Origin: Zanthoxylum bungeanum
Taxonomy: Eukaryota > Streptophyta > Magnoliopsida > Sapindales > Rutaceae
Direction of reading: 5' to 3'
Length of the DNA stretch: 64,000 nucleotides
Assembly (NCBI GenBank): GCA_019454045.1
Contig: SKCR01007541.1
Span: 1 to 64,000 of the forward strand
Shown: one piece after another, positions 1 through 64,000 of the stretch
Position numbering within the stretch: the stretch's first letter is position 1
Layout: each line of letters begins with the position of its first letter
Notes under the pieces: generated by a model
Told to the model about the DNA's origin: nothing
What the model saw: the letters and a program-made list of their open reading frames with translations, nothing else
Databases searched by the model: none
Translations under genes and position numbers: made by a program

Positions 1-205
1 CTTGAGCTTCCGCACTCCGATTTGGTCCCCGTTTTTTTCCTGCAAACTCGTATTGGAATGCAGTTTTCATTAAAATATTTTAAAATAGGATAATTCGGAA
101 CCGGACCGGAACCAGATTGGAACCAAACAATATGGTACCTTGTTTAATTGGGTAGGTTCCGGTTCCATGCGGAACCGGAACTGAAACCGGTTTTTCTCAC
201 CCCTA
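1..205. mobile_element. Putative end of a hAT-type DNA transposon
   Basis: The segment is filled with GGAACCGG / GGTTCCGG motifs in both orientations (about 90-190) and ends in CTCACCCCTA near 205. Read on the reverse strand this is TAGGGGTGAG followed by AACCGG-rich subterminal DNA, the layout typical of plant hAT ends and related MITEs. The other end lies outside the window, so neither the inverted repeat nor the 8-bp target duplication can be tested. No transposase coding is visible. Confidence 0.35.
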
Positions 206-521
206 TTGTATACGCTTATTTGATCTAATTACAATTAGATTACTGATTATGATTAGATCGAAACTGAATCTGGTTCAGTGATACGTGTATATTAGACAAA
301 AATCCTAGGATTTACAGTATAGTGCGCAGTTACAACGTAGTTTGTAATTGACATTGGGAAGCGCGCTATTAGTTGTATATCCTTAAATAAAGTTCCTGGT
401 CAAAATTTGCTAACACGGGTCGGTTAGTAAAATCCGCTAAAACCAGTACATGTCGTATATCGTGACTTGGTCCGATGGTTTATCCCAATGAACCATGAGT
501 CTCGGGAGACTCATATAGACA
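206..521. other. Unassigned intergenic sequence
   Basis: About 320 bases of AT-rich DNA between the putative hAT end and the first LTR. I see no reading frame, tandem repeat or match to other parts of the window. A short palindrome around GAGTCTCGGGAGACTC (490-510) is the only local structure. Confidence 0.3.
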
Positions 522-1129
522 TGTAGGTGTTTATTTGATAAGACACTCAACGACTCACTGAAGGTTTCCTAATAGATGCTACACCAACGACAATAGGAAC
601 CTTCTGTGGGAACACAGAAACTGGGCGACGCATGCTGTCCCGGGCTCAAGGCCTAGTTGGGAGTACGGAGTAGCCCGCGGGGGACTAAACCGGAGAATAA
701 TGGAGTCGCCACCCGGTGTGAACCGGGAAAATGAGATTTAAGGCCGCACTCACCCCTCGCAAGGGAAGACGTCAAACCGTTGGGTTCGGAATGGTCCCTT
801 ACTTATGTCACTTGTAATGAAAGGATTTATGTAATAATTTAATCAAGTCTAAGTAACACTTATTTCCAAGAGTATCATGCTTCTAAATTCACATGCATAC
901 ATCAACAAGTTCATCACAACATGCAACATCACATGGCAATCTCATGAACATATTTCAATCATATGATATGGAAAACTAAGAACAACCTAATCATGCTTGA
1001 GTACTATCTTATGAATACATCGAATGGATAAATGCAGGAATACAAGTAATATGATTGGCTACATAATGCAAGGGAGATCACCCAAGAGGCAATTGTGCAT
1101 GAAATATGATGAGACAGACTCAGTTCAGT

Positions 1130-1345
1130 GTGTGCACATTCGTGTAGCGTTCGTAAACGCGTTCGAACGGTAAACAGAAGGTTCGCGTTCGTGTAGCGTT
1201 TGATAACGCGTTCGAACGGGGCCAGACCTGATGATACAAAATACATGCGCGTTCGAGTAGCGTTTGATAATGCGTTCGAACGGTAAACAGAAGGTTCGCG
1301 TTCGAGTTGCGTTCGATGACGAGTTCGAACGGGAACTGGCAGATT
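1130..1345. repeat. CGTTCG/CGAACG-rich tandem block
   Basis: Four imperfect units of about 60 bases each carry GCGTTCGA or GCGTTCGT, then GATAACGCGTTCGAACGG or a variant. CGTTCGAACG is a perfect palindrome. CpG density is far above the surroundings. Overlapping reverse-strand reading frames here arise from the repeat and do not look like genes. Confidence 0.6.
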
Positions 1346-2685
1346 GCATATATTCATATGGTTTTAGGTACCGCATTCAAACAGGATCACAACAACGACA
1401 TATCTAATCACATGGATATCTAAATCATGCATAAAGATTAACATACTAAGGATTAAATCATGCTTAAGAATAAATAACGCACTAAGCCTAATCAGGCTAA
1501 ATAAATAAATAACGTACTAACTACATCATGCTCAAATACAACTTTGGATGAAACGGAATATATGTATCTCTCAGGTGGTACGTGGAGTTGTATCCCGAGT
1601 GCAGACCGTACTACCGTCCATTCAGATTCAGCTACGGAATTTACGTCCGGGTTTCCATCCGATATACCACAAAAGAGAACATGCATTCCGTTTATCCGGA
1701 ATTCACATCATGCCTCAACAAAATGACTCTCATGCAATAAAAAATATATTAGAATAAGTAAAATACAAATGAAAGATAATAAATACAAGGTGCCCTCAGG
1801 TCTAACCTTTTATGTCGTCTCTCGGTAGTACGGTGTACGGTCGTCGGAAGGGTGGATGCTCCGCAACTCTTCCGGTTCACTGGTTCACTGCTCTTGTTCG
1901 TTGTCTTACTGTTTTGGGTCGTCGTTCTCCGTCTTTTGCTGCTGCTTCTGACTCCGATTTGCTGCCGCTTTTCTGGTGTATCTTAGTTACTGTTTTTGGG
2001 GTGTTTTGGCTACTGTTTTGGGTGTGATTTTCGGTGGTGTTATGGTGTGGTTCGGGGGCTGTTTTATGTGTGTTTTAGGGGCTGCTGTGTGGCTGACAAA
2101 GTGGGGGCAGTGTGTTGAAGGGGCGAAGGTGAGGCAGTTTGTTAATTGTGTTGTGTTTATGGCGTTGAAGGGCTGTGTGGCATGGGCGGATTTGTGAGGC
2201 TTATGGACGTGTAGGGCTGATCGGTTTGTGAAGGTGCTTTTTTTGTATGAATGAGCTAGGAGACTGCATGTCTTGGTTAGGGGTTGTTTATATAGAGAAA
2301 GACTAGGGCTTCACCTTGTCTCACAAGGAAGGGATTTGATTTTGTGTTGAGCAAGGAAAGTCAAAGATTGAGGGGGGACAAATTTGGTTGAATTAGGAAG
2401 TCAAAATCTTTAATTTGTTATAATTTATTTTAATTAGGCATGACATCTTTTTAATTTAGTTTAGATAGGAAGGAATCTTGTGTAATTGGTGGGTGAATAT
2501 CTTAATTAATGAATTAAAATATTTGATTGATTTTAATGTTTATTTCAATTTGGTATGTGATTTTTAGATTTGTTTTGATTTCACCATGTGTTAAATATGT
2601 GTTTTAAGTGGGCTTGGGCGTGTGGGCCAAGGCTTGGGCGAATTGGGCTTAATGTGAGGCTAGCAGCAAAACCAGAATTACTGAC

Positions 2686-2776
2686 ACCGTTCGAACGCCT
2701 CTTCGAACGCCGCAAGAACGCCCGCAATCTGTTTGGAGTTCGAACGTATACACGAACGCAGCACGAACGAAAACAG
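2686..2776. repeat. Second CGTTCGAACG-rich block of the solo LTR
   Basis: Contains CGTTCGAACG, TTCGAACGCC, GTTCGAACGT and ACACGAACGCAGCACGAACG within 90 bases. The last motif recurs almost unchanged near 19605 in an LTR of another family. Confidence 0.5.
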
Positions 2777-3977
2777 TGAACCTTGTTTATTATGAATTTC
2801 CCCTTCCGATGTCCGTTTTCCGTGACCTCCGTGACTTAAAAGGTAGTGTCTCCAAATGAGACTCATCATAGGGACTTATGTGCAAAAATGCAGTGCCTAC
2901 ACCTTCTCAAGTTGAGCGAGCATAGTGGTCCTTCGACTTGAGATACCATTGTGGATATATGAGCTGTCCTCCACACTTTGATGGCAGTCACGTCAACGAT
3001 CTAATCATGATCAGATCTCTGCCTATTCGTTGGGTGTGGACTGATGCTCATGATATCCTGTGCGTATCAAGATAAGATCCGTCAGTCTAGTGTACATGGC
3101 ATATGCATCCAACACATGTTTAAGATCTAGTAAATCCATGGTCGTGGTATAACTTCGAAAATCAGTTCCAAGTGCTATTTAGAGATCGTAAATTGAAAGT
3201 CGATTGTATTATACCGAACAGATTTGACGTTCTAATCTATATCCCAGGTATAATACGGATGGCCTGTGACGGAGGGATTATACGTATAATATGACCTCGA
3301 CTTGTATAATTTAGCGAGATTATCTGTGGTCGTCATAATTCATGAGTGGGTGAATTATGGACACGAAATTGGATTTCGTGACGGATAAACCTAAACTTAG
3401 AGAGTCCCACAATATGAAGTGAACTCGTTGAGCACTTGGGCAACTCGATATGAATAATACAGATTATTCATAATACTTCACCGGATTAGGTGAGTTAATT
3501 CGGATCGTTTAATCAGTTAAACGATAACACATGCATTAGGAAATTTTGTCTGATAATAATTATTTTTTATTTGTATTTGATATATAATACGATTAGATAC
3601 ACATTAATTATTTGTCAAATGAGATTTTGACACATACCATAAATATATGTATTTATTATTTATTGTAAATAAAAAATACATATATAATAATAATTATATT
3701 AATTAATTATTTAGATATTTAATTGTAAAATATTTGAATAATTAATCGATAAACTTTTTTCATAATTATTATGAAATGTGTTGAATGATTATTGGAAAAC
3801 ATGGCATTATTTATTAAGTTTATGTGCTTAAATTTGATTTGGCCAACACAAAAGCTTATCTTTTATCATTTTTATTTAATGTAATTAAAAATGTAAAATG
3901 ACCAAAATACCCCAAATGACGGCAATTCAATTTTACAAAAGGGAAAAATTATTTTCTTCATCATCATTCTTTCAACC

Positions 3978-4052
3978 ATGGCCGAAACTTGTAGAAAAAA
4001 AGCCCTAGGATTTTCTTTGGTCAAATCCATGAAGAAAAAAAGGAAAATCTAG
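3978..4052 (+). other. Short ORF in LTR with strong start context (24 codons)
   Basis: ACCATGGCCGAA opens a 24-codon frame beginning MAETC, rich in Lys and Arg at its end. The same start, ATGGCCGA in an ACC context, occurs in the partner LTR at 9707 and in both LTRs of copia family 2 (30317 and 38166), where the following residues differ. It may be an upstream ORF in the element leader or part of a conserved LTR motif. Translation is not shown. Confidence 0.3.
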
Positions 4053-4939
4053 AAAAAGTTTGGGATTTCAAGTGATTAAAAGGTAATCTACTTAACCCTA
4101 AGCTTAGAAATTTGATTTCTTATTTCTTGATGATTTAGAATAGTTCAAGGGTTCCTTCAAATCTGAAAAATTACGGCTTTAGGTTGTGGATGATGGATTG
4201 GAAGCTTGGATGCATGTGTGAAGTGTATTTGGTAGATATTATTGTAGTATTATGCCAAATCAATCAATTGTTGATGAGTTTCTATTCTAGATTATTGTGA
4301 CCACTCTTATTGCACCTAGAATTGTTCTTGAGTGCTTCATGTGTGGTGACTTTGATTAGTGTTATGGATTAATTGGATTAATCTTGAAATTTTATATTAA
4401 AGTATGAAAATTGGTTAATTTGGTTTCTGGATCATATCTGGTAGAACTGGAAATTATGTGATGATTTTGATGTGTTATGAATGTAATGGATGTGTTTTGG
4501 GAGTTGGAACAATTGCCGGAAAGTGTTTCCGAGTTGAAATAAGCGAAAACGGTGAAAAACGGCGTTACCGGATGACTTTTGATCCAACCGGATGATGGCT
4601 GTCCAAACAGTGAGTTTGTCACTGTTCGGGCAGCCCATGAACTGATCTGACACTATTGGGGCTGACCTGGGCAGTCCCCATAAGTGTTGGGTGGTCGGTT
4701 CGGTTAAAAACATGTTTTAGGCCATTTTGCGGAAAAACGATATTCGTAAAAGTTTCGCGAGTTTTCAACCTTATTTATGTTAATATTTGATATTGAATAA
4801 ATAGGTTTAGGTGAAATATGGATAAATTATTCATATTAGATATTGAATAATTTATTTGGTATTTTGAAAAAGTTTTAAAATACGATTTCGCCCGAACCCG
4901 CGCTTCCGCTGCGTCCATTGCCCAAAACACTAACAAAAA

Positions 4940-4951
4940 TGGTATCAGAGC
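4940..4951 (+). other. Primer-binding site (initiator tRNA-Met type)
   Basis: TGGTATCAGAGC, complementary to the 3' end of plant initiator tRNA-Met, lies four bases after the LTR end. This is the usual Ty1/copia arrangement and fixes the element on the forward strand. Confidence 0.8.
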
Positions 4952-7900
4952 GGGTCTGATGCTTCATCCATTACATTATTCATGCTTGATATTTGATATT
5001 TAATCCAATTTTAATGTTCGCACATGCTTGTAATCTAGATATGTTTCTTTACTTTTCGGTTTTACGTTAACGGAAAATATAACGGAAATTTAATAGTTAA
5101 ATTGTGTTATGTTTTCTAAAGTAGAATTGAAATGTTTAGAAAATGATTTAGATTAATTGTCTGCATTTGATGTAGAGTGTAACTTCCATAGAAAAATCTC
5201 CGCTTAGAAATAAGGTTGTAAAGTAACGTGTATTGGATACATGTTTCTTGGTCCGTCTTGTCAATACGGTTTATGGGTAACTTTTTATGGCTGCATCTGA
5301 GATTGTGCCAAAGTAGTGAGTGTGTAGTTGATAGAATTTTATCCATACCGGTTGTATATTGATACTAGACAAATTCAAGTGAAAGTGGAAATCCTAAACT
5401 TGCCAAAGCTGTCAGGACTACATCGGTAGCTTGAGTTTGTCATTGGCAAGTGTAGCCTTGATACGCCTCCCTGTGAACGTGCCAAAGCTGTCACAGTGAG
5501 AAACGGTCAGGACCAAAACCAGGAGTCACTGGTGAGTGATTGACAACGAGTTTTCTACCTAATGAATATACATAGGTGAGATCGTGTCAAAGCTGTGAGT
5601 CGAAATATATTCATAGGATCCTAATCTCACTATGGAATTCGATTTAATTATTGAATTCCCATTGTCCGTTGGGGATTACGGTATTACGTAAAGTAGTGGG
5701 AGACATTGCTGGGTTAAATCCATAACTTAAGCAGTGTGTAATATTTTGGAATTTACTACTTTCGTTTTCCTTTCATTCTATATTGTTTATAAAAATTAAT
5801 ACTTTTAATCCACTACATAGTATATTACTTGAATATATAGGTTTTCTGACTTTGCTTATGGTTGCGTAATTCTAAAATATGTTCTAGAAAGACAGTAGAC
5901 TTAGATATTGTTAGATTAGTTGAAACCATCGGGAACTGTTGTTCCGATTTTCTTGAAAATCAAGATGGTTTGTGAATTAGTTTCTAATTCACGATTAGGT
6001 AATCTAAATAGATATCTAATTTAGGATATAACTGTCTAGAAAGAATAGTTTCTTGTGCAGTAATAATTGACACGAATCAGTTAATGTCTTGAGATACTTG
6101 ACTGGCATTAAGAAAAACTCATTAGTATTTATTTATCATTTAATGACGTTTCTTGGCTTTAGTGACTTTTAGAAGTCATGTGTCTGACACAGTTTGCTAA
6201 TTAATCATTTGCAAATTGTTGTGAATAATTGAATGCAAATATAAAGCTTAAGAAAAATAGATGTGTATAGTTATGTATAGAGAATATCGATTATCACAAT
6301 ATGGAAACTGTAGATATTGGATACTAGATCTCCCGTCTAGTTATTTAAAATAATAGTTAATAACTGTTTTGATATTGATATCAGAACTTGTGACTATTGG
6401 ATAGTTACTTGTTCTGTATAAACAATTGTTATATATTTTAAGATGACTAGTAGTGCCATTAATGAAAGATAAGCATTAAGAAAAATATTCGGTTAAATTA
6501 ATAACTTAGAACTGTGCTTTATGAGATTTAATCATAAAAGCATTAGATGCTTATTCCGTATGGTAAAGGATGGTCTGATATGAGTTCACAGCATGAATCC
6601 TTATCCATTTAATGAATATTGTATTCGGAAAGTGGTTAAATCTCATTTAACCAATGACCGTCATTGGACCACAAGATTTATTAAACTAATTCATTGGATT
6701 TATTTAGTTTAATGAATTGAAAATTGCCTTGTATAGTTTTCTTTGCTGCGTAACTTAGTTAATGATATGTCATGACTTAGTTACGTTTTTCTAATCGAAA
6801 ATATGTTGAACGTCTTGAATTGTTCGAGAACTTTCAATATGTTTCTGATGAAACGCGGATAAAATATTTTGAATGGTTCAAAGATATTCTATTCGAAGTA
6901 TTGAAAACTATGAAATTCATTGCTTATCTTTGAATTGTTCAAAGACGTTTGATATTATCAAACGTATGAATTTATGGCAATTAGTTCTTAAGTTATTTAA
7001 TGAATATGATTCTTACTCAATATTAAACTTCTGCGATTCCATTTTGATGGAATTGGTTATCGAATCTTATATGATTTGATTCGTTGATATTGAGTGTTAC
7101 CGAATTAATTTTCAATACTCTTGGGGTTATGCTCCTCTAACGCTATTTCATCTCTTTAATTTATGTTCCATTCGTTTCTACAGTTACATATATGATATGT
7201 ATAGTAGAAAATTCGAATCTTGAAAAGTTTGAGATTTGAAACTTTCTTTTGTATAATGGTTATATAATTAAAAGTACTTGTGCTTCGGAGATACAAGTGA
7301 AAAGTTTATCATTTATTCTATTTAATAGAATATCGTATTCTATTTAATGGAATATCTTTTCTACGATCCCGAGTAATAAAATTATTTTGTTACTTGGCGG
7401 TTAACATTGGATGTTGACGATTGTAGAAAAGACTTGACTTATTGAATTCAAATGTGAGAATGATAAACTGTAATGGAACTACGTAATTAATAAGATGAAA
7501 AGACCATTAGACAACTTCCGTATAAGTTCAATAGGATGTCAGAGTCATTTACAAAGTATTTGATACTTAATGATTATGTTGTTTTCTTATTGAAGAAAAT
7601 TGTCCTATAAATTATAGTAGAAGCGATATTTGATATCGATTCTGGAACTTTGCATTGAACCATAGATCAAAAAATTGTTCATGGCTTACTACGATCAAGT
7701 TTTGAACTAGATTGAGCTTTCGTTATGAACGTTCATAAAATGTGCAAATTATTTGCGCAGCAAAAGCAAAGTGAGCTTGATAAAGGTTCGACCTTTATAG
7801 TATGACAGTGAGAAAGGTTTTACTCAGTGATCTATTGTAGATTCTGAGAAAACTTGTCTATGGTCGCACTGATTGAACAATTAAAGATCTGTTGGTTAAT

Positions 7901-8551
7901 GTTGATATTAAACAGTGTATTTTGGCTAAAGAATGCAAAGTGGCATTCTTGAGTGATTTCTTCGAATAAGAGATCTGTCGTGATTTCTTTGTTTCAAGAG
8001 TTCATTCTAGAATGGCCCTAGAGTTTGTATTCTTCTAAGATCACAGTTTGATATACCGACTTATTGAGCCTATTGTAAACTCAAATAAGCTTTCCAGAAA
8101 GTCGTATTCTCTGATTTTGATATTAGTCAGATTGTCTGGTTTTATCGAAGAATAGAGAATACGTATTTGTCAGTAGGGTCAGTGGGAGCGTAAAAATTTC
8201 TTTCTAGTATTATATATCCTAAGTCTTCTTTTCTCTGTATAACCAGTGTGAGTAGTCTATGTTATATTAGATATAAAGTTTCATATTTGATATAAAACTA
8301 AGAGACTTGTGAAAAACTCACATTAGTCGCGTATTAGAAATGATCTAATAAAGGACACAATAAGACTATCTGTATGACAGTTAGTATAACTGTTTGATAG
8401 TTAACGTGTCGTTTATGTATATAGTATTTATCTTTCATAAATGATGATACCTTTATCGAAAGAAAGATTGATTGGAATGTATAGTCAATCTTATGCATAA
8501 TAAAATGATGTCTTAATAAATATTATATTATGTACGATTAAAGATATCAAT
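4952..8551 (+). other. Non-coding interior of the LARD-like element
   Basis: 3.6 kb of AT-rich sequence in which I find no gag, protease, integrase, reverse transcriptase or RNase H motif in any frame; the longest frames are below about 80 codons. Short phrases recur, such as GCCAAAGCTGTCA or GCCAAAGCTGT (about 5400-5600) and AGTGGGAG (5690 and 8180). A structural or packaging role is possible but is inference. Confidence 0.55.
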
Positions 8552-10691
8552 CGTAGGTGTTTATTTGATAAGACACTGAACGACTCACTGAAGGTTTCCT
8601 AATAAATGGTACACCAACGTCAATAGGAACCTTCTCGAGTTGAGCGAGCATAGTGGTCCTTCGACTTGAGATACCACTGGGGATATATGAGCTATCCTCC
8701 ACACTTTGATGGCAGTCACGTCAACGATCTAATCATGATCAGACCTCCGCCTGTTCGTTGGGTGTGGACTGATACTCATGATACCTTATGCGTATCAAGA
8801 TAGGATCCGTCAGTCCTGTGTACAGGGCATAGGCATCCAACATGTGTTTACGATCTAGTAAATCCATGGCCATGGTATAACTTCAGAAATTAGTTCCGAG
8901 TGTTATTTAGAGATCGCAAATTGAAAATTGACTGTTTTATACCGAACATATTTGACATTCTGAACAATATCCCAGGTATAATACGGATGGCCTGTGACGG
9001 AGGGATTATGCGTATGCTATGATCTCGACTTGCATAGTTTAGCGAGATTATCCGTGGTCGTCATAATTCATGAGTGGGTGAATTATGGACACGAAATTAG
9101 ATTTCGTGACGGATAAATCTAAACTTAGTGAGTCCCACAATATGAAGTGTACTCGTTGAGCACTTGGGCAACTCGATATGAATAATATAGATTATTCATA
9201 ATACTTCACCGGATTAAGTGCGTTAATTCGGATCGTTTAATCGGTTAAATGATAACACATGTATTAGGGGATTTTGTCCGATAATAATTATTGTGTATTT
9301 ATATTTGATGCATAATACGATTAGATACACATTAATTATTCGTCAAATGAGATTTTGACACATGCCATAAATATATGTATTTATTATTTATTGTAAATAA
9401 AAAAATACATATATAATAATAATTATATTAATTAATTATTTAGATATTTAATTGTTAAATATTTGAATAATTAATTGATAAAAAAATTTCATAATTGTTA
9501 TGAAATGTGTTGAATGATTATTGGAACACATGACATTATTTATTAAGCTTATGTGCTTAAATTTGATTTGGCCAACACAAAAGCTTATCTTTTAACATTT
9601 TTATTTAATGTCATTAAAAATATAAAAAGACCAAAATACCCTAAAATGACGGCAATTCAATTTTACAAAAGGGAAAATTGTTTTCTTCATCATCATTCTT
9701 TCAACCATGGCCGAAACTTGTAGAAGAAAATCCCTAGGATTTGCTTTGGTCAAATCAATGAAGAAAAGAAGGAAAATCAAGAAAAAAAAATTGGGATTTC
9801 AAGTGATTAAAAGGTAATCTACTTAACCCTATGCTTATAAATTTATTTCTTATTTCTTGATGATTTAGAATGGTTCTAGGGTTCCTTCAAATCTGAAAAA
9901 TTAGGGCTTTAGGTTGTGGATGATGGATTGGAAGCTTGGATGCATGTGTGAACAGTATTTGGTAGATATTATTGTAGTATTATGCCAAATCAATCAATTA
10001 TTGATGAGTTTCTATTCTAGAGTGTTTTGACCACTCTTATGGCACCTATAATTGTTATTGAGTGCTTCATATGTGGTGATTTTGATTGGTGTTATGGATT
10101 AATTGGATTAATCTTGAAATTTTAGATTAAAGCATGAAAATTGGTTAATTCGGTTTCTGGATCAGATCTGGTAGAACTGGAAATTATGTGATGATTTTGA
10201 TGTGTTATTAATGTAATGGATGTGTTTTGGGAGTTGGAACAATTGCCAGAAAGTATTTCCGAGTTGAAATAAGCAAAAACGGCGTAAAACGGTGTTACCG
10301 GGTGACTTTTGAGCCAACCGGGTGACGGATGTCCAAACAGTGAGTTCGTCACTGTTCGGGCAGCCCATGAACTACCCTGACACTATTTGGGCTGACCTGG
10401 GTAGTCCCCATAAGTGTCAGGTGGTCGATTCGGTCAAAAATACGTTTTAGGCCATTTTGCGGAAAAACGATTTTCGTAAACGTTTCGCGAGTTTTCAACC
10501 TTATTTATGTTAATATTTGATATTGAATAAATTGGTTTAGGTGAAATATGGATAAATTATTCATATTAGATATTGAATAATTTATTTGGTATTTTGAAAA
10601 TGTTTTAAAATGTTTTAAAATATTTTGGAAAAACGATTTTCGTAAACGTTTCGTGAGTTTTCCACTTCGCCCATTGCCCAAAACACTAACA
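8552..10691 (+). repeat. 3' LTR of the LARD-like element
   Basis: Aligns with 522-604 plus 2907-4935 and ends AACACTAACA. Its first base reads C where the partner LTR has T. It carries an uninterrupted version of the site hit by the solo LTR in the partner. Immediately after it begins copia family-2 gag sequence. Confidence 0.75.
9707..9817 (+). other. Short ORF in 3' LTR, counterpart of 3978-4052
   Basis: Starts ACCATGGCCGAAAC and runs 36 codons, longer than the partner copy because the TAG there is AAG here. It is very Lys/Arg-rich. The length difference argues against strong selection on the encoded peptide. Confidence 0.25.
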
Positions 10692-11295
10692 GAAAGAAGT
10701 AGATACAGAGCTTCTGAAGGGCAAGAAGCGCGAGGCGCATCTTACTTCGACATCTCAGAAGGCCAAGGCTTGGCTGAAGGCTTCTGGAGGTGTGAAGAAA
10801 AAGAAGAAAAAGGGCAAGGCCAAATCATCATAGTCTTCTGGGAAGACTAAAGACAAATCCCAAGATGTCTGCCTACACTATGGCAAACGGGGTCACTGGA
10901 AGCGTGACTGCCATGAGTACAAGGCGCACATGAAGGAAGTGAAGATGGGCAAGGCTCCGGCTGTAGGTATATTTGTTATTGAAATAAACATATCCACTAC
11001 TGGTTTTAAAAATTGGATTTTTGATTCTGGATGTGGTACTCACATATGTACTGATGTGCAGAATCTGACTTCAGGAGAGATCGACCTGCGAGTCGGAAAT
11101 GGGACGAGAGTCGTTGTTTTGGCCGTAGGGACCTATGTTTTGAATTTTCCCTTGGGACATTTAATTACATTAGGTGACTGTTATTTTGTACCTAGTTTGA
11201 CTAGGAACATCATCTCTGTATCTTATTTAACCCGATACAGGTATACCTTTGTATTCTGGAACACTGGGTGTTTTGTATATAAAATGATATTTTGA
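10692..11295 (+). pseudogene. copia gag C-terminus and protease (decayed)
   Basis: A Lys-rich stretch leads to a zinc-knuckle-like CLHYGKRGHWKRDC near 10876-10920. The usual CX2CX4HX4C has Tyr in place of the second Cys, and the same change is present in the other copy near 33437. Then follows an aspartic protease core with IFDSGCGTHI (about 11015-11050), the Asp-Ser-Gly active site. The protein would normally be one gag-pol polyprotein with integrase downstream; here the frame closes at about 11295 and resumes in another frame after 11400. Non-functional in this copy. Confidence 0.75.
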
Positions 11296-11399
11296 TATGT
11301 ACAGCAGATGTTAATAATGGTCTTTATATTTTGAATATAAATGAATCTCAAACATATAACATAACAAATAAAAGGCTCACATTGAGTAAAACAGATGAG

Positions 11400-12480
11400 A
11401 CATAGCTACGACATTGTCGTTTGGGACACATTAACAAGACTCGTATTTCCACACTTTCGAAGAGTGGATACTTAGACGGATTTGATCCTAATTCATATGA
11501 AGTCTGCGAATCCTGTTTATTAGGCAAAATGCCTAAAACACCTTTTAACGGTAAAGGTGTACGTGCCACCGAGCTGTTAGCCCTCGTTCATAGTGACGTA
11601 TGCGGGCCCATGTCTAGCCAGGCTAGATGTGGATATGTATACTTCGTAACCTTTACAGATGATGCATCGCGTTATGGTTATGTGTATCTTATGAAACACA
11701 AGTCAGAAACTTTTGATAAATTCAAAGAGTTTCGACACGAAGTAGAAAAACCGACCGGCAAAAGTATTAAAATATTGTGGTCAGACCGTGGTGGAGAATA
11801 CTTAAGCAATGAGTTTTTGGATTACTTAAAAGAATATGGTATTCTTTCGCAGTGGACTCCTCCCGGAACACCTCAATTGAACGGTGTGTCCAAACGGAGA
11901 AACCGAACTTTGTTGGACATGGTAAGGTCAATAATGAGTCGTACTGAGCTACCAATTTCCTTCTAGGAATACGCATTGAACAATGCAATACTTATTTTGA
12001 ATAAGGTTCTGTCAAAGTCTGTTGGACAGACTCCATATTAAATATGGACAGGAAAGAAACCAGATTTCTCATTCCTGAAGATTTGGAGATGCTGGGCATA
12101 TGTTAAACGTTTGGATGGTACCAAACTTAAACCCAAATTGGATAAGTGCCTATTTGTAGGTTATCCTAGGGAAACCAAAGGATATTACTTCTACAACCCA
12201 TAAGAGAACAAAATATTTATTGCTCTTCATGCAATTTTCCTCGAAAAGGAATTCACAGATGCAGTGATAAGTGGGAGGAAAGTAGAACTCGATGAAAATC
12301 AGAGAGATACTATTCCTAGAACCGACCCCCTCACGGAACACGAATAGTTCATCAGGGATGAGACTGTTCCACAATCTTCTAATACACAAGAACCGCGTAG
12401 GTCGGAGAGAGTCAGAAAACAACTTGAGAGGTATGGGTTTCTGATCTTACCTCATTTAGATATTAATCTTATTAAGGAAG
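11400..12480 (+). pseudogene. copia integrase (decayed)
   Basis: The amino-terminal HHCC region begins RHCRLGHINKTRIS (about 11410) and has CESCLLGKM. The catalytic core shows the first Asp in VHSDVCGPM (about 11590) and the second in WSDRGGEY (about 11780). At the expected catalytic Glu the sequence reads NGVSKRRNRT (about 11885), so Glu is Lys; the other family copy keeps Glu there. A TAG replaces a Trp codon in the SFWEYAL-type segment near 11966. The C-terminal region continues in other frames to about 12480. In an active element this enzyme inserts the cDNA into the genome. Confidence 0.78.
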
Positions 12481-12499
12481 ATGAACCAGCTACGTATGA

Positions 12500-13830
12500 G
12501 AAAACAATATAAGGTATCGACTCCGCTTTATGGCAAAATGCCATGAAGTCTGAAATGGATTCCATGTATACCAACCAAGTTTGGACACTGGTTGATGCAC
12601 CAGAAGGCATTAAGCCTATTGGTTGTAAATGGGTCTTCAAGGAGAAGACAAACATGGATGGAAACATACAATTGTACAAAGCTAGACTTGTAGCGAAAGG
12701 GTATCGTCAACGACATAGTGTCGATTACGACGAGACTTTTTCATCTATTGCCATGATTAAATACATTCAAATAATGCTTGCTATTGCTGCATATTTCGAT
12801 TATGAAATATGGCTGATGGACGTCAAAACCGCTTTCCTTAACAAAAACCTTTTGGAGGATGTTTATATGCAACAACCTGACGGTTTTGTCGTGCCAAAAC
12901 ATGCAAACAAGATTTGCAAGTTAAATCGATCCATTTATGGATTGAAGCAAGCATCACGTTCTTGGAACCAACGTTTTGATAAGATCATAAAAAATATGAT
13001 TTCATTTAAAACGAAGATGATTCTTGTGTATATAAGAAGGTTAGTGGGAGCCCACAGACATTCATTGTCCTATATGTTGATGATGTATTGCTTTTAGGCA
13101 ATAACATTCCCATGTTACAATTGGTGAAAGCTTGGCTTTCATTAAAATTCTCCATGAAAGACCTGGGGGAAGCAGCCTTTAATCTAAGAATAATGATTTA
13201 CTGGGATAGATCCAGAAAGCTGCTTGAACTCTCCCAGAGCTCGTACATTGACAAACATGTACGTGATCTGATGTCTCATATACTTTGAGCATGTGCAGTC
13301 ACTATCAGGCTGATCCAGGTGATGGTCACTGGATTGATGTAAAGAACATCCTTAAGTATCTTAGACGAACTAAAGATGCTTTCTTAGTCTATGGAGATGG
13401 AGAACTTGAGGTGACTGGGTTCACCGATGTAAGTTTCCAAACCGATAAAGATGACTGTAAGTCGCAATCAGGGTACATATTTTATTTGAACAACGGAGCA
13501 GTGAGCTGGAAATCTTCCAAGCAAGAGACTGTTGCCGATTCAACAACAGGAGCGGAATATATTGTTGCGGCTAAGGCAACAAAAGAATCATTTTGGTTCT
13601 ATAAATTTCTAATTGGATTAGGAGTAGTTATGTTAGCAGCTGAGCTGGGCTACAACACAAGCTAAGGAACCACGGTCTCATCAATGATCCAAGTATGTAC
13701 TTCGATGGTTTCATCTGATTCGTGAGATCATACATCGTGGCGATGTCAAGATCAAATAAATCGCATCAGATGATAACCTTGCAGATCCACTAACGAAAGC
13801 TATATCTCAGTAAAAGTTTGAGCGACATGT
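12500..13830 (+). pseudogene. copia reverse transcriptase and RNase H (decayed)
   Basis: RT starts with GCKWVFKEK (about 12625), followed by the palm Asp in MDVKTAFLN (about 12818) and YVDD near 13070. YVDD lies in a different frame from the upstream part, so there is a frameshift between about 12980 and 13060. The connection and RNase H region has GFTDVSF (about 13420) and KQETVADSTTGAEY (about 13520), in which the usual TTEAEY Glu is Gly. Several stops follow up to the purine tract. Not functional; it documents the family and its orientation. Confidence 0.8.
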
Positions 13831-13869
13831 ACATAGTTCAGGTGTTAGATACTTGAGTGATTGGCTATG

Positions 13870-13884
13870 AGCCAAGTAGGAGAT
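13870..13884 (+). other. Polypurine tract of copia family 2
   Basis: CCAAGTAGGAGAT directly precedes the LTR start TGTTGG. The same position in the complete copy reads AAGTGGGAGAT (36440-36450). It primes plus-strand DNA synthesis in LTR elements. Confidence 0.6.
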
Positions 13885-15685
13885 TGTTGGACAATTATGA
13901 CTCGTAGCATCACTATTTGTAAAAGACATAGTGTTTTTGTATAAATTAACTATGTGACAAAGGAAATTGCTATTTTATCATTTTATAATTGGATTACTTG
14001 GATATATAAATGATAAAAGTCCATATGGTTAAATATGATTAATAAGATATGAGACAGTATTAATCCACGAACGGTTTAATCATTAAATATCTCTAGTCGT
14101 AGTATTATCGAGACTGGACATCGATAATGCGGAATAGATTAGTATTACACTTGTGCGCGTTATGGAAGCTTAACGACATAATTCTCATATATTTAAGTAT
14201 TGGATACTTATGCAAGTGTGATAAGAGGTTCTGTTAGCCGTTGGATTAGGAACAGCTTTGCTCTGGATAGATCCCTCGGAGTCCCATTGGTATTATGACT
14301 ATGTGTCTATGGGAATCCGAATCAGGGTAGATGTATGTGATCTTTAACCTGAGACTTGCATCGCTAATACTTACGACAATCAGTCTACTTTGGTTTTGGT
14401 CGTCCAGAGCTTTAACAGGTTCTGTGTACGCCTCTGCTGGGTTTACTGAGAATCGTAGTGTATTGGGTGTGATGTCAAGATGGGAGTATCACTCAGTCAT
14501 ATGGAGATGATGATCACGCAGGATACGGTACTAGTACTCTTAAATGCTGCAGCTATCGGGATAATATGACTAGGTCATGATTATCCGATTACAAAGACTA
14601 GTTACGCGGGATCCGATATATACATCGTACGGAGCAGACACAATTCCAGCCCTAGGCCTAGCATGTGACATCCGATACTGGATCGCATTACACAATACTT
14701 TGTATACTACGCCTGATACAGATTATATTCCTCGTTGAATGTTTCTGGAGAATTGGGTAGGCACGGTGCTTTGCTAGAAGCCAACTATGTCTTGTAAATC
14801 GGTGAGAATGTGGTACGGGGTACGCACGTGCTCAGATAGTCCGATGATCGTATTTACTGCCAACATATCCATGAATCTCTTAGGTCGCTTCCCAAAGATT
14901 CACCAATGACATTTGACTCGAACAAAATTAATTTGGGATTAATTATGAGAGATAAAATTAATATGGGATTAATTGCGGCAATAATTATCTGGGATTAAAT
15001 TCGTCTAGAAGAGAGAACACGATTAATTTAGAATTAGTCGATTAGATAATATATTGGATATATTAATTGAAATCGGATTTCAATGCGGAATTAAAATTGG
15101 ATTTTAATTCGGGCAAACGAATTAATTTGGAATTAATTCATAAGTGACTTTCGTAATAATTTTGGTAGGCATAATTATTTAATTAAATTGGATTTAATTA
15201 TGTCGCGACGGAAAATTCGTTTAATCAGATTAAACGAACCCGGGTCCAAAGTGTGTTGTGTAAGTCAACTTAAATTTCGAATTTAAATGGGTGGGACGCA
15301 CAACTTACATCAACTTGTCACTATTTGTGACTAAAGTAGTTGGCTTGTATTTATGATTTCGTTTTCAACACAACACACAAGTTTTGGAAACAAGTTTTTA
15401 GAAAACACTATGCATTCTCTTTCTCCTGAGCTTGGCCGATTCTACATCTCTCTTGGGAAATTTTGTTTCACTTTTTCCATCAAAGCTAGCACTTTGTGTG
15501 TTGATTTAAGTCTGATAGGGAAACTCACCCAAGAGTTTGGAACTCATCTTCAAGCTTGGAATTTCTACATCCAAAGAAAGTTTTGAATTTTCCAACCGAT
15601 CAATGTAAATATTCCGCAACTTATCTTGATCATTCACACTTTAATATTGTTTACAGATCATTGACATGTCTTAGAGACACTAATA
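13885..15685 (+). repeat. 3' LTR of copia family 2 (fragment element)
   Basis: Starts TGTTGGACAATTATGACTCG and is colinear with 28600-30574, 36451-38423 and the reverse complement of 57988-59937. It ends near GACACTAATA where the others end CACTAACA. It includes short alternating GGATTAATT / AATTAAT motifs (about 14930-15200) found in all four LTRs. The sequence after it belongs to another LTR family. Confidence 0.8.
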
Positions 15686-17591
15686 AAAAGGACCTCAGGT
15701 CCACTCAAAACACATCAAGATCAAAATCAACACTCAAGGGCTTTATGGCCACAACATTAGTCAACATTCAAAGGCTTTGTGCCCACAACATCAATGCAAA
15801 TCAAAACTTTAACTAATCAATACAAAACAGCGTGCTTAGCACGGCAAACAACAAAATAACCAAAGATCTTAAACTTCTAAGACTTCTCTCATGACACTTG
15901 CGAGGGTGACTGCAACTTGAAATAAGTTTCTCTCTTAATAAACTAATAAAGTAATCATAATTCAGAAATGAAACTTAGACTATTGAGCAATCATATACAA
16001 TAAGCACTGTCCACTAGACATTTCTCGCGTAACTGGTTAGCTTTCGAGCAACAACCTCATCTATATATTAACCATTATAGCCAAAATTAGAAGATCCATA
16101 ACCGAAGTTACAAGGCTAAAAAAAATAATATAATAGGGTTGACTTTTCAGTTTACAACTACAAATACAGCAACAAAACATGCTATTTTATTTCCATTTGT
16201 CAAACACCACTCTCTCGCTTAAAAGCCCATGGCTGAAACCGACACACCCACACTTTCCCCAAATTCTCTAATCTATCTAGAAGCAACCATTGAATACAAT
16301 AACCTTGCAATATTTAGTTTACAAACATAAAATCTATTAATAATTTACTAGGAAAATTTCCTTCAAGAACCACTACTAAGTTGGCCAAAATTATAACCTA
16401 CTACACTCATCAACTAATTTCATTCATCCAACTTTAATAGAAACCTAGCATGACTAATCACAATCCTCAATTTATCACATTGTCCTTCAAATCCACTATC
16501 CAAATATTCTTCCAAAAAGAAAACCTTCAACGGTCGAAATCTACTACCAATGTTATACACTCTGCAAATCCATCAATGTAGAACCATAATCATAAGACCC
16601 ATCTTCCTAAAATCATCAAATATCATTCACTTCAATTCCCTCACAAATCCCTCTAAAATTCCCCCTTGGTCGAACACATAACCCTCTCTAACTCATAATT
16701 TTCCTTCATCCAAACCACAAGAAACACACAATCCACCCTAGAACAACCTACTAACAAATCTAGAAGCATCAATTTCAATTATTCATTCGGCATTTACAAA
16801 TTAAGAAAAACTTATAATAAAATTTAGCATTATAAAACTCAAATCACAAGATGAATAATAGTTAAATTAACCCCTCAAAAGAAGTGATGGAGTGAAGCTT
16901 ATTACCTCTCCAATTAGAAAAATTAAGAACACGCCAGATATTGCTTCAGGGTCAAAGAGAAAGAGAGATTTAGGGATCCATTTATCTTGCTTTCTTTACA
17001 AAAATAAGCTATTACACTAAACTACTGACTAGAGGGGAAAAATGGTGGATGAGGACGTGAAAATTTCGAATTATGGGCTGTATTTCCTTCTCTAAAAATG
17101 GCGTGAGAAGTTTTGAAAAGAAAAATTGGGAAGTTTCGTGAGACTTAGGGAGAGAGTAGATTTTTTTCTTTAATAGATGGGTTTATATAGAGAATTTTTA
17201 GAAATTACGTTTTGACCCTCGTAAAATTGCTGTTAGTTCCCTGGCAATGGGTTTTCTCAAAAAATTCACATTGTGGAAGCCCTTCTTATGTAAATTTTGA
17301 AAATTGGTCAACATAAAAACGAGTCCAATGATTTAAGAATCAGCTCAATCGAAGTTCATTTGCTATTTTATAGCCAAAATAATAAACTTTTATACGTAAA
17401 ACGATATAAACAGGAATCACATAACCGGTTCTCGGAACTACGCATTTCCCAACACGACGAAGCTTCGCTTCACAACATTCCGACCTATTTTCCAATAAAT
17501 AATCCCTTATTTTCAAATATTATCTTGCTCCAAAACTAATTTTAATTTGGAACCTTCCAGAATTATTCCGAAATTTTTTTTGGATATTACA
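15686..17591 (-). repeat. Fragment of a long gypsy-like LTR (reverse)
   Basis: Shares order and wording with the solo LTR at 19941-40834: CACTTGCGAGGGTGACT near 15895 matches 27900, and the 17247-17591 tail matches 40460-40834. Read on the reverse strand it begins TGTAATATCC at 17591. Its other end is cut by copia family 2. No coding capacity is seen; the remaining 1.9 kb is AT-rich with a low-GC, C/A-biased forward strand. Confidence 0.65.
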
Positions 17592-18620
17592 CTCATATTG
17601 AGAGAATTCGAAATCAGCATCCACATCACCAACATTATCCTCTCTCTCACCAGTCACACTAGCAGTAAAGGCCATAAAATTGTTCTTATTCTTATGAGAC
17701 TCATTAGAAATATAATCACCTTCTGAATCACTAAGCGAGGTTGCCATGACTTTCTTGCCCTTGGACTTAAGGTATGTGGGACACTTGGATGTAATATGCT
17801 AATACCCTTCACATTCACGGCACTGGATAGGGCGAGATTTGCCACCCCTATCATTTCTAGACTCTCTCCTACTATGCCTACTCTCTTTAAGTTTATCCTC
17901 TCTATCCTTATCATGGCCACTCTTCTTCAACTTAAGAAATTTCTTAAACTTCTTTGCAAACATGGCCAAATCATGATCCATGAGATTATCATCATCATCA
18001 TCGATTAACAGATCATAAGCAACTTCCATTGCGATCTTCATCGCTATGGTTTTGGGCTTTTTATAAGCAAGAAGTTTCTTCTCATACACATGCAATTTTC
18101 CTACGAGGTACACTAGTTTTAGGAGATCTAAGTCATTACTCTCTTCTATAGCTGTGATCTTTGGTAAGAACTTGTCAGATAGAGATCTAAGGATTTTTCT
18201 CACTATCCTACTGATAGTAATGGTCTCGCATAGGTTAAAGCTTGAATTAATGATATCGTTAATCTCATTATAGAATTTATCAAAGGTCTCATCATCTTTC
18301 ATCTTAGCGACCTCAAACCTATTGGCAAGCTCTTGGAGTGTATTATTTTTAACAGACAATGTGACCTCATGCACAGTCTGAAGAATGTCCCAAGCATTCT
18401 TGACTATCTCACATATAGAGATTCTCCTAAATTCAGCAGAGCAAACAGCAGCATGAATGGAATTAATTGTCTTGTTGTTCCGGTTATTAGCATCAAACTC
18501 GTCCTTAGTCCAGGTCAGTTTGTCTTTAGGGGAAGAGACCCCTATCAACCATAACCACGAGAGGTTTCCACCCGTACTCTACTGACATCCTGACTCTCTC
18601 ATCTAAGAACTTAAGAAACG
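17592..18620 (-). pseudogene. copia gag (UBN2-type) with interrupted zinc knuckle
   Basis: A nearly continuous 249-codon frame (18548 to 17799), continued in another frame, shows the copia-type gag fold signature: an AWDILQTVHEVT-like segment, a central FDKFYNEINDIIN helix, and a Lys/Arg-rich linker. A CX2CX4HX4C knuckle, CRECEGY then HITSKC, is interrupted by TAG at the Gly codon before His (about 17801-17803). The upstream part to the LTR has at least one more stop. Gag would form the cytoplasmic particle. The 3' part is lost at the junction with the next LTR. Confidence 0.72.
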
Positions 18621-18713
18621 CTCTCATGTGAACCTTCCAATAAAAATACTCAGTCCCATGAAAGAAAGGGGTTGACTTTTGTCCATAGCTATATGGGTCA
18701 AGGATCGAGGTTA

Positions 18714-18727
18714 GGCCCTGATACCAA
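18714..18727 (-). other. Primer-binding site (initiator tRNA-Met type)
   Basis: TTGGTATCAGGGCC on the reverse strand, one base after the LTR end CTCTCA. This is the standard copia arrangement. Confidence 0.7.
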
Positions 18728-18728
18728 T

Positions 18729-19736
18729 TGAGAGTTCGTATTTCGTCCTAGGTTCTGACCCTATGTGGAATTTATCACAATATTTTAAGACAAGTCCTAA
18801 ATATTGTTATTATGGATTAATTAAATAAACAAACACCCTTAGGTCTAACAATTTAAATTCAACACAAATAAAAACAATGCAGTAAATAAATCAACACAGT
18901 AAATTTATTGACGAAGTGGAAAACTCGTGCGAGTAAAAAATCACTCCGAGTATCTCGGTTACCAGCCCAAAATCCACTATATGAGAATAACTTACAATGA
19001 TGGTAAAAGACCTAAGGCAGCAACTCCGCCGACTTTAATACCTTTATACTGCAAGAACTGGAAGAACTCATCGAGCCCACACCATATGGTTTTCTTCATA
19101 ACCTCTAAAGTCTCTAAGCATATCAACTCTTCAAACTCTAAATATCGAAACTTCAACTACCAATCTGCCTCCTTGAGAACTCTGAGGGTTAAGGAAATTA
19201 GGTTTGGTTTTGTTAACGGTTTAACAAAGACTAATCTCACCAAAACAAAGAAGACAATAGAATCAAAAGAGTCTTCAAGATGAAATCACTAAGGTTGAAA
19301 AGCTATGAATGTTTTAGGATTTAAGATATTGAGTTTTCAACAACTATGAAAGTGGCTATAATGTTGTTTATATATGAAGAGCAAGCACGAAGGGTTTCCA
19401 AGTGCAAAATAGGCTTAAAACGAGTCCAAAATAGTTCACTTAAGCACGGGCGTTCGAACGCCACTCGAACCTGTGTCGAACGCATACTTACTGGAACGTT
19501 TCGTTCGAACGTTGTCTCGAACACACCTCGATCGCAAACTCACTAGAAGGTTTTGTTCGAACCCAAACACGAACATGACACCAACGCCACTCGTTCAAAT
19601 GGGTACACGAACGCAGCACGAATGCAAATCTGATTCCTTTATTGCTCATTGTGCCAAATATCAGTCTAATTGCTCCAAGTTCTTCAAGACTCATTACAAC
19701 TTAATTGAACTTGTTTTGTTACGGACATTGCCAACA
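18729..19736 (-). repeat. 5' LTR of copia family 3
   Basis: On the reverse strand it starts TGTTGGCAATGTCC at 19736 and ends ACTCTCA at 18729, 1008 bases with TG...CA ends. It contains a CGAACG-rich block at 19447-19625. Confidence 0.65.
19447..19625. repeat. CGTTCGAACG-rich block in copia family-3 LTR
   Basis: About ten copies of CGAAC or GTTCG, including GCGTTCGAACGC, CGTTCGAACGTT and ACACGAACGCAGCACGAA. The last phrase is also at 2750-2770 in an LTR of a different family. Confidence 0.55.
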
Positions 19737-20974
19737 AATATGAAACTAATAATTCTAAATCTTTGTTTTTTATTTCCTCTTCTTACAATATTGATTCAAA
19801 ATATTCTAATTCAGATTCTTTATCTACAGCTATAACTTTCTTTCATATGATATAATATTAATATCATATTTAAGTTGTATAAAAGAAGATTTTTAATAAC
19901 TCGATACAAATTTTTGGAATATTTTGTATTTCAATATAAGTGTAACACCCCACCAGAAGCTGGATGCTACCGGCATGAGACAGAATTGACCCATCTCTAT
20001 AAGTCTTTAAATTTACGAAAATCTGGCATGATGTATCTTAAAACCGGACCACTTGGATCTCAGTCCAACATAAAACTATCCTGAAATAAACATCATATAG
20101 TAAAATGGACCACAGGTCCACACAAACACATCAAAAATATCATATAAGGGCTCTGTGCCCATATCATCTATCAACACTCAAGAGCTCTGTGACCGGCGTA
20201 ATTACACGTGTATAACGCAAGCGCACGTATCGTTCAAGTAGTATAAAAATATCGATCCCACGGGGAATTAATTTCTACTATTGTTATTAATTATTGATAC
20301 TATTTATTTACAGGTATCTAATTAAAGGGAGAAATGATTGATTGTTTTTGGTTGGTTGAATGTGGATTTGCTAAATAAATAAATAAAGACACAAAAATCT
20401 AGGATTGTGATTCCACACAATATTATTCTAATGATGAATTGATTCTCTTATATATGTGTAATAAATTAGTTTGCTAACCCGGAACACGAAGATATACAAA
20501 AGTCTCTTCCGATGGTCAGAAGAAAATACCCAAAATAACCCAATTAATCATATTCCTATGTTAATCAAGTTACCTGAATTCATTAAGTTCAAGTTCCAAT
20601 TATGGCTACCCTCGCCCGACTGGTATATTCCTATCGTATAAGGAAATCTATTAAAGGGTTATCAATCCCCAAGGAAGATCATGGGCTATTAAATCTAAGG
20701 CTGAAACCTAAAATCCCTTTTCCAAGTTCATTTTAAGTTTACCACATCAATATTATTGGTGATCAGACATCAAGAAGCATTAAACTTAAGATTCAATAAA
20801 CAAACTAAATAATTACCCAATATATAATTAAATCAATTATTAAGTATGTGAATATTGTGTTTCATCACTTCCCTAGAATAAAAATAAAATAATGGGGGTT
20901 AGGGGATCCACCTTTACTAATTCTAATTTATAAATCTCCCTTATTATAATATATAAATTATCAGTGATATTACT

Positions 20975-21160
20975 AACCGACATACAGGCGGTATCCTAAT
21001 TAAGTCAGATTTTCAATTAAGTCCAACCGACCATAAAGGCGGTGTTATTATTTGTCCATAAACTAGCCATATAGGAGATAATCATCTGTCACCTAAAGAC
21101 CGACCATATAGGCGGTGTCACATTATGTAAAATAAATAAAACCAGCCATTAAGGCGGTAA
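20975..21160. repeat. Five spaced copies of an ACCGACCATATAGGCGGT motif
   Basis: Copies at about 20975, 21024, 21061, 21097 and 21139, roughly 37-50 bases apart, separated by unlike AT-rich spacers. The block recurs at 26724-26915 and, with three copies, at 49251-49395. Conserved motifs in diverged spacers suggest a protein-binding or transcript feature of the LTR; this is inference. Confidence 0.6.
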
Positions 21161-21415
21161 TACTTTAATTTAAATTATAATTTTCATATTATAATTAAGG
21201 GAGATTGATCTAAACTAAAATAATAAAAGCTTCACCCTTCCCCCAGCGACAATTTAACTACTAAACATAAAAGAAAATAAAAGAAAATAAACTATTACTA
21301 TTACTGAAAATAAATACAAACAAGATGTAATCCTTAAATTCCTATACAAAAACCTAGGAAAGCATGAGAATTACAAATGAAATGGCTTGGTATTTATAGG
21401 CAAATCTAAAGGCTT

Positions 21416-21520
21416 CCACCAAATTCTCCACCAATTGCTCCACCAAACATGGCACCAAACATGGCATCAAACATGGCACCAAACATGGCACCAAATATGG
21501 TATCAAATCCTCCACCAAAC
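21416..21520. repeat. 12-base minisatellite (CACCAAACATGG) in LTR
   Basis: Repeats of CACCAAACATGG and variants follow CCACCAAATTCTCCACC. The number and sequence differ between LTRs: fewer units at 27208-27300, and ATTAATTGCTCC-type units at 49732-49835. Slippage in the LTR is the likely origin. Confidence 0.65.
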
Positions 21521-22010
21521 ATGCAAGCATGACAATTTTTATTTTTTATTTTATTTTTATTTTTATTTTGAAAATGACTTAAATAATTACACAAAACACA
21601 TTTTCGAATGTTTTATCAATTTCGATCATGGAAACCTCAGAATTCAAAATTATTACCAACTTTAAAGTTGTAGATCTTTGAGTCTTCGTTAATCTGGAAC
21701 TTGAATCACCTCAATCCGATATCGGAGTAAAATGTTATGGCTAAAATACGACAATTGCGTAAAGTTGGAATTTCCGAAATTGCACTTCGTTAGAACGCCT
21801 TTCAAGTTTCCAATCTCCAAAATCAAAATATCAAGTCCAGTTTTTACCCTTATTTGTTCCACATTTTGTCCTGACTGATTCCATTGAGTCTTGATTTTAT
21901 TTTATCTGAAAAATAAACTAAAACACATCAAAACGTTCATAAAACCCGAGAAACTATACAAAATATTAAGTAAAATGGGTGGTAAATAGTGATATATTTT
22001 CCGCTCATCA

Positions 22011-22023
22011 CACCCCCAAACCT
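22011..22023 (-). other. Polypurine tract of the LOG-carrying element
   Basis: AGGTTTGGGGGTG on the reverse strand abuts the 3' LTR start TGATGAGCGG. The same tract is at 50331-50343. It defines the 3' end of the internal region and the reverse-strand orientation. Confidence 0.8.
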
Positions 22024-22568
22024 AATATTTTGCTAGTCCTCAAGCAAAACAACAAAATAAAATACAATAAACAATTAAAATTAAACTAAGCCACTTTCGT
22101 AGGGATCACGGTTGCATTTAGCGTATGCAACAAGCCTTTAAACCCTTAGGTGTCCCTAGTGGACGAGTTGTAGTCTCGTGAGGGCTTACAGTGACGATAC
22201 CCACAAATGTCAATCTAATGCACACAAAAGCAAAAAGATAATAAAACTAATGCACACAAAAGCAAAAAGACAAGAGAAAATAGAATAAACAAGTTAGTGA
22301 CTAAACAGGTGAAATTTCTTATCCAAGTTAGTAGTTGTTTTCTTTCTTTCTAAATTACCAAATAAGTAAATTCTCCGATTATTTTTATCATTCTCCATAC
22401 ACACAACTAACAAGGTATTAATCAAGTCATTTTGCCCACAATATTAATAAGTGTAGTTGAAAAGAGAGTAATATTTTTGTCCTAACGTTATATCAGAATT
22501 CACACCTTTTTAGCAATGCATTTTTTTTTCTTTTTTTTCCTTTTTTTTTGCATAAAATAACGAAAGCA

Positions 22569-22806
22569 ACATCTTCAATCCATGTAACGCGTTTTGGGCC
22601 AGTGACTCCCAAACCAGTTGTCTTTAGGGCACTAGGTGTTAAACACCCATACGAACTTAATTACTCGGATTTCAGATGTTTCTTTTTTATTTTTATAACA
22701 TCTTTGATCCATGTAGCAAGCTTTGGGCCAGTGACTCCCAAGCCAGTCGGCTTTAGGGCACTAGGTGTTAAAACACCCCTACGGACTTAATGACTCGGAT
22801 CTCAGA
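22569..22806 (-). repeat. Tandem duplication of about 128 bases in the element 3' UTR
   Basis: Two copies of a block containing GACTCCCAAACCAGTTG, TTTAGGGCACTAGGTG and ACTTAATTACTCGGATTTCA, offset by 128 bases and separated by poly-T. The homologous duplication is at 50899-51130, so it is ancestral. It lies between the LOG copy and the polypurine tract. Each unit can form short hairpins around ACACC / GGTGT. Confidence 0.65.
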
Positions 22807-23338
22807 CATTTTTTTTTTACACATTTTTTCCTTTTTTTTTTTTTATTCCATCGCTTTTTAGATGTTTCCTCCAATTAAACTAGAGTACTGAATATCACAA
22901 ACTTTTCAAATACATCTCATGGCTGTATGTTACCATGTATGTTGATAATATCTGTCAACTGAGCATATGAAGATCCATTTTAGTCAGTTTTATGGAGAAT
23001 TCACAAATTAAATAATTCAAAAGGAAATAAAAAAATTTACTTGTTACAAAATAGGTTGAGATACGTCTTAGGAGTGGAAATTCCTTACACAACTATCTCA
23101 CACCAATTTCACCTAATTAATCAAATTAAAAACACAAAAACAAATTTTTTTGAAAATTTTTTGAAAATTTTTGACTAAAAACAAAATAAAAACAACATAA
23201 AAAAAAACAAGCTACTAGTCAACTATTACCCTCCCCCAAACCTAAATGAGACATTGTCCACAATGTCTTAAAAAGTAGAAGAAGAGTTTAGAAGACAATA
23301 CCTGGTTAACTGAAATTCTACATCTTTAAAAAAAAAAA

Positions 23339-23991
23339 TTAAAGGTTAAGATCCAGATTTATCCGATGCTTCTTACCATGATCATTATCAGACCATTTTA
23401 TCTTGGAAATGATATGGTCAATTTGTAGTTCAAATGCTAAGATTTGGTCTATTAAATCCTGAGCAGTTTTAGCAGTAAAGAGGAGTTCTTTTAGAGGTTT
23501 TGACACAAATCCATTTCTCTGGCCATCATCAAGAAATACACAAAGAAAATCATAAAATTCATCAGCATTAAAAGTCCAATTGGTTTCTGGTGTATGTTCA
23601 AGTTCGCCGAAGATAACACTGTAAAAATTTCCTCCAATGTGCCCAAGCCACCTGGTAAAGCAATAAAAGTATCAGCACGGTTAATCATTTCTACCAGTCA
23701 TTCAGACATACCTGGTATGATAAGTTCATCTCCGTTTGATAGTCCTATCAGATTCGCCTCTGCCAAAGGTTTTGGGATGATTCCCAAGACTTGACTGTCT
23801 TATTCCTGTACGGCCATTGAAACGATCCTCATTAGTCTAAGATTGCCACCATTATATACTAAGTGCATATTCCTTTCATCTAAGACTCGACCCAATTCCT
23901 GTGCTGCCGCTACGTATTGTGGCTTAGTACCAACACTAGTACCGCAAAATACATAAATATTTTCAACTCGTCTTCTTGAAGTAGCTTCCAT
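23339..23991 (-). pseudogene. LOG-like cytokinin riboside 5'-monophosphate phosphoribohydrolase, retroelement copy 1
   Basis: LOG enzymes release active cytokinin bases from their nucleotides in the cytosol and nucleus. The frame begins MEATSRRRVENI, then YVFCGTSVG (Rossmann start), LGRVLDERNMHLVY, a damaged GGGxxGLMG loop (NGGNLRLMR), GIIPKPLAEANLIG and an intact [13 protein letters not shown] motif. It ends in INLDLNL before TAA at 23339-23341. Total span is 653 bases, the usual size of plant LOG (about 215 residues) without any of that family's introns, so it came through RNA. Defects are TAA at 23800-23802, TGA at 23698-23700 (where the family has the conserved Arg of MHxRK) and a frame change after GLLM near 23570. 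It lies between the pol remnant and the 3' UTR of the retroelement on the same strand. Confidence 0.85.
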
Positions 23992-24058
23992 TTTTATGTA
24001 TTTCTTTCTCAAATCTGGATGCCTTCAAAAGTGCAATGATGAGTTGAATTTATAGCAC

Positions 24059-24090
24059 CTGAAAATGGTGAGTAATAATAGCACTAGTAT
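24059..24090 (-). promoter_or_regulatory. 3' splice-site-like sequence before the LOG copy
   Basis: Reverse strand reads CTCACCATTTTCAG, then GTGCTATAAATTCAAC, ending about 70 bases before the LOG start codon. The relative at 52355-52385 has ACTAACCCTTTTCAG at the same place, with a CTAAC branch-point-like element. It could let LOG be expressed from a spliced subgenomic RNA. The TATAAATT just downstream could alternatively act as a TATA box. Confidence 0.4.
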
Positions 24091-24279
24091 CTTCCAAAGG
24101 ATGATTATTAGCTAAACAATAAAAGAAATCGTGAAAGGTCAAAAAGTCTGGATCCTGTCGGTGAAAATAAAGATAATTACAACAGAAAAGCAAATCAAAG
24201 CAATTATTAAGGTAACAAAATTGTGTATGCAATACGCCACACGCTTAGTATAAATTCATTAGGATGCGTCTCAAGAATT

Positions 24280-24510
24280 CATTATTTACTCAGCCATCTC
24301 TAATGAATTAGCTTTCCTCTTTGTGCTTGCCAAACACCATTCCTTCTTAAATACTCCATTTGTGTTTTTTCCTGAAAAACTAACACAAAAAATTAAAAAC
24401 TCTACAACATGTATACATAAAATATGAAAACACAAATTATAACAAAGTGTATGGGTTGTTTCCCTGCTAGCACTAAATTTTTCGTCTTCAACCAGAAGTG
24501 ACTGAAATCC
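24280..24510 (-). pseudogene. Remnant of pol 3' end and small Cys-rich ORF
   Basis: The reverse strand reads EKFSASRETTHT in one frame, matching VKLSARREATHA of the relative (about 53160-53215), the usual tail of plant gypsy pol. Then GGAATGGTGT and AATTCATTAGAGATGGC match the end of the Cys-rich ORF at 52709-53041. Everything between the gag linker and this point (protease to integrase) is deleted. Confidence 0.6.
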
Positions 24511-24621
24511 ATCTGTCAATGAGGTTTCAGCGTGATTTTGGATGTCCGATTAAAGATAATCATGTGACTGTTGCTTTTGAAAGGTCTCTTCCAACGATAA
24601 AGTGGCAAAAAGAATTTTGTC

Positions 24622-25776
24622 TCATTCAGTGGTTCCTGAAAAGAAAGAAGGAAAATCATGAGGTCTTGTATGGTGCTTGACTTTGAATGGAAGTTTCATT
24701 CTGTCAAGCTTCTGGGCGATATCTTTGATCAATACTCCCCAAAACAGTGATGTTTCTCCTGAATGCCTGAGATGTTCAATTTGGTCAGACAATTGCTCCT
24801 CCATTTGCTCTGCTTCTTGCTCCACCTTTTCTTCACAAATGTATTTTAGGATTTCCACATTCAATTCTTCATCTGTCATCTGTGAAATGCATGCTCCATA
24901 AGTATCAACGTGAGGATGTAAAGAGATGTCAGATTTTAGGTCTTCATCCTCTGAGGTTGATGTGACTGGCTCAGGTAGATATTCTTCAAACATTAGTGCA
25001 ATGAAAGCTCCAAGATCTTCATTTTGAAGATACAAAATTTCATCCTCAATTTTTATTGGTACAAACAGCTTTACTTCTTCATCCTCATCAGAATCTGAAT
25101 AATAAAAATCAAACAGAGACTTTGCTGGTTTGGGCTCCTGAACTGATACCTCTGGTTCTTGATACTACTCAGCCTCTTCTTTTGTTAAGGTGTCATTGTG
25201 AAACTTTGGGTATTTGAATGCTTCATCAGTTTCATCTGAAAATATTTCGTGAGGTATGTAGCTCTAGTTTTCTGTTAATTGTCTCGTTTGATCTGTCAGT
25301 CTCTGAATGGATGGTGATTGTCTCTGAATACTTCCAAATTGATTCTGGAATTTTTCAAGCATTGTATCCAATTTTTCATCTTGTTTATTGAACCAATCTT
25401 TGAGTATGTCAATCATCTGATCTTCCTCTGATGGTTCTGGTTCTTGATGAAGATCGTAGGTGGATGGTGGATAAGATGGAGAATAAGGTTCAGTGAAATA
25501 TGTTGGTTCTTCATACCTTGAAGGATTCTGATAATTCTACCACCATGAATTATAGTAATGATTAATGCTCGGGTGGTTACCATCACATATCTCACATTTC
25601 CTTATTGCGTTCTGATATGGTTGAGCGTATATGTTGAATGGTTCTGACATCAAAGGATAATTAGGCTGGACAACAGGCCTCAGAAAATCGGACTGTTGCT
25701 TCTTGATTTGGGGTGTATCTTCTTCTAGTAAAGCTCGTAATTTTGCAATCTCCCAACGAAGATCCATGTAAACCAC
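24622..25776 (-). pseudogene. Athila-like gag fragment and gag-pol linker
   Basis: A 79-codon frame from 25776 contains CEICDGNHPSINH, the short zinc-knuckle-like motif of Athila-type gag, followed by Pro/Tyr-rich sequence interrupted by TAG at about 25537. Further frames lead to a 137-codon acidic stretch (25035 to 24622) with ISQMTDEELNVEIL, matching TNMTESELDAKIL at about 56290 and TNMTDSELDAEIS at about 62820. The N-terminal gag domain is missing. Not likely to make a working particle protein. Confidence 0.7.
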
Positions 25777-25875
25777 CTGAAAAATAAAAGAAAATAATAA
25801 TTACAGATAAAAAATAAAAAAAATTAGATACAAGTAAATTAGATAGCTTCAAAATTAATAACTCAAGAAAAATAA

Positions 25876-25894
25876 GACCCCGACAACGACTCCA
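25876..25894 (-). other. Primer-binding site (tRNA-Asp type)
   Basis: Reverse strand TGGAGTCGTTGTCGGGGTC, six bases inside the 5' LTR end. It resembles TGGCGCCGTTGCCGGGG, the tRNA-Asp-complementary site of Athila-type plant gypsy elements, with several C-to-T/G-to-A type differences. Confidence 0.7.
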
Positions 25895-25900
25895 AAAACT

Positions 25901-27785
25901 TGACCCGCGTAATCACACGCGTATAACGCAAGCGCACGTATCGTTCAAGTAGTATAAAAATATCGATCACACGAGGACTTAATTTCTACTGTTGTTATAA
26001 ATTATTGATATTATTTATTTACAGGTATCTAATTAAAGGGATAAGGGATTGATTGCTTTTGGTTGGTTGAACGAGGATTTGCTAAATAAATAAATAAAGA
26101 CACAAAAGAAAATACAAAGAAAAAATAAATAAAAGACACAAAAATCTAGGATTGTGATTCCACACAATATTATTCTAATGATGAATTGATTCTCTTATAT
26201 ATGTGTAATAAATTAGTTTGCTAACCCGGAACACGAAGATATACAAAAGTCTCTTCCGATGGTCAGAAGAAAATACCCAAAATAACCCAATTAATCATAT
26301 TCCTATGTTAATCAATTTACCTGAATTCATTAAGTTCAAGTTCCAATTATGGCTACCCCCGCCCGACGGGTATATTCCTATCCTGTAAGGAAATCTAATA
26401 AAGGGTTATCTATCCTCAAGGAAGATCGTGGGCTATTGAATCTAAAGATGAAACCTAAAATCCATTTTCCAAGTTCATTTTAAGTTTACCACATCAATCT
26501 TATTGGTGATCAGGCAACAAGAAATATTAAGCTTAAGATTCAATAAACAAATTAAAGAATTACCCAATATATAATTAAATCAATTATTAAGTATGTGAAC
26601 ATTGGATTTCATCACTTCCCTATAATAAAAATAAAATATTGGGGGTTAGGGGATCCACCTTTACTAATTCAAATTTAGAAATCTGTTTTATTATAATATA
26701 GAAATTATCAGTGATATTACTAACCGACCATACAGGCGGTATCCTCATTAAGTCAGATTTTCAATTAAGTCCAACCGACCATAAAGGCGGTGTTATTATT
26801 TATCCATAAACCAGCCATGTAGGCGGTAATCATTTGTCACCTAAAGACGGGCCATATAGGCGGTGTCACATTATGTCAAATAAATAAAACCAGCCATTAA
26901 GGCAGTAATACTTTAATTTAAATTATAATTTCTATATTATAATTAAGGGAGATTGATCTAAACTAAAATAATAAAAGCTTCACCCTTCCCCCAGTGGAAA
27001 TTTAACTACTAAACATAAAAGAAAATAAAAGAAAAGAAAATAAACTATTACTATTACTGAAAATAAAAATAAAAATACATAATTAAAATACTGACAATAA
27101 ATACAAACAAGATGCAATCCTTAAATTCCCTACAAAAATCTAAGGAAAGCATGAGAATTACAAATGAAATGGTTTGGTATTTATAGGTAAATCTAAAGGC
27201 TTCCACCAATTTCTCCACCAATTGATCCACCAAACATGACACCAAACATGACATCAAACATGGCACCAAATATGGCACCAAATCCTCCACCAAACATGCA
27301 AGCATGTTTGGTGGAAGTTTGACAACTTGTATTTTTTTTCATTTTGAAAATGACTTAAATAATTACACAAAACACACTTCCGAATGTTTTATCAATTTCG
27401 GTCAAGGAAACCTCGGAATTCGAAATTATTACGAACCTCAAAGTTGTAGATCTTTGAGTCTTATTTAATCTAGAACTTGAATCACCTCAATCCGACATCG
27501 GAGTAAAATGTTATGGCCAAATTATGATAATTGCGCAAAGCTGAAATTTCCGAAATTGCACTTCGTTGAACGCCTTTCAAGTTTCCAATCTCCAAAATCG
27601 ACATGTCAAGTCCAGTTTTTGCCCTTATTTGTTCTATATTTTTTCCTGATTGATTCCATTGAGTCCCGATTTTACTTTATCTGCAAAACAAACTAAAACA
27701 CATCAAAACGTTCATAAAACCCGAGAAACTATACAAAATATTAAGTAAAAAGGGCGGTAAATAGTAATACATTTTCCGCTCATCA
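25901..27785 (-). repeat. 5' LTR of the LOG-carrying element
   Basis: Reverse-strand start TGATGAGCGG at 27785 and end CGCGGGTCA at 25901. Compared with the 3' LTR it has a 36-base extra A-rich segment near 26108 and fewer minisatellite units. The GGCGGT motif block is at 26724-26915. Confidence 0.85.
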
Positions 27786-28599
27786 CTCTGCCCACCACAT
27801 CATAAACAATCAAAACATTTACTAGATATAAATAGCGAGCTCAGCACGACAAATAAAGCAATAACAAAATTTCTTAAACTTCTAAACTTCTCCCAGGACA
27901 CTTGCGAGGGTGACTTCCTCTTGGGTGATCCCTGTCTCGAACATGACTTCCAAAGTTAAAATGGTTGGCCCATCTGAAATCCAACCTGTAAAACTAGAAA
28001 ACTGGATTGGTGTGAGTTATAAAAACTCAGTAAGTAACCATTCTATTACTAAGAACAAATATACAAATCAATCATAGTAATAGTGTTTCATAATTATCAA
28101 GTTAATACGAGTTTTAGAATCATCGGCTTTCTATTATCTCTTATATCTTACCTATCTTAAATTTTCATATTTACATGTTATCAATACAATGGCCAGACAT
28201 TCAAAGCACAAGAAGCATGGATTCAAAATCACAAATTACGTCATACAACATCGGAACTATTTCAATGCTGAAACATGAGGTCACATATTAAAACTTATCA
28301 CAAGTAAATATCATCGAATCAATGACTCTAACAAACTTCTTTCTTTAATACCAAACCAATCTTTCTTTAACCATCTTTATTTACGGTAACTTTATAATAG
28401 CTTCACACTTGGGGTTTATTTTCATTCACATATGTCGTAGCACACTTCCCTTATATACATACAAATACAATTCCAAATACAATTTCAAAATTCTTACACA
28501 TATACTTACATAATATACTAATACAATTTAGCAAACACGCTTATAACCTCTGACATTCACACCGGTTTCAAATCATACAATCATTTCACATCAGCATAT

Positions 28600-30574
28600 T
28601 GTTGGATAATTATGACCCATAGCATCACTATTTATACAGAACATGGTGTTGTTGTACAAATTAACTATGTGACATAGGAAATTGCTCTTTTATCATTTAT
28701 AATTGGATTACCGTGATATATAAATGATAAAAGTCCATATGATTAGTACCAGATTAATAAGATATGAGACAATATTAATCCACTAAGGTTTAATCAATAA
28801 ATATCCCTAGTCGTAGTATTATCGAGACTTGACATCGATAATGCAGAATAGACTAGTATTATACTTGTGCGCGTTATGGAAGCGTAACAGCATAGTTCTC
28901 GTATATTTGGGTATTGGATACTCATGCAAGTGTAATAGGAGGTTCTGTTTACCGATGGTACGGAAACAGCTTCGCTCTGGATAGACCACTCGGAATCCCA
29001 TTGGTAGTATGACTATGTGTCTATGGGAGTCCGAATTAGGGTAGGTGTATTTGGTCTTAACCTGAGACTTGCATCACTAATACTTGCGACAATCAGTATA
29101 CTTTGGTTTTAGTTATCTAGGGCTTTAACAGGTTCTGTGTACGCCTCTTTTGTGTATACTGAGAATCGTAGTGTATTGGGTGTGATGTCAAGATGGAAGT
29201 ATCACTTCAGTCATATGGAGATGATTATCACGTAGGATACAGAACTGGTACTCTTGTATGCTACAGCTATCGGGATAATATGACAAGGTCATGATTATCC
29301 GATTATAAAGACTAGTTACCAGAGATCTGATTTATGCTTCGTATGGGGCAGACACAATTCCAGCCCCAGGCCTAGCATGTGACATTCGATACTGGATCGT
29401 AATATGCAATACTACGTATGCTACGCCTAAAAAAGATTACATATTCCTTTAAAGAATATTTCTGGAGAATTGGGTAGGCACGATATTTTGCTAGAAGCCA
29501 ACCATGTCTTGTAAATCAGGGAGAATGTGGTACCGGGTACGCACGTATTCGGATAGTCTGATGACCATATTTACTGCTAACATATCCAAGGATCTCTTGG
29601 GTCGCTTCCCGAAGATTCACCGTTGAGATTTGACTCGAAGAGAAAATTAATCTGGGATTAATTATGAGAGAAAAAAATTAATCTGCGATTAATTATGGCA
29701 ATAATTAATCTTGGAATTAATTATCAAAAGAGAGAATTAATATGAGATTAATTGCGTCGAGAATTTATCTGGGATTAAATTCGTCGAGAAGAGAGAACGC
29801 GATTAATTTAGAATTAATCGGTAAAGTAAATTTAATAGTTAAATTAGATTTTACTATTTAATTTATTTTATTGGGCTAAAATAATATATTGGATATATTA
29901 ATTGAAATTAGATTTCAACGCGGAATTAAAATTGGATTTTAATTCAAGCGAGTGAATTAATTTAGAATCAATTCGTAAGCGACTTTCGTAGTAATTTTAC
30001 GAGGCATTATTATTTAAATTAAATTGGATTTAATTACGTCGCAACGGAAAATTCGTTTAATCGGATTAAACGAACCCGAGCCCGAAGTGTGTTGGGCAAG
30101 CCCACTTGAATTTTGAATTTAAAGTGGGGCCCACCAACTTACATCAAATGTCTTCACAAGATTGATGGTGGTAGTTGAAAGTATTTAATGAATCTTACAC
30201 AACACACTTTTGACTTTTGCTTTTTGAAAAAGTATATACACTTTTTTGGAAAAAGAAATTGGTAAATGTTTTTGGAAAACAAAAACACAAAAACTTTTCT
30301 CTCTCTTTTCTCTACCATGGCCGAACACTTTGCTTCCTTGGAGGGCAAATTTTTCTTTCAATTTTTGTTCTTGATAGCACATAAGGAGTGAATCAAGGTG
30401 ATAGGGAAACTCACCCAATGGTTTAGAACTCTACTCAAAGCTTGGAACTTCATCTTCAACAAAGAAAAGTTTTGAATCTCATCCGATAAAAGTAAGTTTT
30501 TCCGCAACTTTCTTTTGCTTATTCACACACAAATCACTCTTAGACGATCTTGGCATGTTCTAGGAACACTAACA
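28600..30574 (+). repeat. 5' LTR of copia family 2
   Basis: Begins TGTTGGATAATTATGACCCA and ends GGAACACTAACA. Contains repeated GGGATTAATT / GAGATTAATT units (29640-29780). Confidence 0.88.
30317..30391 (+). other. Short ORF in LTR with ACCATGGCCGA start (24 codons)
   Basis: Begins MAEHFASLEGK, then Phe-rich, and ends TGA. The 3' LTR copy (38166-38240) keeps the same length with Glu-to-Asp, Ala-to-Pro and Ile-to-Leu changes. The start context equals that of the LARD LTR short ORFs (3978 and 9707). It lies about 180 bases before the LTR end, in the presumed transcript leader. Confidence 0.3.
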
Positions 30575-30575
30575 A

Positions 30576-30586
30576 TGGTATCAGAG
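30576..30586 (+). other. Primer-binding site (initiator tRNA-Met type)
   Basis: TGGTATCAGAG, one base after the LTR end CTAACA; copia-type. Confidence 0.82.
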
Positions 30587-33240
30587 TGATCTAAGTTTGA
30601 TTTGAAAATCTAGGGTTCAAGACTTTATTTTGGGAATTTTGTGTTTGGAGCTTGATTTTCCTAAATTAGTTGTTGGGTTATGTTTATATAATGTTGAATC
30701 GGATTTTTGCATTGTTGGATTTGTGATAAATTGATTAGATCAAAAATCTCTAAATCCTTATGACATGACCGATTGTATACCCATAGGTGTTCATGGTGGT
30801 TTTTTGATGTTAGACAATTTGATATGTCTAAAGCATGAAATAAATCTTTTATGTTGATTTAATTGGATTGAAATCAAATTGGGTGTTATTTTATGCATAA
30901 TTGCCGTGAGCCATGATGCATGTTATAAGATTGATTTTGCTTCAATTTGTGTTGGACATGAATTGGAAATGTAGAGCATGATTAATTGAATTAATTAGTG
31001 TTTTGGAAGCATTAGATTAATTAATTAATTATGGTAATTACACTTGAGTTGAATTAATTTGTAATTTGGAATAATGAGTTAATTTAATTTATTGTATTTG
31101 GGCTTAATGGGCTTGGTTGGGCCAAGTTTGGTTTAGGATAATTGGTTGGATCCAATTGGACCTAAAATCATTTCCATAAAGTCCAAATATGATAATTGGG
31201 CCTTTAAAATTTTAATTGGGCCTAATGGGCCTAAATTGATTTTTGGCATATGGTGATTCCTAATTGGGCCTTGGCATCTTGGGTTTGACCCATAATTGCC
31301 AAAGCCCATGCCTAAAGAATTAATTGAAAGCCCATTGGACTTTAATTGAATAATATTGGATACTAATTGGGCCTTTGAGACCCAATCGGATTGGATTTGG
31401 AATCCAAGTCCTTAAAGGCACTATTGAAAGTGTAATTATTAAATTTGGAATTAAATATGAGTTAGTAATGGATACAATTTAAATTGGATTTAAAATTGTA
31501 GTTCGATATAATTCAAGAATACGTACTTTGAGTATTTATTCTTAAACGAGTTGGACTCGCGCAAATCAAATCGTTGTTTGATCATTGGATGGTCATTAAT
31601 CAAAGATTAATTAATTGGATTAGATTGATTGATAACATGCTTTGTGTGAATACTTGGATGTATGAATGAATAACGTATATCGGATGGATATTAGAAGAGT
31701 GAGGGCAATTTTGGAAATTATTGTAATAAATTTAGAATTTATTAAATTGGACCTACGTGTCCAGTCTATCACCTCTTTTCTCATTGTATTTCTCTTCTCA
31801 CCTATTCCCCTCAATGTAAATGAGGTTTCTTTAGAAGTATTATGTAATTGGGTAGAAGTAAGAATAGTGCTACTGGGAGAGATGAAATGGAGAGATTTGT
31901 TCTAGGAACAAGTTTGTTGTATATCCATCTGCATATCATTATTAAATTTTATCGCGCCTTATTATGCTTTTAGAATGCATGCTTAAGGGTGTATGATGAG
32001 ACCTAAGTGAAGATAATAAATTGGTTGCCAAATCGCGACAAAAACCCTCATTTCATATTAAGCGTTTTTCCTTCCATTGAGTGATTCTCTCTCAAGATCC
32101 AAGATTGGCATTGGTTTGTTGGCCAAAGTCAAGACCTTTGTCCATCGCGGATGTGTTTGAATCATGAAAGCTTTGTTCCATATCGTACGCCTTGGGCAAG
32201 TTGTGATTTGTTGGCCAAAGTCAATGTCACTTCTTGTTCATCGGCCTCGATTACGAAGCTTTCCCACTATCAATGGGTCACGTTTGACTGGTTTCATTAA
32301 GCTTGTTGAGCCAAAACCAAGGCTTAGTTGATTCAGAGGAAAAAGTTAGGGAATATATCAGATATATTGGTATATATTGGATATATGTTTCAGATTTGGA
32401 GGTCCACCTACTGGATCTAGGAATTGGATGGAATCCAATTGATTTTAGAGATCTACCTAGTTAAGTTTCATACAATTTGTTGGCCAAAGTCAAGGTTGTG
32501 TGTTATTTAACGGGATCCTAGCCCACTAGGAAACTAGGTTTTCCGAGTACTCCACAGAGGGTTAGAGGCTCGCCGAAAAATAGTGGGAGGAAAGTATTAA
32601 ATTTGTAATTTTGTTTATATACTTGCATTTACGCGCTCATTTCAATTTTCGTCATTAATTATTAACAAATATATTAGTATGACTAATATTCAATTGTTGT
32701 TTTAATTAAACAGTTGGACTGTATTCAAACTATTTCATTTGTAGTTTGTTACATAATTGGATTATAGTAATCAATACATTTGAATTTAACCGATCAAATT
32801 ATAGTTAATTATATAGTTATACTATAATAATCATTACATTAGATTGTACCTGAAATCGTTGATTGGATAGTTGGACTATAGCAATCAAGATAACTGGAAA
32901 GATTAGCGTCAAAGAACATAATCCTAGGTGAAAATGTCTTTAACGGTATAATTTTCTAGAATGGGAAACGAATCTCAGGATAGTCCTGGGAGTTGAGAAG
33001 TTACTTTATTTGATAGAGCGACCTCTCGGGCCTAAGCCCGGAGTTGAGCGATTAATAGAACATGAGCTTTAGAAGACTCATTGTGATGATAACTTTAGTG
33101 CTCAATCTGTTATGTTTGTCGCAAAGACTCCTTAATTTCTTCGACAAAACTAAGGATTAGATCCTTATACCATGATGTTGAAATTAAAGGATCTTCATAG
33201 ATCTATTCTTAGATCTTAGAAGTACTAATTGCAATAGAAA
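30587..33240 (+). other. Long untranslated leader of copia family 2, with gag remnants
   Basis: 2.7 kb rich in TTGGGCC / AATGGGCC phrases (31080-31400) and in TTTGTTGGCCAAAGTCAAG phrases (32110, 32210 and 32480), with no long frame. A faint MLKLKDLH-like gag phrase lies near 33174. The leader is conserved in the reverse fragment 56471-57987, so it belongs to the family. Confidence 0.6.
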
Positions 33241-33279
33241 ACTCTTGGAGAGTTAATGGTTATGCTCAAGGAGACAGAG

Positions 33280-36230
33280 CCAGAGTTTGCAAAAGGGCAA
33301 GAAGCGCAAGACGCATCTTACTTCGACATCCCAGAAGGCCAAGGCTTGGTCGAAGGCTTATGGGGGTGTGAAGAAAAAGGCAAAGACAAAATCGTCACAG
33401 TCTTCTAGGAAGACAAAGGACATATCCCAAGATGTCTGCCTAAGCTATGGCAAACGGGGTCACTGGAAGCGTGATTGCCGTATGGACAAGGTAGACATGA
33501 AGGAAGTGAAGACGGACAAGGCTCCGACTTCAGGTATGTTTGTTATAAACATGTCCAATGCTGGTTTTAAAATTGGATTTTAGATACTGGATGTGGTACA
33601 TAAATATATGTACTGATGTGCGGGATCTACTGATTAGCAGAAGACTGGCTTCAGATGAGATCGAACTACGAGTCAGAAACGAAACGAGAGTCATTGTTTT
33701 GGCTGTAGGAACCTAAATTTTGGAAATGCCTTTGGGCATGTACTTAAATTAGGAGACTGTTATAATGTATCTAGTTTGACTAGGAACATTATCTCTATAT
33801 CTAGTTTAACTCGTTGCGGGTATACCTTTATATTCTAGAACACTAAATGTCTTGTTTATAAATATGATATTGAGATAAGCACATTAGATGTGAATAATAG
33901 TATTTATATTTAGAATATAAATGAATCTCAAACATATAATATGACAAATAAAAGCTCAAACTTTATAAATCTGTTGAGACTTAAAAGTGGTATTGTTGTC
34001 TGGGACACATTAACAAGACTCGTATATCCACACTTTCGAAGAGTGGATACTAGGACGGATTTGATTCTAATTCAAATGATGTCTACGAATCTAGTTTATT
34101 AGGCAAAGTACCTAAAACACCTTTTACTTGGTAAAAGTACAAGTGCCACCGATCTGTTAGTCATCGTTCATAGTGACGTAAGTGGGCCCATGTCTAGCTA
34201 GGCTACAAGTGGATATGAATACTTCGTAACCTTTACGGATGTGACATCGCGTTACGGTTATGTGTATCTTATGAAACACAAGTCAGAAACTTTTGAGTAA
34301 TTCAAAGAGTTTCGACACGAAGTAAGAAAACAGACCGGTAAAAGTATTAAAAACATTACGGTCGGACCATAGTGTAAAATACTTAAACATATAAGTTTCA
34401 AAATTACTTGAAAGAGTATGGTATTCTTTCACAGTGGACTCCTCCCGGGACACCTCAATTTGATGGTGTGTCCGAAAAGAGAGACCGAACTTTGTTGGAC
34501 ATGGTAAGGTTAATGATGAGTTGCTCTGAGCTACCAATTTCCTTCTGAGGATACGCATTGAACAGTGCAATACTTATTTTGAATAAGGTTCCATGTAAAT
34601 CTGTTAGACAGACTTCATATTAGATATGAACAGGAAAGAAACCAGGTTTCTCATTCCTAAAGATTTGGGGATGCTGGGCACTTTAAATGTTTGGATGATG
34701 CCAAACTAAGACCCAAATCGGATAATTGCCTATTTGTAGGTTGTCCTAGGGAAACCAAAGTATAGTATTTATACAACTCACAAGAGAACAATGTAATTGT
34801 TGCTCTCCATGCGGTTTTCCTAAGAGGAATTCCTATATGCAGTGGTAAGTGGGAGGAAAGTAAAACTCGATGAAAATCAGAGTAATACTGTTCCAGGCAA
34901 CGAGTCCTCACGGAACACCAACAGTTCATCAGGGATGAAATTGTACCAATAATCTTCGAATACACAAGAACCGCGTAGGTCGGAGAGAGTCAGAAAACAA
35001 CCTGGGAGGTATGGGTTTCTGACCTCACCTCATGTAGATATCAATCTTATTGAGGAAGACGAACCAGCTACGTATGAGGAAGTGATACAAGGTATCGACT
35101 CATTTTATGGAAAAGTGGCATGAAGTCCAAAATGGATTCAATGTATACAACTAAGTTTGGACACTGGTTGATGTATCATAAGACATTGTGCCTATTGGTA
35201 TTATATGAGTCTTCAAGGAAGAAATACATGGATGGCAACATATAAATGTACTCAGCTAGGCTTGTACAGAAAGGGTATCGTCAACGACATAGTGTCGACT
35301 ACGACGAAACTTTTTCACTTGTTGTCATGATTAAATCCATTTGGATTATGCTTGCTAATATTGCATATTTCATTTATGAAATATGGCACCTGGACGTCAA
35401 AACCGCTTTCCTTAATGGGAACCTTTTGGAGGATGTTTATCAACATCCTGACGGTTTTATCGTACCAAAACAAGCAAACAAGGTTTGCAAGTTAAATCGA
35501 TCCATTTATGGATTGAAGCAAGCATTGCGTTCTTGGAACTAGCATTTTGATGGAATCATAATGGTATATGATTTAATTCAAAACGAATATGATTCTTGTG
35601 TATATAAGAAGGTTAGTGGGAGCGCACTGACAATAAATATCATATAAGTTGATGATGTATTGCTTCTTAGCAATAAAATTCTCATAATATAATCGGTGAA
35701 AGCTTGGATTTCATTAAAATTCTCCATGGAATACCTGGGAGAAGCCGGCTTTATTCTAGGAATAAATATCTACTGGGATAGATCAAGAAAACTGCTGACA
35801 ACCCTCTCAGAGTTCGTACATTTTTGAAATGTATGTGACCTGATGTCTCATATACTTTGAGCATATCTAGACGCTATAAGGCCAATCCAGGTGATGGTCA
35901 CCGGATTGATGTAAAGAACATCATTGAGTATCTTGGACGAACTAAGGATGCTTTCTTAAATTATGGAGGAGGAGAACTTGAAGTGACTAGGATCACCACT
36001 GCATCCAAACCAACTAAGACGATATTAAGTCGCAATAAGGGTACATATTTAGTTTGAATAACGGAACAGTGAGCTAAAAATCTTCCAAGCAAGATACTAT
36101 TGCCGAATAAATAACAAAAGCGGAACATTGCTGCAGCTGAGGCAGCAAAAGAAGCATTTTGGATCTATATGATCCTAATTGGATTAGGTATAGTTCTGTT
36201 AGCAGCTGAGCTAGGCTACAACACAGGCTA
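33280..36230 (+). pseudogene. copia gag-pol (decayed)
   Basis: Colinear with 10692-13830. Zinc knuckle CLSYGKRGHWKRDC (about 33437) with Tyr for the second Cys, as in the other copy. Protease LDTGCGT followed by a stop (about 33580); integrase with SDVSGPM (about 34170), a broken second catalytic region near 34370, and GVSEKRDRT with the catalytic Glu (about 34465). RT has DVKTAFLNGNLLEDVY (about 35395) and a V(D)D remnant near 35650. RNase H remnants lie at 35870-36200. Many stops and indels in every domain. It could not have supplied its own transposition in its present form. Confidence 0.82.
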
Positions 36231-36439
36231 AAGAATTACGGTCTCATCAATGATCCAAGTATGCACTTCAACTTATTCATCTGATTCGTTCGATCATACA
36301 TCGTGGTGATGTGATGATCGAATAAATCGCATCAGATGATAACATTATAAATCCACTGACGAAAGTTGTTTCTCAGCAGAAGTTTGAGCGACCCGTACAT
36401 AGTTCAGGTGTATGACACTTGAGTGATTGGCTATAGGCC

Positions 36440-36450
36440 AAGTGGGAGAT
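36440..36450 (+). other. Polypurine tract
   Basis: AAGTGGGAGAT abuts the 3' LTR start TGTTGG. Confidence 0.7.
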
Positions 36451-38423
36451 TGTTGGATAATTATGACCCATAGCTTCACTATTTGTACATAACATGGTGT
36501 TGTTGTACAAATTAACTATGTGACATAGGAAATTGCTCTTTTATCATTTGTAATTGGATTACCGGGATATATAAATGATAAAAGTCCATATGATTAGTAC
36601 CAGATTAATAAGATATGAGACAATATTAATCCACTAAGGTTTAATCATTAAATATCCATAGTCGTAGTATTATAGAGACTTGACATCGATAATGCGAAAT
36701 AGACTAGTATTACACTTGTGCGCGTTATGGAAGCGTAACGACATAGTTCTTGTATATTTGGATATTGGATACTCATGCAAGTGTAATAGGAGGTTCTGTT
36801 TACCGATGGTATGAAAACAGCTTCGTTCTGGATAGACCCCTCGGAATCCCATTGGTAGTATGACTATGTGTCTATGGGAGTCCGAATCAGGGTATGTGTA
36901 TTTGGTCTTAACCTGAGACTTGCATCGCTAATACTTGCGACAATTAGTATACTTTGGTTTTGGTTATCTAGGGCTTTAACAGGTTCTGTGTACGCCTATT
37001 CTATGTATACTGAGAATCGTAGTGTATTGGGTGTGATGTCAAGATGGAAGTATCACTTCAGTCATATGGAGATGATGATCACGCAGGATACAGAACTGGT
37101 ACTCTTGTATGCTGCAGCTATCGGGATAATATGACAAGGTCATGATTATCCGATTATAGAGACTAGTTACCAGAGATCCGATTTATGCATCGTATAGGGC
37201 AGACACAATTCCAGCCCCAGGCCTAGCATGTGACATTCGATACTGGATCGTAATATGCAATACTACGTATGCTACGCCTGAAAAATATTACATATTCCTT
37301 TAAAGAATATTTCTGGAGAATTGGGTAGGCACGATATTTTGCTAGAAGCCAACCATGTCTTTTAAATCGGGGAGAACGTGGTACCGGGTACGCACGTATT
37401 CGGATAGTCCGATTACCATATTTACTGCTAACATATCCAGGGATCTCTTGGGTCGCTTCCCGAAGATTCACCGTTGAGATTTGACTCAAAGAGAAAATTA
37501 ATCTGGGATTAATTATGAGAGAGAAAATTAATTTGGGATTAATAACGACAATAATTAATCTTGGAATTAATTATCAAAATAGAGAATTAATATGTGATTA
37601 ATTGCGTCGAGAATTTATCTATGATTAAATTTGTCGAGAAGAGAGAACGCGATTAATTTAGAATTAATCGGTAAAGTAAATTTAATAGTTAAATTAGATT
37701 TTACTATTTAATTTATTTTATTGGGCTAAAATAATATATTGGATATATTAATTGAAATTAGATTTCAACGCGGAATTAAAATTGGATTTTAATTCAAGCG
37801 AGTGAATTAATTTAGAATTAATTCGTAAGCGAGTTTCGTAATAATTTTACGAGGCATTATTATTTAAATTAAATTGGATTTAATTACGTTGCAACAGAAA
37901 ATTCGTTTAATCGGATTAAACGAACTCGAGCCCGAAGTGTGTTGAGCAAGCCCACTTGAATTTTGAATTTAAAGTGGGGCCCACCAACTTATATCAAATG
38001 TCTTCACAAGATTGATGGTGGTGGTTGAAAGCCTTTAATGAATCTACACAACACACTTTTGACTTTTGCTTTTTGAAAAAGTATATACACTTTTTTGGAA
38101 AAAGAAATTGGTAAATGTTTTTGGAAAACAAAAACACAAAAACTCTTCTCTCTCTTTTCTCTACCATGGCCGACCACTTTCCTTCCTTGGAGGGCAAATT
38201 TTTCTTTCAATTTTTGTTCTTGCTAGCACATAAGGAGTGAATCAAGGTGATAGGGAAACTCACCCAAGGGTTTAGAACTCTACTCAATGCTTGGAACTTC
38301 ATCTTCAACAAAGAAAAGTTTTGAATCTCATCCGATCAAAGTAAGTTTTTCCGCAACTTTCGTTTGCTTATTCACACACAAATCACTCTTAGACGATCTT
38401 GGCATGTTCTAGGAACACTAACA
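36451..38423 (+). repeat. 3' LTR of copia family 2
   Basis: Pairs with 28600-30574. Ends GGAACACTAACA before the duplicated CATAT. Contains the conserved short ORF at 38166-38240. Confidence 0.88.
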
Positions 38424-39281
38424 CATATACAGTCTATACATATCATGAGTTCTATCAAACATATATATACACTCAAACATGTTCACTATCATCATACAAG
38501 CAACCACGAAACACGCATAGCAGTCGACACATCAAAGTTCACATCATCCACCTATACATATATTTGGCTGGTTTACACGCACAATGTTCGTACGAGAGTC
38601 ATTACCTATTTTAGAATAGGTATGAGATGAATTCCGTTTGAACGGATTCCTAACTAGCTCAACTACTATACCTCGAAAACATCAACCAATTAAACCTACA
38701 TTCATGCATACATATCACGACATACCAAGCTCATCGCACGACTTCTCATACACAAGCACATCCATAACAAATAGTCTAAAACATCATTCAAACACTCACA
38801 TACATACACATGTTTGAAATATATGAATATACGTATTACTTCGAATTCAAATACCATAGCCTTTATCAATCTTCATGTCTTAACATCATGTGCATATATG
38901 AATACATGTTTATATACTTATACCTCTCCACATTCATTTATATACATGCGTTCATATCGATATAGGTTCATACCATTGCATCCAAACATATATACACATA
39001 GCATTACGAGTCCATGTAGTTACATACATCAATATATATATGTAGCCATTTAACTTATCAATCTTAACAAAATACATGTTATAACATTATCCTTGAACAT
39101 TCTACTTTAAGACACATCAATATGTATATACTGACATTATGGTCATCAACTACTCACTTCATATCACAGCAATAACGAAAACCCATACCTGTGATGGCCG
39201 ATTACTTAAACATACATAATCTCGCACTTCTTTCTCAATACCATCTCTAATTTATTTTCGTCTTAACCTAAACACTTCAAT

Positions 39282-39309
39282 CATATATATATATATATAT
39301 ATATATATA
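39282..39309. repeat. (AT)n microsatellite
   Basis: About 14 uninterrupted AT units inside the long solo LTR. Confidence 0.9.
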
Positions 39310-40119
39310 AACATAAATCAACTTTCAAGTATTCATCACATGGGTTACTTACCTGGCTTCACGAGCACTCCAGGTTCTAGTCAAGTCTGCCAAAACAAAT
39401 GGAGAAACATCGTCAAAAATACGACTTACGGAGTTCTCGATTAAACTACGATAAAATCACGGAAGTTTCCGGAACAACCAAATCAAACTCGTTTTCAATG
39501 TTTTCAGTTCCATTACTCTTAAAATATCATTATAAACTAACTCAAATGGTCGGTTAACTTAAATTCTCGGTTTATGTATTTTTGGAAAATCTTCGAAAAA
39601 ATTTCCGCAAAAGCTACGGAAGGTCCCGAACCCTCCGAACTTACCCGGATTTATCCAAACATGTTTGTAATATCATAAATAACTTGTAACTATCATCAAA
39701 ACCAAAACACATCTTTATACGCAAAACCCACTTTTACCGAAAACTTACATATTCTATCGGATCGATCAAACTCATTTTATTTTCACTTGGATCTTACCGA
39801 ATGCTCATATTCAATATACTAACACTCAAACAATTCAATTTATATCAATACCATACTCTACGAATCTACTGGATTCATCCGAACATTTAACTATAAACTT
39901 GAAATTTGCAGATTTTTACCGAGAGGTCTTATCGAGATTTCGAGGGCATATACGGACTCAAAACGATCCCATGAACGCGCTGGAATAGACGGAATTCTGA
40001 TTGGAGCGACTGTTCACCATGGGTTACTATTCATCCAAATCTTCCTCTCTCGTTTCGCGTGCAACCGAGCATAGATCGGAAAAATCGAAAGTGCCATCTT
40101 GTAGTACTCTCCAAGAGCT

Positions 40120-40330
40120 TCAATTTCGCAGGTGGCTTGGGCCGTGAAACGGAGCGATGAATCGGGATCGAGAGACCCATGTGCGTGCGTAAATCACCTT
40201 GGTTTCGCCGCATTCCGGCGTCCATTGGCCGGCCGCCGGCAGCTGGAGGGTGGGGGTGAGCCGGCGGTCCTTTCTGTTACGGTGCGCCGGTCGACGGTGG
40301 CCGGCGCAAGGAGAGGACGATGGCTTCCAT
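40120..40330. other. GC- and CpG-rich island inside the solo LTR
   Basis: Contains GGCCGGCCGCCGGCAG, GAGCCGGCGG and GGTGCGCCGGTCGACGG, against strongly AT-rich surroundings. The related LTR fragment at 15686-17591 has no such block at the matching place (about 16950-17160). Short frames on both strands (40031-40225 reverse, 40132-40365 forward) show no recognisable protein. It may be captured host sequence or a variable LTR segment. Confidence 0.5.
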
Positions 40331-40834
40331 TTTTTTGGGGGTGGGGGTCATATTTGAGGATTTAGGGAAATTATAAGTATTTTGCGATTTCTAGAAACTT
40401 CTAGGTTTATATAGAAAAGTTTCGAAAATTACCACTAAGCCCCCACGAATTTGCACTTTTATCCTTCTTCATGGATTATTTCGGAAATTCTCAAAATTGA
40501 GGCCCTTCATGTGAGCATTTCGAAAAGTGTTCAACATGAAAGTTGTTCCTCTCAGAAAAACGAGTCCAATGGTTCAAGAATCAGCTCAATCGGAGTTCTT
40601 TTGAAATTTTTATAGCCGAAAGAAGAACCTTTTACGCGTAGAATGATAAAATCAGAAATCGTGTAACTGATTCTCGAAACCACACGTTTTCCAATGTGAC
40701 TAAGCTTCAATTTAAAATAATCCGAACTATTTCCCAACACATAAACTCCGGTTTTCGATTATCATTCCGTTCCAAATCCTTATCTTTAATTCAGAAACAT
40801 TCCAACAATGTTATGAGAAACTCGGGATATTATA

Positions 40835-41323
40835 ATAAGGCATATAATAAATACTACACACATTATTGGACTACAAAGTGAGATTTAGAGCTTGTATCCC
40901 AACTTATATATATATGTGTGTGTTTCGTTATTTGCCTTATAAGTTGGGCCAAGTGCCCAAGTTCAAATCACTTGCGAGAAATCGGTGGCTGAAAATCAAT
41001 TTGAGTTTAGCGGCCTAAAATATATATGTTTATCATCATCCCAATATTCAATTAAATAAATAAATTAACTTTAAATAACTTAACTCTTAACGGGGTATCA
41101 AATGTATCATGTAGAGGTCACGTCATAGCCTAACAATGCAAGCATTTTTCCACTTGTTGTTAGTCTAAACCTCAGCGAGGACTGTATGAAATTTACCCAC
41201 AAGTAATATTTGATACAAATATATATAAATTTCAGAATGAAAGTTCAATGGATATCATCTTTTTAATTAAAAGATGCTTAAATTCAAAATATAATTACAT
41301 ATAATTATTATGATTCAAATTGT
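40835..41323. other. 3' flank of the glycosyltransferase gene
   Basis: AT-rich intergenic sequence between the solo LTR with its ATAAG duplication and the stop codon of the reverse-strand gene. It would contain that gene's 3' UTR. I find no clear AATAAA signal within 200 bases after the stop and nothing else to annotate. Confidence 0.4.
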
Positions 41324-44300
41324 TTAGAAATTGGAGAAAATGCTTAACAAGTTTTCGAGAGCATTGGGGTGGAATTTTCTTGCAAATAAATAACATGGGC
41401 GTCTGATTCCATTCCACAGGCAAGGTACACTTTGCCTTTCCTTCTGTAACAACAATAAAACCCAATGAGAAATTCAGGGGGAAAAAATCCCTTTGATGAT
41501 AAATTCTTAAAACATAAACAATAATTTTTTTTTATTTTACGAATAATTGTTATTTTATTACCTGTTTAGCACTTGTTACGTGCTCAAATATATCAATGGA
41601 CTGCATGCAAGTAGACATAAAAAGATTGGATTAATTGGAGAAGATGATATATGGGATTATTTCTCTTATAGTTCGTAGCGTCGTTAAACATTAATTCTCA
41701 GTTCATCCTCGTATATTAAAAAATAATACTTTCATTAATGTTTAAAGTTATTTAGCTTAATGCTAAATTCAAATCTCATTTTTTAAGGACACAAATTTGC
41801 TTTATGATGAGGAGCAATAAAAATTTATCTACAATACGAGGACCAATTTAGAGAATTAATGTCTTTAACTCTAGAGACTACAAAATAAATAAATAAATAA
41901 AAATGAATATATATATATATATTCATTTGTAAATGTATACCGTAATATTCTTTATAAGCTCAGAAGTAACATCAGAAGCCTCATATTTTTTGGGATGAAA
42001 TTTCTTTTCAGACCAATCAACACGAGTTACTGTCCAGTTAGAAAATCCACCAGGATCAACCATCTAATTGTATAATAAAAAATGACAATAATTAGAAGAA
42101 GAAGCAAAAAGGAAAATATCAGATTTGAGAAAATATATATACTCACATTGAAAAAGGTTTGCAAGTAATGTTCATCAGCAACGCAATATTTGCCCTCAGA
42201 ATTTAGCTGCATTGTCTGCAAAAGTTAAAAAAAAAAAAAAAAAAGACCACATCATATTATAATGTAATTGATGCTCCAAGTAAAATATATATGTGTGTTT
42301 TTTATTCTCTTGCTCGTGTTTTCATCAGTTGCGAAACAGGCCGATATTGATATCTTCGTAACTCAAGATCATTTTTATATTTTGAAATCATAATAAAATA
42401 TTATGATTAACAAAATTTTAGGATCTTAACCATTACTTATTTGGATATTATAAGATCTTGAATATTAAACATCAGAAAAATGATGAAGGGGAAATTAACC
42501 GTGCAAAAATGTCGGAATTTTGAGTAGTAAAGATGGTCAGCTACAGTTATCACTGCATGTTGTCGTTTCAATGCGAACCACTGCCACAAAATTAAGAAAA
42601 AATGACAAATTTATATGGGGCTAAATTATAAAAATACTAAGATTGAACGTTGAAAGTGAGCCCAAAAAAAACTATATATATATATATATATATAAAGGGG
42701 TTAGTGTCCTATTTTGTCCTAGGACCCTCCACTATTGATCGTACCCACATATAAATAACATTTAATATAATGTAATTATATAATTTTATATCATAAGACA
42801 ATATTAATTTTACATACATACCTGTGATCCCTTTCTAAAATTTTTCTTCTCAATTTCAGGTAACAAGCGTGGTGAATACCTACCGACTCCATACTTACCT
42901 CTATCATTAAAGCTTTCAAATAAAAATAAGAAAGAAAATAGTTAATTAGTAGAAGTAATTAAACTTAATCTTATTATAAATAAAAAAAATAAAAAATAAA
43001 ATCCTCAATCTTATAGTGCTTTATATACACACACACACTATAAAACACAGATCACTTACATTTCCATGAAACTAAGATTTGCATATATCAAGAAATTGTA
43101 CACATAATCGAAATTATGCAATGGTACACAACTGCGTGAAATCCCAGAAAATGATTTAGAAATTGATAATAGCAGAACTGTAATTAAAGTAATTACTTAA
43201 GTTGATAGTTTTAATTACCTTTCAGAAACTAACACAAAAATTTGATTTTCGGGATCTTCAAGAGCATTTGCCAATAATCGTCTTTCGGCATCAACCATCG
43301 AAATTTTTCCCCACTTCACCTGCAAATAGAATTAATTAAACACTGGCTCGTATTAATTTATAATTGAAAAAAAAAAAAAAAAGTACGTGTCATAGTTTTA
43401 TTATAAGAAGACAGCTTTATAACTAAACCTCTGCACTGCCTATGTCTCGATTAACAAAATAAGGGCTGACATGCACCGGTTTTCCCTTTGACACATAGAC
43501 GTAAACAGAAAATTTTCCCTCGTGTCCCTGCTTATGAAGAAAATAAAATTTTAATAATTTCTCACCACAATGAAATGAAGCATGATTAAAATAAAACAAA
43601 AATAAAAAATAAAAAATAAAAAAGTTCTGAATTTTACTAAATGATTTAAAATTGTTACATCCTTGTACACTTTCCTATTTTTGTCCTACCATCAATTACA
43701 ATGATACTAAATTAGATTATTTTTTGAATCTATTATATATTTATATATATAGAAATAATTTTAATTAGTATACATATGTAGATTATGGACACACGTTTTG
43801 AGATTTTTAACGTAAAATAGAAGATTTTTATTATTATTTTAATTCAATTCACTCCCTATCTCCTTATTGAATTGATATATTATTATTCTGAGAAGATTTT
43901 ATTTTTATCATACAGATGGTTATCAATCAAGCATGATGATCTCCCTTTTTTCTTGAGCAGACTTGGTATTATGTTTTTCTTGTTTTAAATCTTGGATCTC
44001 TCGTGATTAAATTTTAAAAATCTATCTTTCTTATGATTTTTGATGATGTAATTTCCTAAGGCTCACTTTTGGTAAATCTTTATTTTTAATAAAAACTTTA
44101 CCTCATCTTAATTTATATAAAGACAAAAAAAAAAATAGAGAAATTAAAAATTAAAGTTAGATAAGGTAAAGTTTTTATGATTATTATTATTACTCAAATT
44201 TGGGTGACTGGTGGGGATGGTAAGGGGTCGAATATAGTATGAGAACGTCAATACGTATCTGTCTTATTTAATCAACAAGTATAAAAATGATATTTTTACT

Positions 44301-44927
44301 TGCCCCTAATATATATATTAGTCTCTCGTTCAAATCGCTCACACGAGGATTTTATCTATATTTAAACGGTTATGCCAATATCTTTCTAACCAACAGATAT
44401 AGAAAATTATTTCATCACTCATCTCTAACATACCGACCCCGCAGATCCCATTTTCACGGGAAATTTTATCATCCCTGATGACTGCAGAAGAAAAGTGTAT
44501 TCACGGCTAGTTGAGGGGCACGCAGGAGCAATTTTTATGAAGTTTATTAATATTGAAACACAAATTGAATAAACTAGAAAGAATAGAAAATTAGGCTTCT
44601 CAAAAAACTAAAAGAAAATAGAAAATTACTTGCATTGAAAAATTTATCCCAGAGCTTTTCGAAAGGCAAGGAACCTCGAGTCAAGAACATGAAGGCAATT
44701 TTTGGGTTCTTGGATTGAACAGGATTTAAAATCTCCTTAATCACAACCCGAGAAGCAATTTCTTCATATTTTCCAACAGTTACAGAATCAGTTGCTTCAG
44801 AAAAAGCACTTCTGTAATTTTGAGTAATAGAAAAAAGTAGAAGCAAGCAAGCCAAAGAAAGTGAAGCAATAATCCATTTTGGCCTAAAGCTATGGCGAGG
44901 CCGAGAAAGAATTTGCATGGCAGCCAT
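41324..44927 (-). CDS. GT14-family (Core-2/I-branching-like) glycosyltransferase, 10 exons, 362 residues
   Basis: A type II Golgi membrane protein of the plant family related to animal beta-1,6-N-acetylglucosaminyltransferases (DUF266, CAZy GT14); the plant substrate is generally unknown, with cell-wall or arabinogalactan roles suspected. Exons on the reverse strand: 44927-44634, 43527-43429, 43319-43219, 43131-43060, 42912-42822, 42580-42500, 42215-42147, 42063-41941, 41600-41562, 41443-41324. All junctions keep frame and give one protein ending in TAA. Residues 18-34 form a membrane anchor. Family motifs are PKIAFMFLTRG (75-85), GHEGKFSVYV (99-108), VDAERRLL (140-147), FVLVSESCVPL, GRYSPRLLPEIEKKNFRKGS (exon 5), DEHY (260-263) and CLWNG / RRPCYLFARKF near the end. 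Length is slightly under the usual 370-420. Intron 1 needs a GC donor; the others are GT-AG. There are no stops or frame changes: this is the only intact host gene in the window. Confidence 0.93.
42673..42695. repeat. (TA)n microsatellite in intron 5
   Basis: About 11 TA units within the intron between exons 5 and 6 of the glycosyltransferase gene. Confidence 0.85.
43528..44633 (-). other. Intron 1 of the glycosyltransferase gene, GC-AG type
   Basis: Exon 1 ends TTCAAT before GCAAGT, and exon 2 resumes GGACACGAG. Only this phase-0 junction keeps the GHEGKFSVYV frame; the nearby GT (GCAA before GTAATT) is phase 1 and breaks it. The acceptor AAGCAG is a NAGNAG tandem, so use of the first AG would add one Gln. 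Other introns are 43320-43428, 43132-43218, 42913-43059, 42581-42821, 42216-42499, 42064-42146, 41601-41940 and 41444-41561. Confidence 0.8.
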
Positions 44928-44990
44928 ATATTACTTTTTTCAGAAGCTCAGAATAAGTGCTTTGGATGAAAAGCACTTTCCACCTGCACC

Positions 44991-45001
44991 TCTATATATA
45001 C
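44991..45001 (-). promoter_or_regulatory. Probable TATA box of the glycosyltransferase gene
   Basis: The reverse strand carries GTATATATAGAGG about 65-75 bases before the start codon. This allows a transcript start near 44965 and a 5' UTR of about 40 bases. It is a position-based prediction only. Confidence 0.5.
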
Positions 45002-45578
45002 AAGTGCATACATACATATATAGATAGATCGACTGTTTTTTTGTGAATTCATTATCTGAAATTGGTAAAATATCCAATTTCATGATCACCGAATCTAATA
45101 GGACTAGTCAATGGACTAAAGTAACCAAATAAAGGTTTTATAAATTATTATAATTAGCACGGGATCCGCATTTTGTGCGAGTTATCATATCTTTAACTAT
45201 AATTTCATATCATAAAAGAAACAAAATGTTATTTTAGGTATTCATATTGTAAATGTTTAGGATCTCATCAATTTTATAATCTAAATTAGACAATTTGATT
45301 TATTTACAATTTTACATTTACTATATATATCTTGTTCGTTTGTCTCCCAATTATCAAATAATATTTCTTATTCACATTAGAGTTTATGTATCATCTTTAT
45401 CTCTCATTTGAAATCATATCTCTAGTTATAAATAACTTTTAAAATGCTTATTTTTCTTTGAATGAATTCCAATAAAATTTAATGTAATTTTTCAATTTAA
45501 ATTTAAATTTTCGTATCTAACTTCAAATCTTGATCAATCCAGATTCACTTTGCAATAAATAATAGCCAGAGCCTGCTG

Positions 45579-45580
45579 AA

Positions 45581-45622
<42 letters not shown>

Positions 45623-45629
45623 AATAAAT
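45579..45629. repeat. (AAT)n/(AAAT)n microsatellite
   Basis: About twelve AAT units followed by four AAAT units. Confidence 0.9.
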
Positions 45630-45892
45630 GATAATTAGGTATAGTGAATACAGAAAAGGAAGGTACGTATGTTTATGAAAATAATATATGTAAATATATA
45701 ATAGTAATAAATAAATTATTAAGTAATACCTAACAATATAGATGTATATTTGGATGAATTAATAGTTAGAGTCTGTATTATGAAGCACAATAAATAATAA
45801 AAAATATCATGAAAAATTATTTAAAGTAAAATAACAAACAACAATCAATAATAGACCCGAAATCCAAAAAATAGATAGGTTTTGTGAACAAT

Positions 45893-46630
45893 TGTTATTT
45901 AATTTCTTTTTTTAATAAGAAATTATATTTTATATTGTAATAGGTCTCTTATTTTACTAATTATTATTTTAATTTTATAATTTAATAATAAAAAAATTAA
46001 GTATAGATTAGGTGTCACATACGTTTTTGTTTTTAATTTTAATGTGAGATTATAATATATTTTGTTATTATAATAGGTTTTTTGTTTTAATAGTTTATCA
46101 TTTTAATTTTATAATTTAAAAATACTAAATTATAATAATAAAATTAATTAAATTAATAATTTTCTTATTTTAAGAGAAGATTATATTTTATATTGTAATG
46201 GATTTTTTATTTTTATTTTATAATTTAATATAAAAATTATTTTTAAAGATATTTTAATTTTATAATTTAATATCAATATGAGATTCTATTTTTATATTAT
46301 AATATGTTTCTTATTTTAACAATTTAGTATTTAATTTTTTATAAATTAATAAAAAAATAAATTATAGAGAAGGTGTCACGTTTATTTTTATTTTAATGAG
46401 AGATTATAATTAATTTCTTTAGTATAATAGGTTTCTTATTTTAATAGTTTATTATTTTAATTTAAAAAATAATAAATTACAATATTAATTAATTAAGTAA
46501 TGAGTTTCTTATATTGTAATATATTTCTTATTTTAATAATTTATTATTTTAATTTTAATTAGTAATAAAAATAATTTTATAGATATTTTAATTTTATAAT
46601 TTAATTAAAAATAATAATTGTAGAGAGATG
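45893..46630. repeat. Degenerate AT-rich tandem array
   Basis: Recurring phrase TTTCTTATTTTAATAATTTA then TTATTTTAATTTTATAATTT, spaced roughly 90-120 bases. A longer unit carrying GGTGTCACAT / GGTGTCACGT, followed by GAGATTATAA, recurs 360 bases apart (46011 and 46371). Its extreme AT content suits a matrix-attachment or DNA-unwinding region, but that is inference. Confidence 0.55.
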
Positions 46631-46849
46631 AAGACGTGAAACAGACAGAATTTTCCCTACAAAACAGACTAATCCTATAAAGACAAAAGTACAATCAAAT
46701 GAGAAAAAAATATCTCCATATAAATACGATCTTCATTATCCAACTCAAAATACTCATCCATAATAAAATGAAAATACTTCATGTATCAAAAGTAGACTCA
46801 GTGCCTATAACCAAATAACAATCCATTCAAGAAAGACATATCTAAACCA

Positions 46850-48334
46850 TAATCCCAATATATAACAAAGATACTCTACTATTGGCACAACCTTTCTCTA
46901 CTAGTAGGAAATGATGATGAACAACAGATGAAAAAGGAATGATCTACTAATCAGCTTATCCTGTAAAATTTAAAGAAAGGGGTAAGCTCATGCTTAGTGC
47001 AATGGATCACAGCTTAGTATCGTGGATAAATAAGTAACAAGGCATATCAAATAAGTCTTTCATAATATAAATAAATACATAAAGTTGTAAACATGTATAT
47101 CAAATATTTACTTGAAATCATAAATCTCATTTCTCATAAATCTCATTCTGTACAATAATATTTTGTAAAATAAGTCTGTTCAATCATCTATATGCACACT
47201 CGTGACAATACGGCAAAGCTGGCAACATGGGGCATCCCCACGATAATAACTGACAACATAAGACCTCGTCTCACGACAAATAATCTAGCAAGTGTAAACG
47301 GAGTGCATCTCAGTATAAAAATCATTTCTAAAATCCATGCTCATGTATCTCAAAATCATGCAAATTTCTCATATATCACAAACTCATGATTTCAACGTAA
47401 TCAATATTTGATCTATTCTTTTATAGCAAAATACAAACTTTCTAAAAACTAAATCATTTTATGCATTATCTTGAAAATTCATTTAAGAAAACATACATAC
47501 TATATACTTTGGAAAACATCAATGTTACAAGCTTATCCACGCACCTGTGAGCTGACAACAGAGAAAAGAAACTATGCAGCAGAACTGTCCCTGCCAACGA
47601 TATCACGATCACCTAAAGAGACAAAGAATTTACGATAAGGAACATAATCCTAACTAGAATAGATGAAAGAATATGCAAGAAATATGACTCGGTCGTTCTC
47701 GTAATCCTAACGAAATTTTGGCAAAGTTCTGTCTATAATACGGACTTTCATTATACAATCCATAATCAACAAACTTATATTCATATTCGATTCACAAAAT
47801 ACACATCCATAATTTAATCCAACACCACTAGCCCAAATCTCGGACTCACAATAATTTACCGCATACAATCTTACTCGACCATATTCTCCAATGAAATATA
47901 TCATTCACTTCCAACCGCAAGTTCATCATTTATATAGTCGAAGCAAGTTGATTAATCATACTTTAAAGCAAATTCCGTTCCAAAATACTTAACATGCATG
48001 AACCAAATATAACGATAAATTATATGAAAATCAAGATTCGGAAGTCCGTTACTAATCGGAATGTTCGGGATAGTATGGAGGGAGACTAGGGACGTCAGAT
48101 GGAACTTACTGTCTGGTGCATATGAGCCAAGTGCCTCTCTTCATGGCCGCACGTGGGCCTCACGCGTCACTGCGCAAGGGGCGTGTGAGTGCCACGTGCC
48201 ACCCCTTTCTTTAAATTTTACAGGATAAGCTAATTAGTAGATCATTCATTTTTCATCTGTTGTTCATCATCATTTCCTGCTAGTAGAGAAAGGTTGTGCC
48301 AACAGTAGAGTATCTTTGTTATGTCTTGGGATTA
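46850..48334. mobile_element. Fold-back element or inverted LTR fragment with ~130-base arms
   Basis: The left arm 46850-46982 and the reverse complement of 48201-48334 match at about 94 in 100 positions, including TAATCCCAA, GGCACAACCTTTCTCTACTA and AGGAAATGATGATGAACAAC. The inner 1.2 kb has no coding. The outer end of the right arm is cut by insertion of the gypsy LTR at 48335, so terminal repeats and target duplication cannot be checked. Confidence 0.6.
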
Positions 48335-50330
48335 TGACTGGCGTAAACATACACGTATAACGCAAGCGTACGTATCGTTCAAGTAGTATAAAAAGTATCG
48401 ATCTCACGAGGACTTAAAACCTAATCTATTAATTTTATGAGGTCAAATGATTACTAGTATCTAACAGGTTGATTGATTGATTTGAAATGATGATGATTCT
48501 AAATTTAAAACAAGTAAATAAAATTACACAAAAGTAGGTTTAAAAAAATTCAATATTAAAAACTATCTAGGGTTGTGAATCTTTCTAATATCTTTTAAAA
48601 TATGAAGTGGTTATTTCATGGTTGTGTAATAAATCGATTTACTAACCTGGAACACTAAATTATGCAAAAGTCTATGTCCATGGTCAGACACAAATACCCA
48701 GTTTAACCCAATTGAACCATATGTCTATGTCAACCAAATTATCTGGATTCATCAAGTTTAAGTTCCAATTATGGCTACCCCCGCCCGACAGGTATATGTC
48801 TATCCTGTAAGGAAATCTATTAAAGGGTTATCTATCCTCAAGGAATATCGTGGGCTATTAAGTCTAAGGCTGAAACCTAAAATTCCTTTGTCAAGTTTAT
48901 TTTAGATTTACCACATTAATCTTATTAGTGATCAGACACAAGAAGCATTAAGCTTAAGATTAATAAGTAAACCTTTAAATTACCCAAACTATAAAATAAC
49001 CCTTATAAACCAGTGATATTAGAATTCCATCACAACCCAGATAATTGGCTTAGTTACGACACATATTTACGGGTAGTAAAAACTTAAATAAAATAAAAGA
49101 CATAAAGTAAAATACTGAAAAGTAAATTGCTGAAAATTAAATAAAGTAAAATTACAATAAAAGAAAATGATGAGGTAAAAGGATCCGCTTTTATTACTTC
49201 TATTTTAGATATCTGTCTTAATATAATATATTAACTTTGCATGATAATTACCAACCAGCCATATAGGCGGTATCCAGATTAAGTCAAATTAATAATTAAT
49301 TACCAACAGACCAATCAGGCGGTATCCAATTTAGTCAGGTTAAAACCAATTTAAATAATTACCAACCGACCAATATGGCGGTATCCTCGTTGAGTCAGAT
49401 TTTAACTAGTTTATATATTATAATTAAGGGAGATTAATCTAAATATTAGAAATAAAAGTTTTATCTTTTACCCCAGCAAAAGGGAGTTACCTCCTCATTA
49501 CTGAAAAGTAAAAACTGAAAATTAAAGAAAGAAAAGTATTGTGCGTAAAAGTAAATACAGAAAGTAAAAACTGAAAAGTAAAGAAAAGAAAGTGCGAAAG
49601 AGGAAATTAATTACTAAAAGCTGTAAATAAACAAACAAGATACAATCTTCTTAGTATTCTTAAGGAATTCCTTAGAAGAAAGTATGAATTTACAAATGAA
49701 ATGGCTTGATATTTATAGGCAAAATTTTACCTCCATCAAATCATCCACCAAATCCATTATTAATTGCTCCACTAATTGCTCCATTAATTGCTTCACCAAT
49801 TCCGTTATTAATTGCTCCACTAATTGCTTATCATTTTTGGTGGTGATTTGATAATTTTTATTATTTATTTTTTGCTTGGAAAATGATTGAAAATGACTTT
49901 AATAATTACACACAACACACTTCTGGATGGTTCATCAATTTCAGGCATGAAATCTTCTGAATTCGAAATTATTTTGTCATTCAAAGTTGTATATCTTTAA
50001 GTCTTCTTTAATCTGAAACTTGAATTAGCTCAATCCGATATTGGAGTAAAACGTTATGCCCAAAATACGACAGATGTGCAAAACTGAAATTTTCAAAACT
50101 GCACTTCGTTAAAACGCCTTTTCAAGTTTCCAATCTCCAAAATTAATATGTCAAGTCCAATTTTTGCCCTAATTTGACCCACATTTAGTCCTAAATGATT
50201 TCATTGTGTCCCAATATTATTTTATCTGCAAAATAAACTAAAACACATCAAAACGTTCATCAAACACGAGAAACTAAACAAAATATTAAGTAAAAGGGGC
50301 GGTAATTATTGATATATTTTCCGCTCATCA
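48335..50330 (-). repeat. 3' LTR of the pol-bearing LOG element
   Basis: Reverse-strand start TGATGAGCGGAAAATATATC at 50330 and end TTTACGCCAGTCA at 48335. Colinear with 20190-22010 and 25901-27785 but clearly more diverged. Contains three GGCGGT motif copies (49251-49395). Confidence 0.85.
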
Positions 50331-50343
50331 CACCCCCAAACCA
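50331..50343 (-). other. Polypurine tract
   Basis: Reverse strand TGGTTTGGGGGTG directly before the LTR start, matching 22011-22023. Confidence 0.8.
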
Positions 50344-50898
50344 AACATTTTGCTAGTCCTCGAGCAAAAAAAAAATAAAATAAAATACAAGAAACAATTA
50401 AAATTAAACTAAGCCACTTTCGTAGGGATCACGGTTGCATTTAGCATATGCAACAAGCTTTTAAACCCTTAGGTGTCCCTAGTGGACGAGTTATAGTCTC
50501 GTGAGGGCTTACAGCAACGATACCCACAAACGTTTTACAAAAGTAAAAAGATAATAAAACTAATGCACCAAAAGAAAAAAGACAAGAGAAAAGAGAATAA
50601 AGAAATTAGTGACTAATGAGGTGAAACTTCTACTACAAGTTACTAGTTGTTTTATTTCTTTCTATATTACTGAATAAGTAAATTCTCCGATTATATTTAC
50701 TATTCTCCTTATGCACAGCCGACAAAATATTAATCAACTCATTTTTGCCCACAACAGTCACAAGTACAGTTGATAAGAGAGTAATATTTTTGTCCTAAAG
50801 TTTTATCAGAATTCACACATTTTTGCAGCAATGGAATAATTTTTCTGATTTTTCTGATTTTTTTTCTTTGATTTTTGATTTTTTTTTTATTTATATAC

Positions 50899-51130
50899 AA
50901 TATCTTCCATCTATGTAGCGAGTGTTGGGTCGGTGACTCCCAAACCAGTTGGCTTTAGGGCACCAGGTGTTAAGACACCCCTACGGACTTAATTACTCAG
51001 ACTTAGATATATATATTTTGCAGCATCTTTGATCCATGTAGCGAGCTTTGGGTCAGTGACTCCCAAACCAGTTGGCTTTAGGGCACTAGGTGTTAAAACA
51101 CCTTACAGACTTAATAACTCGGATCTCAGA
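50899..51130 (-). repeat. Tandem duplication (~125 bases) in the element 3' UTR
   Basis: Two copies of a block with GACTCCCAAACCAGTTGGC, TTTAGGGCACTAGGTGTTA and GGACTTAATTACTC. Homologous to 22569-22806, so the duplication preceded divergence of the two elements. Confidence 0.65.
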
Positions 51131-51650
51131 TATTTTTTTTTACTCCATCACTTTTTGAGATGCTTCCTCCAATTAAACTAGAGCACTGAATATTACAAAC
51201 TTTTCAATTTTAGCTCATGTCCGTATGTTACAATGCATGTTGATAATATCTGCTAACTGAGCATATGAAGATCCATTTTAGTCAGTTTTATGGAGAATTT
51301 ACAAATTAAATAATTTAAAATGAAATAACAAAAACTAACTTGTTTCAAAATGGTTTGAGATACGTCTCAGGAGTGAAAATTCCTTACACAACTATCTCTT
51401 ACCAATTTCACCTTTTTAGTCAAAATAAAAACACAAAAACAAAAAATATTTTTGTAATTTTTGAAAATTTTTCAATTTTTTTTTTCGAAAAAATTTGGAC
51501 TAAAAAAAAACACAACTAAACAAACTAAACTAACAAAAAAAAAAAAAATTCCCTCCCTCCCCAAACCTAAATGAGACATTTTCCCCAATGTCTTAAACAG
51601 TAGAAGAGAGTTTAGAAGATATACCTGGTTAGCTGAAATTCTACAGGAAA

Positions 51651-52302
51651 TTAAAGGTTAAGATCCAGATTAATCCGACGCCTCTTACCACGATCGTCCT
51701 CGGACCAATTTATCATTGAAAGGATAGGGTCAACTTGTGGTTCATAGGCTAAGAGTTGGTCTATTAGATCTGGAGCAGTTCTGGCAGTATCGAGGAGTTC
51801 TTTCATAGGTTTTGACACGAACCCATTTCTCTGAGCATCATCAAGAAACACACAAAGAAAATCATAAAATCCTTCAACGTTGTACAGTCCAAGCGATTTC
51901 TGGTGTATGTTCAGGTTCGCCCAAGATAACACTATAAAAATTTCCTCCAATGTGCCCAAGCCACCTGACAAAGCAATAAAAGCATCAGCACGGTTAATCA
52001 TTTCTACCAATCATTCAGACATACCTGGCACGATTAGTTCCTCTCCGTTTGATGGTCCAATAAGATTTGCCTCCGCCAAGGGTTTTGGGATAATTCCCAA
52101 AACGTGACTGCCTCATTCATGTACGGCCTTTGAATGATCCCATAAGTCCAAGATTGCCACCGCCATATACTAAGTGCATATTCCTTATAGCTAAGACTCG
52201 ACCCAATTCCAGTGCTGCTTCTATGTATTGTAGCTTAACACCAACACTAGTACCGCAAAACACACAGATGTTTTCAACTCGTCTTCTTGAAGTGGCTTCC
52301 AT
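51651..52302 (-). pseudogene. LOG-like cytokinin riboside 5'-monophosphate phosphoribohydrolase, retroelement copy 2
   Basis: Starts MEATSRRRVENI, CVFCGTSVG, LGRVLAIRNMHLVYGGGNLGLMG, so the nucleotide-binding loop is better preserved than in copy 1. A one-base frame change follows near 52130. The next frame gives KAVHE, TGA (52113-52115), GSHVLGIIPKPLAEANLIG, then MSE, TGA (52011-52013), [23 protein letters not shown]. Pro of the PGGxGTxxE active-site motif is Ser here. The last 119 codons are open and end with KRRRINLDLNL. Both TGA codons match stops at the same alignment positions in copy 1. It is intronless and about 217 codons, full length for the family. Position is downstream of pol and of a Cys-rich ORF, upstream of the 3' UTR, in the slot where other Athila elements carry an env-like ORF. 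Confidence 0.87.
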
Positions 52303-52354
52303 GTTTTACTCTGGATGTCTTTAAAAGTGCAATAATGAGTTGAATTTATAACAC

Positions 52355-52385
52355 CTGAAAAGGGTTAGTAAAATAATAGCACTAG
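52355..52385 (-). promoter_or_regulatory. 3' splice-site-like sequence before LOG copy 2
   Basis: Reverse strand TTTTACTAACCCTTTTCAG, then GTGTTATAAATTC. ACTAAC fits a plant branch point and TTTTCAG an acceptor, 53 bases before the LOG start. It is conserved with 24059-24090 although the flanks have diverged. Confidence 0.45.
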
Positions 52386-52708
52386 TACATGCCAAATGAC
52401 AATTATTAGTTAATAGTAAAATAAATCGTGATAGTCAAAAAGGTATGGATCCTATCGGATAAAATAAAAGAAAACAACAAAATAAATTATAATTATTAGG
52501 AAAAGACAAAGAGATATAATATTTACAAGAAAAGTAGCGGCTTGATTGACGTCTATGCGTCAGGGACAAGCTTCTCATCCAATTTTCTTATAAATTGGCA
52601 AACAGGGTCTTTTTGAGTCAGATTCCCGAGACTTAACTATTGTCTTTCCTTTTGAAATTGTGCATATAATTTGCGAATGGCTATATGAACATATCCACTT
52701 TGATGCAT

Positions 52709-53041
52709 CTAAAGAGTCAAAGATATATTATCTACAGACTCTTTACTCAAGCCATCCCTAATGAATTTAATTTTATCTTCGCGATTATCAGACACCATTC
52801 CTAAAGAAAGACAACGAGTATTGCAATTCCAGCGTGCACATTTGTAACAAACACCCATTTTCTTAGCTCTACATTTCTTTGCATAGGTGCTTCTTCCAAA
52901 TCCAGGCAAATAAGAATTACAAGAATCAGAATACTCACCTACTAATCGGACCCGTGCTCCAATTACCCAACGAATGTCATTAGGAACACCATGGATCGTT
53001 AGTAGTTTCATCTGTTCCAAGCGAGCTTTGTAGACTTTCAT
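52709..53041 (-). CDS. Small Cys-rich ORF between pol and LOG (110 codons), unrecognised
   Basis: Uninterrupted frame starting MKVYKARLEQMKLLTIHG. It is basic in the N-terminal half and then has CRAKKMGVCYKCARWNCNTRC (Cys spacing around CX2CX4CX3C), which could bind zinc, and a polar tail ending ISLTL. I do not recognise the family. It follows the end of pol closely (pol tail at about 53160-53215) and precedes the LOG copy. A remnant of its last third is at 24286-24345 in the pol-less relative, so it is a regular part of this element family. Alternatives are a displaced integrase C-terminus or a captured host fragment. Confidence 0.45.
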   Translation of the reverse strand: MKVYKARLEQMKLLTIHGVPNDIRWVIGARVRLVGEYSDSCNSYLPGFGRSTYAKKCRAKKMGVCYKCARWNCNTRCLSLGMVSDNREDKIKFIRDGLSKESVDNISLTL

Positions 53042-53159
53042 CAGAGAGTGTTGAGGGAGAGAAGGAAATTGCTTGTGAAGATTTATGAAAGCTTATTCCA
53101 TCTTGAAATGACTTAATCTGCAAAAACTAACACACCAAATTAAATCACACCAAATCACA

Positions 53160-54671
53160 ATATATACACAAATTGCATGGGTTGCCTCCCTGCGAGCGCT
53201 AAGTTTAACGTCGACAGCTAGACGTGACTTCTCGAATGTTAGGCTGGATCTGAAAGTGTGACACTTCTTTTTGTCGCTCAAACGATTCTCCCCAGTAGTG
53301 CTAGACACGCTGACTATTAACCTTGAATTTTTCGTTGGTGTTGGGATCCAGTAACTTAACAGCTCCATATGGTAAAACCTGAGTGATCACAAATGGACCT
53401 GACCAACTTGATTTCAACTTTCCAGGGAAAAGTTTCACCGTGAATTATACAACAACACTTGCTGCTTTGGTTCCAACTGTATGTGCACTATTTTTTGATC
53501 ATGTCATTTCTTGATCTTTTCTTTGAACAATCTGGCTTTCTCATAAGCTTGTAAGCGAAATTCCTCCAATTCGTTGAGTTGGTGAAGTCGTTTCTCTCAT
53601 GCAGCTTGTGAATCAAGATTCAACTTCTTTAATGCCCAGTACGCCTTGTGTTCAAGCTCAACGGGCAGATGGCACGCTTTTCCAACACCAATTGATATGG
53701 GGACATACCAATGGGTGTCTTGTAAGCTGTTCAGTAGACCCATAATGCATCATCTAGTTTTGTAGACCAATTTTTCCTTGTTGATCCAACTGTTCTCTCT
53801 AAGATTCATTTGAACTCTCTATTTGAAACCTCAACTTGTCCATTTGACTGTGGATGGTAAGCAGTGGCAACTTTGTGAGTAACTTCGTATTTGGTTAGGA
53901 GTGCATGGAAGTATCTGTTGCAGAAATATGTGCCACCATCGCTGATGATTGCACGAGGTGTTCCGAACCGAGTGAAAATATTCTTTTTCAGGAATTTGAT
54001 CACCATTTTTGAATCATTGGATGGCAGTGCAATTACTTCGACCCATTTGGAGACGTAGTCTACAGCAACCAAGATGTACAGGTTTCCGAATGATGGAACA
54101 AAGGGTCCCATGAAATCTATTCCCCACACATAGAATATCTCCACTTCTAGAATGTTTTACATGGTCCTTCATTTCTCTTTGAAATATTCCTCATTCTCTG
54201 GCACCTGTCACATTGAAGAGTAAAAAGATAAGTATCTTTAAAAAGAGTGGGCCATAACAAACCTGATTGTAGGACTTTGGCTGCAATTTTGTTTCCGCTG
54301 AAGTGTCCGGCATATGGTGATGAATGACAGTGCTGCAAAACACTGTTGATCTCCTCTTGTGGAACACACCGTCTCAATAATTGATCAGCACACCGTTTGA
54401 ACAGGTACGGCTCATCCCAGACATAGTGCTTGACTTCTTTGAAGAATTTCTTCCGTTGCTGAGTTTTCCATTCCAACAGCCATTTTTCTGACACAATGTA
54501 GTTGACATAGTCAGCATACCAAGGGGCATCTTGCTGTTTCATGGCAAACAGCTGTTCATCTAGAAAATTTTCTTTGAATAAAAGATCTTTGTCAGCTGTT
54601 TCTCCATTCTCGAGCCTTGATAGATGATCTGCCACTTGGTTTTCTGTCCATTTCATGTCTTTGATCTCCAC
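53160..54671 (-). pseudogene. gypsy integrase (mostly readable, interrupted)
   Basis: From 54671: the RNase H tail [12 protein letters not shown], then the HHCC zinc-binding region with HCHSSPYAGHF and CDRCQ (54390-54190). The catalytic core has the first Asp in GIDFMGP (about 54120), the second in ISDGGTYF (about 53960) and Glu in [11 protein letters not shown] (about 53820), so the DDE triad is intact. Stops occur at about 54145 and 53803. The C-terminal part, with SGPFVITQVLPYGAVK and VNSQRVKHYW (about 53410-53280), carries the GPF/Y-type module. It ends in VKLSARREATHA. The enzyme would insert element cDNA; this copy needs at least three corrections. Confidence 0.82.
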
Positions 54672-55960
54672 GTCAAATTCTTACATAAGAAGTATCCAAC
54701 GAATCAATCTGGGTTTAGCATCTTTCTTCGTGATCAGATAATTGATTGCTGAATAATCTGTGTAGACCACCACTTTGGGACCCAGCAGATAGGAGCGGAA
54801 TTTGTCAAAAGCGTACACAATTGCGAGCAACTCCTTTTCAGTGGTTGTGTAGTTAAGTTAAGCTTCATTCAAAGTTCTGCTGGAGTAGTAAATGGTGTGA
54901 AAAATCTTTGCTTTGCGTTGTCCCAAAACTGCACCTACAGTAAAATCACTAGCATCACACATTACTTCAAATGGAAGGGTCCAGTCTGGTGCTACAATGA
55001 TGGGGGCAGAAATCAGCTTTTGTTTTAAGATCTCAAAAGCTTCCTGACATTCTTTGGTGAAGTTGAAAGGCTCATCCTTCTCCAGAAGATTGCAAAGAGG
55101 TTTAGCAATCTTGGAAAAGTCTTTGATAAATCTCCTGTAAAAACCTCCATGTTCGAGAAATCTCTGAATCCATTTGACAGATGTCAGCGGAGGTAGTGTT
55201 TCAATTATTTCAATCTTTGCTTTGTCTACCTCGATTCCTTTTTGTGAGATCAGGTGTCCAAGAACAATACCCTCATATACCATGAAATGGCATTTCTCCC
55301 AATTGAGCACCAGGTTTGTATCGTCGCACTTTTGTAACACATGTTCCAAATTTTGCAAGCAGTAGTCAAAAGAATCTCCAAACACAAAAAAGTCATCCAT
55401 AAAAACCTCCATACTCTGCTCCAGCATGTCTGAGAAGATGGCCATCATGCAACACTGAAATATAGTAGGGGCATTACATAATCCAAATGGCATTCTACGG
55501 AAAGCAAAAGTACCATAGGGACATGTAAAGGTAGTTTTCTCCTGGTCTTCCGGTGCGATGGCAATCTGATTGTACCCTCAATATCCTTCCAGAAAACAAT
55601 AGATCTCATGTCCTTCCAGTCTTTCTAACATCTGGTCAATGAATGGTAGCGGAAAATGGTCCTTTCGTGTTGCTTTGTTCAGCTTTCGGTAGTCCATGCA
55701 TACTCTCCATCGATTCACCGTTCTAGTTGGGATTAGCTCATTCTTTTCATTGGTAACCACAATGATTACTTCTTTCTTCGGCACACACTGCATAGGACTC
55801 ACCTAAGTACTATCTGAGATGGGGTAAATGATGCCAGCATCCAACCATTTGATGATTTCTTTCTTTACGACCTCCTTCATGATTGGATTGAGTCTCCGTT
55901 GATGTTCCACTGTGGGTTTGTACTAATCATTCATCAGAATCTTGTGCATGCAAAATGATG
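54672..55960 (-). pseudogene. gypsy reverse transcriptase and RNase H (interrupted)
   Basis: Upstream frame (55802-55578) has WRVCMDYRKLNKAT and HFPLPFIDQMLERL; a stop replaces Ser/Gly at about 55577. The next frame (55493-54858) has MPFGLCNAPTIFQ, the catalytic VFMDDFFVFG (about 55395), LGHLIS, FYRRFIKDFSKIA and the RNase H start FEVMCDASDF. After a stop at about 54857 come [22 protein letters not shown] and VADHLSRL, completing the Asp-Glu-Asp-Asp set. Synthesises cDNA from element RNA in active relatives. Interrupted by few stops compared with the copia elements nearby. Confidence 0.85.
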
Positions 55961-55962
55961 GA

Positions 55963-56470
55963 CTAATGCCTCGAATGTCTACTATAGTCCAGCCAATAGC
56001 TCTTTTGTGCTCTCGTAATACTCTCAGTAACTTTTTCTTCCTGCTCCAATGTTAGTGAAAAATAAATAATAACAGGTAATTCAGAAGAGTTTCCAAGAAA
56101 TGCATACCTGAGATGGCTCGGAATTTTCTTCAGCTCTAGCTGTGGTGGTTCTTCAATCGAAGGCTTGATTCGATCTTTCTTTGGCAGTTCCAGGCTTTCC
56201 ACTTGTGGTGTTGATTTGAATTAGAATGGTTTGTCAAGGTAGTTGATACATTCCAGGATTTTAGCATCTAGCTCACTCTCAGTCATGTTGGTAATGCAAG
56301 CTTCAAGTGTATCCATGGGATTTAGCTCAGTATTCTGAATGACACTATCAACAACATCAACTCTGAAGCATTCTTCTTCCTTTTCATCGCTCGAGAATTT
56401 CATGGCTTTGAAAACATTGAAAGTAACTTCTTGGTCTTGAAGTTTCATGGTTAGTTCTCCTTTTTGTACA
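55963..56470 (-). pseudogene. gypsy protease-RT linker
   Basis: Frames starting MKLQDQEVTFNVFKAMKF (56448) with EACITNMTESELDAKILECI, and MESLELPKKDRIKPSIEE (56202) with LELKKIPSHLRYAFLG and ISSSL-like EQEEK sequence. It matches the same region of the second gypsy copy at 62398-62949. At 56470 the gypsy homology stops and copia leader begins. Confidence 0.75.
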
Positions 56471-57971
56471 ACAAATCACGACTTGGACAAGACACCGATA
56501 TGGAACAAAACTCTCATGATTCAAACACATCTGCAATTGACAAAGGTCTTGACTTTGGCCAACAAACCAATGCCAACTTTGGATCTTGAGTAAGAATCAC
56601 TCAACGGAATGAAATAACGCTTAATATTTTTTGAGGGTTTTTCGCGTAAATTGGCAACCAATTTATTATCTTTGTTAAGGTCTCATCATTCACCCTTAAG
56701 CATGCATTTCTAAAAGCATAATAAGGCGCGGAAAGTAAATTAATAACGATATGCGGATGGATATTTCAACAGATTGTTCCTAGAACAAATCGCTCCATTT
56801 CCTCTCCCCGGCTAGCACTATTCTACTTCTACCCAATTACATAATACAATAATATAAACCTCATTGACATTGAGGGGAATTAGGTGAGAAGAGAATACAA
56901 AGAGATAATAAGAGATAAGGCTGGACACGCAGGTCCAATTTATAAATTCCAAATTTACAATAATTTCCAAAATTACCCTTTCCCTTCTAATATCCATCCG
57001 ATATACGCTATTCATTCAACACATCCATATATTCATTCATAGCATGCATTACAACCAATCTAATCCAATTAATTAGTCTTTAATTATGTGACCATCCAAT
57101 GTTCAAACAACGATTTGATTTTGCGCGAGTCCAACTCGTTTGAGAATAAGCATTCAAAGTACGAATTCTTGAATTATATCGAACTACTCGTTAAATCTAA
57201 TTTAAGTCGTATTCAATACTAATTCTATTATTTAATTCCAAATTAAATATTTACACTTTTTAATACGCTTTAACGACTTAGATTCCAAATCTAATCTTAT
57301 CAGGTCTCAAAGCCCAACTAACATCCAATGTTCGTTTAATTAAAGTCTGATGGGCTTTCAATTAATTTAATAAGGCATGGGCTTTGGTCAATGTGGGTCA
57401 AACCCAATTACCAAGCCCAAGTAAGGAATCACCATCATTTGCCATAAAACCAATATCAAACCCATAAGGCCCAATTAAACTTTAAAGCCCATTAACCAAA
57501 TTTTAAGAATTCCAAATTTTATAACTTAGTAATAAAAGTGTAATACATCAATTAATTAACTAAATCAATATTTCCAAAGTACAATTTAACCAATTAATTA
57601 TGTATCTAATTGTCCAACAATTTTTGAATCAAAAATCAAGTCCAATACATGCCATCAAGTTCTCGGCCAAGGTAAGGAATTTAGTCCAATTTCATTTTTC
57701 AATCCAATCGAATTACAAATCGACTTTTCCATTCGTTTCAACTCATCCAATGATCATCAAAATAAAAAATACCAAGAACCTAGGGTTACATACACATTCG
57801 GCCAAGCCTTATGGTGGGGCACAATTTTGATCCAATCATAATTTGTTGAAATTGATACAATCATACCTCATTTCATCAACATACAAGCATACTCAACCAT
57901 TCAATTTAATAAAATCATGCTCACATGGATTTTCCCCAAATTTTACCCTAATACATTTCATGCTCATTTTA

Positions 57972-57986
57972 GGCTCAATGATACCA
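57972..57986 (-). other. Primer-binding site (initiator tRNA-Met type)
   Basis: Reverse strand TGGTATCATTGAGCC, one base after the LTR end. Confidence 0.72.
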
Positions 57987-57987
57987 T

Positions 57988-59937
57988 TGTTGGTTTCTAT
58001 GATTAGTCCCAAGAACATAATGAAAAAAGAAATGTGAATGAATAACGAAGAAGAGTAGCGGAAACAAACTTACATCGATCGGTTTAAGGATGCGTTGATC
58101 AACAAAAATTTGCTCCAAGATGCTCAAGAATTCGGCCAAGAACAAGAAGAAGCTCAAAGCTTTGATTTGATTTTTCCAAGCCCTTGGATAGGTTTCCCTA
58201 TCACCTCTTGATGATCCTTGAAGAGTGCTAGTCCTTAGTGAATTTTTGCAACAAAGATTCACACATTTCCTTCACACTTTTGGCTAAGAAAATGAAGAAA
58301 ATGGAGAGCAAAAACTGGTTCACAGTTTCGGCTTTTGGGAGAGAGAATAGAAGATTTTGTTTTTCAATTCTATTTTGGCTTCCAAAATCGTATATGAGAA
58401 ATTGGAAAAACAATTACCAAATTTTTGGTAAAATGGTTTACAAAAAGTCAAAGCCATTTTGGCTCCAATTTTGCATTAATTGCCCACACCAAACTCCATC
58501 ATAAATAGTGACAAAATGTCACTCACAAAAAGACTTTGACATCTATCACAATGAATGACAAGTGATGTGACTCGCGATGTGACTTGTGGGCCCCACTCGA
58601 ATTCAAAATGCGAATGGGCCCGCAAACACTTCCGGGCTCGGTTTCGCTAATTCTGAATTAACGAACTTCCGTCGTGATGTAATTAAATAATCATGCCTAG
58701 CGAAATTACTATTCACGTCGCTAACGAATTAATTCTAAATTAACTCGGTTGCCCGAATTAAAATCCAATTTTAATTCTGCGTCGAAATCCAATTTCGTTT
58801 AATATATCGAATATATTAATTTGTCGATTGATTCCAAATTAATCTTTCTCTCTCTTCAAATAGTACTTTATCCAAGATACAGTGTCTCCGCAATTAATCC
58901 CAGATTAATTATGCTCGGATCATACTTCATCGGTGAATCTTCAGGAAGCGACCCAAGAGATCCCTGGATATGTTGGTAGTAAATACGGTCGTCGGACTAT
59001 CCGAACACGTACGTACCTCGTACTACGTTTTTACCGATTTACGAGACAATGTTGGCTTCTAGCAAAGCGACATGCCTACCCAATTCTCCAGAAATATTCT
59101 TACTAGAATATACGATCTTTATCAGGTGTAGTATACCGTAGTATTGCGTATTGCGATCCAGTATCAGATGTCACATGCAAGGCTTGGGGCTGGAATAGTG
59201 TCTGCCCCATACGAAGCACATATCAGATATCAAGCAACTAGTCTCTTTGAATCGGATAATCATGACCTTGTAATATTATCCCGATGGTTGCAACACAATA
59301 GAGAACCAGTTCTGAATCCCTGTGTGATCATCATCTCCATATGTCTGAAGTGATACTTTCGTCTTGACATCACATCCAATACACTACGAGGCGTACACAG
59401 AACCTGTTAAAGCCCTGGACGACCAAAACCAAAATTTTCCGATTGTCGCAAGTACTAGCGATGCAAGTATCAGGTTAAGACCAAATACACCTACCCTGAA
59501 GCGGACTCCCATAGACACATATATATACTACCAATGGGATTCTGCGGGGTCAATCCAGAGCGAACCTGTTTTCCGTACCATCGGTAAAACACAACCTCCT
59601 ATCGCACTTGCATAAGTATTCTATACTTAAATATATGAGAACTATGTCGTTATGCCCTCACAACGCGCACAAGTGCAATACTAGTCTATTCCGCATTATC
59701 GATGTCCAATCTCGATAATACTACGACTAGGGATATTTAATGATTAAACCTTTATGGATCGATACTGTCTCATATCATCTCAATCCGGAACTAATCATAT
59801 GGACTTTTACCATTTATATATCAAAGTAAATAAATTACAAAACGGTAAAAGGTAATTTAATTACAACATAGTCAATTTTGTACAAAAACACAATGTCTTT
59901 TACAAACAGTGACGCTATGGGTCATAACTGTCCAACA
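57988..59937 (-). repeat. 5' LTR of reversed copia family-2 fragment
   Basis: Starts TGTTGGACAGTTATGACCC, close to the LTR at 13885 (TGTTGGACAATTATGACTC), and ends CCAACA. Contains the family's TTAATTCC / GGGATTAATT block (58700-58920). Confidence 0.82.
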
Positions 59938-59942
59938 ATGTG

Positions 59943-60896
59943 AGATTCAATAGACGTCTCGAGATGACTACTTTGATTTTAGTTTTCCAGGGAAAAGTTT
60001 TAACCGTGAATCGTATAACAACACCTGCTGCCCTGGCTCCAGTTGTCTGCGTACTATTTTTTTTCATGCCATTTCTTTGTCTTTTCTTTGTACATTTTCG
60101 CATTCTCATAAGCATGTAGGCGAAATTCCTCAAATTCGTTGAGTTGGTGGTGTCTTTTCTCTCCTGCAGCTTGTAGATCAAGATTTAACTTCTTCAGTAC
60201 CCAGTACGCCTTGTGCTCAAACTCCACTTTCAAATGGCACACTTTCCAAACACCATTTGATATGGGGACATACCAATAGGTGTTTTGTAAGCTGTCCGAT
60301 AGGCCCATAATGCGTCATCCAGTTTTTCAGAACAGTCCTTTCTTGTTGATCCAATGGTTCTCTCAAAGATTCTTTTGATCTCCCTGTTTGAAACTTAAAC
60401 CTATCCATTTGACTGTTGATGTAAGCAGTGACAAATTTATGAGTAACTCTGTATTTCTATAGGAGTGCATCGAAATATCCATTGCAGAAATGCTATCACT
60501 GATAATCGCCTGAGGTGTTCCGAAGCGAGTGAAAATATTCTTTTAAAGGAATTTAATCACCACTTTTGAATCATTTGATGGTAGTGCAATTGTTTCAATC
60601 CATTTGGAGCCGTAGTCTACTGTAACTAGTATGTACAAGTTTCCGAGTGATGGAACAAAGGGTCCCATAAAATCAATCCCCCATACATCAAATATCTCCA
60701 ATTCTAGAATATTTTGTAGAGGTCCTTCATTTCTCCTGGAAATATTTCCCGTTCTCTGGCACCTGTCACATTGAAGAGAAAATAAATAAGCATCTTTAAA
60801 AATAGTGGGCCAGAACAAACCTAATTGTAAGACTTTGGCTGCAGTTTTATTTCTGTTGAAGTGCCCACCATATGATGATGAATGACAATGTTGCAA
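59943..60896 (-). pseudogene. gypsy integrase (second copy, decayed)
   Basis: From 60896: [13 protein letters not shown] and [11 protein letters not shown] (zinc-binding HHCC), then [14 protein letters not shown] with the first catalytic Asp and KVVIKFL. The segment with the second Asp (about 60480-60510) is shortened and out of frame. The part after it is readable only in pieces, such as QLNEFEEFRLHAYENAKMYK (about 60150) and VVIRFTVKTFPWK. It ends beside the copia LTR. Confidence 0.72.
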
Positions 60897-61142
60897 GACA
60901 CTATTGACCTTCTCATGTGGAACACATCGTCTCAGTAATTGATCAGCACAATGTTTGAAGAGGTACGGCTCATCCCAGACATAATGCTTGACTTCTTTGA
61001 AGAACTTCTTTCGTTGCTGATGAGTCTATTCCAACGGCCATTTTCCCGATACTATGTAATTGACATAGTCAGCATACCAAGGGATATCATGCTGTTTCAT
61101 GGCAAACAGATATTCATCTGGAAAAGTTTCTTTGATTTTCAC

Positions 61143-62255
61143 TTATTTGCCAGCTGTTTCTCCATTTTCGAGCCTCGATAAGTGATCTGCCACTTTGTTT
61201 TCTTTCCATTTCCTATCTCGAATCTCCATGTCAAATTCTTGCAGTAGAAATATCCAACAAATCAATCTGGGTTTGGCATCTTTCTTCACGATCAGGTATT
61301 TGATTGTTGAATAATCTGTGTAGACCACCACTTTGAGACCCAATAGATAAGAGTGAAATTTATCAAAAGTGAACACAACTACAAGCAACTCATTTTAAAT
61401 AGTTGTGTAGTTGAGTTGAGCTTCATTCAGAGTTTTGCTTGAGTAGTAAATGGTATGGAAAATTTTTACTTTGGGTTGTCCCAAAACTGCACCTACAGAA
61501 AAATCACTAGCATAGCACATCACCTCAAATGGAAGGTTCCAGTCTGGTGCTACAATGATGGGAGCAGAGACGAGCTTATGTTTTAAGATCTGAAAAGCTT
61601 TGTGGCATTCTTTGGTGAAGTTGAAAGGCACATAAATCTCAAGAGGATTGCACAGAGGTTTAGCAATCTTTGAGAAGTCTTTGATAAATCTCCTGTAAAA
61701 GCCAGCATGTTCGAGAAAACTCTGAATCCTTTTGACAAATATTGGTGGAGGTAGTTTTTCAATTGTATCGATCTTTGTTTTTTCTACCTCGATTCCCTTT
61801 TGTGAGATTCGATGTCAAAGGACGATGCCTTCCTGCACCATGAAGTGGCATTTCTCCCAGTTAAGTACCAGGTTAGTATCTTCACATCTTTGTAACACTT
61901 GTTCCAGGTTTTGCAGGCAGTGGTCGAAAGAGTCTCCAAACACAGAGAAATCATCCATAAAAACCTCCATACTTTTTTCCAGCGTGTTTGAGAATATGGC
62001 CATCATGCAACGTTGAAATGTAACAAGAGCATTGCATAATCCAAATGGTATCCTGCGGAAAGCAAAAGTACCATACGGACATATAAAAATATTTTTCTCC
62101 TGATCTTCTAGGGCGATGGAAATCTGATTATGCCCCGAATATCCATTCAGAAAGTAATAGAATTCATGTCCCGCCAGTCTGTCTAGCATCTGGTCAATGA
62201 ATGGTAACTGGAAATGATATTTCCTTGTTACTTTTTTCGGCTTCTTGTTGTCCAT
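61143..62255 (-). pseudogene. gypsy reverse transcriptase and RNase H (second copy)
   Basis: RT frame 62255-61815 has HFQLPFIDQMLDRL, YSGHNQISIALEDQEK, PFGLCNALVTFQ and VFMDDFSVFG (catalytic Asp pair, about 61955). Further frames have IAKPLCNPL-like sequence, FEVMCYASDF (first RNase H Asp in CDASDF context is preceded by Tyr), [10 protein letters not shown] and [12 protein letters not shown]. Several stops separate them. Slightly closer to an open frame in RT than the other copy, and worse in integrase. Confidence 0.8.
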
Positions 62256-62397
62256 GCATACTCTCTATCTAGTTACTGTTCTTGTTGGAATCAGCTCATT
62301 ATTTTCATTTGTGACTACAGTTATTCCTCATTTCTTTGGCACACATTGTATAGGACTCACCCAAGTGCTGTCAGAGATGGGTAGATAATTTGATGAT

Positions 62398-62949
62398 TTA
62401 TTTCTTCACAACCTCTTTCATGATTGGATTTAATCTCCGTTGATGCCCCACTATAGGTTTGTACTTGTTATTCATCAGAATCTTGTGTATACAAAATGAT
62501 GGACTAATGCCTCGAATGTCAGTTATAGTCCATCCAATGTCTTTCTTGTGTTCTCGTAACACTCCCAGTAGCTTTTCTTCCTGCTCCAATGTTAGCGACG
62601 AAGAAATAATCACAATTAATTCAGAAGAGTTTCATAAGAATGCATACCTGAGATGGCTCAGAAGTAGCTTTAGCTCCAGCTGCGGTGGTTCATCAATCGA
62701 AGGCTTTATTCGCTCTTTCTTCGGTAGTTCCAGAATTTCCACTCGTGGTGTTGATTTGAAGCGAAATGGTCTGTCAAGATAGTTGATGCATTCCGAAATT
62801 TCAGCATCTAGCTCACTGTCAGTCATGTTGGTGATGCAAGCTTCAAGTTTATCCGTGGGAAGTGGTATTGCATCAATATCCTGGATTACACTATCTATAA
62901 CATCAATTCTGAAACATTCTTCCTCATTTTTATCACTCAGGAATTTCAT
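62398..62949 (-). pseudogene. gypsy protease-RT linker (second copy)
   Basis: MKFLSDKNEEECFRIDVIDS, EACITNMTDSELDAEISECI, VEILELPKKERIKPSIDEPP, then MIISSSLTLEQEEKLLGVL and GWTITDIRGISPSFC. Colinear with 55963-56470 and with the acidic frame of the pol-less element (24622-25035). Confidence 0.75.
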
Positions 62950-63144
62950 GGCTTTGAAAACATTGAAGGTAAATTATTGGACCTGCACTTTCATGGTTAG
63001 TTCTCCTTTTTGTACATCAATAACAGTTCGACCTGTAGCCAAAAATGGTCTCTCAAGGATGATAGGTACATCTTTATCTTCTTTCATGTCAAGGATAATG
63101 AAATCTGCTGGAAGAATGAGTTTTCGACTTTGACCAGCCTATCG

Positions 63145-64000
63145 TCAACTACACCTCTCGGAAGCGAGTGTTCTATCACCAAGTTGTAAAGAGACTGAGG
63201 TGGGCATTGCTTCTCCAATCTGCAGTATCCTGTAAATCGAAAAAGACATTAAGTTAACACTAGCACCTAAATCACTTAAAGTTTTACCGATATAATATTC
63301 TCCAATGGTGCATGAGATAGTGAAACTCCCAAGATCTTTCAACTTTGGGGGAAGTTTCCTCTGAATAATGGCGCTGCATTCTTCTATCAATGCTACTGTC
63401 TCGTAATCTCCCAATCTCCGCTTTTGTGAAAGAATGTTTTTCATGAATTTGACATAGTTGGGCATCTCTTCCAACACTTCTGCAAATGGAATGTTGATAT
63501 GTAGCTTTTTGAATACCTCCAGCAATCGAGCAAACTGTTTGTCCAATTTTTTTTTTCTGGAGACGCTGTAGAAAAGGTGGAGGTGGAGTGATTCTTTCTT
63601 TTTCCTTTGATTCTCTTCCCTCCATCTGTGTAACTGCATCTTTTGGAACTTCTTCAATGGATGTCTTGATTCCAATATCTTTGTCGATTTCAGTACCTCT
63701 TTTCAAAGTTATGGCTTGACATTGCTCATTCCCTCTGTTCCTTGGTTTTAGTTTTGTGTTGCTAGGAAGGTTACTTGGCGGTCTGTAACTTTGAGCATTA
63801 GCCAGTTGTCCCATTTGATTCTCCAGTGCATTAATAGAAGTTGAATGGCTTTGATTTAATGCTATTTGATTTTGAACCATAGCTGCTAAAGCATCGTATT
63901 TTGCTTCTTACTTTTTGAACATCTCTGCAAACCATTCTTTCAATTCTGGTTCTTTCTTGTACTCCTAGCCTTTGTTTTGTTGTTGGAATCCATGTGGTGG
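63145..64000 (-). pseudogene. gypsy gag C-terminus and aspartic protease
   Basis: At the window edge the reverse strand reads PHGFQQQNKG and WFAEMF (gag C-terminal region); a stop near 63910 is followed by MVQNQIALNQSHSTSINALE and ENQMGQLA. A frame change in the poly-T/A run near 63545 links to LDKQFARLLEVFKKLHINIP, MPNYVKFMKNIL and the protease core LSDLGASVNLM (about 63260), with Asp and Gly-Ala of the active site kept. This is the standard Athila-type gag-protease junction. Confidence 0.78.

Follow-up and report, generated by a model that had tools for sequence, protein, structure and literature searches.

Does the LOG-like, cytokinin-activation gene that lies beside an LTR in the genome of Zanthoxylum bungeanum belong to a retrotransposon lineage, and if so, what might it do there? 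The locus lies within a 64,000-nucleotide stretch of contig SKCR01007541.1 (assembly GCA_019454045.1), referred to here as the window. A preliminary description had read it as a Ty3/gypsy lineage in which LOG is an accessory ORF, and had suggested that such an element could raise cytokinin locally. The element concerned, element A, occupies 48335-56474 on the minus strand, and is a Ty3/gypsy element of Athila-like layout that is truncated on its 5' side near 56474. Read along the minus strand, it consists of pol, a Cys-rich ORF (CRP), the LOG-like gene, a 3' UTR, a purine tract and an LTR. The pol remnant (53302-56474), located upstream of LOG and riddled with stops and frameshifts, matched RT and RNase H, followed by the integrase zinc finger and core, in a Pfam scan. 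The CRP ORF (52553-53101) is a 182-codon frame with three in-frame stops and an open piece at 52709-53041; a putative acceptor-like site, TTTTTGCAG, can be read just upstream of it at 53118-53126. A second putative acceptor-like site, TACTAACCCTTTTCAG (52355-52370), precedes the LOG-like gene (51651-52302). The 3' UTR (50331-51650) contains a tandem repeat with a unit of ~123 bp at 50902-51133, and the purine-rich GGTTTGGGGGTG adjoins the 3' LTR (48335-50330). This LTR runs from TGATGAGCGG to CAGTCA, with bounds set by blastn homology to the two LTRs of a second element, element B (71% and 74% identity). The order, from integrase and the end of pol through the Cys-rich ORF, acceptor-like site, LOG, 3' UTR and purine-rich stretch to the LTR, is as first described.

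Element B (20190-27785, minus strand) is complete in having an LTR pair and a TSD, lacks pol, and carries LOG in the same slot as element A. It is flanked by the 5-bp TSD CAGAG (20185-20189 and 27786-27790), and its 3' LTR (20190-22010) is 92.6% identical to its 5' LTR (25901-27785; K 0.078). A purine-rich stretch and 3' UTR (22011-23338), which includes a 129-bp tandem repeat at 22568-22819, separate the 3' LTR from a broken LOG-like gene (23339-23991); the 3' UTRs of the two elements are 86% identical over 1260 aligned sites. A putative acceptor-like site, TACTCACCATTTTCAG (24059-24074), is the counterpart of the site before LOG in element A. Further upstream are a CRP remnant (24285-24344), whose local alignment to element A scored 55 and was equalled in 0 of 1000 shuffles (top score 31), and a counterpart of the post-pol stretch of element A (24427-24503; score 64, best of 300 shuffles 32). 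No pol match was found in element B by blastn. The region between the post-pol stretch and a primer-binding-site-like stretch (25878-25894; 14 of 17 positions matching the complement of what we take to be the tRNA-Asp 3' end) is filled by broken ORFs (24622-25776) that are gag-like in our reading of a Cys/His stretch, and the three ORFs scanned there had no Pfam match. A third copy is represented by pol of the same family (59965-63020, minus strand), which is 83% identical to 53400-56474 of element A by blastn and ends before the CRP/LOG slot.

LOG is present in both family copies that retain the slot, out of three copies in the window, the third of which stops short. It is neither restricted to one copy nor found in differing places here, either of which would have pointed to chance insertion or local duplication. 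A host LOG pseudogene lying beside an LTR by chance was rejected because the same arrangement recurs in element B, which has a separate TSD. It is extremely improbable that a single LOG-bearing element was merely duplicated within the window: although no more than 30 kb separates the LOG copies, element B has an LTR pair and TSD of its own and shows no pol, the LTRs of A and B are 71-74% identical, and relatives occur in other named plants. We hold with high confidence that LOG and CRP are accessory genes of the element family, so that this part of the preliminary description stands.

Assignment to Ty3/gypsy draws on features across copies, the LTR pair and TSD being those of element B and the order of RT, RNase H and integrase that of element A, with no single copy in the window combining all of them. 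No chromodomain was found in the seven ORFs scanned, where its absence is a weaker call because the pol of element A is broken, or in the open frame for integrase on L001, a plant-like contig in a bacterial metagenome-assembled genome. Between the start of RNase H and the integrase zinc finger there are ~230 codons, which in our own reading leaves room for one RNase H; for the same reason, the absence of an additional RNase H is a weaker call. In these respects, and in having a large non-coding region and sense-strand extra ORFs (here CRP and LOG) between pol and the 3' LTR, the family resembles Athila, a non-chromovirus OTA lineage, as set out in the relevant passages of Neumann 2019 (PMC6317226). 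The ORF-1 domain PF03078, which the same passages place in 16% of Athila elements, was not matched by any of the gag-side ORFs scanned, which are broken, the window ending inside the third copy. The family differs from Athila as characterized there in the identity of its extra ORFs, one derived from LOG and the other a carlavirus-like CRP.

What state is the LOG gene in, and has it been under selection? The LOG frame of element A is full length and intronless, as first described, but it is not open: the reading frame shifts between 52117 and 52103, and the position of the conserved catalytic Arg is occupied by an in-frame stop at 52011-52013. The copy in element B is also broken and shares the stop at the Arg position. 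The 3' piece of the element A gene (51651-52010, minus strand) matches PF03641 with an E value of 1.8e-21, and its C-terminal tail is KRRRINLDLNL. The LOG regions of the two elements share 83% identity across 894 aligned columns, and Ka/Ks between the two genes is 0.36 (Ks 0.31, 209 codons), a value that includes post-insertion decay in both copies. Given the PF03641 score, the second element and this ratio, chance similarity to LOG is unlikely.

Relatives of the element LOG were numerous in the database (1074 at E<=1e-20), and the best 120, nearest to the query, were analysed. Exactly 217 aa is the length of 81 of these 120, with identities down to ~46%, and some of those listed are named Populus, Paulownia, Reevesia and Xanthoceras. 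From this constant length and the several copies per named genome, we infer that the listed relatives are element genes; location inside LTR elements is established for the two LOGs of the window. In a tree of 41 element-type sequences (40 of the 120 listed relatives plus window copy A), these split from 19 of the 120 host LOGs, AtLOG8 and a bacterial LOG with branch support of 95/91. This agrees with the proposal of a distinct LOG-bearing lineage, as do the two elements and the Ka/Ks ratio. The tree does not name the donor host LOG because its bacterial outgroup sits on a long branch. A scan of viral contigs for LOG returned one distant locus, L002, at 38% identity.

Plant LTR elements are known to transduce host genes, and a LOG cDNA could have been picked up by accident and carried along as a functionless hitch-hiker. 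That precedent and the broken state of both window copies would suit such a history; the Ka/Ks of 0.36, the exact length of 217 aa held by most of the 120 listed relatives despite their divergence, and the retention of LOG in element B, which lost pol and most of CRP, argue against it and leave it very improbable. We favour a LOG gene that was kept by selection.

What the product might do was addressed by residue counts in the 100 listed relatives of 200-260 aa and in the 120 host LOGs nearest AtLOG3. The element proteins resemble plant LOG1/3/4-type enzymes (AtLOG3, PDB 2a33; 2a33 is also the best PDB match of the relative P0073) in family (PF03641), in the PGGxGTxxE motif, and in the catalytic Arg and Glu, both of which are present in 87 of the 100 relatives; the Arg is missing in 12. 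They depart from these enzymes in the prenyl pocket, which in CgLOG is formed by Met, His, Lys, Glu and Trp according to the pocket description in PMC4979012. Each of the five is present in 120 of 120 host LOGs, whereas the listed relatives keep Met in 80 of 100, His in 16, Lys in 4, Glu in 4 and Trp in 99. With three of five pocket residues replaced in most listed relatives, the predicted pocket would not be that of a cytokinin-activating LOG. The window copies are also intronless, unlike genes of the LOG1/3/4 type.

A second departure is the tail, in which a basic cluster is combined with LxLxL. This short motif lies among the final 12 residues of 94 of the 120 listed relatives and of none of the 120 LOG3-like host LOGs, a comparison that covers the host LOGs nearest AtLOG3. 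The sample of tails is skewed, with 52 of the 92 analysed in one cluster; LxLxL is nevertheless present in representatives of 16 of 19 clusters formed at 80% identity. LxLxL and DLNxxP are forms of the EAR motif, which binds TOPLESS. By its pattern, then, a candidate EAR-type repression motif is present in those 94 of 120 listed relatives.

The idea that the element raises cytokinin locally, so that an ordinary cytokinin-activating enzyme biases cells towards meristem or germline fate, could appeal to PF03641 membership, to the PGGxGTxxE motif and catalytic pair in most listed relatives, and to the pocket Met and Trp. It becomes doubtful because the pocket His, Lys and Glu, invariant in the host set (pocket as described in PMC4979012), are mostly lost, and because the basic and LxLxL tail, which was not seen in the 120 AtLOG3-nearest host LOGs, is conserved. 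Both window copies are broken as well. We regard this reading, which the preliminary description had advanced, as rather unlikely; a remodelled LOG that may bind TOPLESS, with a virus-like protein as its neighbour, would fit better. A mechanism involving TOPLESS binding or a changed substrate is itself put forward tentatively, as less likely than not, being a prediction from residues and motifs.

That virus-like protein would be the CRP. Its open piece in element A matched PF01623 at 1.1e-5, above the cut-off, and PF05515 at 2.2e-4, below it. Database searches returned 72 CRP homologues at E<=1, of which 23 have 182 aa. Among 23 long homologues chosen for a Pfam scan, PF05515 was matched in 20 (~83 residues; best E 1.1e-8) and PF01623 in 17 (~32 residues; best E 1.5e-7) at E<=0.001, and no other Pfam family was matched at E 0.001. 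In a set of nine CRP proteins, eight passed at least one of the two cut-offs and one, P0050, passed neither. The likeness to carlavirus nucleic-acid-binding proteins (PF01623, PF05515) consists in a run of basic residues ahead of a Cys cluster; the element CRP differs from the carlavirus proteins in its length of ~182 aa, in having conserved parts outside the Pfam match and in being encoded by a retroelement. A gag zinc knuckle was considered as an alternative identity for CRP and dropped, as CRP follows pol and matches viral nucleic-acid-binding families only.

A scan of viral contigs for CRP gave no locus. A scan of genome contigs for CRP returned a single locus, L001, in which an open integrase frame is followed, after ~190 bp, by an open CRP frame that is above cut-off for PF05515 only. 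Against this sequence, Ka/Ks of the CRP was 0.24, compared with 0.77 and 0.92 for the other two frames. No LOG was found in the ~980 bp after the L001 CRP, so CRP and LOG need not travel together. A gene model from Acer, P0060, combines a CRP part with one that is LOG-like, the latter scoring under the Pfam cut-off (24.5 versus 26.3).

On the Pfam scores, CRP resembles the carlavirus proteins. Carlavirus Cys-rich proteins are regarded as RNA-binding silencing suppressors. The resemblance could instead be convergent, or viruses could have taken CRP from retroelements: the matches score modestly (best E 1.1e-8), basic residues plus a Cys cluster make a simple pattern, the link comes from Pfam families rather than directly from viral sequences, and the CRP structure model is poor (mean pLDDT 58.6). 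The match of 20 of the 23 long homologues to PF05515 and of 17 to PF01623, to the exclusion of any other Pfam family at E 0.001, weighs on the opposite side. We consider such an origin a serious possibility, if the less probable one, and continue to treat CRP as a candidate relative of the viral proteins.

How much of this had been seen before? Steinbauerova 2011 (Genetica 139:1543) reportedly dealt with two Athila-like elements bearing an extra ORF similar to LOGL4. According to the section on YgdH of Alvarado-Marchena 2022 (PMC9289625), Ty3/gypsy consensus sequences from two Citrus species contain a YgdH/LOG domain, as do those from Populus trichocarpa when no copy-number filter is applied; the finding is called "in line with" that of Steinbauerova et al. 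(2011). The preliminary description had taken a hormone-metabolism gene in this slot to be undescribed, and on this point it is superseded. The present elements and those of PMC9289625 are alike in being Ty3/gypsy LTR elements with an internal LOG-family domain, and Populus is represented in both; the YgdH section there names the domain, without a partner gene, selection test, pocket, tail or non-autonomous form, and the string "carla" is absent from the main text. The orchid Ty3/gypsy elements presented in PMC9289625, which carry an AlkB-type RNA demethylase, are comparable in that an enzyme gene is fixed as an extra ORF; the enzyme is a different one and its activity was tested in vitro, whereas the LOG element is known from sequence. 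Among the literature matches listed, in a collection with few subscription journals, titles and abstract openings pointed to PMC9289625 as the only relevant work on LOG in retrotransposons, and the relevant passages of PMC7264820 contain no LOG, YgdH or cytokinin. In the same coverage, no relevant title was found for carlavirus-type or silencing-suppressor proteins in retrotransposons, nor for an EAR motif in a retrotransposon. LOG capture is therefore already known, and the virus-like partner and the remodelling of LOG may be new.

We propose that an Athila-like Ty3/gypsy family gained a LOG-derived gene and a CRP gene downstream of pol before the present copies inserted. Being intronless, the LOG gene probably entered the family as a processed copy. 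Both genes would have been kept by selection while the elements replicated, and a non-autonomous derivative, element B, would have lost pol and nearly all of CRP and kept LOG. As a whole, this account of acquisition, retention by selection, LOG remodelling and a virus-like CRP appears likely to us. The acceptor-like sites suggest that LOG and CRP may be made from spliced subgenomic RNAs. The LOG product may be nuclear, with a changed substrate and an LxLxL tail that would bind TOPLESS-type co-repressors, and CRP may act as an RNA-binding silencing suppressor like its viral relatives. More speculative, and in our view doubtful, is the idea of a widespread eudicot Athila lineage with a two-gene host-manipulation cassette, in which a silencing-suppressor-like CRP and a nuclear, TOPLESS-recruiting LOG with a new nucleotide substrate would act on RNA silencing and on the transcriptional or hormonal state of the host, and would thereby gain germline copies.

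If right, one retrotransposon lineage would have kept two host-aimed genes in distant plants, one otherwise known from RNA viruses and the other remodelled from a hormone enzyme, and these would offer testable proteins for studying how LTR elements in plants counter silencing and which cells they choose. The findings also suggest that some annotated Populus "LOGL10" genes may be element genes, which would inflate counts of the LOG family.

Element A, a gypsy element cut on its 5' side, occupies positions 48335-56474 of the minus strand. On that strand it opens with a pol remnant (domain matches to RT, RNase H and integrase; many in-frame stops), followed by a Cys-rich frame (CRP; 52553-53101, three in-frame stops). 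An acceptor-like site separates this frame from a LOG-like gene (51651-52302), beyond which come the 3' UTR, a purine-rich stretch and an LTR (48335-50330). The LOG frame is full length and intronless, as the preliminary description had it, but is not open: a frameshift and an in-frame stop interrupt it. The right arm of an inverted-repeat element (46848-48336; arms of 136 nt, 96% complementary and 1217 nt apart) ends no more than 2 bp away from the end of element A's 3' LTR.

Element B (20190-27785, minus strand) is complete, with CAGAG flanks on both sides and LTRs of 1821 and 1885 bp (92.6% identity, K 0.078); a primer-binding-like stretch matches the tRNA-Asp complement at 14 of 17 positions. 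Its LOG (23339-23991, minus strand) occupies the slot that LOG has in element A, and the two genes share 83% identity over 894 columns. With its own LTRs and flanks and LOG in the matching slot, element B decides against chance as the explanation of LOG in element A and bears out the view of LOG as an accessory ORF. No pol was matched in element B by blastn. Element B nevertheless retains the sequence found after pol in element A (alignment score 64, against a maximum of 32 in 300 shuffles) as well as a CRP remnant (score 55, reached by none of 1000 shuffles), and from these it is most likely that the common ancestor of A and B had pol, CRP and LOG, with a non-autonomous form retaining LOG. 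A third copy of the family, represented by pol (59965-63020), stops short of the LOG slot. Elsewhere in the window, a 96% identical repeat pair about 7.85 kb apart (28598-30574 and 36449-38423) looks like an LTR pair from a younger element, and pieces related to these repeats lie at 13883-15188 and 58677-59939; plus-strand pol ORFs that we ourselves assign to copia and a minus-strand copia-type gag (by PF14223 match) occur at 10930-13665 and 17799-18548.

CRP homologues numbered 72 at E ≤ 1, 23 of them of 182 aa, and named sources include Xanthoceras, Populus alba, Orobanche, Acer, Striga and Rhamnella; one family protein, P0064, is labelled Clostridioides difficile. Among 23 chosen long members, 20 matched PF05515 and 17 matched PF01623; both Pfam families comprise nucleic-acid-binding proteins of plant viruses. 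The predicted structure model of CRP was poor. At L001, a contig locus with a CRP homologue, an open frame (194-1594) with integrase zinc finger and core, in which no chromodomain was found, is followed some 200 bp later by an open 182-aa copy of CRP (1799-2347); no LOG was found in the 980 bp remaining after CRP. In the Acer gene model P0060, a CRP part is combined with a LOG-like part that scores below its Pfam cut-off. The two genes are thus neighbours in the window and, going by this gene model, in Acer, yet can also occur apart. L001 (1-3330), with its plant-type gypsy pol and CRP gene, is a contig assigned to a Candidatus Nomurabacteria MAG and is probably plant DNA within a bacterial genome record.

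The element LOG matched 1074 proteins at E ≤ 1e-20, of which the best 120 were analysed. Exactly 217 aa is the length of 81 of these 120, and sources named among them are Populus (some labelled LOGL10), Paulownia, Reevesia and Xanthoceras. We infer that these relatives lie in LTR elements, a location published for the Citrus and Populus cases. A LOG phylogeny, proposed earlier as a check, was built from 40 of the 120 relatives plus copy A, 19 of 120 host LOGs (ordinary plant LOGs nearest AtLOG3), AtLOG8 and one bacterial LOG; one branch (support 95/91, in a tree without a firm root) separates all 41 element-type rows from the rest.

Residues were counted in 100 listed relatives of 200-260 aa, where catalytic Arg is present in 88, Glu in 97 and both in 87. 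The prenyl-pocket residues, given in PMC4979012 as Met, His, Lys, Glu and Trp, are kept in 80, 16, 4, 4 and 99 of the 100, respectively, versus 120/120 host LOGs at each position. A C-terminal basic cluster with LxLxL occurs in 94/120 listed relatives (75 of the 81 of 217 aa) versus 0/120 host LOGs, the host set being those nearest AtLOG3; among the 26 tail-less relatives, several are predictions that are truncated or end differently. Across 92 tails, which were chosen by a pattern already requiring part of the tail and include 52 from one cluster, Leu occupies the four Leu positions in 83, 86, 89 and 87; intervening residues are variable. The TOPLESS-binding EAR repression motif takes the form LxLxL. 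Pocket changes and tail together argue for a changed job of the element LOG rather than plain cytokinin activation, and thus away from the locally raised cytokinin first suggested.

Between A and B, LOG has Ka 0.11 and Ks 0.31 (ratio 0.36; 209 codons), despite post-insertion decay. Since plain distances are equal for LOG and the 3' UTR (K 0.155 each), it is the codon comparison that carries the case for selection on LOG. Both LOG copies carry an in-frame stop at one shared codon, that of the catalytic Arg (52011-52013; 23698-23700). CRP of the window compared with that of L001 has a Ka/Ks of 0.24, against 0.77 and 0.92 in the other two frames. The 3' UTR (A, 50331-51650; B, 22011-23338), whose K is about half the LOG Ks and about half the LTR distance (0.32-0.36), keeps a 123-129 bp tandem repeat in both elements and may be under constraint.

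Athila membership is based on layout rather than on a tree. Two Athila-like elements with LOGL4 similarity were reportedly described by Steinbauerova in 2011. The preliminary description knew of no report of a hormone-metabolism gene in such a slot; PMC9289625 finds the LOG-protein domain YgdH in gypsy consensuses from Citrus sinensis and C. clementina and, once the filter is switched off, also from P. trichocarpa, and calls this in line with Steinbauerova 2011. LOG capture by gypsy elements is therefore not new. No mention of LOG was found in the passages of PMC7264820 examined. Our literature search did not find the CRP-virus link, the pocket change, the LxLxL tail or the non-autonomous form in print. 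Both genes most likely serve the element: CRP would act against RNA silencing, LOG would be a nuclear protein with an altered substrate and a co-repressor-binding tail, and each would be made from spliced RNA.
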